NCBI GenBank assembly: GCA_003194525.1
Contig: NBIV01000026.1
Location: 310,001-374,000, forward strand
Length of the DNA: 64,000 nt
Reading direction: 5' to 3'
From: Gracilariopsis chorda
Taxonomy: Eukaryota; Rhodophyta; Florideophyceae; Gracilariales; Gracilariaceae
Part shown: positions 1-64,000 of the stretch, one piece after another
Layout: every line of letters starts with the position of its first letter
Numbering within the stretch: the first letter of the stretch is position 1
Notes under the pieces: model-generated
The model's input: only the letters and a program-made list of their open reading frames with translations
What the model was told of the DNA's origin: nothing
Databases searched by the model: none
Program-made: the position numbers and the translations under genes

Positions 1-3000
1 ACATCTCATCACATTCGCTCATCTCTGATCATCATGATCCGAACTGATACTGCAACACCGCACGGTAAACTCAAAACAGAAAAAGCCTCTGGTTGCTATC
101 TTTATCCGTGCCACTGTCGCCGCTCCAGCCTCACTCGCAGCCAACACCAACAGATTCAACGCTTACATTACAACCAGTATGATGACAACAATCAACTTCA
201 TAAACCCATCTCAAGCCAATCGCAACGCCAACAACACCGGACGACACTAAAACCAACCGACCATATCTTTACAAGGGCTAACAGAAGCCGCGTCGCTCCA
301 CAAATCTATAACTTTCCATTAAACGAACCTTGAGCGCCTCAAAAACCCAATTAAACGTCTTCTGTCTACGGGTGTACATATATTGCCTCAAAATTCCCAA
401 TTAAACGTCATCTGTGTACGGGTGTAGAATCTACACTGTAGATACATTGCATACACAACCGATACACATGCACGCTCCCAGATGCAATTACAGACCCCAC
501 GTATAACATCACTCACAGCCTGCACTGCGCGGAGGGTATGTCCCATGCCGTTCAAGGGTCCAACTTCACCGCTCGCTCCTCCAATTCTCCAACATGCAAG
601 AACGAACCAACAGCCTTCTCTTCTCCCCTCAACAGGCTGTGCCACCGCCTCACGCGAGCAGCACTCACAGCATTTTGTGTTTCACTAGCTTGACTTTCCT
701 TCGTTTTGCAACGACTCTCGAGCAGTCAAAGTTCATAAAGAACAGGTCGTCCGGAATTAAGTCGGGCGCAGACGCCTCTGCACTCTCTTGTTTCATTCTT
801 GTCCCACCCTTCTTATTATTGATCTTCTCGTCTTTGATGGTTCCTAGCGCTTGACCCATTGCGAGTAGCGTCTCGGTCATGCTCTTCTCTCCCCCTCAGC
901 TCACTCTGTCCGCGACACCGTTCAGTCCGCCGTATTCAGCGCAACCCCTAGCTGATAGTTATCCAGTAGAGTTCACTGGTCTGCGTCCCACTCTGTCCTC
1001 GTTCAGAATGCAGTGAACACCAAACACCTGTTGATAAGCAAACGCTCTGAACTCCGGTGGAAAAGGATCCAACACGGTCAGCTTTTCATAATGTCCCCAT
1101 GCTCCACTCCCACGAAAACAAGTACGCACTCTCCCAGTCTCGTTCTCACCATATGGCTTATCTGGAACCTTTTATTCTGCTCTTTGCATGCGAAGCGCGC
1201 GTGAATTTGGCGTTCTAATATCTGTTCGATGCACCTGTAGCACTGTTGCTGCCCACGAAGTCAATCAAATGCAACCGAATGCAATTCGCAACAACGGCGC
1301 GCCATGAACCTTCTCGTCAACGCTCGGTAACAGCACATGCTGTTGCACATCTGTACACGTGGCCACGTTCATTGCCTCATCATTTTACCCCACAAAAGAG
1401 ATCTTACGCAAATAAAAATGGTTCCAATTTCGTGACTTGACAACGCCACACGTGTTCCGTCCCCAGCCGAGTAATACGGCATAGAACTCCAATTATGCCG
1501 AAGAGAAACATGTCTTGTATATCCCTAGTGTCTATCGGACCGCTGACCTCATATGAGGTCAAAACAATCAACTTTACGTTTAATTTTAGTTATTTTGATG
1601 GGAATTTTTTGCCTTTTGTAGTCCGTATAATTTATGCAACATGTTTTTGTATAGCAAAAATTCTAAGCTTCTGTTGTTTATGCTAGGTAAGAAGCAGAAA
1701 CTTAAGACAACTAAATGGGTTGATAGAGATCTGCTTGTGAAATATGGCTAATTTACTACAGAGCTTCAGAAAACCGGCTTTTTTGATATCAAAAACGTAC
1801 TTTTGATTCAAAACCACCGTTTTTGACGCGTGTATGAAAGGTTCAAAACCTTCAAAAAATAATCATTTGGCAACATTACATCCGGGCGGATAGACACTAG
1901 TGTACCATATCCCTACTGTTCTCTTTTAATGACCTCTATAGTTCACACAACTTTGAACTCCTCGAAACTCTTAGTGAAGTGCAATCGTCAAGAAATGTTT
2001 TGTACCAATAAGCTCACTAAAGTAATCAGAAGCATCAAGCGCACTTTAACCAGAGTAGTATTCACTTTAAGCACATAATTGATAGACAAACACTTGGAAG
2101 TCTGGAAAGCGTTTGTGAATTCAAATATTTGCTTATGACCTATCGACTCATCACTAGCCTTTTATCACATTCACTGCATTTCCTATGTCATCTTCACTCG
2201 TTTACACGTAGTATTTTAGCCACTCGATATACAATATTCTCTACATTTCTTTGATTTTCTTTTGACAACTCTAGATCACTCTGTTCTAAATCTTTGCCAC
2301 CAATGCCTTTGTCCACCTTTGAATCTTTCTTCTTTTCTTCTGCCGTACTATCCACTTCTTCCCTTCCATTTACAACCAATCACGGAGATGTACTACGTAT
2401 TATTAGCACTTTGACAGAATGCCAAATCTCCCAGCAACGTTTTCGAAGCCCAGTGTAAGTTCGAATGCAAAGTGGAACACAACACACCGAACATGAATAT
2501 AAAGACTTATGTCTCCAAATTCCAGTTCTATGTTGACCACATAGAGCACAATAAAGCTTTCCAAGACCTTGTTTTGAAAAAAATAAACTTGAAGGTACAA
2601 ACGAATTGCAACTCCATCTGCACTATTGTAGAAATTCAATCGATGAGACCTTCTACGTGGCGCAAGTCTAATCAAACCACCCTTTCTTTTCTTTCTCTAT
2701 AACTATCGGGCTCTCTTCATTGTTTGTTTGTTTCCTTTCCTTTACAAGATTTTCAGCGTACGCTCAGAGTTGCTGGGAGGCAGCAACGATAAAAACTGCG
2801 AAGGACTGTACCTTATTAAGTGCATTGCAGCAGATCTCAACGCTAAACGAGTCCGTAATTTCCAGTATGTCTTGTCTTTCAAATATTATACATTCCATAA
2901 ATGCTAGAATCCTGAGTACTTGGCATGCCAGCTTTTGCTCCCATTTTTGGTGCGATGTACAAGAACGTAGAACTGCTCATTGCTGAGTGGCCTCGTCTAC

Positions 3001-3202
3001 ACCTCCCTTGGTTCTCGAGTAGAAACTTTGGCACCCATGTTTAAATAGTTTCAATGGCTTGAACGGTCCGTTTTATTGAACGTGTTCCTCAACTACCATC
3101 CAGAACTTGTGCTTACTCTCCACAATCTCCCGGTCTTCTTTCTCCAAAAATTGCGAGAGGTGATCCGTGCTCATTTTATGACCATGTGATTAGTTCCATA
3201 AC
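1..3202. other. Left flank with no recognisable gene
   Basis: About 3.2 kb of moderately AT-rich sequence. Open frames here are all under 100 codons, overlap on both strands, and show no motif, signal peptide or repeat that I recognise. A short tandem repeat lies at 335-427. The right end is probably the 3' flank of the decayed DNA transposon whose nuclease frame ends at 3203; I could not find that transposon's terminal inverted repeat. Confidence 0.5.
335..427. repeat. Two-copy tandem repeat, 50-bp period
   Basis: The block CCCAATTAAACGTC occurs at 346-359 and again at 396-409. Flanking GCCTCAAAA and TACGGGTGTA repeat with the same 50-bp offset. The copies differ by a few substitutions. No function can be inferred. 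Confidence 0.75.
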
Positions 3203-4993
3203 TTAGTTTTGAATTTTTTCACAACATTGGGAAAGAAAAGATTTGTTGGCATGAACAAGAACAGTGTACAAAATGCTTGTTTCCGATGCACAAACGTACA
3301 TGGCGAACGATATTTTCAGAACCATCATTGTAGTGCAACGCCCTCAGGGAGGGATTCTTGGTACTTGAACGCTTTCCCGATATTATCGGTTGTGTAGTGC
3401 GTGTATGAACTACGCCCCAAAATGGTGGATATGGACACGTGGGACACGGTTTTGGGTCAATTGGCGGTTGGCCACAGTAGTGGATGTTTCCACGAAATGT
3501 GGAGTATTTTAGTTAATATTATTTATTATTTCACACCCATTTCTGGGAAGCTAGTACTTAGTGGGACGGCGCACTGCCGTCGCACCAGTAAACCTTCCCC
3601 AACAAGGGACCCCAACCTGGGGAATTGGCTCTAGTTGTTGCCGCTTGCGCGCGTGCTCTACTCCTCCTTGGAGGGAAACGCCGTAAACCACGGGACATCT
3701 AACCCCCTTGCACATCCAAAGAATCCCATCCTTGGGAGTATACTTGTTCCAATCATATTGGTGTTTCGCCCTGTATAGGGAGTCCTGTCCACCGGCATTG
3801 CCGTATCTGTTCGTCGCTCTCGCGACCCACTTCGTCCTTCGTTTCTCCTCTTCGCCCTTCCTTCTTCCCCTTTTTAGGGTAGCACCTCCCGCTATCCGCG
3901 GCACTCGTGTGCGCATCCGCTAACACTCCCCCACTTACGTGGAAACATACCTCTACTGAGGATCACACCCCGCTCAAGCGGATACCGATTCTTCGCCTTC
4001 ACCTCCCTGCGCGAGTCGCGACAGGTGTCCCTGGTGTTACAAACCGGCTTCACCGTGACACCTCTAGGAGGGCTCTACCCAACTGGGTTCACCTCGTGAG
4101 AGGAAGATCCCGAACGTCTTTCGGTGTTTTTCCCCTTTGGGGCATTGCACCACAATCATTTAGTATACAAGTTGGCCGCGATGCTCAGAAGGTATGTACT
4201 TTCTAAAACCTGCATCTCGAACATCACAGAAGATTATATCACCAGTTCTCAGCAGCATGGCGTCTCCCAAGCATGAAGCGGCAACTTGTGTCTTAATTTC
4301 CAAATTGGAAGGCGCGTATATAACACCATCGACCTGTATCACATCATTGTCTTCTAAGACGTCTCTGTTAAAGATTTGCAGTTCCAGCAATAGCATTCCG
4401 TCCGGAGAACATGCCAGATACCTGGCCTCTTTCATTCCGAGCATTCCAACCTCAAACACGCCTTTGACCACCGGAAAAGATTGGTAATCGTTCAAAATGG
4501 CGCCTTCATTAACTGTACCTCTCATCTTGCATTCGGTACAGACAGCAGGACTGAACCAATGTTTTTGCAGAACGTCGAACAATTCTTTCGGACTCCAACC
4601 TCCACTGCCTCCGGTAACCGACAAACAGGCTTAGTGAAACGACTTGCAACTGTTTAGTACTCGGCCTGCAAATGTCGCAGGTAATCTGAACTGCCTGAGT
4701 ATAGAACAGTCAGCACACCTCTGTCCTATTGTCAGTATCACGCACTTTTCCCTCATTCTCTTTTCTACGGCATATTTTAAAATCTGCGAGGGTATATCGG
4801 AAAACGGACGAACGGAAAAGAGTACATTAGAGCTCAGAACAGCCTTTTTTGGTACGGCAATCCAGGTGTGCAGCGCTTTCTGCAGCGGAGTTGGTATAAT
4901 ATAAACAAACCTGAGAACCTTCGCGTACTTTTCGGTTCCATGTTCTCTAACTGCAATGGCCATCATTCGGTCTGTCTCTACTTTCTTTGCCAT
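3203..4993 (-). pseudogene. YqaJ-like nuclease part of a DNA transposon, split by a solo LTR
   Basis: On the minus strand a frame runs from 4993 to 4160 and resumes from 3328 to 3203 once the solo LTR is disregarded. It carries SPDG (4397-4408) followed by EIKT (4289-4300), the spaced D...ExK signature of PD-(D/E)XK nucleases of the YqaJ/lambda-exonuclease type, then a glutamine-rich strand (HRGQLVY) with its continuation across the insertion. Two in-frame stops break it: TAA at 4631-4633 and TAA at 4160-4162. A DDE transposase frame lies immediately upstream, so this is probably the second half of the same transposon protein or its partner. Such DDE plus YqaJ pairs occur in eukaryotic DNA transposons (ISL2EU elements; similar fusions occur in oomycetes, from memory). 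Superfamily assignment is uncertain. Confidence 0.6.
3329..4154 (+). mobile_element. Solo LTR (E1 family) with 5-bp target duplication
   Basis: 826 bp bounded by TGTAGTGCAA at the left and TTGCACCACA at the right, an imperfect 10-bp terminal inverted repeat with canonical TG...CA ends. The flanking five bases are ATCAT on both sides (3324-3328 and 4155-4159). No internal region follows, so it is a solo LTR left by recombination between the two ends of a full element. It lies within the YqaJ-like frame on the opposite strand. It resembles the 5' LTR of E1 more closely than the 3' LTR of E1. Confidence 0.92.
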
Positions 4994-5157
4994 TCCAGTG
5001 ACACTTTTTGTAGCATAAAGTTACTCGTTTCCGATACCAGGGCTGTCGTCTACTACGACCCCCCAGGACAATCTCCCAACCTGCTGTCATTAACATTGCA
5101 TTCGCCAAATGTATTCCGCATGGTGAGGGTGCTCTTCTGTTTATTGACAGAATCACT

Positions 5158-5806
5158 TCATCTTGGCAAAATATTTTCGGTGGGGGCAACAGTGGAAGCA
5201 AGGCCATCATGCCTACTAATGGTTTCTTCTCCGCATTCTTCATCAGTCAGTTCGTACTCCCTAAATAGGAGGAGAAAGGATTTTGCTACAAAAGGGTGAC
5301 ACTTGATAAGATGCTCTGGCATGACCATGACGCACGGAAGCTCATGGCTCAGATGTATTTCTTGAAAGCTCCACTTTCTATAGCCTCTATCGGCAGTAAC
5401 AATGCATGCGTTCAGCGCTTCCTCACTTCGGCCATCCAACAAAGATCCTAACATTTTGTTCACTGAGTCTGTGATTTTTCCTCCTCGCCTCCGAAATCGT
5501 AAAGTCAGTACTTCCCTAAAGAGACCATCAGCAACAGCGTCAGCCGAATGTCCTTCTTCGTCGGCTTTTCTGGCGCTCAAGTATTTAACTTGATTGTCGC
5601 ACACGCAAGTGCCAAATAGATCATCATCTAATGTTACCAAAAGGTTAGATGTCGAGAAAAAGATCTTTTTTGTCGTGCGAAAAGCAAGCAGTTCAAACTC
5701 AGACAATTGTCGCGTGTGATCTCTCTGACCGTTCCGGCCCAAATTGCCTTCTCTTCCCCTTGATGTCGGAGCGAACGCCAGAATACTGCTCGAAATGAAA
5801 CGCACC
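5158..5806 (-). pseudogene. DDE-type transposase remnant, truncated by element E1
   Basis: The minus-strand frame from 5806 to 5158 encodes a transposase-like core: VTLDDDLFG about a third of the way in and ACIVTADRGYRKWSF about 85 residues later, with the spacing and local sequence of a DDE catalytic domain (first acidic residue, then D in TADRGY). The open frame extends past 5806 to 5925, but those residues are only antisense of the E1 LTR. Downstream the frame is lost around 5158; a shifted frame (4947-5243) carries on toward the nuclease module. The N-terminus is not found: it should lie to the right of E1, near 17150, but nothing convincing is there. Function: transposition of its own element; now dead. 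Confidence 0.6.
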
Positions 5807-6623
5807 TGAAGTGCAACGCCCTCAGGGAGGGATTCTTGGTAGTTGAACGCTTTCCCGATATTATCGGTTGTGTAGTGTGTATATGAACTACGTCCCACTA
5901 TGGTGGATATGGACAGGTGGGACACGGTTTTGGGTCAATTGGCGGTTGGCCACAGTAGTGGATGTTGCCACGAAATGTGGAGTATTTTAGATGATTTTAT
6001 TTATTATTTTCACACCCGTTTCTGGGAAGCTAGTACTTAGTGGGACGGCGCACTGCCGTCGCACCAGTAAACCTTCCCCAACAAGGGACCCCAACCTGGG
6101 GGATTGGCTCTAGTTGTTACCGCTTGCGCGCGTGCTCTACTTCTCCTTGGAGGGAAACGCCATAAACCACGGGACATCTAACCCCCTTGCACATCTAAAG
6201 AGGCCCATCCTTGGGAGTATAATTGTCCCAATCACATTGGTGTTTCGACCTGTATAGGGAGTCCTGTCCACCGGCATTGCCGTATTTGTTCGTCGCTCAG
6301 CCACTCTTCCTCCTTTCCCTTCACTCTCCTCCTTTTCCCCTTTCAGGGTAGCACCTCCCGCTACCCGCGGCCCTCGTGTGCGCATCCGCTCACACACCCC
6401 CACTTACATGGAAGCATACCTCTACTGAGGATCACACCCCGCTCACGCAGATACCGATTCTTCGCCTTCACCTCCCTGCGCGAGTCGCGACAGGTGTCCC
6501 TGGTCTTACAAACCGGCTTCGCCGTGACACCTCTGGGAGGGCTCTACCCATCTGGGTTCACCTCGTGAGAGGAAGATCCCGAACGTCTTTCGGTGTTTTT
6601 CCCCTTTGGGGCATTGCACCACA
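5807..6623 (+). repeat. E1 5' LTR
   Basis: 817 bp, starting TGAAGTGCAA (one change from the family TGTAGTGCAA) and ending TTGCACCACA. Internal landmarks shared with the solo LTR include GGGACGGCGCACTGCCGTC near 6042 and CCCCTTTGGGG just before the end. It is closer to the solo LTR at 3329-4154 than to the 3' LTR of E1, especially in its last 250 bp. Confidence 0.9.
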
Positions 6624-6626
6624 AAG

Positions 6627-6644
6627 TGGTCTCCCGACCTAGAA
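6627..6644 (+). promoter_or_regulatory. E1 primer-binding site, tRNA-Tyr type
   Basis: TGGTCTCCCGACCTAGAA begins three bases after the LTR. Its complement ends CGGGAGACCA, equal to the 3' end of yeast tRNA-Tyr as I remember it, and implies a C1-G72 pair with A73, the eukaryotic tRNA-Tyr identity elements. The tRNA assignment is inference; the site itself is clear from position and from its conservation in E2 and E4. Confidence 0.75.
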
Positions 6645-6729
6645 TCGGTTTTTGGTTTTCCCTCTTACGAGGTTTGTTTTTATTTACCGGAAGTTCTGTG
6701 ATCGTTTCCCGTCGTAACGGTATTTTCTC

Positions 6730-8904
6730 ATGTCGAGAAATCCCTCCGATGCGGAGCCAGTGGTTACGCGTAGTCGCTCCTGCGACAACGCAGACACTTC
6801 CGAAGTTCGGTTCGTACCCCGTATCCCTATACGGACAAGTTCCAGCCGTACTGGCGCCGCCTCATCGCGGAATGATACCCCCGACCGGGAACCCCGGAAC
6901 CTCCTTTTGCCCTCGTTATCACCCCCGCAGGGGAATGCAGCATCGACTCCGGCTGTTGCCGCAGTGCCCCAGGCACCCCGGCCTGCTCCCGTTGTCGTGG
7001 CTTCAAGCCCCCGTGGAACGGGCGATAACACCCCCCAGGGGACTTCCCTGGAATCCCAGGTCCACACTCTGTGGACCGCCCATGACACCCTTGTAGGGGA
7101 ACTAAAATCCCTCCAAGAGGTGGTCTTGGCAACCCCCGTAAAGGAGGTCACCGAGGAACTCCGTATTTTACGGTCTGACGTCAACTCCGTGTTGGAGGGT
7201 TTGGGACAACCCGCCACCTTCATCGAAGGAGTTGAAGCCCGATTTGATCGGATTGGTGCCCGCCTGGAGACGCTGGAGCAGTTCGTTCTCATAGACAAAC
7301 CATCCCCGGAGGATCCAGTAAACGAGGCATCGCACAACGACCAGCTTGCTGGAAAGAGGAAACGCCGTCATCGACGGAAACACCACCGAAAATATTCGGA
7401 CTCCGATTCTTCGACATCGTCGGACTCATCCCGAAACCATTCGGTTAGCTCGAGCTCCTCGGACTCCGACTCAGAGGACGAGAAGCGAGGCTATTCCTCC
7501 CACTCGAGGCGGTCATCGGCCACTGAAGATGTGATCCGAACCCGCCAGAAGGGGCGAAGACACCCTGGTCTCCGGGAATTGAAACCGACAAACCCGGATT
7601 ACCGGAAGCTTTTATCATACCGGTACTACCGGCTCGAAGATTCGTCACTTGGACGTACGCCCCGTGGTACGGGAAAGGTGCGAGAATGCATTAAGCGAAT
7701 GCAGCTCTCGCTCCGCAAGCAGTATTTTACTGGAGAGGACCCAGTCCTGGTACTGGATTTCTTATCCTGCTTCGTAGCAGAGACCGATATCCTCGGTATG
7801 AATGAGGGACAAGCCTATTTGGCTTTACCGTATTTCTTACGGGGAGTGGCGGAGGACCAATACAACTCTGTCAGAGGATCTTCTCGTGCCTCCGAGGGAG
7901 GGGTTACTTGCTGGCCGGAGGCTGTGCAGTATCTTCTGCGCTCCTACGCCACAAACACCGCTATTCAGCAGGCTATCCTCGCTTTGCGAGATACAAGCCA
8001 GCGTGCTGGATAGACCGAGACCGATTACTCGGTGCGCCTTAACAAGGCTTTCCACAGATGTGGTAACGTATACCCCGCTGGGGAGCGCATTACCATGTTC
8101 ATCGATGGTCTTGACCCGGCATTCCGGAGTTTAGCTACCCGTTATCGGGAGGACAAGCGGAAGATCACCTATCTCGAGCTCATCCAACACGCTCGAGCGG
8201 AAGGGGATGCACTCCGTGCAAGAACTCCGAACAATCGGTCTAAATCCACCAAGGCGTTGTTGCTGGAAAGCTAAGCTTCCTCACTCCCGCTCACTGCGGA
8301 TGGGAACCCTGGACAGGGATTTGATACCGCGCATTTAGTGCAGGGAGGTGGTCTGTCGATACCCACCAGTGATTTGCCGTCGACGACGGAGATGATCCGT
8401 GATACGGGAACAGAAGATCCCGTTCTATACGGTGGTAACGGTCGGGTCCAACCCCAACGACTCCCGTTTTCAAACGGTCAATCCCGTTATTAACGGCCTG
8501 GATGGACTGACACCCGCCCTGCGGTTCGCTTCTCCGATACTAGGAATAATAATCCGCGTGTCGCGGTGTTGTCTCTCATTTGCCACCTTTTTTATGCACA
8601 TGGCCATACCTCGACTCAGTGTATCTGCTCACTGAAGGATATGGCCAAGGTGGTTGCAAACTACGAGGCCCTCACTGCAGAGGAGAAACGTTCCGTCCCG
8701 ACGGCTTCCTACCTCCGTGCTAAAACGGACTTTTCCCATGCCCTACCACAGACCCCGCGTGCGCGGCAAGCTTCATACACACCGATTCGGGAGATCGCCC
8801 AACCATCCGTTGCAACCCCCGCTTATGCGGATAGAAACCCCCGTCAACGGGATGAAGCACTCGTTGTCGAGGAAACCAACCCACCGCTGAAGGCGGAAAA
8901 CTAA
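6730..8904 (+). pseudogene. gag: E1 gag (capsid-nucleocapsid), three in-frame stops
   Basis: One frame of about 725 codons from ATG 6730 to TAA 8904, aligning throughout with the intact gag of E2. It has a variable N-terminal third, a Ser/Asp/Arg-rich stretch near residues 215-255, a capsid-like region (residues about 280-515, with ILGMNEGQAYLALPYFL and CWPEAVQYLLRSYAT) and a nucleocapsid. Three in-frame stops break it: TAG 8011-8013 where E2 has Glu, TAA 8272-8274 and TAA 8491-8493. There are no frameshifts. The CCHC knuckle is degenerate: the second Cys is Phe (CHLFYAHGHTSTQC). Gag packages element RNA into virus-like particles; this copy could not. Confidence 0.88.
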
Positions 8905-8929
8905 CTGAGGGAGTCTCCCCTTTGGGAGA
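8895..8929 (+). promoter_or_regulatory. E1 candidate -1 ribosomal frameshift site (gag to pol)
   Basis: Gag ends GCG GAA AAC TAA; GGAAAAC directly precedes the stop. Pol is open in the -1 frame across this point. Nine bases after the UAA is a 6-bp stem, TCTCCC (8914-8919) with GGGAGA (8924-8929), loop CTTT. E2 and E4 have equivalent signals at the same place. Confidence 0.6.
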
Positions 8930-11900
8930 GGCGTCCTCAGAAAAGAGGCTTTTGGCGCCCGAGGCGTCCTCGCCTCGCTCCCCGGTGAAAGTCCTCTCGA
9001 GGAAAGACACCGCTGACGCGGACTCTGCGCACCTCGGCGTGTTGCGTCGCCCGTGGATACGGAGTAAAAATCCCCGGATTCCCGGTAGAGTCTTGGTCTT
9101 GTCCAAGCGCAATTACAAGGTCTATGCCGACCTTGGCCTTGATCCCCAGTTTATGGTGAGGTTTCTCACCGTCCTGGATACAGGTGCAGGCCCCAACTTT
9201 GTTGTGGAATCATTGTTACCCCCGCTTGTGCGGTCTCGTATCCACTCTGACGCGGTCCCCGACATTTCGGATGCAAACAACAACCCGTTACAAACGGTGG
9301 GCACAGTGGACCTCGTCGTGAGACTTGGTACCTCTGTGGTGAAGTTGGACTTCATCGTTTGCCGTTCATTGGCAGCACCAGTCATACTGGGATATGATTA
9401 TCGCCACAGATTTGTCGACGCAATCAGGCCCCGCCTCAGGCGTGTAGAACTTGACGACGGATCGTCGGTTCCAATTGTTCGCCGCCCGCTAAAGCGGTCC
9501 TCTCAGAAACAAGTTCCACTCCCTGCTGCGCAGGAACCACCGCCCGCGTCCCGCGAGTCCACCAAGCTCCGCGTCGCTGCCTCGGTTTCTATACCACCTG
9601 AGTCCCAAGTCTGGGTGCAGGTAAATTCCCGTCAACACGGTCTTCGGGTTATACAACCCCTCGCCTCATTTTACGAGAAATCCCAGCTGGCGCTGGCTAA
9701 TGGAATGTCTCCATTTCCCCGGATGTTCCTTTCCGTATATTGGTTGCCAACCTTGGCAAACACCCCCAGTATATGGTAAAACACCAAGTAATTGGGAGTG
9801 TAACCCCCCATCCTATGGGAATGCTGCCAACGAAGATGACATCCGCCGATGTACTCGGAGTTACCACCTCTTCTGAGGAGTTCGCCCCGCCGTCCGAAGA
9901 CGTCAAGTCTAAGAAGGGGGAGGAAACCACTACTTCAGCGTCGAACACACCGAGTAACTCGGAATTGCGAACCACACCTGTTCCACAGGACAATGCTCCA
10001 TCGAGCAACGACCGGATTGATCCGGAAAAGGCACTTGAAGCGCTGGACTTCAGCCACGTGCCAGAGTCGCACCGCGACAAACTCCGTACACTGTTACGGG
10101 AATTCACCACAATGTGGGATGGCTCGCTTGGCGAGATTAATGCAACGGAACACCGGATCGATTTAATCCCCGGTGCGCGACCGGTTGCACAACCCCCTTA
10201 CAGGGCAGGTCCGAAAGCTCAGGAAGAGGAGCAGTCCCAAGTGGACAAGATGCTCCGCGCAGGTGTGATTGAACCCGCTCAATCACCCTTGGCATCCCCA
10301 GTTGTACTGGCTTTAAAGGCCGACGGAACCTGGAGGTTCTGTGTCGACTACCGCCGGCTCAATGTCGTGACTGTTAGGGAAACGTACCCTATCTCTCGTA
10401 TGGACGAGTGTATTGACTCCCTCGGAGACGCCACCGTTTTCACGGCTCTCGATGCCAATTGGGGATATTGGCAAGTACCTGTCAGACAAGAGGATCGCGA
10501 CAAAACCGCATTCACCTGCCATGCAGGAACGTACCGCTTCAAGCGGATGCCATTTGGGTTAACCAACGCCCCCGCCACCTTTCAGCGTGCAGTAGATATT
10601 CTAATCAACCGCTTTAAGTGGCGGAGCTGTCTGGTCTACCTTGATGATATTATCATCTTCTCCAACTCGTTGGACGACCATCTCACTCACGTCCGAGACG
10701 TGCTGACCGTACTCCGCGATGCGAGAATTACCCTCAAGTTAAGGAAATGCGAGTTTTTCACAGATACTGTGAAGTATCTGGGTCACATTATCCGTCCTGG
10801 ACGGTTAGCGATCGAGAAAGCTCGAGTCAAATCCCTCGTTGAGGCGAAAGAGCCCCGTACTCAAACGGAACTGTGCTCCTTCTTGGGGCTGGTCAACGTC
10901 TATCGACGGTTTATCCCGAACTTTTCGGATACCGCGGCGCCTCTGAACGCGTTGTTGCGAAAGGGGAACCCCCCAAAACTGGGAACATTTACGCCCGAGC
11001 AATCGGAAGCTTTTAACTCCTTGACGGAGGCAGTCACATCAGCACAAATCCTACATCTCCCAAAACTTGGGTTGCCATACTCCGTAGATACGGACTCGAG
11101 CGACTACCAAGTCGGGTGTGCTCTTTTTCAAACCATCCCTGAGGGGGAATGACATCCAATTGGTTATTGGTCGCGCTCGCTCAATGTTCATGAGCGGAAC
11201 TACTCCGTATCGGAGAAAGAGTGCCTCGCCGTCGTATGGGCGATGACCACTCTGCGCCCCTAACTTATGGGAGTTCACTTCACCGTGTACACGGATCATT
11301 CCTCATTGAGGTAGTTAATGAATATCTCCGACCCGTCGGGACGCCTCATGCGCAGGAGACTCCGCCTCGCGGAATATGACTTTCAAGTCATTTATAAAAA
11401 GGGCGCGCAGAACACCCAAGCCGACGGCCTGTCGCGTTTACCCACAAGTGGGGAAGCATTCCCAACGGAGGATGATGAAGTCCCATGTTTCATGGCCAGA
11501 GACCCGGATGATCCGGAATGTGCCGTCGAGGCTGGGCCAGAAAACTGGGACGAGGATGCTGACTTTGACGAACTATTCGCATCGCGAGATGAATCTGAGA
11601 ACCCGTTACCGGGAAGCTTTGTACCGGTATCACCGGAAGAAATGATCCGAGAACAATTCGGCGACCCATTCTGTACGAGGGTTTGTGCCGGTATCAACGG
11701 TGGTGAAGATCTCCCTTTCGGGGTAAAAGAAAAAGGCTACCTCGTAAGGAAGGTCGAAGCCCGCCCACAGATTGTGGTACCTCATTCCCTGCAGTCGCCG
11801 GTGTTACATCTATCACACTACGCCCCCATTGGAGGTCACCCAGGTGGGAGGAAACTCTACCTAACCCTGCGAAGGGATTTCTATTGGCCCGGCATGGCGG

Positions 11901-13586
11901 TAGATTGCTACGCAACCGTGCGGTTTTGTAGCTAATGCGCGAAGAATCGCGTGAATCTCCGCAAAAATGCGAAGAAGATGAAACTATTCCCCGCAAGGGC
12001 GCCACTCGAGTTTATCGCGATCGATATTCTCGGACCACTACTCACCACGAAACGGGGAAACAAGTTTCTACTTGTCATTACCGACCGCTTTTCTAAGCTG
12101 GTACGGACTGTCCCTCTTCGGAGGATAACCGCTCTCACGGTGGCCCAGGCTCGGGTGACCCACTGGATTTTCGTCTACGGTCCGCCTGTCGAGGTGCTCT
12201 CCGATAACGGGAAACAGTTCGCGAGCAAGTTCTTCCAGGATGTTTGTCGCATCCTGGATGTCAAGAACTTGTTCACGACTACCTACCACCCCCAGTGTAA
12301 TGGGCAAGTTGAACGGTTTAACCGGACGTTACTCGCGGCGTTACGTTCCTACGTCGCAGACCACCCAAAGAACTGGGACATGTACGCTGATGCGGTAACC
12401 TACGCGTACCACAACGCAGGTACACCGGAACACCGGAGTTTCGCCATTCGAGTTGGTTCTATCTAGAACACCCCCGCCTGTGGCGCTGGAACCCCAAGCT
12501 ACCTTGGACAATTTCCCATCAGTGGCTATCTACCGGCAGCAATGGAAGCAATGGCTTTCCAAGCTGGTCCCCGCTGCGCGGAAGTCTATGGCACGGGCGC
12601 AAGCTGCTTACATGCGGGATTTTGATGCTCGCTTGCGAGGGAAACCGTCCCCGATTCGGGCGAATGACTACGTCTTCATCAGGAAAGAGTACTACAACCC
12701 GGAACGGGAGAAGTGCCGTAGACTCTCGCCTGTGTCGGATTGACCATTCAAGGTCATCTCTGGAAACACCGACACTGTCTTGGTAGGGATGGGCGACACG
12801 CACGAACGGATTTCCCGTGATCGTGTTGTCCTTGCCCCTCCTCCCTCGTCAGAGGTAGTCCTGGACCCAGGCAACCCCGTTTCTACGGACGCTGCAACAC
12901 CGGAATCATCCGGGAGTACTAGGCCTACGGTACTACCGCACCCCAGCCGGGGACTCTCAGACCTACCGACCCTGTCGGACTCACCGGCTCAGCCGGGTAA
13001 GTCGGGCCTCTCAGCGCCCGCCCCTACCACGCCTGCCCCCCTGGCGCGAATTCATACCCGCCAGGCGGGGAATGTTATCCCTTATCCCGCCGCTCCGTCT
13101 AAGGAGGAGGAGGAGAACACTCGTTTTCGAGGAACGCTATCGCCGTCGCAACGGGAAACACGGAACACTAATCCCCCGTTCTTGGGCAGTGCTGCGCAAC
13201 AACAACCAGACGCGCATGCCTCGCAAAAGCGGCAATTATACCGTGGAAGACGGGAGGTTGAAGCGCAACTACCGCACACCCCTGTCAGGGAAAAAGGCAG
13301 CCAAGCCGCAGTCGAAGCTTCAGGCCCTGGCACGCAAGCGCCGGAAACGCCTCCCGTCATCGACGGAATCGAAGCCCCTGCTCCGGGGAATAATTTACGC
13401 CAACTTCCACAACACTGCGGCGAAGAACCAAGGAACTCGGGAAGAACGCGCGCCATCGCACGCTCGAAACCGGTCGTACCGAACGCTGCCCGTCCTCATG
13501 GAGACGGTGCACCGCGCTTAGCGGCAAGGCCCCTGAAAAGGGTGTCATCGGCAACTGCCCGGCACCCCCCAAAAGGGGAATTTTAA
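8901..13586 (+). pseudogene. pol: E1 pol polyprotein, disrupted
   Basis: Order: aspartic protease (VLDTGAGPNF near 9175), reverse transcriptase (YLDDIIIFS near 10640), RNase H (VDTDSSDYQVGC near 11085), integrase zinc finger (HYAPIGGHPGGRK near 11815), integrase core (LSDNGKQF near 12200; GQVERFNR near 12303), then a proline-rich tail to 13586. It aligns from end to end with E2 pol. Breaks: a frameshift between about 9740 and 9779; stops at 11150, 11261, 11312, 11933 and 12741; a second frameshift near 12440-12466. The RT motif NWGYWQV replaces NSGYWQV of E2. It is therefore inactive. Expression in an intact copy would be by -1 frameshifting from gag. Confidence 0.88.
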
Positions 13587-13662
13587 CCACAATGCTGGTG
13601 TACCGTAGTTAGCCTTAGGCAACCCCCCAGTAGCCGGGGACACCACGGCACATCTGGAACGT

Positions 13663-14292
13663 ATGGCAGAGAACGCTCGTGACCCCCCAGGGGAGGTGGA
13701 ACGCTTACCAATCACCGTATCGCACGGGACCCCGCAGGGGACGTCGCAAACACCGTTCCCGCATACGCGGCAAAAACCCCGCAAGCTCGCGGTTCGCGAA
13801 GAAGACCGCACTCGCGGAGTCCAAGTCCCCCGCCGGTTGGCGGTTTGCCCAGCCTACCGTGATGACGGGAACAACGACGCCCCTCTGGGGAATGACTTGC
13901 CGGTGAAAACCGTGACGCCACACACCCTCTTGAGGGATATCTTCCCGCATGCGCAGTGGCCACTAGGACAGCGCACGGCAACGCCGGAGACATCGCCGAC
14001 AACCCGGATGGGGGCCAACATACCGCACAGCGGGCAACCCTCGCAAGGGAGTACAACCACCACCCGGCACGGCCGGCAGGTCTACGAGCGAAAGTTCGCA
14101 GTAGACCGACTTGTCGGACACACCTGGGACCAGGATGGTATTCTACAATACCGCGTCCGCTGGTACGGCTATGACCCCAGTGGGGATACGTGGGAGCCAA
14201 TTGAACACCTCCCACGATCGCAGGTCGTGCGATACCACCGTCAAAGGGGAACTGCAGCCCCAGCCACGCTGGTTACTGCCCAATTCGGGTAA
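13663..14292 (+). CDS. E1 chromodomain frame
   Basis: A 209-codon frame, different from the preceding pol frame, whose C-terminal 65 residues form a chromodomain: RKFAVDRLVGH, then YRVRWYGYDPSGDTWEP and IEHLPRSQVVRYH. The aromatic and acidic positions that bind methylated histone tails (F, W/Y, WEP) are present. In chromoviruses this domain follows integrase and steers insertion into chromatin. The N-terminal part is Pro/Arg/Thr-rich with no recognised fold. In both E1 and E2 the domain is out of frame with the end of pol, so it may reach the polyprotein by splicing or frameshifting, or the frames may be broken by indels. Confidence 0.75.
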   Translation: MAENARDPPGEVERLPITVSHGTPQGTSQTPFPHTRQKPRKLAVREEDRTRGVQVPRRLAVCPAYRDDGNNDAPLGNDLPVKTVTPHTLLRDIFPHAQWPLGQRTATPETSPTTRMGANIPHSGQPSQGSTTTTRHGRQVYERKFAVDRLVGHTWDQDGILQYRVRWYGYDPSGDTWEPIEHLPRSQVVRYHRQRGTAAPATLVTAQFG

Positions 14293-14479
14293 CGTTGCCG
14301 CGCGAGCGGAGGGCAGTAAGAAAGGATAGCAAGGGAAAGTCCGTCCAAGACGGGGAATTCTAATTGGAAATCACCGTCCGAGACGGGAAAGTTTACCTAG
14401 TGGAGCAGCAAGCTCCATACTACACTACACTAACTGGCATAGCCAGGGAAGGAACACCAGGAAACTGGACAAAAGGGGC

Positions 14480-16267
14480 TCACTCTTCGCCGTCGCCCGG
14501 GGCGTAACCACCAGCGAGGCGGTAGGCCAACGCGTCCGCCCTAGTGGTGACATCCCCCGATACCTCGGCAGCGCTCAGACCGGCACCCCGGAGAAAACGT
14601 GCGATGATCTCGTTTTCATTCGCCGTCACCCCATTGGGGATAGAAGGTCCGGCACTTGCCGCCGAAGAGTCAGCAGCCGGCTCGGCCGGAGATATCCCCT
14701 CTGGGAAAGCTTCCGCGCTAGCGCTGGTTTCCTCTACGTTCATCTCCCCGGGTTCTTCCGGTTCTTTATCGACCATTGGGTCATCCCCGCCGTATGCGCG
14801 GTAGTACTCGTCAGAATCGATGTACCCCACAGGTTGGTCTTCCGGCACATGCCGGGGCGCATCCCGAAGCTCGCGCGCCTCCTCAGAGGAAATTTTCCGG
14901 AACTCCCAGGGGTCAAAGTAGATAAAATCCCCCGCAAGGGCGGTGTTTCTACCCAGTCCCGGACCACCGGTGTTATCGCTGCCGCCATCCAGACGACCGC
15001 TTTGCTCCAGAGGGACCTCACCCCAGCTAACGCTGTCGATGTACCCAAGTAATTGGAGGATCTCTTCATTGGGGTCCTGGCCCCCAAGGGGGATGCGAAG
15101 ATCCAACTTGCGGATTTCTGCCCGCACACGCGGTGGGAGGAACCAGAGACGAAACTGGTCGTACGCCTCGTTGAGGATATAAGCCGCAGCGCGGGCCGCC
15201 CACTCCGTAACCACTACGGACCACAATCCCGACCGGGGATCCTGCATGAGCAACGAACCGAGGTACGTAAGTACCGGCGAGAGTTCTATGTAGCACCCCC
15301 GGCAGGCTTCATGGAAGCGCCACCACTCGGGGAGTGCTACATACCGACCTAGTCGGTGAGGCGGCGCAATCCGCTCTATCTCCACGTTCTGATACGGGAT
15401 GAAATACCCGAATCGGGATCGCCAACGCCGCTCATAGCAGATGAATTTTTGGAGAAAGTTGGACCGGTATTGCCGGGGAAGATACCTGAACTCCGCCCGA
15501 ACAATCGGTGGCTCCCAACAAAGGGCTTCTTGCCGCGCTGCGGGGATGTTCCTCTAAGCGAGGGTCTCGAGGCGGAACAGGTTGTCGCCGTACCCAATCT
15601 CCCCGCGAGTGCGGAAGTAGCTAATGTCGAAGCCGAACTCCGGTGGGTCCGGTACATCGAATGGAGCCCGACTCTGCCGTTGGTATGCCATGCGGGTCAA
15701 CGCAGTCTGCGCTGCAGCGACAGTCTCGCCCGAATTCTTTCGGAGGTGGTGACGCGGAATGGCAATCCGGTGACGCCAATCCCACGATTTGGTGACTGCT
15801 CTGGGCAGATCCCCCGGAAGGGTGTCTGAGCCATCTGCATAAGCGGTGACCAATCCCTCATTGAGGACAGCGACCGCGTGAAACCATGGGGAAAGGCGCA
15901 GGCGCGACGCTTGATTCCGATTCATCGGGTTGAGCCCCACCAGGGTGTTGTAGGTTGGCCAGTTGAACGCCGGAGCGGTTCCGGAGGACCCCATCGAAGG
16001 TGGTATTGCGAAGGGATGGTCGGCTGTAGCAGCCATATTCCCCGGTTGTACCGGATGTCGATCGCCCTGACGCAGGGAAACTGACTGGAAACCGGTGGTG
16101 TATCGCCCGAGAGGCCTCGGAGGTTGGCTGTTGTTGTTGATGTTGTTGTCGTTGCTCATTACTCCCTTTTCGAGGGTGGCTTTTGTTGTTGTTTGTGCGC
16201 TCGATGACTCTGGTGCAGAGGGATTTACCGGAGAACCGGAGACAGAGCACGCGCTTTTATCACCCAT
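14480..16267 (-). pseudogene. E1 antisense gene (aORF), one in-frame stop
   Basis: On the minus strand one frame runs from ATG 16267 to TGA 14480, 596 codons counting the stop, interrupted only by TAG at 15554-15556. Both halves align in order with the intact E2 antisense protein: WFHAVAVLNEGLV, the block VRAEFRYLPRQYRSNF, PYQNVEIER, EWAARAAAYILNEAYDQFRLW, LDLRIPLG, GDFIYFDPWEF and an acidic C-terminal region with DDPMVD. The start lies 57 bp inside the 3' LTR boundary, so a promoter would be in that LTR. No membrane segment, zinc finger or catalytic motif is visible, and I do not recognise the family. Antisense extra genes in this position are known from some plant Ty3/gypsy elements (Grande, Retand); similarity to those cannot be judged here. 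Confidence 0.8.
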
Positions 16268-16311
16268 TTTCGTCTGGGAATCCTCCCCGTCCGCGGTCGT
16301 TTTCCCGTCTT

Positions 16312-16323
16312 AGGGGGGGGATA
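16312..16323 (+). promoter_or_regulatory. E1 polypurine tract
   Basis: AGGGGGGGGATA abuts the 3' LTR start TGTAGTG. This is the expected primer site for plus-strand DNA synthesis. E2 and E4 have similar G-rich tracts in the same place. Confidence 0.8.
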
Positions 16324-17149
16324 TGTAGTGCAACGCCCTCAGGGAGGGATTCTTGGTAGTTGAACGCTTTCCCGATATTATCGGTTGTGTAGTGTGTATA
16401 TGAACTACGTCCCACTATGGTGGATATGGACACGTGGGACACGGTTTTTGGTCGATTGGCGGTTGGCCACAGTAGTGGATTTTGCCACGAAATGTGGAGT
16501 ATTTTAGTTGATTTTATTTATTATTTTCACACCCATATCTGGGAAGCTAGTACTTAGTGGGACGGCGCAGTGCCGTCGCACCAGTAAACCTTCCCCAACA
16601 AGGGACCCCAACCTGGAGAATTCGCTCTAGTTGTTACCGCTTGCACGCGTGCTCTACTCCTCCTTGGAGGGAAACGCCGTGAACCACGGGACATCTAAAC
16701 CCCTTGCACATCTAAAGGGACCCATCACTGGGAGTCATATTATGCCAATTGCATTGGTGTTTCGCCCTGTATAGGGATATTGTTACCGGCATCGCTGTTC
16801 GCCCCCGTCGCTCTCACGACTCACTTCGTCCTCTCTTCCTCCTCTTCGCCCTTCCTTTTTCCCCTTTTTAGGGTAGCACCTCCCGCTATCCGCGGCTCTC
16901 GTGTGCGCATCCGCTCACACACCCCCACTTACGTGGAAACCTACCTCTGGCGAGGACGCATTCCCGCTCTCGTGGATACCGATTCTTGTCCTAAACCCTC
17001 TTGCCCTAGTCTCGAAGGGTGGCCTCGGTCTTACAAACCGGCTGCGCCGTGCCACCCCTAGACGGGCTCTACCCAACTTGGTTCACCTCCACGGAGGAAA
17101 GATCCCGAACGTCTTTCGGTGTTTCTCCCCTTTGGGGCGTTGCACCACA
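16324..17149 (+). repeat. E1 3' LTR
   Basis: 826 bp, TGTAGTGCAA ... TTGCACCACA. The left half is close to the 5' LTR, but from about 16770 the sequence departs (for example the block near 16960-17040 differs from both the 5' LTR and the solo LTR), which suggests a different subfamily or recombination. Confidence 0.88.
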
Positions 17150-19619
17150 CCTGGTGATTGTTGGAAACAGGCGAGCTATGGTGAGAAGCGTTGAAAGTAG
17201 ATGGTGATGATCCGAGTTTGAGTTTAGAGCACCCACCAGTGTTTATATAGAATTTTTTACCTAGCTCTATCAGTTTCAAGAGTAGATGAGGAACGTGAGT
17301 GTCCAGCAGCATTATGAACGGTTTCCTTGTCAGCCTTCGTATGTGGTAGGTTTAACAGGGTCAGTGCCAGATATAGTCGTTTGACGACCTGGCGTATTCC
17401 ATGCCCTGATGAATTGTTGCATAGTTTGACAAGTATCAGCGCAAGGTAGGGTCTTGATGATATGGCTTCAGGCCAGGTCTGCTGGGATGAAGTGGCAGAA
17501 TCGGGAATCTCCGATGGTAGTTTGGCCATTTCTGTACCAGGTTGGAGTGTCTTTCATCGTCGTAAGTAGCGTACAACGTTCTTATCGGGGCTGGTGGTGT
17601 CAAGCCAACATGCCTAGACGTCTTTGATGTGAAGATGTAGTTGCCTCATATTAACAGCATGACCCCAAGATATAAAACTCGGCTTTCGGGTGGAGAAGAC
17701 ATGTCGATTGGGTAGCCCATCTTTTGAGGAGATCGACTGCAGTAGAAAGAAATGGTTTACACACGTTACAACGCATGCTAAAGACAATTATACTCAAAAT
17801 AATGTATATCGTAAAAAAAGTCTAACTGTGGCTCATTGACTCAGTTTCAAGTGATAACCAAAACCAAAGGGTGTCTGCAACACACTTCTCTCCAGATTTT
17901 GATTTCCATAACTAGTTAGTGTAGTGCCAAATATAGATTACAAGACCAAAATGTGTAAAAACCAATCGAATGACGGGTGCCAGCGAGGTAGTCTATATTT
18001 GGTAACATCTATGGGAAGCACCGCAAGGGCTCAAGTTGAAGAATGTAAAAGTGGTAGAGGAGAGGTTGTGGTCACTCCAAACCCCTCGAGGAGCGAGATA
18101 GCCCACTGAACTGACCGTAACGAGTTTGTAGTACTGTTCGTGCCACGCTCACGGTCTAGTATGAGGAGTCTGAAATAACCCAGAAGACCGAAATCAAATG
18201 GTATTACGCCTAACCGAGAGTTGTTTACCTTCACCACGCTCGGTGGGCGGGCATTACACCCATTATGAGGGGTAGTGAGGCTCAACCGCTGGTGCAGTCT
18301 GCTAAGTGGAATACGCTGAGGCAGACCCGCAGGTTTGGTACCACTCCATAGTACCTGTGTGTTTTTAGTTACCTAAAGCAATTGAATAAACTAATACCGT
18401 ACTTAGTTAGCCACTCTAACCCAATGTGCACACTACCCGACTAGTACAGTGTGCATTGCATCTCCTTGCTGCTCAGCTCTGACTGCTCCATAAAAGCAAC
18501 CCACATGCATAGTCGCGAGAGTCGCGTGAACTCGTTCGCGATACATTACTAAGGGCTTAATCATAGAGAACACCGAAATGTTTACACCATGAAGAAGGGG
18601 CCCTGCGTTTCGCGTTCTCAAAACATTGCCCAAATCACAGTCCCCACATCACAGTCCCCATCACATCCTTTGACACTGCTAAAACCGACAAAACACTAAC
18701 AGCAAACACCACTTTACCGAAATGCACCACTATCAGTATCAGAAACAGAGCGCAAACGATCTCGACGCAAACCATCAAATCGATGACGAAACTCACAACC
18801 AAACGCAGGATCGAAACATTACAGACGATGGTAAAAAACTGGCATACATTTACGAATAACGCCTACCTCTCCAAACTAGTAGAAACATTTACCCGAAGGC
18901 TGACCACTACTAGGTACCCAAATTTCTCAACAAACAATAGAGTAACATGAAGCGCATGTAATTCGATTCATCTGGTCCCATCAACACCAAACCATGCCAT
19001 AACTCGTGCCCAGTAGAAGCTCAAATTCGCTCGGATACCTGTAGGTCCAAAACCTCTCGTCTATGCATGGAGACAACCACATTCTTTTACTAATCGACCG
19101 GATTTACAATAACCAATTTCGTGAAAGATCGAAAACATATGCTGCCGCACATCGACGACAAGGTACAGAATGTACGCAAGAGGCTGACCATCTGTTAACA
19201 GATTTCAGAAGAGAATAACTCAAAGATTTTACGTCATTTACAACGCAAAACAATTACGAAAAGAACCAAGTTCACCCAGAGAAGTACCTGGATGCGAGTT
19301 GTATGAGCTCACACACATCTGAGTGATTACAAAGACCCAAAATCATGCGTGCTATTCTACATTACATTACGCGTCTATCCTCAGATTATCACAACATGTA
19401 CATCCACATTCACTGTTGACGCCCAAAAAATGTAAGAAAATTAGAAACATTACTTGAAGGCCACTTTCCTCGATTCTTTTGGTATCATTCGCAAACGAAG
19501 CATAAATTGGGATGTACGTATGACAACCTGACGATAGAAAGTTATTAATAAGTACGATAGTACGCGTGATATCCTGGGCGCGGGAGAACCCAGATGTTTG
19601 CAAGCCCATCCAAAGCGGT
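17150..19619. other. Interval with no recognisable gene
   Basis: Open frames are short (at most about 90 codons) and overlap on both strands. A minus-strand frame at 17257-17529 could be a transposase N-terminus displaced by E1, but I see no motif to support it. A near-duplicate of ATCACAGTCCCC occurs twice near 18635-18660. Nothing else is interpretable. Confidence 0.4.
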
Positions 19620-21000
19620 TCTACGTACTTCTCCGGGTGTTAAGGCCTTATCTGGAGGAACGGCTGTTTATTTTTCAAACAAATCACAACGCATTGCGTT
19701 GGTTCCTGAACATAACAAATGCAACATGAAAACTCGTGAGATTGCGCCTACGTCTCGACGAGTCCGACTTTGATGTGCAGTACCGTCCAGAAATCAAATA
19801 CTTTTCCCGGACGGATTCTCTCATAAACTGAAGAGCAAGCCGGACTAACCGTCTCTAAAGGACAACATTCAATGTCCCTACCTCAAAAATGGAAGAGGAA
19901 GGTTGGAATTTGTCCTAGTAAACGTATCAGTAACCGTGAAAACTTAGACAGATGTGCAGGGTAGCTTCCTCACCGTTACAGGCAATAGGTTACCCTTGGT
20001 TGCCATGGCTCCCATAACTGGAAGCATTTGGTATAACCGGATTGCAGCCAAAGAGTTCATCGCTCCTCAAGCAACAGACCCATTTTGCGAGGAAAGGGGG
20101 CTCTCTTTTGGATATCCGAAGTTCCGTTTCTACTAGAGCCGTTATGGGATACTTTGCAGAATATCAGTGATTGAAAAAGCAATACAGCGGGTCTTACAGA
20201 AATCCCTCCGAGAGAGAGTCCTATATCTCGCCCATAACCAACGCCATTCTGGACACCCAGGCGCGGTTAAGATGTATTACACATTACGAGAACAGTTCTA
20301 CTTCCCCCTAATGTCCAAGCATGTGTATGAAACCGTCTCGCCATGCGACACATGTCGAGCCGTTCGCGAAAAAAACTTCAATAATCAAAAGTAGTTAACG
20401 ATGTTTCAGGCATCGGGATTTTTCGATTTTATAGGCATAGATAGTTTGAAACCCGGATGCGGCACCAACTCCATACAGCTAATCATGCACAGCTCTTAGA
20501 AGCTCATTAGGGGAATACTGATGTCATATACGAAGACAAATGATATTTCGTGCGCTTTTCTAGAGACCTGGGCCTGCCCATACAGGATTCGTACTTTTGT
20601 TCTCAGCTACAACCGCCCGCAGCTCGTCGCCAAGTACTTTGAATCGCGCTCTGCTAATCTTGTGACTACGCATGTGCTTACCACCACGTAACACATACAA
20701 AAAAGGCACAAATCGAGAGGTTTGATAAGTCGTCAGGTAACAGCGTGCGGCAGCACTACGTATCCGAGCACCAGACGGACTGGGACAAAATGGTCCAACC
20801 TCTAGTGTACGTGGACAATTTTCAAGCCCAAATATTAACTTGATTGGACCTGTTTGACGTCCCGCTGACTGGAAACTCTTTTGGGATGATGCTCGATTAT
20901 AAAATCTCTGCACTACCTCAAACAGCATCGCTAACTTCGACCCTGTCAGAAGCAAAACTCGTCAGGTGTAGCAGGATTTCAGAGCTCAAAAAGCTGGCGT
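19620..21000 (+). pseudogene. Remnant of a Ty3/gypsy pol: RNase H end plus integrase
   Basis: Translated plus-strand fragments, in mixed frames, read as RNase H (LRPYLEERLF, NHNALRWFLN, WKLVRLRLRLDESDFDVQY, about 19630-19790), integrase zinc finger (RHSGHPGAVKMYYTLREQF, then CDTC; 20167-20394, H-H-C-C order preserved) and integrase core (FDFIGIDSL near 20415, LETWACPYRIRTFVLS near 20560, TTHVLTTT near 20665). Stops and frameshifts are frequent. Its LTRs are not identified. It is a different lineage from E1/E2/E4, judged by the integrase fragments. Confidence 0.7.
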
Positions 21001-22305
21001 ACACTTAGCTACGCACGGTAAAACCGTACAGGAGGGGTACAAAGCCTCGTATGACTCTCAAATACGAAACAATCTTACACTATAGGAGAGGGATATAGAT
21101 TGTTTGGGTATCACGCCTAGGACGAAGACATTTACTGAGTAAGATAATGTCATGATTGAACTACTAACCAATTCTTAAGAGCTGTACAAGAGTATCTATG
21201 TCACAAAGGTTACGGTCACTGTTGACCTCGACGGGCTACGCGATAGAGTTAAAATTGACCCGGTGAATGCAGATGGACCCCCAGCTTTGAAGGTGGTCAC
21301 AAATCCTGCTACACCGTACCAATCGAAGAGAAATGAAGTTCAAATGAGTGTATTTGTGGTGGAAGTCACACTTAAATACCTATGGGCTAGCGCAGCTGTC
21401 TTATAAGAACAAGTCCGTTTGCCTTGAGCCAAGCCAAAATCAGGAGAGCACTGATTCTCCATCTACAAATCCCACATTGGCATAAAACGAATGGATGTTT
21501 AAGAACGGCATGGACGACGGTATAGCCAAAGACGGTGAAGAACTGGTCATCTTCAAGTGGTAAGAGGTTTAAACAGAATACTTGAAAACCGAGGCTGATC
21601 ATACCGCAAAACTTCACTGAGCATTATTTCCGAAGAAAGCCATGACACAAGGACGGGTCCAAAACAGACAAAGTTGTTTAGTAAATGTACCAAACGCAAA
21701 TTTGATAACACAGAACCTGGTAGGATTAGGAAGGAACACTCAACTCGTCGCCGGTACCTCTAAATGCCGATCAGTTGAGCCACCTTCCGCATTGTCACAA
21801 GGTTACATGAAGCACCACACTTACGAAAAGCACATAGCGGTCACAACGAGCACCAGTCACACGGAACATAGTCACACGGCGCATATAAAGCCGGCATGAA
21901 CCCTTCTACCGAGATGGATCAGCGTGACACACCACGTCACATGGACCATGTCACATCCGGAATTTCAGTGAGAGTCTGGATAAGCATGTGCTGTACCAAA
22001 GATAAACCAGCAGTACTTAAAAGGAAATATGCATGATGCTCTGCGTGTGGAACTACTCTTACATGTAAATGGGCATCTAAGGCGCATCCAAATACCTCTC
22101 CAGAATATCTGACAAAAATAATGGTAGTGAATCTGCGCATCAACCGGAAAGCTTATAGGAGAGAGGCTTTTCTGTGATGAATACTAGTAGAGCACGCCCA
22201 GAAGCGTTTTTCAATTGCTAAGGTCAAGGGAGTTCGGAGTGGATAAGGTTTCCCGGAAACACCCATCACCTTACAATAATGGCTGTTGTGTTGGGAGATG
22301 GGAAT
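21001..22305. other. Interval with no recognisable gene
   Basis: No supported coding region. A TATAAAG box at about 21882 lies in a stretch with repeated TCACACGG/GTCACA words (21840-21960) that could be the promoter part of a worn LTR, but no partner copy was found in the window. Confidence 0.35.
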
Positions 22306-22863
22306 TGTGATATCTCCAATACATCCCTCGAGAGATTCAGTAGCTTGCAGTGATCCGCGCGAATAACCCTATACGAAAGGGTGCCGCTTGCGGCGGCCAG
22401 TGTCCTATAGATAACCCGAACAGCGGTGCGGGACGAATTGCGTAATCACGGGGAAAGGGTTGGCGATTGATTCACTCCAAAGGGCACAGGAAGCCACACG
22501 TCATGCACTAGTTTCGGAAATCTGAGTAAGGATCCAACACTAGGGACTGGTTCATGCCCTCATTTTCCCCGTCTTATGAGAAGGTTCAAGCATCGGCGAC
22601 TAAGTACCACACGTACGGGCGCTCCTAGCTCCTGCTACTTAAACCATATCTAGATATTATAAGCGTGTGCCCCGTGGCACGCGCCTACTGTGCGTCAACC
22701 AAATTAGTGGTACAATCCATATATGAGCGGCATCACCCAGTGCACCCACCAATAGCCCATTTGGGTACCCCCAGCTGCTTGGAATTACCGTCCTGGTATG
22801 AATCATCGTCAGCGACTTGGGCAAATAGTTTGCCTCGGAACGCCGGATACTCCTGACGCCACA
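22306..22863 (-). repeat. E4 3' LTR
   Basis: 558 bp; on the minus strand it begins TGTGGCGTCAGG at 22863. It matches the copy at 31621-32179 along its length, for example CCCTATACGAAAGGG against CACTATCCGAAAGGG, the GTGCCGCTTGCGGC block, and GAGCGGCATCACCCAGTGCA. The inner end is exact; the outer end is set by alignment to within a few bases. Confidence 0.85.
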
Positions 22864-22876
22864 TATCCCGCCCGTT
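22864..22876 (-). promoter_or_regulatory. E4 polypurine tract
   Basis: On the minus strand ACGGGCGGGATA directly precedes the 3' LTR start TGTGGC, comparable to the GGGGGATA and GGGGGATG tracts of E1 and E2. Confidence 0.6.
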
Positions 22877-22998
22877 AAGAGCGGAGCGTGCCGATGCAGT
22901 CGCCTATATAAGTGGCGAACCATGGGGCAGCCCCGGTACCTATGGAGTGATGCAACACACGGTCAAGCGACATCCTCGAGAACTCTTCTCTTTGCCCA

Positions 22999-24222
22999 AT
23001 GATACATACACCTTTTAACCAAACTTCGCAACAGCATCAACAGCAGCCACTTGCGTCGACTCCCGGTACAGTACCGACTTGCCAGACGGCACCATTGCCT
23101 CAGACGCAGCCGTTCGCACCGCCGTACATCTCGTACACTGCGGTATTCCGCCCTCCTCAATGCCGTCAACAGTGAGCCTTCCCGTATCCGGTGGACTTGG
23201 TTGGTGGAAACTCGATCAAGCACCCTGAAATCTTCGCCGAAGCATCGTGGTTTTATCCACAATCCGTCTGAGACGAGGATCACATCAATCAGTTTGTGAT
23301 GGCCGGGCGTCGTCCCGATGGATTCCCGCTTTATGCGGTTTACACTGAAGACTGGCTCGCCCACTGTGCTCTTCGAAATAACGTGATAGCGCAGTTTGGT
23401 AACGAGCGCATGGGCGAAGCGCGTGTCCGGTTCGCAAAGCTGATCAACCAGCGAGTACGAAAAATCATCGGGATGGTCCCCCTGGACGACATTTGGGAAT
23501 TTCATACCTGGGTATCCAGAAAAAATGGCGAAGCATACGCTTACGTGAAGAAACTCGGCAAACTCCGAACAAGCCGTTGGTGTGGTATACGCGGTGTCCG
23601 ACAGGAGGCCCTGTGCTTCTAACAACCACTGCTGCACGCGGAAATCCACAACATTAGGAATCGCGACATACCGCTCTGGAAGTTTTCCGTTGGTAACCTC
23701 CAACCAGGTCCAGACTGGGATTGGATTCCTGGTGAGCACGCAGCGCGTGGCAGTCGCGCGCGACAACGCGAATATCCCCGCGGAAGGAGGGCGGAAGTTG
23801 GTGAGTTCATATGGTATGATCCATCAACGCGTCAGCATATGAAACCGCAGCAAGCTTGCTACCTGCAGCAGAATCCCCGTGCGCAACCTCCCAATCCGCC
23901 TACTGGCTGTGTCTTCGAGCCGGAAGCGTTGATGGACTACGTACCCGAAGACGAAGACGTTGAGTACGACAATAAGCCTTACGAGATGGAGACGGATGCT
24001 CCAATGCCAGGAGACGATAGAGCGGTGGCTCTGCAACCCGCGAACCTGGGTTATCAGCAACCTAAGCAGAGTACTGCGAACGACCAGCCCCAGCTCAAAT
24101 TGCTGAGGCAGTTCCTCGAGGAGGCTGGCCTTCCACTGCACATAAATTGGGATGATCGTCAGCAACTGCTGGGATTGCTACGCATCAACCTGAGTCAGGA
24201 CCCAACTGAGCCAAGCTCCTGA
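22999..24222 (+). pseudogene. E4 antisense gene (aORF), three in-frame stops
   Basis: Opposite in sense to E4, one frame runs from ATG 22999 to TGA 24222 (408 codons) with stops only at TGA 23173, TGA 23269 and TAA 23620 and no frameshift. It aligns in order with the E1 and E2 antisense proteins: a Gln-rich N-terminus, ASWFYPQSV followed by DEDHINQFV, GNERMGEARVRFAKLINQR, RQEALCF (E1 has RQEALCW), VGEFIWYDP (E1 GDFIYFDPWE) and an acidic tail ending in LKLLRQFLEEAGL. The roughly 180-residue block containing EWAAR in E1/E2 is absent, a deletion or an older short form. Preservation of one frame while E4 gag and pol are shredded is notable. Confidence 0.7.
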
Positions 24223-24298
24223 GCACGCATCTTATGCGACAGACCTGCAACTCTCCTTGAGCCCAGCATAGAGTGATCGCTGATCAATGAAAGTAGAT

Positions 24299-27200
24299 TC
24301 ATTCCTCCTTCGTTGTAAGGTCATCAGTATTCTTTTCTTCCCTGCGATCAGGAGTTGTCCTTTTCGTTCCACTTCGGTGGTCCAGGGCATCCATTTTCAG
24401 CATGTTCACGAGCAAACCAAAGACAGCGTCCACGAGACTTGCTGGTAATAGCAGTTTCTTTGTGAGTCGATAACGCGCCACGTGCGACCGAGGTAGGTTC
24501 TCGATAGGTTCCCAAGTGTCCGCCTCGTGTGGTTAGCCGTACGATCGCGCTCGATATCGCAGCTTGAGGTCATCCTCTTCTAAAGCGTTATCATCGATGC
24601 GGTTGATAACGTACTCCTCCACGCCTTTGCGTGTCTGCGCGTTCGGGGAATCCCTTTTGGCGGGAGTATTCTCTTCTTGCACTGCGGTGTGTTTAGGTTC
24701 CTCAGTTTCCGAAATATCCCTATTTATCACGGTCGTCCGTACGTTCCTAGATATTTTCGGGCTTTTCCCGATTACGCTACAATTCGGGGTATGCGAGAGT
24801 GTCGGCGAAGACGAAGCCCTTGTGGGTACTGTACGCCTCGGCCATTTCTTTCGACGAAGTTCCGTATTGTCCGAGTTTGACTCGGGGTCGCTTCGAGGAT
24901 GAGCGGCTTCGGCAATTGCCAGTTGTCTGGAGGCGGACACCGCATAGGTCGTTTTCCGTGTGTCCACCAGTGTGGGTTCAGCGCTCACGATCTTCTCCCT
25001 TTGGAGTTTCTTTCCACTCCGGGGTGGGCCACCTTCCTTGGCTTTCTTGAAGCTGTGGTCAGCGGTTGCGTCTTCTTCACGAGGCTCTGGATGCTGAACG
25101 GGAGCGCGCTCTCCCCGTAGAAGCGGAACGGCGTTTGCGCCACTGTTTCCCGACCAATGAATGGTCGTCTCCGAGCTTCCCGGTCACACTTCACGTGTGA
25201 CAGCGCCAGCATCAGACCCTGGTTGCAGGATATTCTCCACGTGGCCACCTTGCGCCGATATGGGACGGGGTGCCGTGCTTATATTGCCAACGGACCTCCG
25301 TGGTCACACGGTCAACTTACTCTCGCTGAGCAGCAGCGGCGTATACTGGGGTTCTGTCTCGAGCGGGCTCGGGGGCTGTCATGACACGATTGCATGTGAT
25401 TCTTTCGACGTCGTTGTCTCTGCCGATTACCACCGTTCCCGAGTCAAGCTCGATTACCTCAAACAGACCAGACACTACTGGGGATAGCTTGTGACGTTTT
25501 TGGAGTTCTCTACTTCCTTCGAGTGTCGTTCCATCTGGCCTTTTAACCCGCACGAAAACGTGACCACCATCCCGGAGATTGGGAATTATTGGGCGCAGAA
25601 TGGCGTCGTACTTTTGCTGGTATCGGCCCTGGGCCTTTTAAAACCCCCTTGCAGCCTGCTTTGCGCGTCTCCTTAGGTCATCCCTTCACTTATGATGGTG
25701 GTTCGCCTCTGTCTGTGCGTCTGATTCGATGTCTCTTTCCAGAATTACTGGTAGTGACGGCGTGCGGCGAGATAGGACCAGCTCATAGGGAGCCATCTTC
25801 GTGTTCGAGTGGACCTGCTTGTTGCAGACGGAGCACAGTGTGTCTGTGTAGAGATCTCAATCTTTGGGGTGATCTGTGACGTAGTGCCGGAGAGCGACGA
25901 GGAGTGTGCGATTAAATCGTTCAACCTTCCCGTTTGTCCGCGGGTGCTAGGTCGTGGTAAACATGTTTCTCACGCCGAGATTGCCGCACACGTCCTGGAA
26001 GACCTTCGCAACGAACTGCTTTCCATTATCAGAAAGCAGATTCAGCGACGGACCGTACACGTAAACCCATTATCGGATAAAAGCCTGCGAAATAACTGCA
26101 TCCAAGATCCATTTGAGCGGTAGTGTCCGGGTTAGCTTCGAGAAGCGGTCCGTAATTACCAGTAGGTACCTATGTCCTCGTTTTGTGCAAATCAGCTCAC
26201 CTAGGATGTCAATACTGACGATCTATAAAAGCGCCTTCGCCGGGAACAGTGTCAGTGGCCGTTTCCTTTTCTAGAACTTGATGCAACTCTTCGCACATGA
26301 AGTACATAACTTCGCGGTAGCATGGCAATCCATCGCCATTTTTTGCAAATAAAGGTCTCTTCTGAGCGCAAGATAGAGCTTAGTTCCGCTTGGGTGTCTA
26401 GATAACTGGGAGGTACGCGCGTGATGCAAAACAAGACTATTCACAACATGTGGAATCACGATTGGATCTGATGCTTCGACGGTGAGAACTAGTACGCTTT
26501 CTTCACCAACACGAAAGGGTAACCTTTTCCCCCCCATTAAGACGGGGGCATATTGCAGTGCAGAGAGCGTCTGCGTGTTGCGCACTTAGGAGCTCTTCCA
26601 AAGAGATACGCTCGAGTTGTTTGGACGGTTCCGTATTGGTAGACTGAGCTATCAGTACGTCCAAAGCGAGTTTGTTCTCATCGTCTAATTCTTTTTCAGC
26701 CTCGGAGCTGGGGTCATAAAAAGGCTTGCCCTCGATCATGAAACATGGGATTACATCGTCGATATTCGTCTGGGTTTCTCCCAGTGTATTCAACCGCGAA
26801 AGCCCCTCTGCGTGAACGTTGGAACGCCGCTTTTTCTACTTGACATCAAAGTCAAATTCGGAGAGTGGTAACCGCCAGCGCATTAAACGTCCGGATGGGC
26901 CAGATATCGAGAGAAGCCAGCGCAAGCACGAATAGTCCGTATTGACGGTGAAATATACCCCTTCAAGATAGGGAAGTAGGGTCGGAAGAGCCCAAACCAC
27001 AGCAAAGCATTCCTTTTCGGAGACGGACTAGTTGTGTTCTGCTGTCTGCAGTGACCTTGATAAGTAATCAATTAATTTCGGTTTGCCATCAAGGTAAACG
27101 TGGAATAAGCAGCAACCCGAGTGGTACTCACTTGCTTCGGTATCGACAACATAAGGGAGCCCAAGTCGGGAGAGGGCCAATGCAGGTGCTGATACTAGCA

Positions 27201-29274
27201 TTTTCTGTAAGCGTTCAAACGCTTCCGTCTCGGCAGGCCCGAAGTTCTTCACCTGCGTTGGTTTTCCTTTCTCCAAACGTGCGATCAAATGCGCGGCGGT
27301 ATGCGAGTAACTCGGAACAAACCGTCGGTAGACGTTACAAAAGCCGAGCTAGGCACGCAATTCCGTTTGTGTCCTGGGAAAGACGGCTTTGCAGATCGCC
27401 GCAGTCGAGGCTTCGTCCGTCTCCAGTTGTTTTAGTTTGATCAGGTGTCCAAGATACCTGACCTTATTTGCAAACCACTCGCATTTCTTGAGTTTCAAGG
27501 TGCTTTCTGCTTTCTGAAGCTTCTTGAATATTAGCTCAACGTGTTTGAAATGGTCGTCTACGTTCTTACTGAAAAGTATGATGTCATCAAGATAGAACAA
27601 ACAGGTCTACCAGTGGTAAATTGACATGATAATGTCTAAAGCTCGCTGGAACGTGGGCGGGGCGTTGGTGAGTCCAAACGGCGTTCGCTTGAATCGGTAA
27701 AGACCGTCATGTCAAGCAAAGGCCGTTTTCTAGCGGTCTTTTTTCGCAATGGGTACTTGAGTATCCCCAATTGTCATCCAGAGTCGTGAATACGGTGGCA
27801 TCCCCTAGGCTCTCGATGCACTCATCCATTCGTGGTAACGGGTAAGTGTCCCGAACAGTTACCGTGTTCAGTTTCTGTTAGACCACAAAAAAGCGTAATG
27901 ATGCATCCGCCTTAGGTGCGAGGACAACTGGAGAGGCTCAAACCGACTGAGCGGGTTCAATGAGGCCTTTTTCCAGCATGGTGTCCACCTGTTGCGGTTC
28001 AATTTCCCGCATTCGGGGATCCGCCCTATAAGGGTGCTGTGCAATGGGCCTTGTGCCCGGAGGGAGATCAATATGATGCTTGGTAGTAACGATATCACCA
28101 ACGTTCCCACTCCAAATGGGGGAATACTTCTGGCGTAATCTGCGTAGGCGTTCCCGGTGCGGTTCCGGTACATGATAAAGATCCAAGCGATCAACAGACA
28201 GTGATAAATCTCCGGCGCTCCGGTTGTCTTTTGGTTCTGGCTGCTCCTCGGTTGCCGTACTCGGCGGCTGTACGTCGTCGGGTAGCGAGATACCCAAGAG
28301 TTCCGTTAGGAAAATATGCATCGGTACCAATACCGTTGGATGTGGGAAGGCTACGGCAGCCAATTGGTTCTTGTGCAACATTACCGGATGAGACGTAGAG
28401 TTGCTCACCAACATCCAAAAGGGGGTATCAGGTTGTACCTGAGCAATGCAGTTGGCGGTGAGTATACCGTTACGTTCATATTTATGAGACCGTGGCTGTA
28501 TCACGACGAGGCCAGGGCGCTGAGTGGTGACTTTATCCCACGTTTGAGACTTCGGAGGTAACTCCACCGCACGTGCAGTCTTGATCTTTAGAGACGTTCT
28601 CCCACTCAGACCAACATTCTGGGAAGGTGGCAAAGGCACAGACGGTGAACCTGGCTTCAAAGGCTTACGAACAGTTAGGAAAGTGCTCCCGTCGTCCATT
28701 TCCACTTCCAGATGGCGAAGTCGAATCGCTTTCAAAAAGTGGTCACAGGAATCGCATGCAAGAATAATTTGGGCTGCCCATGTCGCACAGGCAATGAACT
28801 CTAACATGAAAACATGGTTTCCCAGTCGAACAACAAGTCGAATTGTGCCCAAAATACCAAGAGGCGTGTTGTTTGCATCCCAGATATCCCGTATCGGTCT
28901 GCATCATATGCGGGTTCGATCATGGGGCCTGAGTTCGATACCCTGATAAACTTCGGTCCTTCGCCGGTATCCAATATCGCGAGACGTCGCGACACCAAAT
29001 GTCGATTAGTGCCGATGTCGGCGTATACCTTATAGTTACGTTTTGCTATAACCATAACGTGGTCAGTTCCTCTCCCAGGACCCCGGTAACATCGCCATGG
29101 TCGACTTAATCCGCAGTCAAATGGAGTGTGAGTTCCAGCAAATTCGGACTTTTGTGGCCTAAGGAGAACCTTTGGCCTCCATACCGGGGAGCGAAGGGAA
29201 CGAGTCTCCTCAATCGGCACAGCAGAGTCGATCTGTACCGACTTTCTGGGGGCTTCCCCCGTTAGTTTCCCCAA
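24299..29274 (-). pseudogene. pol: E4 pol polyprotein with chromodomain, heavily decayed
   Basis: From right to left: protease (LAILDTGEGPKFI near 29000), a region to 27938 matching the protease-RT linker and RT N-terminus, RT core (FYLDDIILFS near 27590), RNase H (VVDTEASEYHSGCC near 27145), integrase zinc finger (near 26400), fragments of integrase core (25900-26200), then the chromodomain at 24440-24613 (EYVINRIDDNA, RYRARSYG, in-frame TAA, DTWEPIENLPRSHVARY). Many stops and frameshifts separate these. The protease frame starts across the gag stop in the -1 register, as in E1. Same lineage as E1/E2 pol. Confidence 0.8.
29247..29271 (-). promoter_or_regulatory. E4 candidate -1 ribosomal frameshift site
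   Basis: On the minus strand gag ends TGG GGA AAC TAA, giving the classical slippery heptamer GGGAAAC right before the stop, with pol open in the -1 frame. One base after the UAA is a 5-bp stem: GGGGG (29260-29256 complement) paired with CCCCC (29252-29248 complement), loop AAG. Confidence 0.65.
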
Positions 29275-31338
29275 TGCTTCGTTTTTTTTTCCAATACAGC
29301 AGTTGCGGGTGTATCACGTGTCTGATGGACCTGTGGGACCTCGGTGTGTTGCGCCGCTGGTATCTTCTTTATAAACAGTGGCTTTGCAATGCATTGTCTC
29401 CAGTATACGGGCACATTAGAATTCCATCAGAGCCGCGTTATTTGCGAGAACGCGAGGTAAATACCTTGCTGGGAAAGTACATTCAACTGCCAGATAGCGG
29501 CGTGCATAGCACACACAACTGATAATTCCTTCTCAACGTAAGCGAGGGTAAACATAACGGCGGTTAAGGGCACGGTTATCGATACATCCAGGCTTGCTGG
29601 GAGTGAAACTTTCTTGCGGAGGTACCGTCCCACAATGTTTCTGTTGCCTTCCCCCCATTAGGAGAAGTTCCGGTCCTTCCGAGGGCGTGCCAGTAGTAGG
29701 CAGCTCTGTTGTCGGAATCGACGAATCTGGATGATCCAGGTTTTGCATCGCGTCGCCCTGCGTGTCCCCGTGATCCCCGTGAATAGATCCACAGTAACGA
29801 GAGTCCTCGGGTGAGTCTGCATACAGCAGTTTGCTGGTTTTATGGTTCGATGTATGGCCTGGGCCATCCGTCAGTGCCGCGAAAGCCTTCGCTCGGCACT
29901 GGTATCTGAGGGCGCAGACTGCATTGCCTTCGGCTTGAGCGAACTGGAATAGTTCCAAGAAACTCATTCTTGCATGCTTCTACCGTTGTATCGCAACCAA
30001 CGAATTTATAACCGGATCAAGTCCGTCCACGAATAGTGTCATCTTCTTGTCCGTCGAGTGAACATTTCCACACCTAGTGGCTGCCTTATCCAAGCGAGAG
30101 CTATACTGCACTTCGTTCTCTTCAGGTTTCTGGGTAGCATCCCTGAGAGTCAGGATCGCTTAACGAATTGTGTTAGACGTCGCGTAACGTCGCAGCAGAT
30201 ACTGCATAGCTTCTGGCCAGTTGGTGAATCCACCTTCATCCACGGGTAGTGAGCCAGACATGGCGCAATACTGTTCCAGGGCAAAACTCGTCATGAGTTG
30301 TGGTAGAGCCACGTACGCTTGATCATCACTCATTCCTATCATATCCGCTTCGGTCACAAACCGGGAAAGAAAATCGAAGATCAGGATGGGGTCATTTCCG
30401 TCGAACGTGAGGTAATTCATGCCAATTCTCAGTTTTTTGACCTGATCCTTTACCCTACCTGTTTATTGACTTGTTCGCTTCTGTTTCTGTATCTTCACAC
30501 ACTAGAGTTGGTAGCCAATGATCCTTCTATATAGCAGATTTGCGCATGGGATAACCTTAAGTCCCTTCTTTGACGGGCCCTTCCTGCGGCGTATCCAAGC
30601 AGAAGTACTGCGTCTCTTCTTTCTTGACCTGCGAGTACCATTATCACTGGATTCGTACTGTAAAGTACATTCCGCAAATCCTGCTGAACTGGAGCTATCG
30701 TCGTCCGAGTCTTCAGAATCATCTGAATCTGAATCTGTTACGGGCTTCCGTGATTTGCAATGCTTCGTTTTCGACTTCTTCGAGTCGGATTCCACAGCAG
30801 TGGGTTATTTGGCATCGATCTAAATCGGACCAATAGCAGCGGTCTGCACATTAACCGTGGCCTCTAGCCTTTTGATGCAAGGGTTGACACGAGTGAGGCC
30901 ATCCTCCACATTGATGGGCATTCCCTGTAGTACTCCGGATGCATTTCCCTCACGCTCAATCAACTGGTTAAGGTCTTCTCGGATCGTCCGAACTGTTGCA
31001 GTCATCTGCATTCTCTGACTCTGACCTGCCAGTGCGTCTTGTTCTACAAGTGAGCAGTCCAGTGACCCAGTCAGTGCAGCAAGCTGCATTTCCAATTCCA
31101 TGATACGGGTTCTGTGAGACTCAGAATCAGTTCGAGGACGTTGCGCTTTAGTACATAGCCTGTGTTCCTGTGAAAGTCCAGCGGGTTTAGCCGCTATTCC
31201 GACACCTGTGGTTGCATTGGCCCCCGGGGCCTGTACATCAGCTTCAGCTAGGACCGCACCTGTCGATCGGGCTCTTGACCTGACAGCTTGCCTATAAAGG
31301 CAGACTCCGGCTTCGACTGAAGTGGCTAGCCGTTCCAT
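29262..31338 (-). pseudogene. gag: E4 gag, decayed
   Basis: Fragments in E1/E2 gag order on the minus strand: an N-terminal region with a coiled-coil-like stretch (31338-30820), a Ser/Asp-rich tract with SDSDDSEDSDDDSSSS (30795-30502) matching the same tract in E1, the capsid-like block (ILIFDFLSRFVTEADMIGM, NWPEAMQYLLRRYAT; 30420-30160), and AQAEGNAVCALRYQ (29967-29533). Several stops and shifts lie between. No intact CCHC knuckle was found. Confidence 0.75.
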
Positions 31339-31597
31339 CGGCGGGGGTTGGTCAGAAGGACTAAGCTGGCCGGACCTCTAACGAATACGAGTCTGGAACA
31401 TTCCAAGTATCTTCTGTGCGACACTTTGCGGCGAAACTCCCGTCTCCGAGTGGTCACACGGTTAGAATCCGGGTGATCGGAGCGAGTAGTATAGAACTCG
31501 AGATGAGTCTCATCCCAGACGGCAAACTCGAGATGACTCGTTTCAATTCCGTGATCGGATTGTCACGTGATGTACCTCAATCAATTTCGACGGTATC

Positions 31598-31615
31598 TTC
31601 TAGTTCGGGAGACCA
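31598..31615 (-). promoter_or_regulatory. E4 primer-binding site
   Basis: On the minus strand this reads TGGTCTCCCGAACTAGAA, 17 of 18 bases identical to the E1 and E2 sites, a few bases inside the 5' LTR. Its survival fixes the element's orientation and lineage. Confidence 0.8.
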
Positions 31616-31620
31616 ATTAG

Positions 31621-32179
31621 TAGGGTATCACCAGAATTTACCTAGAGGGATTCGCTAGCTCACGGTGATCCGCACAAATAACACTATCCGAAAGGGTGCC
31701 GCTTGCGGCAGCGAGTGTCCTATAGATACATCGAACAGCGGAGCGCGACGGATCGTGTAATCAAGGGTAAAAGGTTGGCGATTGATGCGCTCGGAAAGGT
31801 GCGGGAGGCCGCAAGTCATGCAGTAGTTTCAGAAATCCGAGTAAGGATCCAAGACTAGGGACTTGGGTTCATGCCCTCCTTTTCCCCGTTTTATGAGAAG
31901 GTCCAAGCATCGGCGACTAAGTACCACACGGAAGGGCGCTCCTAGCTACTTCTAATCATAAAAAATCTACATATTATAGGCGTGTGCGGCGTGGAACGCA
32001 CCTACTGTGCGACAACCAATTTAGTGGTACAATCCACATATGAGCGGCATCACCCAGTGCACCTACCAATAGCGCATATGCGTACCCCCAGTTGCCCAGA
32101 ATTACCGTCCTGGTATGAGTCGTTGTCAGCGACTTAGGCAAAAGTGTGCCTCGGAACGCCGAATACTCTCAATGCCACA
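31621..32179 (-). repeat. E4 5' LTR
   Basis: 559 bp; starts TGTGGC at 32179 on the minus strand. Pairs with 22306-22863; the two differ by many substitutions and a few small indels, indicating an old insertion. Confidence 0.85.
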
Positions 32180-35100
32180 GGAGTGCATAGTTACCATTTC
32201 TGGTGCTCCCAAGGAAGGTTGCAATATACAAGATCATGACTGATGGAACTCGTGAACAGCGATCATTCTTTCTATCTTTTACTGCATGTAAATTTTACAG
32301 GGACCCAACCGGAGTAGATAAGATTTCTTTTCAATGGTTGAACCATTTTAAGAAGGAATCTGAAGATCTTTGTCAGAACGTACTGACAATATACAGTTTC
32401 GACCTTCTACGGTTATGGCGCACACTTCGCATACAGATCATTGAAACTGCTCCTTGAAAACGGAGTTGTAGCAATCCCAGTTCCTGCGCATATAAGCCAT
32501 CGCACTCAAACTCGCGAGCCGTGTGTCTTCTCATCCTTCCAAACTAAACTTTGGAACCTTTTCTGGAGGGGCACGTGTGCTTTAGAACCAAAACTGGCAA
32601 CGATGTGTGTACAATATGCCACATAATCACGAAGGCGTACGTAAAAGTGGTGACATACGCAACTATGGTGAGTTCCTTTCAGTAGTGTGGTTTGTGAGAC
32701 TATTGGAAAAAAGGACGGAATGCAAATGTGATCAACGCCACAGCTATCACCAACACAGGTGGCGGAGAGTTTTGAGAGGCAGCACACAAAACGGATGTGT
32801 CCTTTCTTCAACATCAGATGGCAAATGAGAACATGCTGAGATCCGAAGCGGAGATCGTTCAAAACAGTGCTTTGGTGACAACTGCTGGAGCTTCGTTAGC
32901 ATCTTCAGATTTGTTGGGAGCATTGCAACAGCGGGAGTTAAAAATGAGAGATTGTGCTACGGGCCCCTACAGTCACGGGGGCCAATTTGCGAATGGAACA
33001 AGTTGTTAGATTTTAGTTATTATATACATTATTTTGAGTATAGATGTCTACCGCATGCGTTCTAACGTGGCAATAACATTTGGTCTTACTCTAATCTATC
33101 TACTGAAGAGGTGCGTTACCAAATCGTCATGTGTACTATACCAGAAAGCCGAGTCGACATCTTGGTGCCACGCTGTCAATATGACATGACAACATCTTCC
33201 TGTCAAAGATGTTCTGAGTAGCTAGCCGGACACTACTACATCTGATGAAAACGTTTTATACTACTTGCAACGTTGTCAAATACTTGAACTTGGTACAGTA
33301 TTGTTCAAACTGTCATCGGAGACTTTCGATACTTCCAAAACATTCGGACGAACGAGGGGCTATACCACATATCGAGAAAGTACTTAAACTCTGATGCTTA
33401 CCAAATCATATATGAAGTCATCAGCGGATAAAATACACTAAATCCTCAACCGACTATATCTGGCACTGACCGTGGTAAATCACCCACATATGGAAGCCAA
33501 CAAGGAGACCATCCATATTTCTGCTAGAAACGGACGTTTTTATCGACTAGTGACACTAGGGGAGCCATGTTCAAACGCCTATACAAACCATTGAAGTATG
33601 TTTCGAACTACAACTCGGACCACGACCATCGATTTCCGACCATTCTGAACCATAGTTCTTCTGGTCTTAACATTGGTAGTATTTGCAACGACTTATTGCG
33701 CTTAACTGAAGCCAGTAACCATCCAGCCTTGGTGAATTTAACTACATAAAATATCCCAAGTTTGGATGCGTCACAGAGACCCAGATCTTACGGACTTTTG
33801 ATTTGTTACCCGTTGTGTGTTTTCAAAAAGCTGAATACTCCTATCGAGGTTAGCGTCGTCCTTACCGCTGGTATAAGCCAACACAAAACTATCCTCTGAA
33901 CCAGATTGAACACCACCGCCCTCTGCGGACCTTGTTGATCCTGGAACCCCCATACGCGACTGTAAACTCTCCTTCAAACCTCGGACCCCGTCATGTGAGC
34001 CAGTCGATAACCTCGAATCACTCGAGTCCCGCACAGCTCGTACTCGGCAGCAGCCTTTTAAACCAGTGCGTAGGAACAAGGACCCGCCATTCAAACGTCA
34101 ACACGCCCCTTTCGTTCTCGAACCTGCGACACTCAACACTTTTGAGGAAAGTATTTGTCAAGCATACGAATTTGGCAATAAGAATCGTCTACGTGTTTTG
34201 CCAATCATTAATGCAGGAAACATCGAAATATATCGTACGGCATACTACCGCATTATTCGCAAGCGGAAACGTACGCTTCGACGTCGTCTTCATACGACTA
34301 GGTGCGACAACTGCAAAATACGCTTCATAAGCGGCGTACAAGTTGAGAAACAACTGCACGGAAAGAAGTACAAAGGCAAGGTTTTATAGAAGACATGAAC
34401 CGTGGGTTGTTTTACGAGCCATATACCGCCTCCCAAGAGTTAGAAACAGTACGAAGGCCAACGCAAAGTAAACAAGCAATGCATTGCCAAAGAAAAGGAA
34501 CATTGTCCTCAACAGTACTAGTTCAACCGCTCTCCCTAGCTCGGTAAAAAAATCTATGAAGAATAAGAGTCGGTAGTTCTACTCTTTAAGCTACCCCTTA
34601 TGGATGTGTTCGAGGTCTTAATGCTTCACGGGTACCAAGCTTTGTCTAGGGAGAAGTAAGCGTACAGGTCTTACTATCTTTCTTATCTCTTGACCCCTGG
34701 TAACTTCAACTGCTGAAACTCTACTTTGGCCACTCCGATACGGTTCCACCTTCTTACATCGAAGGAATTCGAACTCGAGACCTTGCAAGCCCGAAGTTTT
34801 GCCAGAAAGGCTTGAACACGTCGCGTTTTGTTATTCTGGTAGCAGGCCAAAAATTCACATTATCATCACTGAGATCCAAAGTCTTGGCCAAATATTGTGG
34901 CTCATTTTTTAAGTTTCACCTGCGCCACATGATTCAGAGCAATTTCGACCACTCTAGGCAGTTCTGTGCCCTCCAGATAGTCCTGTGCAAATCAGGGCAG
35001 CTGAAACCTGGGACGCACACTGGAAGATACCCCTCCCAGAATGGAAGGACTCTAAAGAGAAGCTGAAAAGAAGATCTTGGAGCTCAGGTCTCCTCTTACC

Positions 35101-35475
35101 CTTTGCTTCAACTGGGAAGCGAGTCTTCTTCTACTCCAAATTTTGACAAGCCTCTAGTCTTCACTGAGACACAAAACATCGACAACTGGATCACGTACGT
35201 CGGAAACTATCTTGACGGAACCCAGATGAGAACGTGCTACGCATAACACTCTGCTAAATCAGTGGAGCTGCTCTCGGATAGTATCTTGCCCAAGTCCAGA
35301 ATTAGACTGAGCATACCACACTCCATGATATCTTGGATAACCTCGAAGCTCACTTTAGAATAGTAAACAATGAGTAACTTGCTCGTGACAAATTGAGCAA
35401 GTAAAAGCAGATGAACGACGTCCAGCAGTACAATGAACAATTCTTGAAATCATATCTGATATTTCTAATATCAGA
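32180..35475. other. Interval with no recognised gene
   Basis: About 3.3 kb. Frames at 32203-32457, 32506-32862 (minus), 33771-34094 (minus) and 34066-34389 are open for 80-118 codons, but none shows a known motif and neighbouring frames contradict each other. The last carries CDNCKIRF near its end, which is not enough for a zinc-finger call. The region between about 34800 and 35475 may be the gag part of the worn retroelement that follows. Confidence 0.4.
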
Positions 35476-38400
35476 ATGGAAGAGCAGCTTGAACGATACA
35501 GAAGACATTTGAAGGGCTTCATCTACAAAGAACTTTTTATCAAAAATTGTACTTCCGTCAAAGACGTAATCAAGGTCACAGGACGCGTCGAATCGAAGAG
35601 AAGCGTCAAACAGGGTCGGCAGACAGGCAGGTGGCCAGGGGCAGAAAAAGAGACAAGCACAGATGGAAATGGGAAAGTTGAAATTAGAGGAGGTGAGCCC
35701 AGAAGGAAGAGAACATGGCCTTAAGCGTGGAATTTGTTTACATTGCAGAGACCTAGGGCCTAGGACGAGCGATCTGTGTTGCACAGAAAAACCCACTCCC
35801 CGTGGAACTTACAAAACTGTCGTTATTTCCAAAGAAAACCCCATACCCATAGAACCCACTAAGATCTCCATGACTAGAATCGAGGTCGAAGGACGCCTGG
35901 AACACCCAAGCGCAAATATAAAATTAAATCTGAAGAATTATATGCTAGTGACGTCAAGTGTTGCATCAACCTTTTGAAATCCCCGCTCCACGACTGTTAC
36001 GTGCACAAATATGCGTAAATGGAAAGAGTTGTAAAGTGTTGTTCAGTTATGGATCGGAGATAAGCTTTATTTCGAACTGTTTTGAGGAATACAAGGGAAT
36101 CCCAACATTTGACACCAACTAGCAAGCAAAGATGGGGAATGGATCAATTATCGTCTGAAAGGAGACTGACAAGGACGGTTTCAGGCTAAAAGAAAGGGCA
36201 CTTCAAATAGTAACGACGGTTCGCCATCTCTCCCTTGCATGCATATGACGCAAGTCTTGGAAAGTATTGGTTCCACCAGCATACTCCTGACACCAACCAC
36301 CAAACCAACGTCCTATCCTTCCTTCATCAAAGTAAAGAAGTTGTTATCAATACCACCTGGAAAAGAAAGAACATGACAACCATCAACATCATCAAGAAAT
36401 GTATCCAGAAGACCTTACCAGTATTTGCACTCCTTTTACCACCACTGAACGAATCCAAAGAGTAAGAAATAAAAAACGCAGAATCCAAAGTCGTTCTTAA
36501 CCGAGTTTAGTGATGTCTTCACAGACAAATATCCGAAAGCATTACCGCTAAAAAGAGCGCACGATTTTTATATTGACCTTCTACCTCATTCCGCACCGCT
36601 TGAGAAAGGATTATATCGAATGTGGGATGAAGTAATTACAGAACTTCGTACGCAACCAACCCATCTAATCAAACAAGTTTTCATCCAACCAAGCTCAACT
36701 CCTTGGGGTGCACCCGCATTGTTCGTTGTAAAGAAGGATGGGTCGTTAAGGTTATGCATTGACTGCCGAAGTTTGAACAAACTGATCGTGAAGAACAGTT
36801 AAACAATACCCAGAAGTGATGAGATACTCGACCAAATGAGTGGAGCTGGACTGTTCTAGAAAATAGACTTCAGATCATGATATCATCAGATAGCACTTTT
36901 GGAACAATCCATACTTAGGACAGCTTTCCGTACGAGATATGGTCATTTTGAGTTCCTCTTCATTCCTTTTGGCCTAACTAATGCGCCTGGTTTTTCCATG
37001 AGTCCAATGAACAGCGTATTGAAAAAGTATTTAGATAAGGTTCTAGTTTCTCTAGACGAAATCCCTATTTAAATTATCAAACATGAAGATAAGCATATTA
37101 TATGTGTACTTTATAAACGACGCAAACAAAACCTATATGAGAATCTTTCCAAATATGATTTCGTTAAAGCCGGATATGTGGGACAAATTACGATTTCAGA
37201 TGGTCAACCCACCAAAGCGCAGAAGGTTGATGCAATCCTCAGTTGGAGTACTCAAAAAATGAAAACCAATGTCCAGGCATTTCTTGGGTTCGTAAACTGT
37301 TACCAAAGCTTTATGAAGAGCTGGTTCACAATATCTAAATCTCCTACCAAAATATGCAGAAAATCAGAGTTTGGACGGCATTGAGAACAAGTTGAGAGTC
37401 TTAAGTGTCTGAAAAACGTTATCAGAAGTACAGTAGTACTCCTACACTTTGACCCAGAACTTCCCAATATATGTACTACTGAAGCCTCCCAATACATGAT
37501 TGCGCCGTCATTCAGCAGCTTCAAAAGAATGGTAAACGATCTGTACCATTTTCGTCTAGAACATTGAAGGTAGCAGAACAACATTATACGGCAAACGAGA
37601 GAAAACTCAAAAGGGTAGTTGAAACGCTAAGGTTATCGAGAGTGTATGTTCATGGCCAAAAGCTCACAGTACGTACAGATCATTACCATCTGAAGTATCT
37701 TGAGTGGCAACCAAACCTATCCCAAAGACATATACGGTGGCTGGAAAGAATTGACTAGTATGATTTTGCGTCCTAACCGTTCAAAGAAAATTCAAGATCG
37801 TCGCCGATGCCCTTTCAAGATACCCAAAACATGCTCAGAACCCTCAAGTAAGAAACCGTTCACTACTTCAAGAAGCGGTCAAAAGTTGCAAATTCAAAGC
37901 TGTAACATGGCTTAGTGAAGTATCCAAAAAGACACGTGCGCATTCATCAACGGATAAATAATAGACAAGAAGGGTAAAATTTTTAAAGAACTGTCCGCAA
38001 GGCCCTTTTCCCAAACACAATTGTTTGCTGTATAAAGAAGAACAACTTTGCACACCTAAAGGTCAAATAAGACTGAAACTACTACCAGAACACCATTGCC
38101 AATCTTTGTCAGGTCATTAAGGTTTGAAAAAGACATTTGAAAACTTTCAAATTTTGTACTACTGGAAATCGTTACGCCAAACCGTTAAGCACTACAAAGA
38201 CTCATACTTAAGGTGTCAAGACATAATATCAAGAACCACCCAATCCCGTGGTCAATTTCAACTACTATATCCGCTCTACAAAAACTGGGCACAAATTACA
38301 TTGTACTTCATCACATTGCTTCCCAAAATTAGAAATGGAAATAATGCATTGTACGTAGTAGTAGACCGCCTACCGAAGATGATCAAAATGATCCCAACCA

Positions 38401-38850
38401 AAATCGATGTAAGACACAGTCAGACTGCGTAACTGTATGTAAGGCACATATACTGAAATAATGGCCTTTCTGAGGTTGTCATCTCAAACAGAGACAAGAG
38501 TTTTTTCATAAACAACTTTGGGAAAGAAATATTCCGTCTTATTTTTACCAAAATAAGGTCATCAACTCCCTATCACTCATAGCAAGATCAATAAACAGAG
38601 AACAGTAAGAGAAAAATGGACAAAATGATTACAGCCTACGCCTATCTAAAGCAATCAAACTGGAATGATCACGTCATAGATGTTGAATTCGCATGAAACT
38701 GAACTGATATCTCACCCTTCTTCTTAACGTATGCAGAACTTATTTCCACTACGTAAACCCATGAAAGATAATAATGCAGCTCCAAAGAACTTCGAAAGCA
38801 TGAAATCAGCAAAAAAGCAATCAAGAATACAGATAAAATTGAAAAAGAGG
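35476..38850 (+). pseudogene. Worn Ty3/gypsy element of a different lineage (gag end, RT, RNase H, integrase)
   Basis: Plus-strand fragments in order: a charged gag-like stretch (35476-35724), a degenerate Cys-rich knuckle (ICLHCRDLG near 35735), linker with [17 protein letters not shown] (about 36500), RT ([19 protein letters not shown], 36690-36745; [19 protein letters not shown] near 36925-36985; FLGFVNCYQSF near 37280), RNase H remnants (37440-37760) and integrase core (NWAQITLYFITLLPK, NALYVVVDRLPKMIKMIPTK; 38285-38400). Stops and shifts are frequent. The spacing and [12 protein letters not shown] RT resemble the common Tf1/sushi-like gypsy elements rather than the E1 family. LTRs are not identified, so ends are approximate. 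Confidence 0.75.
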
Positions 38851-40137
38851 TACTCTAAGTCAAACACCAACAAGACGCGTTTTTTTGCACACTAGAAGAT
38901 AGCCGAAAGGTAATGCTGTCTACTAGAGAACCTCAATTTTGAAACCATGAGAAGGAAGCACAAAATATGTATTAATTATTTCGGGCCCTTTATTATCACA
39001 GAAAAACTGGGTCCGGGAACACTCCTTCTCGAGATAAGCCGCACACTGAAGTCAAAGATTCATGACGTGTTCAGAAGAAGTATAAAAATCAAGTGCAGCT
39101 AAAGCCTGATAGATTGGAGAAAGAGTTTGAGGAGTTTCTGAAATTGCAACACCAGCATGACACAGATCGAGTTAGGCGGCTTGGTTTGATCTAGTCCAAA
39201 AGGGTTCAAACGGATCTTAGATCTGATACGAATGATACGCTAGACAGAATGTGGATGCCATCCTTTGTCCTCGAATACGTGCAAACCGTACCCCCTTCTT
39301 TGTTTCATAAAACCCACTAAAAGACTTTTCAAGTCACGTTGTGGTGACTCTTTTTTCAAATGATCTTGTTCTTTGGCAAACGTAAAGATAAGGTTCTCGA
39401 ATCGCGTCAGTGAACGACTGGTTTGTGCCTGCCGTGCACATATGCTACAAACGCTCATTTTAATCACCATGTTCGAGAAAGAAAGGGTTAAAACTTTCTT
39501 GAGGGCTGGATAATCTTGATCCTTACGTGCAAAGTAGTCAATAAGACTCAAAAACGCTTGATCATCCAAAATGCGCTAGCGCTCAGCTGCTGATGTGACT
39601 TTAATATCTGCCACTCTGTTGTATTTCGTTACTGTATTTGACTCATTTCCATGGCCTTTTCAGCTTCAAACTGTGCCACATGGTGTACGTATCGAAACCT
39701 AGTTCTGTCGTAACCAGTCAGAATTGATCTGACAGTTTGCAATGCCGCTTGCACCATATCTTGACAAAGAATGCTTCTATTTGAAATTCGATGGAAAAAC
39801 TGATGAACGAACTTTATATCACTGACTGAATCGGGATCAGGTAGGCGAAAGGCCGCATACATTATCGAAATCTTCTTTAACACCTTGCAGTTGTGTTTTA
39901 TATCTCGCCTGAGGATGCTCTTCGGGCGTTTTATATTCAGATAGTACTGCTTGCTTTGTGCGTACACCTTCCTGTTTGTCATACGCCACTTCAGCTTCAC
40001 AATGCTGCAATATACCTTGTTAAACAGCCCATGATTGAGGTTGCTTTCAATGTAGTCCCTACGATCTCCTTGTAAAAAATACGATTAACGCTTCACCAAA
40101 CAGTTTTACACGCAGCAATACACTTTCTATGTATTAA
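38851..40137. other. Interval with two unassigned minus-strand frames
   Basis: Minus-strand frames at 40000-39629 (123 codons) and 39569-39240 (109 codons) are open and not opposed by anything better, but are in different frames and match nothing I know. They could be remnants of one gene or chance. Nothing else is visible before the Harbinger terminus at 40138. Confidence 0.35.
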
Positions 40138-41247
40138 ACTTGGCCGCAAATCGAAAAAGTGATTCTCACGAAAACCTCGTCTCATTTCTGGCCGCAAATC
40201 AAAACTCGCTCTCGTCATTTTTGCCGTCGCCTTTTCATGTTAAAATCCACTTAACCCTCTTCGCCAACACACTCCACCGAATCCACTCCATCCACGAGCA
40301 CGCCAACTTCAACGTCCAGCCCGACCACCCTCGCCGTTTCTACCTATTTCTTGACAGCATTACATTCGCAACCTCAGTCTCTCTTAACGCGCACCCGCCC
40401 CCAACCACATACAGTCTTCTACTTCGTTTCCGTTCGCACCGCCTTCGATTCTCCCGCTGCCTCCCAAACTTGCACAAAAGAAAGGACTTTTTCGGCTTTG
40501 TCTTTGTTCTCGGGCTGCCGCACCGCAGCTGCTTGCCAAGCCAGTTCTACTGCGGCATCGTCCACGTCGTCTCTCTTGTTCATGTTCCGGTCACCATCCT
40601 GTGAAATCTCGCCGTTAATCACTTTGCCCTGCAACCGCCCGTTTGCGTTCTTCTCCGCCTCTTCGTCGACGTTGCCACGACCAGCGACGCACGCCATACA
40701 ACTGTGAGACTCCTGCTGCTGCCTGCAGTGCTTGCTACTACTTTGCGTATGTGAAGGACGCGCGGGCGAGAACATGGATTGCTTTTGGCGTGCGTTTGAG
40801 GCCACACTCAAATGTCAAGCCCACGAACCGGAAGTGACAACAATGTGCTATTCCCCACCGTGGAGGGGCGTGAGACGCTAGAGTTTGATGTTGCAAGAGA
40901 AGGTAAAAATGGTACAGTCTGTTTTGCTGACGACGAAGTCGTTGGAGGGTCTATGAACTGCAATACGAGCGTTGTTTTGGAGGATCCGTGAGCAAGGAGC
41001 TCAGAGCGTCGCCCTGATTGGTGCCCCGTTACTTGCGTAGAAAGATCTAAAAGTTTCTGAGACTGCTGGCTCTGTCGGTCCACCGGCCAAAGGTATACAG
41101 AAGAAGAGTGCAGCAGTTGGTACTGAAGTATTGGCATCTCTTGCAGGCAGCTATGGTAAACATTTTGCTGCGTACTGCAAGGGGAGAAGGCGTGGTGTTC
41201 AACAAAAGATACCGGCCGCTGTGTGAAAAGCAATCTAAAAGGACTTT

Positions 41248-41859
41248 TTGGAGTCTACAAAAGCCCATTGTGCGCCTACAAATGCGGTGTTTTATGATAA
41301 GGATCTCCCACAGGAGAGGACCTTGCAGTATGCATTACGATCTGCCCTAGGGGAAGTTTCTACCAGCACAGCTGACCCAGAAGCCTGTCAAAAATTCGTC
41401 CGGCACGATAATGATCTGATGCGACGTCTCAAAAACACTGAAACTTTTAACAAGAAGAAGCTGTCGGACTTTAGGGAACATCTCGCAAACGGCTCTTCAG
41501 TCTCCGATGTCGGCCCAGAGGCCGAGAAAAGCGCAAGCAACAGCCGTTCCGGTAGCACAGACACTAAAAAGCAACGTCAAAGTGAACGAGAATTGATGGA
41601 GAATGCTGTCGATGCCGGTTCAAGTATGGTTGAGGTGATTGAGACGAAATCTTCTGACTTGACACGTGCTGCACAGGAGCAGACTAAGCTGCAATCTGAA
41701 GACGTGAAACTCCGTCAGGACCTTCGTGAAATTCAGATCAAGACACTCCAGAGTGAGGAAATGGATAGAAAGATGAAGCGTCTGATACTAATGCGCGACC
41801 AACAAGTCATAACAGAGAAAGAATTTAAGGAAAAGATGAAAGCGTTCGTACATCTCTAG
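41248..41859 (+). CDS. Harbinger second protein, C-terminal part
   Basis: A 203-codon open frame, convergent with the transposase and overlapping its stop by four bases. The C-terminal half is highly charged and predicted helical (ERELMENAVDAG ... KLRQDLREIQIKTLQSEEMDRK), typical of the coiled-coil tail of Harbinger accessory proteins, which carry a Myb/SANT DNA-binding domain at the N-terminus and help load transposase. That N-terminal part should lie at about 40812-41247; it is present as fragments (ATG at 40812; LASLAGSYGKHFAAYCKGRR near 41135-41195) broken by stops and shifts. The first codon of this open frame is TTG, so it is probably a truncated gene. Confidence 0.6.
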   Translation: MESTKAHCAPTNAVFYDKDLPQERTLQYALRSALGEVSTSTADPEACQKFVRHDNDLMRRLKNTETFNKKKLSDFREHLANGSSVSDVGPEAEKSASNSRSGSTDTKKQRQSERELMENAVDAGSSMVEVIETKSSDLTRAAQEQTKLQSEDVKLRQDLREIQIKTLQSEEMDRKMKRLILMRDQQVITEKEFKEKMKAFVHL

Positions 41860-42581
41860 CCCTGCCACTCACCCTCACTCGATTTGAGCTGTTGCAGACT
41901 TATACTGAAATCTTGGCGCCTTCGATGCAAAAAGTTTGTCATGATGGATGCACTTTCGAACATAAGAGCAAATGAATACCACCGGTTAGGGCAGATGTCT
42001 AGAAACCTCTTAAAGAGCATTTTCATTCCACCAATTCTCCACTCTACCTTCACCCGATATCCAGAATGTAGTTTGTTGAATGCTCGCATGACCGGGTCTG
42101 AATCCACGCCGCCTATCTTACGCGCGTCAATTCGTCGCAAAACAAAGGGGTCTAGCCCCAAAACTCCTGGATCGCCAAGCAGATACTCTACAGAATAAGG
42201 CGAATTGTGATCTACAGCAAAGTATTGCTGCCAGATGCGTGCTAAATCTGTATCAAGTTACACGGAGATATCATGGAAAGAACCCGCGTAGCCAGCAGCA
42301 TTAAACCGAAACAGACCGTCGTGATCAATTACGACAGCATTGTTAAAACAGTAGAGCTTCTTTCGGCCCTTAAAATATTCTCGATGATGAGCGCTCCGCG
42401 GTCGCCGTATTTTGCAGAGCGTACCGTTGACATATCCCAAGCACTCTGGAAAGAAGGGGTTCCTGTTGCGCATCACTGCCCTTTGCTCCGACGTAGGCCA
42501 CGCAATCTGTGCTGCCATGACCTCTTTCATAATGCTGCAGATGAACATGCAGTCGTCTCGAAGAGACGTTCTGCTGCGGTT
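41856..42581 (-). pseudogene. Harbinger transposase, catalytic half
   Basis: Minus-strand frame continuing from the N-terminal half at 59811-59382. It shows the DDE_Tnp_4 pattern: ECLGYVNGTLCKI (normally D where N stands), YFKGRKKLYCFNNAVVID, GYAGSFHDISV with the second Asp, and VEWRIGGMKMLFKRF with the Glu and the W-x-x-G helix. A single in-frame TAA at 42258-42260 interrupts it. Together with the other half it makes about 384 codons, full length for the family. The protein would cut and paste the transposon at short TWA targets. It is inactive through the insertion, two stops and the D to N change. Confidence 0.85.
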
Positions 42582-42946
42582 TGTAACCACTGGTTGCATT
42601 TTAGACTTTTGTTGTGTCCAAACTATCTGTAGGATGCAGGCGATTTGGTCAAGGCTTGGGCATCCGCCAAACAACCTTGACACAGACGCTACATATCTAC
42701 CTTTAATTGTGAAATAGCACGCAACCCTTCGGGTGCGTTCGACAGTGCTGTAATCGGGCGACACCGACTTGGCTTGACGTGACTAGTGAAAAACAACTGG
42801 GCCTTTGGGCTCGGGCTATAAAGGCATCGCTCTCTAGTGGTAACGACTAGCAGAGTGAGAGAGCCGACGTGTTTTCTGTGGGTCGAAGAGAGCTCGAGGA
42901 CGATCAGCGGTTGACGAAGGGGGATCTATCCCCTTGAGTCGTTACA
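42582..42946 (+). repeat. E3 5' LTR with TATA box
   Basis: 365 bp with perfect 6-bp terminal inverted repeats TGTAAC/GTTACA. A TATAAAG at 42817-42823, about 130 bp before the LTR end, is a plausible promoter. The following bases GTAATTACTTCGCG do not begin with TGG, so the priming tRNA site is not the usual kind or is degenerate. Confidence 0.92.
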
Positions 42947-42997
42947 GTAATTACTTCGCGAAAGTGCTCTAGGGAAGTTATTCGTTCGGAGCCGAAG

Positions 42998-43591
42998 ATG
43001 TCAAACTCAGAGAATGTCGCTGGGTCAGGGCCGGAGACGGCAACTGATACAGTGCGTCAAACAATCATTGAGTCGGTCGAAGCCCCGCGTTTGAAGGATA
43101 TCAGCACAGAGGACTTTGTCCTTTTTAAGCAGAAACGGGAAGTGTATGAGAGGCAGATAGCCGAGAAAAATGCAGAATCAGGCACTCAGGTTCCGTTGAA
43201 GACCTACCGGAACTCTATTACCAAGCCAGTCCTGGACATGTTTGTGACAGCTTGTTGGGTCCCAGTAGAGAGCGTTGAGGGCATCACAGAGCAGCATCTG
43301 CGCCAGTGCGTGGAGGAACGAGCTCGGGTGTATCCTGAACAGTACGACTTAGCCCAGATTGAGAGAGACTTGAAGTATGTCAGGATGGACAAGAATACGA
43401 AAAGCAACAGCCTGGAGATGCAAGTCCTGTGGCTGGGACTGAACTACAGCACTACACTTGAGAACCTGGGTTATTCCGAGTTTATCGAGAAACAGCCACA
43501 GCTTGCTGTCGAGCATGTCAAATGGAAAAAGCAATGCCGGAAAAGAGAAGCCGAAAAGAGACAGACCAAGCTGTCTGAATCCAGTATGTGA
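42998..43591 (+). CDS. gag: E3 gag-like protein
   Basis: A 197-codon frame from ATG 42998, 51 bp after the LTR. It is rich in charged helix (LFKQKREVYERQIAEKNAES) with a conserved-looking aromatic core (VTACWVPVESVEGITEQHLR). There is no close similarity to E1/E2 gag. Position next to the LTR and the zinc knuckle in the neighbouring frame identify it as gag. It stops at TGA 43589-43591, apparently short of the knuckle, which is in the +1 frame. Confidence 0.65.
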   Translation: MSNSENVAGSGPETATDTVRQTIIESVEAPRLKDISTEDFVLFKQKREVYERQIAEKNAESGTQVPLKTYRNSITKPVLDMFVTACWVPVESVEGITEQHLRQCVEERARVYPEQYDLAQIERDLKYVRMDKNTKSNSLEMQVLWLGLNYSTTLENLGYSEFIEKQPQLAVEHVKWKKQCRKREAEKRQTKLSESSM

Positions 43592-43706
43592 CGGGCACCA
43601 TTACATGAACGAGTGCCCGATCACGTCAGACGAGGATAAGAAGAAACTTGTCACCGAGTACCACGAGGCGAAAAGGGCCCGCAAGGGGCCGAAAAGAAGC
43701 GAGAAG
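43520..43706 (+). pseudogene. E3 nucleocapsid zinc knuckle in the +1 frame, cut by E2
   Basis: The frame overlapping the gag end reads CLNPVCDGHHYMNEC, a C-x4-C-x3-H-x4-C zinc knuckle, followed by a basic stretch (KRARKGPKRSEK) up to the E2 insertion at 43706. After E2 the protease continues in the original gag register, so two compensating shifts are implied. They may be mutations, or genuine frameshifting. Confidence 0.6.
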
Positions 43707-44620
43707 TGTAGTGCAATACATTCCCGCGTACGGGCGATGGTGAAACTCATATCTGAGGTGTACTCGGTGCGAGCGATGAAGCGGGATGCATGAATTTTAG
43801 CCCCCGTTTACCGGGCTAATTAGCGGTCGGGTTACCCAGGGTGGTTATGGGAACATTCATATTTTGTTATACTTGCCTGGCAAGGGTGGTGGACACGTGG
43901 CTACAGCCCCGGCCAGGAGGCCCAAAACGGCTACTTATTTTAGTATAGTTTAGGGGTTAATTTTACTTAGGCTAGTGCACTACCTACTGTACTGCACTGA
44001 GCTAGTACTTGAGCGTCGGCCGCACGGCGGCGAGCTCACCAAGAAAAGTAACAAGAGTTCGGCTCTGACTCTATTCGCCATGCGAAGTGTCTAACTCCTC
44101 GCGGAGGTACACCGCTTGCCCGATAGTTTCACCCGACTCGCACCACCGAGGAGACCGTGCTCGTCGTACCCAGTGGGTTGTGACCACTCGTGGTATTCGT
44201 TGTTGTCGTGTGACCGCCCGTACAGGCCCTATCTCCGCCCCAGTTTTGGGTATTGATATTAACGACGTGTGTCGTGAGACCGTGAGACCATCCCTTCCCC
44301 TCATATCCCCTAACCGCCGCGCGGTGCGTGTTCGTGTGTGTGTATCGGCACCCCCCCTCCGGGGTCTGTTCCCGCTTTCCGCACGCCCCCGTCGGGTGGT
44401 CCCTTTCCCTCTTTTGTTCCACTGTTCGCAGGCTACTTCCGGACCAGCCGTGGTTCCGACCCGTTCTAACCCCTAAACCTCCGAGGTACATCCAGGCTCC
44501 CGACGGAGTTACACCCGTCATACGGGACACGGAGGGCTCTACCCAGCTGGGCCTACCTCTCCAAGAGAGCAAGGCTTCGAGCTGCCTTGGGTGCCTTTCC
44601 CACACCGGGATTGCACCACA
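43707..44620 (+). repeat. E2 5' LTR
   Basis: 914 bp, TGTAGTGCAA ... TTGCACCACA, the same termini as E1 LTRs, and a recognisably related last 150 bp, but the body is diverged: a distinct subfamily. The weak TATA-like TAGTATAG at about 43942 is a possible promoter. Confidence 0.95.
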
Positions 44621-44622
44621 AG

Positions 44623-44640
44623 TGGTCTCCCGACCTAGAA
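44623..44640 (+). promoter_or_regulatory. E2 primer-binding site, tRNA-Tyr type
   Basis: TGGTCTCCCGACCTAGAA starting two bases after the LTR, identical over 18 bases to the E1 site. Confidence 0.8.
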
Positions 44641-44772
44641 CGGGTTTGGCTTCCAATCCGGCCTGTCGGAAGTCCGCTTCCCCTTTTTTTTCCTTTTATC
44701 CCTTTTTGCTCATTCGTTGAGATTCCCAAGCCGTGGGACTGGTGAAGTAAGCCGTGGACGGCTATCTGCAGT

Positions 44773-46815
44773 ATGCTACCCACAGCTCCGAGGTCCCCCA
44801 GGAATGGTCCGCAACGGAAGGCCGCAGCGGCGAGATCACGAAGGTCCGTTCCCGAACAACTACTTACCAATGCCGTCGGTCTGGAATCCCAAGGAATCCC
44901 ATCGGCAACCTCGGTGCCTCGAGCCGTGACAGCTGTGGCCACTATGCCACCTCCGGTGGTCGAAACGCCGTCGGCTGTCCCCCCGAGATCCGGGTCGCCT
45001 AAGTACCATCTCCTCGAGTCGAGAATCGACATTGCCAATGTGGCCCACGCCTCCCTCTCGCAGCAAGTTACCGAGTTGGAACGGCGATGGAGTGACTCCC
45101 TGGCTCGGGATTACTCGGGAGATATTCGTCTCCTGAGAGCTGATGTGAATTCCATTCTGGAGTGTCTGGGTACTCCGGCTGCCTTCGTAGAAGGATATCG
45201 GGAGTTCGTGGAGGAAGTTAAAACCCATATGATGCGGGTAACCGGACGTATGGACACGCTGGAAGCGTTGCTCAGAGAAGACCTGAACGCTCCGAGACAG
45301 GAGGAAGTGAAGGTCATCTCAACCCAACACCGCTCCAGTCACCTCCCCCGTCACCCTGGAAAGAGAGTTCATCGTTATGAAGTTTCGCCAAGTTCCGACT
45401 CGGAAACAAGTTCGAGTAGCTCGTCTTCGAGATCATCGCGTGAAGGGAGAGGCCGCCGTCGCGGAGAAGAACCTAGTTCGAGGGCTACCTACACCTCCCA
45501 TGGAGCAATCCGTGCGCGGGAGAAAGGTCGCCGTCATTTCGGCTTGAAGGAATTGAAACCGACGAATCCCCTTTACAGGAAGCTGTTGTCCTATCGTTAT
45601 TACCGATTGGAAGACTCTTCGGGCACTCGAAGTTCGAGAGACACCGGTCGGGTGAAGGATCTCATACGTCGTATGAATGTGACGATGCTTAAGCAGAAGT
45701 TCTCCGGTGAAGATCCGATCCTCGTGTTGGATTTTCTGGCCCGCTTTGTGCAGGAAGCAGACGTACTCGAAATGAGTGAGGCGCAGGCATACGTTGCGTT
45801 GCCCTACTTTCTTTCAGGAATGGCTGAAGATCAGTACAACTCGGTCAGGGGTTCGTCCAGGGCCTCAGAAGGAGGTGTTACGTGCTGGCCCGAGGCTGTA
45901 CACTACCTGCTCAGGTCGTACGCGACGGGAACTGCAATCAGTCAAGCCATCGTGGCGGTTCGCGATACGAAACAGAAGCCTGGTGAAACGGAAACGTCGT
46001 ATTCAACTCGCTTGAATAAAGCGTTTCATCGTTGTGGAAATGTGTTTACCGCTTTTGAGCGTTGCTCCATGCTGGTGGATGGTTTAGATCCTGGTATCAG
46101 GGCACTGGTGTCCCGCTACAGGGAAGAGAAGCGCAAGGCGACGTATCTGGAACTGGTCCAGTACGCGCAGGCTGAGGGTGACACCCTCAGAGCGAGAGAC
46201 CCGAGGCGTCGGTCGTCGAAGGCTCTCTTCGTCGAGAACGAGGCTTCCTCGGCATCTCTCCCTAACCCGGGACCACCTTCCGGATTTGCGGATAACATCC
46301 AGTATCTTGGCAGTCTTGAACAGTCGTTGGCAACCTCGGAACTGCCGTCCACGATTACACCACCCGTGGTAGATCCGGCCTTTTACGCAAACCCCGGTCG
46401 GGTTCCCCCAGCCCCGCTAGCCTACGCGTCGAGCGCCACAAGACACTCCCGCCCGGGATGGTCCAACCCGAAGCAACTAGCATTCCAACCACAACACCCT
46501 CAGCACCGCGGAATGATGTCCCACGCCACCGGAACACGTTCAGCCCCGCTGATTTGCTACATTTGTTACCTTGAAGGTCATACTGCGTCGCAGTGTACCC
46601 TCCCCATTCGCGAGATGTGGAAGATCGTGGGAAATTATGAGAATCTCCCACCGGAGCATAAGGCTCGTGTCCCGAGTAATTCGTATGAAGACGCAAAGGC
46701 TGCGGTCCACAATGCTCAAGCTCGAGAAGCCGCGAAAACCGCGAACGGTAACAACCCTAACCTTTCGGAACGGGCTCAGCCGCACCCAGCGGTCGATTCG
46801 GTCCCGAAAAACTAA
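44773..46815 (+). CDS. gag: E2 Gag (capsid and nucleocapsid)
   Basis: 680 residues from ATG 44773, the first ATG after an in-frame TGA at 44743. Residues 1-150 are variable; 200-240 are Ser/Arg-rich (SSSDSETSSSSSSSRSSREG when spaced); 255-500 form the capsid-like domain (ILVLDFLARFVQEADVLEMS, GGVTCWPEAVHYLLRSYATG, LNKAFHRCGNVF, TYLELVQYAQAEGDTLRARD); residues 595-608 are a CCHC zinc knuckle CYICYLEGHTASQC (C-x2-C-x4-H-x4-C). It would assemble particles and bind element RNA. It ends AAA AAC TAA at a candidate frameshift site. The frame has no stop or shift, unlike E1 and E4, so it is recently functional. Confidence 0.93.
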   Translation: MLPTAPRSPRNGPQRKAAAARSRRSVPEQLLTNAVGLESQGIPSATSVPRAVTAVATMPPPVVETPSAVPPRSGSPKYHLLESRIDIANVAHASLSQQVTELERRWSDSLARDYSGDIRLLRADVNSILECLGTPAAFVEGYREFVEEVKTHMMRVTGRMDTLEALLREDLNAPRQEEVKVISTQHRSSHLPRHPGKRVHRYEVSPSSDSETSSSSSSSRSSREGRGRRRGEEPSSRATYTSHGAIRAREKGRRHFGLKELKPTNPLYRKLLSYRYYRLEDSSGTRSSRDTGRVKDLIRRMNVTMLKQKFSGEDPILVLDFLARFVQEADVLEMSEAQAYVALPYFLSGMAEDQYNSVRGSSRASEGGVTCWPEAVHYLLRSYATGTAISQAIVAVRDTKQKPGETETSYSTRLNKAFHRCGNVFTAFERCSMLVDGLDPGIRALVSRYREEKRKATYLELVQYAQAEGDTLRARDPRRRSSKALFVENEASSASLPNPGPPSGFADNIQYLGSLEQSLATSELPSTITPPVVDPAFYANPGRVPPAPLAYASSATRHSRPGWSNPKQLAFQPQHPQHRGMMSHATGTRSAPLICYICYLEGHTASQCTLPIREMWKIVGNYENLPPEHKARVPSNSYEDAKAAVHNAQAREAAKTANGNNPNLSERAQPHPAVDSVPKN

Positions 46816-46840
46816 TCTTGGGAGTCTCCCCCACGGGAGG
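46806..46840 (+). promoter_or_regulatory. E2 candidate -1 ribosomal frameshift site
   Basis: GAAAAAC then TAA closes gag; a -1 slip enters the pol frame. Nine bases downstream of the UAA is a 6-bp stem TCTCCC (46825-46830) with GGGAGG (46835-46840), loop CCAC, with one G-U pair. Stem arms match E1 while the loop differs. Confidence 0.6.
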
Positions 46841-46874
46841 GGTGTCTTCCAAGCCGAAGTTGAAGACGCCTTAG

Positions 46875-49800
46875 GCGCCACCGCTTCGCTCCCCTGCCAA
46901 AATCCTTACGAGGAAACTGGCTCAAGAAGACGTGAGCTCGGACCACTTAGTGGCTCTGCGTCGTCCGTGGATACGGTCCCGTAACCTCCGCATCCCGGAT
47001 CGAGTTTTGGTAATGGCCAAGAGGAACTATAAAGTTTATAGTGACCTCGGTCTCTCTAACCAGTTCATGGTTCGTCAGTTATCTGTCCTGGATACAGGTG
47101 CCGCTCCGAACCTGATCAATATCGGGATTATTCCACCCGCCATGCGGAAATGCATTCGCATTGGTCCAAGTCTGGATCTGGCGGACGCTAATAACAACCC
47201 GCTCCAGACTCTTGGAACAATTCCTCTGGTACTCAGACTAGGCACCTACGTGGTGAAGTTGGACTTCATCGTATGCGATTCTCTTGCTGCACCCGTCATC
47301 CTCGGTTGTGATTTCTGTGACCGCTTCGTGGAAGCTATCCGCCCTCGCTCCAGATCCGTAGAATTGGCCAACGGTTCGACCATCCCGATTGTACGGAAGC
47401 CCTTGCGACACGCCTCCCGTAAACGGGTACCTTTACCTGCTGCTCAGGAAGCGTCCAATGTGGATCGAGCATCTACGAAGATTCGCGTCGCGGAACCAGT
47501 TTCGATCCCGAAGGAATCTCAGGTATGGGTCTCAGTAACATCCAAACACCACGGGTTGCAGGTTGTTCAACCGCTCCCCTCGCTCTACGAACAGCGCCGT
47601 CTCGCATTAGCAAATGGGATCGTATCCGTCGAGCCGGACAAACCCTTTAAGGTTCTCGTTGCTAACCTCGGAACTACCACTCAGTGGTTGGTTAAAAACC
47701 AGGTCCTGGGCAACATGCTTCCGCATCCGTTGGCTATCCTTCCTACAAAGATTCCGATATCCGACGTTCTCGGAATACAAGACCCTAAGGAGGGGGAGGA
47801 GGTCCCGTTCGTTCCGTTGGATTCCGCCCGGGAAAGTTCAGATTCGACTGTCGAAGAAGCTCAGAAGAGCACGACTTCAGCATCGGCAGATACTGCGTTA
47901 GACCCAGAACAGGCTTTGGATAAGTTGGACCTGGATCACATTAATGAATCTCATCGTGAGAAGTTTCGTGACATGCTCAGGGACTTTACCGCCATGTGGG
48001 ACGGTTCCCTGGGGACGATAGGGGTAACCGAACATCGGATTGATTTGTTGCCGGATACACGGCCTATTGCACAGCACCCGTATCGGGCAGGCCCTAAAGC
48101 AAGGGGGGAAGAGAAATCTCAGGTGGAGAAGATGCTGCGAGCTGGAGTTATCGAAGCAGCACAATCCCCTTGGGCTTCTCCTGTTGTCCTTGTTCCGAAA
48201 GCCGATGGATCATGGCGTTTCTGTGTGGATTACCGCCGCCTGAATGCGGTTACTGTCAAGGACGTCTATCCGATTCCACTAATGGACGAGTACATTGACT
48301 CCCTGGGGAGCGCAACGGTGTTCACTACCCTCGATGCCAATTCGGGATACTGGCAGGTCCCTATTAGGAAAGAAGATCGTGATAAGACCGCGTTTGTGTG
48401 CCATCAAGGACTATATCGCTTTAAGCGAATGCCGTTTGGACTAACGAATGCCCCAGCTACATTCCAACGGGCAATCGATATCCTCTTGGCGAGGTTCAAA
48501 TGGACCAGCTGTCTGGTATACTTGGACGACATTATAGTGTTCTCCAATAACTTGGACGATCACCTGTCCCATGTCCGGGAAGTCTTGACAGTGCTCCGCA
48601 ACGCAGGCATCACCCTGAAGCTGGGAAAGTGTGAGTTCTGCGCCGATTCGGTAAAATATCTGGGGCACATCATCCGCCCCGGACAGCTTTCAATCGATGA
48701 AGCAAGAGTGAAATCACTTCGAGAGGCGAAACATCCGACTAATCAAACGGAGCTTCGATCCTTCCTAGGACTTTGCAATGTATATCGCCGATTCGTTCCG
48801 AACTTCGCCGACTTGTCAGCACCGCTTAACGCACTCCTCCGGAAAGGACAACCCACCGAACTGGACGTCTTTGACGAGGCTGAGTCGTCAGCATTCTCGT
48901 CTCTTGTCGACGCTGTAACGTCCCCGCCAGTTCTGGCCTTACCGCACCCGGACTTACCCTTCGAAGTGGATACTGACTCAAGTGCCCACCAGGTGGGTTG
49001 TGCGTTGTTTCAAGTCACGGAAGAAGGAGAAAGACATCCGATCGGATATTGGTCACGTTCGTTGAACGTTCACGAGCGCAACTACTCGGTGTCCGAGAAG
49101 GAGTGTCTTGCTGTTGTTTGGGCGTTGGCAACGCTTCGCCCATACCTTATGGGTAACCATTTCAAAGTTCACACCGATCACTCGGCTCTCCGTTGGCTAC
49201 TCGAAATTCGAGAACCGTCGGGCCGCCTCATGCGTTGGCGTCTCCGACTCTCGGAATTTACATTTGATGTCCTCTACAAGAAGAGATCCCTGAATACTCA
49301 GGCTGACGCCCTATCGCGCTTAGGAACATCAGCGGAAACCGAACCGGTCGACGATCTGGAAATACCATGTTTCATGGCACAATCCCCGGAGGGAACGGAA
49401 GAAGACGACCCAGACGTGAATGGGGATGACATCTGTGACGATATTCTGGCTGCAAACCCTACGGATCCTCCGGATGACCAGGTTGTTCCCATATCCTCTG
49501 AGGAAATGATCCGTGAACAACAGCAGGATCCTTTCTGTGCCCAGATTCGTGCCCGTCTTAACGGGGGCGCACAGATACCCTTTGCGGTGAACGATCGAGG
49601 CTACCTAGTCAGGTTGCTGACACGGGCCCCACAGATCGTTGTACCTCACACGCTGCAGCAGCGCGTCTTGCATCTATCGCATTACGCGAAGTTGGGTGCA
49701 CATCCCGGCGGGAGGAAACTATACCTGACCCTTCGCAGGGACTTCTATTGGCCTGCTATGGCATTTGACTGCTATGCAGTTCGCCGCTCGTGCGTGGAAT

Positions 49801-51233
49801 GTGCGAAGAATAATGTGAAACTTCGGAAGTACTCGAAGAAGTTAACACTATTCCCGGCACGGGCGCCACTCGAATATGTCGCTATTGATATCTTGGGCGA
49901 GCTTGTCAAAACCAAACGTGGTTACAAGTATCTTCTCGTCATTACTGACCGCTTCTCAAAGTTGGTGAGAACAGTACCGCTTAAACGGATTACCGCGGAC
50001 GTGGTTGCGCGTGCGTTCGTAACCCACTGGGTCTTTACTTACGGCCCGCCGGTACACCTACTCTCCGACAACGGATCTCAATTCACCTCAAAGTTCTTTC
50101 AGGACGTATGTAGAATCTTGGGAATCAAGAATATGTTTACTACCACCTACCACCCGCAGTGTAACGGACAAGTGGAACGATTCAATCGTACTATGCTCAA
50201 CGCACTGCGCGCGTATGTCGCGGATCACCCCATGGAATGGGACTTGTACACGGACGCTATTACGTACGCGTATAACACCCAGGTACACCGGGTCACGACC
50301 CTCGCTCCATTTGAGCTGGTCCTGTCTCGGATTCCGCCACCCATGGCTATTGAAGCGCAACCGAACGTCTCGGGGTACCCTTCACCAAGGTTATATCGAG
50401 ATTCCTGGAAGGAATGGTTGAAGAACATGGTCCCTACCGCCCGAAAGGCTATGGGAAAAGCCCAGGAGGCATACAAACAGAACTTCGACGCGAAGATTCG
50501 TTCCCCGATACCCCAGGTCTCGGAAGGGGATTCTGTCTTCCTGCGAAAGGAATATTATAATCCCGAAAAGGAGAAGCGCCACAAGTTGTCACCGATAGTG
50601 AATGGACCCTATCGGGTGGTTTCCGTCGCCGACGACACAGTCGTACTGGACATCGATAACCAGTTCGAACGCGTCTCACGCGACCGCGTAGCCCACGCGC
50701 CTGCGCCCCCTGAGGGCTCATCACCGCTCGTGACAATCCCGGAGGATGACCTCGTAACTCGGCCAACGGATAATCTGCTTCCGTCCCGCCCACCCGTCTT
50801 ACCGCACCCGGAACGGGGACTCTCGGATCTTCCAATTGCCGATCAACCGGTTGGGCGCGCCGCGCGTATCGTGCAACGCACGCTTGACCCCAAACGCCTA
50901 ACCGTTACTCCGCCCGCGGAGGTCCTTCATCCTGAACCCACCGCCCTCTCACCTAAGGAGGGGGAGGAACGGGAATCGATCGCGCCATCGCGGAAGGAAG
51001 CTCCGGCGTCGGACGGTGTCCCGTTTCATACGGCATCGTCGGATGAACACCCCCAGAGCAGGGAGGAGTGGAACACATCTCGAAGCGAGAAGGCCGTCTC
51101 CGCGGACCCGGATGCACTCCTGTCGAGCGAGTCGCTGGGTAGCGAAGGAGGAAGTAGTGAACCGGACTCGGTGTGGTCACTAATGTGGCGAATGATATCT
51201 CCGAGCACGGAGCACATACAACCTCGTTCATAA
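46875..51233 (+). CDS. pol: E2 Pol polyprotein (protease, RT, RNase H, integrase)
   Basis: Open from 46875 to TAA 51233. There is no ATG until about 47013, so it is expected to be made as a Gag-Pol fusion by -1 frameshifting at 46806-46815; the only obstacle is TAG 46872-46874, where E1 has Glu. Residues counted from 46875: protease VLDTGAAP (Asp about 73); RT with [14 protein letters not shown] and YLDDIIVFS (549-557); RNase H VDTDSSAHQVGCALF (about 697) and HTDHSALRWLL; integrase zinc finger LSHYAKLGAH ... CVECAK (about 930-975); core triad in AIDILGE (about 1003), LSDNGSQF (1064) and GQVERFN (Glu about 1100); GPY motif NGPYRV (about 1243); then a Pro/Ser/Glu-rich tail. It copies the RNA to DNA and integrates it. 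Confidence 0.93.
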   Translation, partial: APPLRSPAKILTRKLAQEDVSSDHLVALRRPWIRSRNLRIPDRVLVMAKRNYKVYSDLGLSNQFMVRQLSVLDTGAAPNLINIGIIPPAMRKCIRIGPSLDLADANNNPLQTLGTIPLVLRLGTYVVKLDFIVCDSLAAPVILGCDFCDRFVEAIRPRSRSVELANGSTIPIVRKPLRHASRKRVPLPAAQEASNVDRASTKIRVAEPVSIPKESQVWVSVTSKHHGLQVVQPLPSLYEQRRLALANGIVSVEPDKPFKVLVANLGTTTQWLVKNQVLGNMLPHPLAILPTKIPISDVLGIQDPKEGEEVPFVPLDSARESSDSTVEEAQKSTTSASADTALDPEQALDKLDLDHINESHREKFRDMLRDFTAMWDGSLGTIGVTEHRIDLLPDTRPIAQHPYRAGPKARGEEKSQVEKMLRAGVIEAAQSPWASPVVLVPKADGSWRFCVDYRRLNAVTVKDVYPIPLMDEYIDSLGSATVFTTLDANSGYWQVPIRKEDRDKTAFVCHQGLYRFKRMPFGLTNAPATFQRAIDILLARFKWTSCLVYLDDIIVFSNNLDDHLSHVREVLTVLRNAGITLKLGKCEFCADSVKYLGHIIRPGQLSIDEARVKSLREAKHPTNQTELRSFLGLCNVYRRFVPNFADLSAPLNALLRKGQPTELDVFDEAESSAFSSLVDAVTSPPVLALPHPDLPFEVDTDSSAHQVGCALFQVTEEGERHPIGYWSRSLNVHERNYSVSEKECLAVVWALATLRPYLMGNHFKVHTDHSALRWLLEIREPSGRLMRWRLRLSEFTFDVLYKKRSLNTQADALSRLGTSAETEPVDDLEIPCFMAQSPEGTEEDDPDVNGDDICDDILAANPTDPPDDQVVPISSEEMIREQQQDPFCAQIRARLNGGAQIPFAVNDRGYLVRLLTRAPQIVVPHTLQQRVLHLSHYAKLGAHPGGRKLYLTLRRDFYWPAMAFDCYAVRRSCVECAKNNVKLRKYSKKLTLFPARAPLEYVAIDILGELVKTKRGYKYLLVITDRFSKLVRTVPLKRITADVVARAFVTHWVFTYGPPVHLLSDNGSQFTSKFFQDVCRILGIKNMFTTTYHPQCNGQVERFNRTMLNALRAYVADHPMEWDLYTDAITYAYNTQVHRVTTLAPFELVLSRIPPPMAIEAQPNVSGYPSPRLYRDSWKEWLKNMVPTARKAMGKAQEAYKQNFDAKIRSPIPQVSEGDSVFLRKEYYNPEKEKRHKLSPIVNGPYRVVSVADDTVVLDIDNQFERVSRDRVAHAPAPPEGSSPLVTIPEDDLVTRPTDNLLPSRPPVLPHPERGLSDLPIADQPVGRAARIVQRTLDPKRLTVTPPAEVLHPEPTALSPKEGEERESIAPSRKEAPASDGVPFHTASSDEHPQSREEWNTSRSEKAVSADPDALLSSESLGSEGGSSEPDSVWSLMWRMISPSTEHIQPRS

Positions 51234-51622
51234 CCAGTTTCGTGGTGAGCTGAAAAGCAACCGCGGACACGGAGAGTGTGGTTGACACTGCGTGCGTTAC
51301 CGCAGAGCCCTACAAATGGACACTGTGACGCCACTGTCACGCGGACGAAGCCCGAAATTCCAAACCGTGGAAAGGTGTACACGTACATACCGCCGGCCGG
51401 CGTCAGGAGTACAGTCAAGACCCGCGTCGTGGAAAGACCGCGCGCGACACTTGCCGCCAGCGGCCAGCCAATCACAGTGTGTGATGCATGGCAATCCGCC
51501 TCCTGGCGTCGGAACCGTAGTGAACCGCCTCCCTCACCGTGAACGGTCAAACTCACCAGAGTTGCACGGGTCGCGTGGGAGAAGAGCTCGCGAGCTGCGC
51601 GTCAATAGGGGAATCCGGTTAG

Positions 51623-52018
51623 AACGGAAGGCCCCCCCCCACAAGGAGAGGATTAGGAAGCGGAAAGACCGCAATGCGGTATCAAGTCCCAGCACTCGCA
51701 GCGTCGAGGAAAGCTGACTTTGCCCGCAGGGTCGCGCCAATTTCAGGCAAGTCCCCTCACAGGGTTCTCCCCTTAAGCCCTGCCATGACGGGTCAGGAGC
51801 CGGCTACGTACGACCAGGAGTTTGTCGTTGACCACATCGTGGATCATGTTCTGGACTCCAAAGGAGTGTGGTTTTACCAAATCCGATGGTACGGATACCC
51901 CCCGGAAGAGGACACATGGGAGCCCATTCAGCACCTTCCTCGTTCCAAGGTGATAACCTACCACCGCCGGACGCGGTTCCCACTCCCATCCACTTTGGAC
52001 ATGGCCCAGGTTGGGTAG
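51623..52018 (+). CDS. E2 chromodomain frame
   Basis: Frame opening at 51623 (first ATG 51674) and ending TAG 52018. The last 65 residues are a chromodomain: EFVVDHIVDHVLDS, FYQIRWYGYPPEEDTWEP, IQHLPRSKVITYH. It is about 390 bp downstream of the pol stop and in another frame. An intervening frame (51292-51717) could feed into it by slippage at a run of nine C (51632-51640). Without splicing, frameshifting or recoding the domain would not be joined to integrase. Confidence 0.8.
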   Translation, partial: NGRPPPTRRGLGSGKTAMRYQVPALAASRKADFARRVAPISGKSPHRVLPLSPAMTGQEPATYDQEFVVDHIVDHVLDSKGVWFYQIRWYGYPPEEDTWEPIQHLPRSKVITYHRRTRFPLPSTLDMAQVG

Positions 52019-52354
52019 GACGATACACTGCACTATGCAGAAGATTCCGAAGACGGAAGAGAAGTCTCCGAAGAGAAGAGGACACAGGAAGAGATCTGGC
52101 TACAGAAGGTTACACGAAGTAATGGACTGGATAGGGAAACCAATGGTCATTGGACGTCACACCGCCTAGCGGTCCGACCGAAGTAACGGTTTAATGAAGA
52201 ATACCGCCTAGCGGTCCAGCATGAAGATGCTATGAAGAAGAAAAAGAAGAGTCCGGACATACGGATATAGAAGAAGGAAGTCGTTTACCACAAGCTATGG
52301 AGCGTTAAGCGCTAACCTATATCAGGTGTGTGTGCCACGGTCCAGGATCCTGAC

Positions 52355-54196
52355 TTAGGATGAGCCGCTCGTTGGCGGTTGGTAGTTCGCAGACGCGAAA
52401 GCCAATAACTCGCTCACGCTGGTGAGGTTGGAAGGCGCAACCACTCCAATGGACTGGAGGTGAGCCCTGAGGGCAACGGCCTGAGGGTCCACGGGGACCG
52501 GAGATGCGGTAGACGGAGACGCAGCCACACTGGCGGCCATATTCCAGCCATCTGGAGCAGCCACATGCTGGCCGGATCCGTCGAGATCGTCGACCATCGC
52601 CGTTACCGGGGCTACGGCCTCCTCCACCTCATCGGGGTCGTCATCCACCATTGGATCATCCTCGTAGGAACCGTGCCAGTCATCGGAAAACATGAACCCA
52701 ACCGGGTGGCCTCGCGGAACGGAGCGTGGTACATCGCGTAACGCTAGCGCGTGAGCCCGTGAAGTCACGGATACCTCCCAAGGGTCATAGAAGACGAAGT
52801 TGCCAGCGTTTGGATTTCTCCGGCCTGGAGAGCGATCATGCCTGGAAGGCTCACCGTCAGGGACGTTGGAGACTGGGACTGTATCCCAGTTAACCATATC
52901 GATGGTGTTCAGAAGGCACTGAAGCTCATCCACATTGGCTTCGGATCCCAGAGGGATATAGAGATCCAATCGGCGGATAACCTGGCGTAGGTGAGGAGGA
53001 ATGTACCACAGACGGTTCTTGTCGTACACCTCCCAGAGGAGAAATGCGGCAACGCGAGCAGCCCATTCGGCGAGGAAGAGAGTCCAGTAACCGGAATCCG
53101 GATTGTTGATTAATCGTGAACCGATGTAGCTGAGGCACGGAGGCATCTCCGCAAAGCATCCCCTCGGGACTTCGAACCTGCTCCACCAATGGGGAAGAGG
53201 TGCATACCGGCCGCGCATCGCGGATGGACGGAGCCTCTCGACCTCGAGATTTTGGTATGGTACCAGGAACCCGAAGCGGGAGCGCGCCTTTCGCTCAAAC
53301 CGGAGTCGGTCGAAGAAGGATCCGCGATGATTCGGACGACGAAGATATCGGAACTCTGCACGCAGAATTGGGCGCCTCCAGAGGAGCATCCCGGCTTCTA
53401 TTGGAGTGGACCGGAACGGTGTAGATGGCTGGTAGGCAGCAAGGTTCTCGCAGTATGAGACTTCACCGTAGGTACGGTACCGCGAGAGGTCAAAGCTGTA
53501 TTCCGTTGGTACCAGCTCATCCGGATAACTCGCGCGGGCGAGACGGTCGTAGGCGACCTTGGCCATCCCGGCACGGGCTTCATTCAGCGTCTCGAAACCA
53601 TATCTGGTGCGCTTCCGTGCGAGGAACTGTGGCTCTACCGCGATACGCGTCCTCCAGTCGAAGGAGTCGACCATATCCCGGCCTAGTCCCCCTGGGAGCT
53701 CGCCCTCCTCCACATAGGAGTCGATGAGGTCCGAGTCGGAAACCCATGTGGGGTGGAACCAGGGCGCACGCGAAAAGAGGAGAGCGTCTTCCCGGGGAAT
53801 GCGGGCCCAAAGTGTCGACGGTGACACCCAGCCGGCGGCGGTCGCAGTGATCGGTATCGCTTGAGCGGAATTCCAGGCGGCGATACTCGCGGCATCCGAG
53901 GCATCCAAGGTTGGAACATGAGACGATCCTCCAGGCAGAGGCAAGGAGAGGAACCCAGAGGATGGGTGACGAACCCACGACCCCGGCGTCGCGAAGGAAG
54001 GTTGTCCGCTCGCGGAAGTCCCCTGCGGGGCGCCCGCAGGCGGGTTGTTCGAAAACGGAGTGTTGGTCATAGTAGAGAGGGGCGCGGAGTCTGTTGAAGA
54101 AGGTACTGAGGGTTGATCAGTTGTAACCGTGTTGGTACGGGGGACCGGTATCTCGGCGATTCCCTTGTCGGGACTATTTATACAATCGCGCCTCAT
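52355..54196 (-). CDS. E2 antisense gene (aORF), intact; novel family
   Basis: Minus-strand frame with ATG 54196, 51 bp from the 3' LTR, and stop at 52355 (613 residues; the frame is open a further 20 codons to 54256, inside the LTR, without an ATG). N-terminal 90 residues are Ser/Thr/Pro-rich. A core of about 400 residues is rich in Arg, Trp and Tyr (PWFHPTWVSDSDLI, LRAEFRYLRRPNHRGSFFDR, PYQNLEVERLRPS, EWAARVAAFLLWEVYDKNRL, RRLDLYIPLG, NFVFYDPWEV). It is followed by an acidic segment (DDPMVDDDPDEVEEA) and a helical end (LRAHLQSIGV, VSELLAFASANY). No transmembrane helix, signal peptide or zinc motif is seen. Homologues lie at the same place in E1 and E4. Transcription would need an antisense promoter in the 3' LTR. 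Role unknown. Confidence 0.85.
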   Translation of the reverse strand: MRRDCINSPDKGIAEIPVPRTNTVTTDQPSVPSSTDSAPLSTMTNTPFSNNPPAGAPQGTSASGQPSFATPGSWVRHPSSGFLSLPLPGGSSHVPTLDASDAASIAAWNSAQAIPITATAAGWVSPSTLWARIPREDALLFSRAPWFHPTWVSDSDLIDSYVEEGELPGGLGRDMVDSFDWRTRIAVEPQFLARKRTRYGFETLNEARAGMAKVAYDRLARASYPDELVPTEYSFDLSRYRTYGEVSYCENLAAYQPSTPFRSTPIEAGMLLWRRPILRAEFRYLRRPNHRGSFFDRLRFERKARSRFGFLVPYQNLEVERLRPSAMRGRYAPLPHWWSRFEVPRGCFAEMPPCLSYIGSRLINNPDSGYWTLFLAEWAARVAAFLLWEVYDKNRLWYIPPHLRQVIRRLDLYIPLGSEANVDELQCLLNTIDMVNWDTVPVSNVPDGEPSRHDRSPGRRNPNAGNFVFYDPWEVSVTSRAHALALRDVPRSVPRGHPVGFMFSDDWHGSYEDDPMVDDDPDEVEEAVAPVTAMVDDLDGSGQHVAAPDGWNMAASVAASPSTASPVPVDPQAVALRAHLQSIGVVAPSNLTSVSELLAFASANYQPPTSGSS

Positions 54197-54233
54197 CTCC
54201 TCACGCCTATACTCGCGTTCGTTTTCGGCCCTT

Positions 54234-54246
54234 AAGGAGGGGGATG
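54234..54246 (+). promoter_or_regulatory. E2 polypurine tract
   Basis: AAGGAGGGGGATG abuts the 3' LTR start TGTAGTG. Confidence 0.8.
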
Positions 54247-55160
54247 TGTAGTGCAATACATTCCCGCGTACGGGCGATGGTGAAACTCATATCTGAGGTG
54301 TACTCGGTGCGAGCGATGAAGCGGGATGCATGAATTTTAGCCCCCGTTTACCGGGCTAATTAGCGGTCGGGTTACCCAGGGTGGTTATGGGAACATTCAT
54401 ATTTTGTGGTACTTGCCTGGCAAGGGTGGTGGACACGTGGCTACAGCCCCGGCCAGGAGGCCCAAAACGGCTACTTATTTTAGTATAGTTTAGGGGTTAA
54501 TTTTACTTAGGCTAGTGCACTACCTACTGTACTGCACTGAGCTAGTACTTGAGCGTCGGCCGCACGGCGGCGAGCTCACCAAGAAAAGTAACAAGAGTTC
54601 GGCTCTGACTCTATTCGCCATGCGAAGTGTCTAACTCCTCGCGGAGGTACACCGCTTGCCCGATAGTTTCACCCGACTCGCACCACCGAGGAGACCGTGC
54701 TCGTCGTACCCAGTGGGTTGTGACCACTCGTGGTATTCGTTGTTGTCGTGTGACCGCCCGTACAGGCCCTATCTCCGCCCCAGTTTTGGGTATTGATATT
54801 ACCGACGTGTGTCGTGAGACCGTGAGACCATCCCTTCCCCTCATATCCCCTAACCGCCGCGCGGTGCGTGTTCGTGTGTGTGTATCGGCACCCCCCCTCC
54901 GGGGTCTGTTCCCGCTTTCCGCACGCCCCCGTCGGGTGGTCCCTTTCCCTCTTTTGTTCCACTGTTCGCAGGCTACTTCCGGACCAGCCGTGGTTCCGAC
55001 CCGTTCTAACCCCTAAACCTCCGAGGTACATCCAGGCTCCCGACGGAGTTACACCCGTCATACGGGACACGGAGGGCTCTACCCAGCTGGGCCTACCTCT
55101 CCAAGAGAGCAAGGCTTCGAGCTGCCTTGGGTGCCTTTCCCACACCGGGATTGCACCACA
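54247..55160 (+). repeat. E2 3' LTR
   Basis: 914 bp, differing from the 5' LTR at about three positions, followed by target duplication AGAAG. Confidence 0.96.
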
Positions 55161-55165
55161 AGAAG

Positions 55166-55953
55166 GGGACAAGTACAAAGACAACATTGGGACCGTCGGT
55201 GGAGCAGAAATCGAAGAGAATTCTTCTCTTTTCTCTGCTACGTTCTGTACTGGTGCGGTGGAAGGCATTATTCTTGCTTATCAAGGATCCGATATCAATG
55301 TGATTCCACCAAGCTTGCTCACCCTTATGCTAGAGGCGGACGCGAGCCTCCAAGTCATCGAACTTGACGAGACGCTCGAGTACAGCAACGCCAGTCTGGA
55401 GGCAGTGCCTCTACGTTGCAGCCGCAAAGTGACGTCCAACGTCATGCTACGCATACGTCATGGCACAAAAATGATGATGCGCGGCATGGAATGGCTGGTG
55501 AGCGACGGTGATACGAAGTACGCAATAATCGGGAGAGAAGTGCTGTCAGCCATTGGACTAGACAATCGCACTTTGATGGCGGCCGCGTGCGATCGACATG
55601 ATGGAGTGCTAAACATACCCGAACTCCTCGAGAAAGCGCAGGCCGACGCCCAAAATCCCATAGAAGGCTCGATCCACAGCATTCTGCAGTCCAGAGCCTT
55701 TGAGCATGGCAGCACTTACCATAGCACTGGGGGAGCAGAAGAGGACATGCTGGAGGATAGTGACGTGTATTTTGACTTGGGCGAGGACCCGAAAGAGGAT
55801 CTAGAAGCGGCACTAGATGGAAAGGTCGAGGAGGCGCGGGCCAATGGCCTCTCGAAAAGTGGTGCGAGCAGGCTTACACGCTTGTTCAAGAAATACAAGC
55901 AGGTTTTCGACTTCGGCTGGGAAAATCCTCGCCAGCCAATGTTAAGCCTATGA
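55166..55953 (+). pseudogene. E3 retropepsin-like protease region
   Basis: Open frame from the E2 boundary to TGA 55953, about 262 codons. GAVEGIILAYQGSDINVIPP sits where a retropepsin active site would be, but the D-T/S-G triad is replaced by QGSD, so activity is doubtful. A conserved IIGREVLSAIGLDN strand-turn and an acidic linker (EEDMLEDSDVYFDLGEDPKED) follow. The next frame (RT) overlaps its stop by four bases (ATGA). The apparent longer frame running back into 54868 is only LTR of E2 read through. Confidence 0.65.
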
Positions 55954-57890
55954 AGGTGCTCCTGGAGCCAGGCAAACGCCCAATCATAGTTAAAGCGAGG
56001 CGCTACTCCCTTGAGCAGCGTGCGTTTCTCGACAAGTATGTCGACACGCTCGTTGAGATGGGATTTTGCTTTGACCTGCCCACAGCAGAGTGGCAAGCAG
56101 CCCCTCTGCTGGTCCCAAAACCCGGATCGAAGGCGAAGTACAGAATGGCGATCAATCTTCGTCCGGTTAATGCTGCTACAGTGAAGGAATCGTGGCCGAT
56201 GCCCCACATTGATTCGGAGGTCAACGATTTTGCGGGCAGCATTTGTTTTGCATGCATAGACTTCGTATCTGGATATTGGCAACTGCCATTGGACCCGGAG
56301 TCGTACACTGCGTGTGGGATCGTAACCCCGAAGAGGGTCGTTGCTTCGAAACGTGTTCTACCTGGACTAGCGAATGCAACATCCTATTTCCAGAGCTCAG
56401 TGGAGCCTCTATTTCGCGAGCTGCGGGATAATATGAAAGCTTGGCTCGATGATTTCAACCTCCATGCCCAAGATGAGGACAAGCTACTCGATATCCTCGA
56501 GCCCTTTTTCAGTATTTGTACTAAGCACCACCTCTTCTTGTCCGTGCGCAAGTCCGTTTTTTTCTCTAAGAGTTTAAAATGGTGTGGATGCATAGTATCT
56601 AAGGACGGGTATGAGATGGACCCGACCAGGCTGGAAGGTTTGAAATACATGGAGCCGCCAAAGACGGCCGAAGAACTGTCTCAATTCATTTACTGTTGTA
56701 GATGGATGTCTCTGGCAATCCCTGACTTCGCAACGAGATGCGCTCCGTTGACGCAAGTCCTTGAGGAAGCCTACAAACGTTCTGGGAGAAGAACGAAACG
56801 ATCGATACAAAACATGCCGTTGAGCAGCCTGTCCTGGGGCGCTAACCAGGAAAGAACATTCCTAGAATTACAGGACACCCTGCGCAACTCAGTAAGTCTA
56901 GCATACCCCAAAAAGGACATGGAGATTTGTGTGTATACAGACGCTTCAGACCTTTATTGGTCAGCGGTGGTGACACAGACTCACAAGAGTCAGCTGGACC
57001 TGCCAGTGAGCGAGCAGAAGCATGAGCCGCTTGGATTCCTGGGCGGTGCCTTTAAGGGTGCTGAATTGGGATGGAGTACGTTCGAGAAGGAAAGGTTTGC
57101 GATATTCCAGACTTTTGATAAGCTGGATTACCTATTCCTGAACGGATCTAATACCCACGTTTACACAGATCATAGAAATCTGCTGTTCGTATTCGCACCA
57201 TTGGCGCTGGAGCCAGCACTAGGACTGCACGTTGTCTCTAAGGTGCAGCGCTGAGCTTTGTTTCTGTCCCGTTTCAACTACGTCATCGAACACGTGAGCG
57301 GAATTTCCAACGTATTCGCTGATATATTGACGCGGTGGGTGCACGGGTATCGGCGTGAGAAGACTCTCAAGTCTGTATGCAGTCTCTTCCTCGAGTCTGC
57401 AGAACAGATCATACCATCCGCTGATGATATTGTGTGGCCGGACATTGACGTGATACGCAAGTCGCAGACGGATACGGCGGAGAGCAAGTCTGGACTAATG
57501 CTTGACAGCAATGACGGACTTTACAAGAAGCATGGTAGGATCTGGATACCGGCGAAGGATCTCGAACTACAGCTTAAGATCCTAGTCGTTTCACACTGTG
57601 GTGCAATGGGCCATCGGGGAATGGACGCAACCAAGAGCGTGTTGCGTGAGAACTTCTACTGGGCGAAAATGGATAGGGATGCTGAAGCGCTAGTACGCGG
57701 TTGCCTTCACTGTTTAGTAACTAAGGCTGGCGACTTGATCCCTATACCGCTCGCGCAGGCGCTACATGGTGAGAAACCCAACGAGGTGGTTCATCTTGAC
57801 TTTCTCTATATGGGGAAAGGTGTCGGCGAGAAGCAGTATATACTGCTGATCCGGGATCCTATGTTTGGCTTTTGCCAACGGAGGAGGTAA
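55950..57890 (+). pseudogene. E3 reverse transcriptase, RNase H and integrase zinc finger
   Basis: Frame of ATG 55950 with one in-frame TGA at 57252 (where RNase H family members have Trp). RT: YRMAINLRPVNAATVKESWP, CIDFVSGYWQLPLDPES, VLPGLANATSYFQ, then AWLDDFNLHA in which LDD replaces YxDD. RNase H: EICVYTDASDLYWSAVV, FEKERFAIFQTFDKLDYL, HVYTDHRNLLFVF. After the TGA: FNYVIEHVSGISNVFADILTRW and integrase zinc finger HCGAMGHRGMD ... CLHC. The frame ends at 57890 in a shift into the integrase core. Confidence 0.85.
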
Positions 57891-58379
57891 CCAGCGAAGC
57901 CGCCGCAGACGCGCTGATTGTGTGGTTGGGTTGTTTTGGGACCATGGATTGGTTGACCAGCGACCAAGCGAGTCATTTCAAAAATCATCTGTTGAAGGCG
58001 CTGACGGACGAATTTCACGTGTCACATCATTTTACCACCGCTTACTCTCCGTGGGCGAACGGTTCTGTGGAGAGAATCTGCAGGGAGGTTTTGCGTACTT
58101 GCAAGGCACTACTTAGCGAATAGCGTCTAGCCCCGCAAGATTGGCCACCTGTGACAGAATGTGTGCAAAGCGTCCTCAATCATGCCCCGGTAAAGCGACT
58201 CGGCCTCCGAGACAAAGAAGTCAGTGGAGTGTACCGTACGCCCTTGGAAGTGTTTACAGGACACATTCCAAAACGCCCACTCCTTCGCGCCATGCCCATG
58301 CCCACCTATAAGCTTGCGCGGACGGGTGACGAGCTACGCGCGCGCCAAGTAATCGGCATCGATGCCCTACAATCTACCG
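57872..58379 (+). pseudogene. E3 integrase core
   Basis: Frame with TMDWLTSDQASHFKN (the second Asp of the DDE triad) and TTAYSPWANGSVERICRE (the Glu), the usual spacing of a retroviral-type integrase. One in-frame TAG at 58121-58123. It runs into a 41-bp tandem duplication that throws the frame. Confidence 0.8.
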
Positions 58380-58418
58380 CGCGCGCCAAGTAATCGGCAT
58401 CGATGCCCTACAATCTAC
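58337..58418 (+). repeat. 41-bp tandem duplication in E3 integrase
   Basis: Positions 58337-58377 are repeated at 58378-58418, including CCAAGTAATCGGCATCGATG. Because 41 is not a multiple of three it shifts the frame, and removing one copy exactly rejoins the integrase core frame with the downstream frame (58429-58980). Confidence 0.9.
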
Positions 58419-58428
58419 CCTGCAGGAC

Positions 58429-58980
58429 ATGCATCGTGATGTAGCGGACAGATGCAAAAAGCAACGTGAACGCCACATCAAAGTTCATAACGAACGCACT
58501 AACATTCGACCGGTCAACTTCTGTGTTGGGGACTTCGTGCTCGTGCGTCGCGCAACACGGAAGGGACACAAGCTCAAGTTCATCTGGCGCGGGCCGAGAC
58601 GGATTATTGAAGTCCGATCTGATTGGGTCTTCGAAGTGGAGAACTTGATAGACAGTAAGGTCGAGGTAGTCCATGCCCTCCGGATCATCCTATACAGGGC
58701 AGCAATGGATGGGAAGGAGGTAGTACCGAAGTTGTTGGATGCAGGCGGACACAGTGAGACTACCTACCAGGACACACGGGCACTATGCGATATTCGCAAG
58801 GACGATGATGGCATGCGGATCCGCGTTGAATGGGAGGGACTCCCTGATGTTGTTGACTTTACTTGGGAACCGCTGAAACAGGTCAATGAAGATCTACCCG
58901 CGATGTTGGAGGATTTCCTAAATACACGTGGCAAGCGTTTACTCAAGATAGAGGCAAGCAACCTTTGCTCATTTGAATAG
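58429..58980 (+). pseudogene. E3 integrase C-terminus and chromodomain-like tail
   Basis: 183 codons to TAG 58980. Begins with the basic DVADRCKKQRERHIK helix, then a GPY/F-like module (VGDFVLVRRATRKGHKLKF, WRGPRRIIEVRSDWVFEVEN) and a chromodomain-like end (MRIRVEWEGLPDVVDFTWEP, LPAMLEDFLN). The chromodomain suggests insertion targeting to modified histones. Confidence 0.8.
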
Positions 58981-59016
58981 ATGTTTCCCGTTGGACGGAA
59001 GCACATCTAGGGGCAC

Positions 59017-59381
59017 TGTAACCACTGGTTGCATTTTAGACTTTTGTTGTGTCCAAACTATCTTTGGGATGCAGGCGATTTGGTCAAGGCTTGGGCATCC
59101 GCCAAACAACCTTGACACAGAAGCTACATATCTACCTTTAATTGTGAACTAGCACGCAACCCTTCGGGTGCGTTCGACAGTGCTGTAATCGGGCGACACC
59201 GATTTGGCTTGACGTGACTAGTGAAAAACAACTGGGCCTTTGGGCTCGGGCTATAAAGGCATCGCTTTCTAGTGGTAACGACTAGCAGGGTGAGAGAGCC
59301 GACGTGTTTTCTGTGGGTCGAAGAGAGCTCGAGGACGATCAGCGGTTGACGAAGAGGGAGCTATCCCCTTGAGTCGTTACA
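59017..59381 (+). repeat. E3 3' LTR
   Basis: 365 bp, same ends as the 5' LTR, TATAAAG at 59252-59258. About nine substitutions and no indel relative to 42582-42946. A short purine stretch AGGGG precedes it. Confidence 0.92.
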
Positions 59382-59811
59382 GGTTCCAGCAGGGCGCCTC
59401 GGGGCGAATAATGTGGCAACCACGAAGGTAAAGTATGATCGCCAAAACTCTCTCGTTGGTAGACAGTTTGAATTTTCTTCCAGCAGAGCTAGCAAGCAAC
59501 TCGCGGGTGTGGCGGTTGCGCAAAGCAGTAACGGGGCAGATATATTGACATAAGCCCTCCAATTCCCGCTGGAATAGTCCTGTATTGACCTTGATGAGCG
59601 ATACGTGTCCGTTGATAAGATTGTCTAGGCGGCTTATTTTTGGGATCGAGGGGTTTATGGAGTGGTCGCCATTTTACTCTTCCTGCAGATCGTTTATCAG
59701 GTGCAGAAATAGTTGCATAACTGAACTGCATGCCGTAAAGAGAATCTTGGTGTGCGAAATAATTGCTATAGATGTTCTTGTGGTATGCCGCAAGTCATCT
59801 TCGCTATCCAT
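59382..59811 (-). pseudogene. Harbinger transposase, N-terminal half
   Basis: From ATG 59811 (MDSEDDLRHTTRTS) the frame runs to the E3 insertion point, with one in-frame TAA at 59674-59676. It ends FKLSTNERVLAIILYLRG followed by CHIIRPEAPCWN, and rejoins the catalytic half at 42581 in perfect register through the 4-bp duplication GGTT/AACC, reading CWN then RSRTSLRDD. This exact join shows where and into what E3 inserted. Confidence 0.85.
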
Positions 59812-62174
59812 ACTGAATTTGCAGGTTGGCAAAGAAGGCGGGGGGGAGGGTGAAAATTGGAGAGCGGCGCGGTGATGGGGACGGAAGAGTAGCGGAGGAG
59901 TGGCAGAGGTCATCGGATGGTGGCGCTGGGATTGTGGCGGAGTAGTGAAGGAGGTGAGGCAGGAGCGAGACGAGGTTGGGCGCGGTGGGAGGTTGGCACA
60001 GAGAGGAAAGAGCGGAGGGTGGGAGGTCGATCAGGTTGGATGGAATGGCCGGGAGGCGCGTGATGTGCCAGTTGGAGGTGGCGATCAGCGTCCAGTCGAA
60101 GCTCGGGTGCCCGAACTCACCAGAAAACGGGCAAGAACTGCAGTTTGGATGTGTTTTCGAGTTTTTCCAAACCGGCGATGTAGAAAAATTGATTGATGAA
60201 AACTGGCAGTATCAATAGCCTGTTAGTGGCCAAATTTTTGTATTTGCGGCCAGGTCTATTGATAATTGATATTTCGACGTACTGTTGACAAACTTTTGCC
60301 AGGGTTTTCTACGTTGCGCACGAAACGCCCGCCCACTCTTTGTTGTTGTTGCACGCGCTCTCTGAGCTTTTTGCTGCTTCTTGCACTCAACGGTCTCCTG
60401 TGCCGCATGTTTGTAGAAGAACAGAGTCAGTGCCCGAGCAATCAGAATGTAGAAAGACCTGTTGGAGACAATGAGCTTGGTTGTGGTTATATAAAAAACC
60501 AAAGAGACTTGAAGAGGAATGGATACAACGTACTGTAAAGCCAGGTAAATTGGTCATGTCTTGACCCGGATGGGTCTGAGACAAGCCAAGGACTTCTGTA
60601 CGCGCCGAAGCGGGGCTTTGCTGAATTGTCTGGCCAAGCCGCAAAAGTTCGGGGCCAACAGCTGGCCGTGAAACTAGTTCGGCGATCAAGTAGTGTCACG
60701 GTGGTTTGGTTGAGTCTTTTCGACGTTGGATGGTTTAAAAAATACTGTAGGTCGCGAAATTGGTAGAATGTTCCAGCACTGCTGGAACACACGTGTAGAG
60801 TGCTCCAGCAGTGTCTATAGTATTGTACGCTTGGCTGGCCCAGCATTACCACTGTATTTAGGTGATGCAGTCGCCAGTTGCAAAAATTACTATTGGTTAG
60901 TGTGCAGCTCCAGAGGCTTCTAGAAGCAAATGGAGTAACCTAGACGCACACATACGTAATTAGAAAGTAGTAATGCGTTTCTGTGTTGTTTTGCATGCTT
61001 CTTGACTCTATAAAAGAGCTAGTTGATTCCCAAACTTTGGTCTGGGCTCTTGTCAAGAAGAACCACATCTAAAAGTCCTCACCCCCCAACTATCTCAACT
61101 ATTACTATGAACCATCAACTCTGAACTGCAATTAGTGAGACGCTTGCCGCTTTGTGCATACTTGGGGTGAGGCATTACCATCGCTGAGACCAGTTGAAGC
61201 GCCCTTGGCGTGGACGGGAGACTGGTAGTGCGTACCGAAGGCGCTTCTGTCGTCTGTGAGCCCCCACCAGAGCTTTGCTCTGATAACGGTGACGATCGAA
61301 AGACCTGTTGGTTTCCGGACGGAGGTGCTTGACGGGAAGCAGTCCGCAGGCGACGTGCCGTGCAACCTCTCCTGCTAAGGGCCCGATTTGGTATAAAGTG
61401 AAAGCATATCCCGCTGTTAGTAGCTCTCCTTTGGAAGCCCTGTAAGGATTATACGCACCTGCTTCTGGTTGGTGCAGAAGTGGGTAGGCTGCAAAAATCA
61501 CTTCACATCCGGAGTGTCTTACCGGAAGCCGGGAGTGTGACTCCTATTGACCCTTGAAATAATTCTTGGGTTGTGCGCTGTTTCAAGAAGTATCAAGAAG
61601 TTTTATTTGGATTGAGCCTTGTGCTCTCCTTTTGTATTTGTTGTTATCGTTGCAGGTTGAGTCCTTTTGGTCCCTGCATTGGTTGTTCGTTTGATCTTTT
61701 GTTCGTGTCGTTTCATCTTTTTGGGGCCTCGAGCTACGAGGAATACCTTTTTTAGGCTAATTTGTCATTTATTTTGGCCCCCTGCGTCACCGTCTCGTGA
61801 TGGCGTCCACAAATACTAATTGTCCTGGACGCCCCTCTCACAGGCTCACGCTACGCATTCCGAAGGCGTTTCAGTAGGAGTCTTTGTCAAAGAGCTTGCC
61901 TTTGCAAGTATTCCGCCCTATGCAAGTATTCGAGCACTAGATACCAACTGGCTTGTACGTGGCCCCTTGCGGAGACCCGTTGCGAATCCATGTCATTTCC
62001 CGGCTTGTACTTGATCCCTTGCGGAGACCCGTTTGCGAATCCATTTCGTTTCTCTAACAACACTCGAGAGAAAACAGGCACACCCCGTGACCACGGATAA
62101 GCTGGTGCCCGCGATAGATGATAGATCAGTAGACGTGCTATGTATAATGAAGTGTGCACAAGTTGCGCAGAGCG
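59812..62174. other. Harbinger right end and gene-free interval
   Basis: To 60255 this is the 5' flank and right terminus of the Harbinger transposon. From 60256 to 62174 there is no supported gene: frames such as 61175-61501 (minus, 108 codons) lack motifs. A 21-bp palindrome lies at 60769-60789 and a two-copy tandem repeat at 61950-62054. The stretch before 62174 is the 3' flank of the methyltransferase gene. Confidence 0.5.
61950..62054. repeat. Two-copy tandem repeat, 52-bp period
   Basis: GGCTTGTAC at 61950 and 62002 begins two copies that share CCCTTGCGGAGACCCGT and GCGAATCCAT; they differ by a few substitutions and one inserted T. Confidence 0.8.
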
Positions 62175-63170
62175 TTACATAGCATGCGCTGTGAGTCCGT
62201 ATGCACGGGGCTGAAGTTGGATCCTACCAAATCCTGCTTGTAGCAAGCGATCAGTGATCCCTTTGTACAGTCTACCACTCTCCCGACTGTTGGGGTCACC
62301 AATATAATGAAACAAGAGCGCCCTAGATGCGCATACACGACGCAATTGACGGTAAAACAACAAGCTATACAAGTCACCAGCTAGCACTCTGGCTGGTGGA
62401 TCGTGAATGATGACATCGAAAGACTTGTCTTGAAGACGTGGGAGGGCCTGCGTTGCATCGTCTTCAACAATTTTGATCTTGCGCAAGGAAAAGAGTTCAG
62501 CAGACCATGGATTACGACGTGCGATTGAAATGACCATTGGATCGAGCTCTATGGTGGTGAGAGATGTTACCGCAGGTGAACGCGCTGCAGCGATTGCAGT
62601 ATAACCTAATCCTGTACAAATGTCGAGCACTCGCCCGCGCAGAGGGCTTAGGGCAGCTAGTTTTTCAGCAGTATCAGCGGCTGGGTCAAACGATTTGAAT
62701 CGATGCATTGAAAAACCGGCTAGTACCAAAGTGGGCGGGACGTTCGGACCCACTGGCAACAACGATGCTGGGCGATTGGTCAGAAGACTCAGTTCAGCAA
62801 TCTTCTCAGGGGCACTCAAGTCGGGAAACACCTCGTATGCTCCGGTGGAGTTGTTCTTGCTGAGCTTTTTCAGGTGCGCCCAGGAGAGAAGGGGGTGCGG
62901 GTGCGGCGGGAGTGACACGCCTTCATGATCTAGACTTATCGCCGGGAGAGAATCGTGCCCAAGGTTTATTGAAAACGGGCCGGGATGGGCAGTGAGCTGG
63001 GTAGTGGCTTGCGATTTTAGAGAGAAAAAGTGGCGTGCCTCAAAGTGGGAGAGCACCAGGACGGGATCGTGCTCTGCAGAGCACTTCGGGTGACGACGGC
63101 TGCGCCGCGGGATGAGGCCGCTTAAAGACGGCGTTCGCAGTGCAGGCGGCACGAAGGCGTGTCTCTGCAT
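62175..63170 (-). CDS. COG2521-type SAM-dependent methyltransferase, probably organellar
   Basis: 331 residues, single exon, ATG 63170, TAA 62175. Residues 1-35 are Arg/Ser/Pro-rich with almost no acid, like a plastid or mitochondrial targeting peptide. The C-terminal two thirds form a Rossmann methyltransferase: motif I RVLDICTGLGYTAIAAAR (residues about 178-195), TTIELDP as the acidic end of strand 2, NPWSAELF, EDDATQALPRL, then FDVIIHDPPARVLAGDLYS (motif IV, HDPP) and LLFHYIGDP. This combination, CTGLGYTAI with NPWS and IHDPPR-LAG-LYS, is the pattern I associate with COG2521, a family known mainly from archaea; its substrate is not established. It is divergently paired with a sugar kinase. 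Nearby host-gene spacing and codon use look normal. Confidence 0.85.
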   Translation of the reverse strand: MQRHAFVPPALRTPSLSGLIPRRSRRHPKCSAEHDPVLVLSHFEARHFFSLKSQATTQLTAHPGPFSINLGHDSLPAISLDHEGVSLPPHPHPLLSWAHLKKLSKNNSTGAYEVFPDLSAPEKIAELSLLTNRPASLLPVGPNVPPTLVLAGFSMHRFKSFDPAADTAEKLAALSPLRGRVLDICTGLGYTAIAAARSPAVTSLTTIELDPMVISIARRNPWSAELFSLRKIKIVEDDATQALPRLQDKSFDVIIHDPPARVLAGDLYSLLFYRQLRRVCASRALLFHYIGDPNSRESGRLYKGITDRLLQAGFGRIQLQPRAYGLTAHAM

Positions 63171-63464
63171 TTGACGGCGGGAAGAATCGGCCCAGCAGAG
63201 ACGGAGATTTTCAAACGACTACTAAAACAGAGGCGAGGCGGAGGTGACAGGTGAAGGGTTAGCGGGGGGGTCAGTACTGTTGGTAGCAGCTGAGCGAGAT
63301 CAAAGGTGCACCGCGCGGCACGTGACGTTGTGGCAAGCTGAAGCTACAGTTGTGATGCTGTAAGACATGCACCTCAGCCAGCGGCTTAGGACTGAGTCAG
63401 TTCAGCAAGCTGCCCCTGGTCCCCCTCACACCTTCGCCCCCTTCCTGCCGCCGTGCCCATTGCA
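63171..63464. promoter_or_regulatory. Divergent intergenic region with CACGTGACGT element
   Basis: 294 bp separate two start codons pointing away from each other, so promoters for both genes must be here or overlap the 5' ends. GCACGTGACGTTGTGG near 63318 combines a CACGTG palindrome with TGACGT, the core sites of plant-type bZIP factors (G-box and CRE). No TATA box is evident. Function is inferred from position and motif only. Confidence 0.55.
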
Positions 63465-64000
63465 ATGACGCCCGCTTCCGTCGCGTGCTTCGCGCCGCGG
63501 CCGCCGCTGCCGCTGCAGAGCTCCCTTACGAGCGGTTCCACCCGTGTGAGAATGACCAGCGCTGGTGCGCCGCCACCAGTAGCGATTCCGCTCTTCCTAA
63601 CCAACTCACGCGTACTCAGCCTCGGTCTTGCAGCAGTTGATCTTCTAGCCCGAGTACCCGCTTTTCCCCGTCCAGACGAGAAGATCCGCACGACTGCGCT
63701 AGATGTATTAGGAGGTGGAAATGCTGCGAACACGCTCACGGCTTTACGACGACTTGGGGTTCCTTGCGCTCTGGCGTCGAAGTTAGGCGATGATATGTAC
63801 GGACGAGTGGCTTTACGTGAGTTGCAAGCTGATGGAATTGATACGCGTTTTGTTCGGGTTTGTCCTTACGTGAATACTACATTCACTTATGTGATTGTGG
63901 ACAATGCGCACAACACCCGTACATGCATATCCACGCCGGCTAGCGAGGACCTGTTTGAAAGTGATATAGATCATTCCATGCTGGATGGTGTGCAACTGTT
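63465..64000 (+). CDS. pfkB-family sugar kinase, 5' part (runs off the window)
   Basis: Open from ATG 63465 to the window end (178 residues seen, no stop), about half of a typical 350-400-residue enzyme. Residues 1-45 are hydroxylated and basic with no acidic residue, like a plastid transit peptide; an alternative start is Met30. From residue 50: LSLGLAAVDLLARVPAFPRPDEKIR, then VLGGGNAANTLTALRRLG (the pfkB signature 1, sugar- and nucleotide-binding strand, residues 81-98), SKLGDDMYGR, and strands ending TFTYVIVD. This is the ribokinase/ketohexokinase fold. It would phosphorylate a sugar or sugar-like substrate with ATP; which one cannot be told from this half. Confidence 0.88.
   Translation, partial: MTPASVACFAPRPPLPLQSSLTSGSTRVRMTSAGAPPPVAIPLFLTNSRVLSLGLAAVDLLARVPAFPRPDEKIRTTALDVLGGGNAANTLTALRRLGVPCALASKLGDDMYGRVALRELQADGIDTRFVRVCPYVNTTFTYVIVDNAHNTRTCISTPASEDLFESDIDHSMLDGVQL

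Follow-up and report, generated by a model that had tools for sequence, protein, structure and literature searches.

LTR elements of plants and of a fungus are reported to have additional genes in antisense orientation, to which no known function is ascribed (PMC7264820, in excerpt). The antisense gene of the plant element Grande is described as having its own promoter and a nuclear product (PMC7264820), and in Retand, a non-chromovirus lineage, 97% of the clusters encode the TRP28 domain (PF04195) in antisense orientation (excerpt of PMC11963269). Among retroviruses, the HBZ gene of HTLV is antisense and has its antisense promoter in the 3′ LTR (PMC7264820, in excerpt); its product is likewise nuclear (PMC11963269, in excerpt). 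Chromoviruses can also carry an extra conserved protein gene, such as the 5′ aORF of Tekay, which 500 of the 523 sunflower elements in one group possess; it lies upstream of gag-pol and encodes about 400 amino acids that are largely disordered except for three coils (excerpt of PMC11728184).

The gene that we describe here lies in Ty3/gypsy elements of the red alga Gracilariopsis chorda and came to light in a stretch of 64,000 nucleotides (the window) of contig NBIV01000026.1. It resembles the genes of Grande and Retand in where it lies and which way it points, in being carried by most copies of a family and in its obscure origin (PMC7264820, in excerpt). However, those are elements of flowering plants, whereas the red-algal gene encodes a protein without a credible Pfam match and resides in chromodomain elements; what it has in common with Retand is the arrangement and, at the sensitivity of Pfam, not the TRP28 domain. 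The fungal element Boty of Botrytis cinerea also has an antisense gene, and can be likened to ours by arrangement rather than by protein comparison. HBZ is a bZIP protein, and nothing bZIP-like emerged from sequence or fold searches with the red-algal protein. Unlike the Tekay 5′ aORF, the red-algal gene is 3′, antisense and has a large core that is predicted to be folded. The antisense arrangement is thus known (Grande, Retand, RIRE2, Boty), as the first-pass annotation of this DNA had remarked, and it is the protein family that is new. Among the matches listed in our literature search (titles and the starts of abstracts, with few subscription papers), none described an antisense gene in red-algal elements. 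The red-algal case adds a distant lineage in which selection has been measured and open copies are numerous, and a protein whose core is predicted with confidence and is without known relatives.

Carrier elements and families

The best-preserved carrier, E2, has all the features of a Ty3/gypsy chromovirus (Table 1): LTRs (99.2% identical by BLAST), a 5-bp target-site duplication (TSD), a polypurine tract (PPT), a chromodomain and a pol ORF whose Pfam matches follow the Ty3 order of reverse transcriptase, RNase H and integrase (RVT_1, 2e-38; RT_RNaseH, 9e-37; rve, 5e-14). Its gag ORF had no match in Pfam. The antisense gene is intact and lies between the chromodomain ORF and the 3′ LTR, where the first-pass annotation had placed it (52355-54196/54256, opposite gag-pol). 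Its stop-to-stop frame (52355-54256) reaches upstream into the 3′ LTR, and the first ATG, which opens the 613 codons, is 51 nt from that LTR.

Table 1. Positions in the 64,000-nt window of E2, its antisense gene and the corresponding parts of E1 and E4.
Feature	Position	Strand	Remark
E2, Ty3/gypsy chromovirus	43707-55160	+	G. chorda contig NBIV01000026.1
E2 TSD	43702-43706 and 55161-55165		AGAAG, 5 bp
E2 5′ LTR	43707-44620	+	914 nt, TG...CA
E2 gag ORF	44773-46815	+	assigned from its location and from similarity to the corresponding part of E1 and E4
E2 pol ORF	46932-51233	+	RT, RNase H, integrase
E2 chromodomain ORF	51674-52018	+	after pol; Pfam Chromo, 4e-11
ATTAAA	52190-52195	-	poly(A)-signal-like; about 160 nt past the E2 antisense stop codon
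E2 antisense gene (probable accessory gene)	52355-54196	-	613 codons; ATG at 54196, TAA at 52355-52357
C-terminal helical motif	52358-52501	-	after the acidic linker
Core domain	52697-53827	-	377 aa; confidently predicted helical fold; strongest constraint
E2 PPT	54236-54246	+	just 5′ of the 3′ LTR; read directly
E2 3′ LTR	54247-55160	+	914 nt
E1 chromodomain	14083-14289	+	opposite strand; adjoins the end of the antisense gene
E1 copy of the antisense gene	14480-16267	-	one in-frame stop; ORFs 15554-16267 and 14480-15385
E4 antisense-gene remnant	23230-24219	+	stops; about 150 core residues missing
E4 chromodomain remnant	24416-24619	-	one stop

In all seven E2-family copies checked (L001-L007) the chromodomain is in a different frame from the end of pol (51233-51674 in E2), and it may be made via an intron, a frameshift or a separate ORF. 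Among the loci of the P3, C127 and P5 types, chromodomain and pol end share one open frame in 4 of 6, and a stop separates them in L060 and L063. E2 is itself inserted in an outer element with 366-nt repeats (42582-42947 and 59017-59382, 97.5% identical). This outer element has, by eye, a chromodomain-like pol end, and its last ORF ends at 58980; since that leaves no room for an antisense gene, some chromodomain elements evidently do without one.

E1 encodes the same protein as E2, as had been proposed, with one stop (tblastn over residues 99-558, 39% identity, E 2e-92). A further copy of the E1 LTR lies at 3329-4155; its identity to the two LTRs of E1 is 93% and 88%, and theirs to each other is 87%. 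The case of E4 is less simple. The gag-pol of this element is on the minus strand, which puts the antisense frame on the plus strand; there, at 23230-24219, homology to the E2 protein (tblastn E 2e-8 and 1e-6) was found as claimed, with three stops. The matches jump from residue 306 to residue 456 of the 633, which removes the PYQN, EWAAR and LDLxIPLG blocks, and RAEFRYL is degraded. The first-pass statement that the conserved blocks keep their order and spacing in E1, E2 and E4 therefore does not hold for E4, whose copy is a decayed, internally deleted remnant.

The 91.3-Mb G. chorda assembly, in which the window belongs to contig C26, contains many more copies. There are 73 scored matches of the E2 type, 48 of them open by a hand count (at least 600 codons, no stop), and 150 of the E1 type, of which 80 are open (at least 590 codons, no stop in the matched third). 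Scoring was confined to the top candidates (70 of 1682 for E2, 150 of 1206 for E1), which makes these counts lower bounds, biased towards good copies. With the database proteins P0003 and P0005 as queries, further diverged families appear, which share about 39-60% identity with the query. In all 24 loci checked, from three family groups, the 3′ end of the antisense gene has a chromodomain next to it on the opposite strand. In the E1, E2, P3, C127 and C246 types a PPT, and after it an LTR-like start, is present just before the ATG; the second LTR was seen, within the window, for E1 and E2. Being located between pol and the 3′ LTR, antisense, conserved, and open in most scored matches, the gene belongs with the antisense aORFs (aORF-3R).

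LTR elements can capture extra genes (PMC7264820, in excerpt), and the frame might accordingly be a host gene recently transduced, or a separate mobile element nested in a chromovirus. Against this, the position of the gene does not vary among families in which the antisense protein shares only about 35-46% identity with that of E2, and a recent capture is refuted by this divergence between families. Moreover, the eight relatives obtained from the protein database with a single sequence have neither a Pfam domain nor an informative name, and no relative was confirmed among the 10 and 34 pattern matches in scans of viral and of bacterial/archaeal contigs, respectively. We regard such an origin as quite improbable. 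The gene is probably an element-encoded accessory gene of a red-algal chromovirus group, carried through deep divergence under purifying selection.

Selection on the antisense frame

The antisense frame is a protein gene under purifying selection, as the first-pass annotation had suspected. Twelve hand-picked pairs of copies, some sharing a copy, were compared. In the ten with dS of at least 0.069 (four of them above 1.4), dN/dS is 0.16-0.45 in the antisense frame versus 0.93-2.46 in the shifted frames. The sister pair L089/L090, diverged but far from saturation (dS 0.324), gives 0.20 (95% interval 0.15-0.27). The constraint is strongest in the core, with dN/dS of 0.13-0.22 in all four pairs, against 0.36-0.96 in the flanking parts where measurable. 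Between families the synonymous sites are near saturation, and identity by codon position ranks 2>1>3 in all 10 family pairs.

Polymorphism among 20 open E1 copies agrees with this picture; these copies were mostly picked for being open, a bias against stops and not against amino-acid changes. Changes shared by at least two copies comprise 53 synonymous, with 30.7 expected, and 50 nonsynonymous, which puts N/S at 0.40 of the neutral expectation for the same mutation types (z 4.9). For singletons the figure is 0.79 (z 1.8). This difference between shared changes and singletons suggests that the E1 lineage is constrained while inserted copies drift. In four E1 copies (six pairs), dN/dS is 0.26-0.39 for pol and 0.38-0.63 for the antisense gene, values of the same order, pol being the more constrained in all six pairs.

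A dN/dS near 1 among copies had been named beforehand as a reason to give up the protein reading. Such values do occur in young sets: about 1.0 among the 27 E2 copies, above 1 in C127 (one pair), likewise no signal of selection in P3 (4 copies), and 0.84 and 0.92, each with an interval that spans 1, in the two very close pairs. These sets are uninformative on selection, E2 and P3 being too young, and it is in the diverged pairs that the low ratios are found. In P5 the shared changes stand at 0.82 (not significant) and the singletons at 0.61 (z 2.4). These figures come from loci with a long open frame (4 of 6 for P3, 2 of 6 for C127 and 7 of 12 for P5); L054, with a frame of 500 codons, was left out of the codon alignment, and the pol comparison drew on 4 of 6 loci, without L084 and L086.

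An open frame could also arise as the mirror of constraint on the sense strand, from a hidden sense gene or from codon bias, and encode nothing; this, too, had been named in advance as a refuting explanation. The mirror frame, in which the third positions coincide with those of the antisense frame, does fall below expectation (0.50 for the shared E1 changes; 0.79 for the E1 singletons, the same as the antisense frame), its dN/dS is 0.29-0.55 across the same ten pairs (dS 0.069 or more), and sense-strand ORFs of 100, 157 and 267 codons lie inside the antisense gene of E2, E1 and E4, respectively. However, the antisense frame is the more constrained of the two in each of these ten pairs and for the shared E1 changes, for which the shifted frames score 1.2-2.7. 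The mirror frame also has 18.6 stops per E1 copy, versus none in the antisense frame of copies that were chosen to be open, and with the same proviso the mean for the other five frames of these stretches lies, by family and frame, between 5.5 and 33.5 stops per copy. As for the longest sense ORF, that of E4 (22966-23766, minus strand), 57 of the 64 places that it matched contain a stop. The mirror explanation fails on the many stops of the matching sense frame and on its weaker constraint, and we reject it as extremely improbable.

Regulatory antisense transcripts have been proposed for plant and animal elements (PMC7264820, in excerpt), and it could be argued that here the antisense RNA, rather than a protein, is the functional product, acting through sense-antisense pairing or siRNA control. 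Selection that acts codon by codon on amino acids would be needless for such a role, which we find very improbable as the sole explanation; RNA and protein roles could nevertheless coexist.

The predicted protein and its possible role

Judged by crude features of charge and disorder, the antisense protein begins with a disordered N-terminus, continues with a basic core and an acidic linker, and closes with a short helical motif at the C-terminus. In the tail, residues 501-565 of the E2 protein have a pI of 4.05, with 16 acidic residues and no basic ones. Structure prediction at full length (10 sequences) was poor (pLDDT 52.8), and we have used solely the model of the 377-residue core, which was built from 17 alignment rows and has a pLDDT of 86.5.

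That no domain could be recognised, and that the protein might represent a new family, were both claims of the first-pass annotation, and both stand. Pfam offered no credible match for the family; PF04195 (TRP28, or Transposase_28) did not match at E<=1 in any of 10 family members, and a search of the whole genome with it was empty, with its control silent as well. The profile search of PDB sequences returned chance-level matches (best E 0.23), and the core model had no significant match among solved and viral structures. With no known domain found by sequence or by predicted fold, the family is a new one, and the modelled core fold is probably new as well.

A hydropathy of 1.6 is the usual mark of a membrane helix, and the best 19-residue stretches of three of the seven antisense proteins scanned exceed it (1.62, 1.85 and 1.99). 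Together with the place between pol and the 3′ LTR, where env-like genes sit (PMC7264820, in excerpt), this might suggest an env-like, movement or particle protein that merely happens to be antisense. However, the three high peaks fall in the central helix of the confidently predicted core, and the other four proteins peak at 1.0-1.3, two of them elsewhere. Furthermore, env-like genes are sense-oriented, and the orientation here is antisense in E1, E2, E4 and all 24 loci. We therefore think a protein of this kind unlikely, though some membrane contact by the central helix or a part in the particle may be possible.

Several features point to a transcription unit of its own. In five family types the ATG is, where readable, 38-61 nt from the LTR-like start, and such a start close to the 3′ LTR suggests that an antisense promoter lies within or adjacent to that LTR. 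At the other end, five of nine family representatives have AWTAAA on the antisense strand within 165 nt after the stop (117 nt in one case), as against none of the nine when the sense strand there is read; single-base shuffles give a mean of 0.25, and 0 of 2,000 reached 5. The five correspond to about three clades of the tree, four representatives are without the motif, and E1 was represented by a copy that bears it, as 15 of 20 E1 copies do. It is present in all 13 E2 copies with enough flank.

We infer that the arrangement is best read as a separate antisense transcription unit that encodes a trans-acting protein. Transcription would start in or next to the 3′ LTR, run antisense to gag-pol and end before the chromodomain. 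The protein might then act in trans by binding the nucleic acid of the element, chromatin or Gag/integrase, and in this way regulate expression, silencing or integration of the element. Charge, location and analogy are what suggest a part in regulation, in escape from silencing or in integration, and we propose the role of trans-acting regulator only tentatively, by analogy with the functions that have been suggested for the antisense proteins of Grande and Retand in plants or for HBZ in retroviruses. The more specific proposition, that chromoviruses of a broad red-algal group encode antisense a protein of previously unseen fold, which arose independently of TRP28 and HBZ and controls its element in trans, is rather doubtful as a whole. 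If an independent trans regulator it is, Ty3/gypsy-like elements would repeatedly have gained an antisense regulator that starts at the 3′ LTR. In any event, the red-algal gene provides a defined protein to express and solve, with which the idea of convergent antisense regulators of retroelements can be tested.

Database relatives and an annotated gene

In the protein database, where the best 8000 candidates of each search were scored, a profile gave 10 rows, three of them new relative to the eight relatives of the single sequence, and a more distant profile gave 5, again with three new ones. Those with an organism name are P0003 (G. chorda BWQ96_10156) and P0005 (Agarophyton chilense). In a tree of 26 proteins, the database protein P0001 groups with E2 (support 97/92). 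P0008 and P0013-P0015 form a very distant subgroup, set apart by a branch about 2 changes per column long, in which forms of 662-701 aa occur.

The best genome match of P0003 is on contig C355 (99%, residues 88-565), and at least one G. chorda gene annotated as hypothetical, BWQ96_10156, belongs to a transposon gene family. In L057-L062, copies that are open throughout, this protein aligns as two blocks about 70 nt apart; perhaps the annotated intron of BWQ96_10156 is an artefact of gene prediction.
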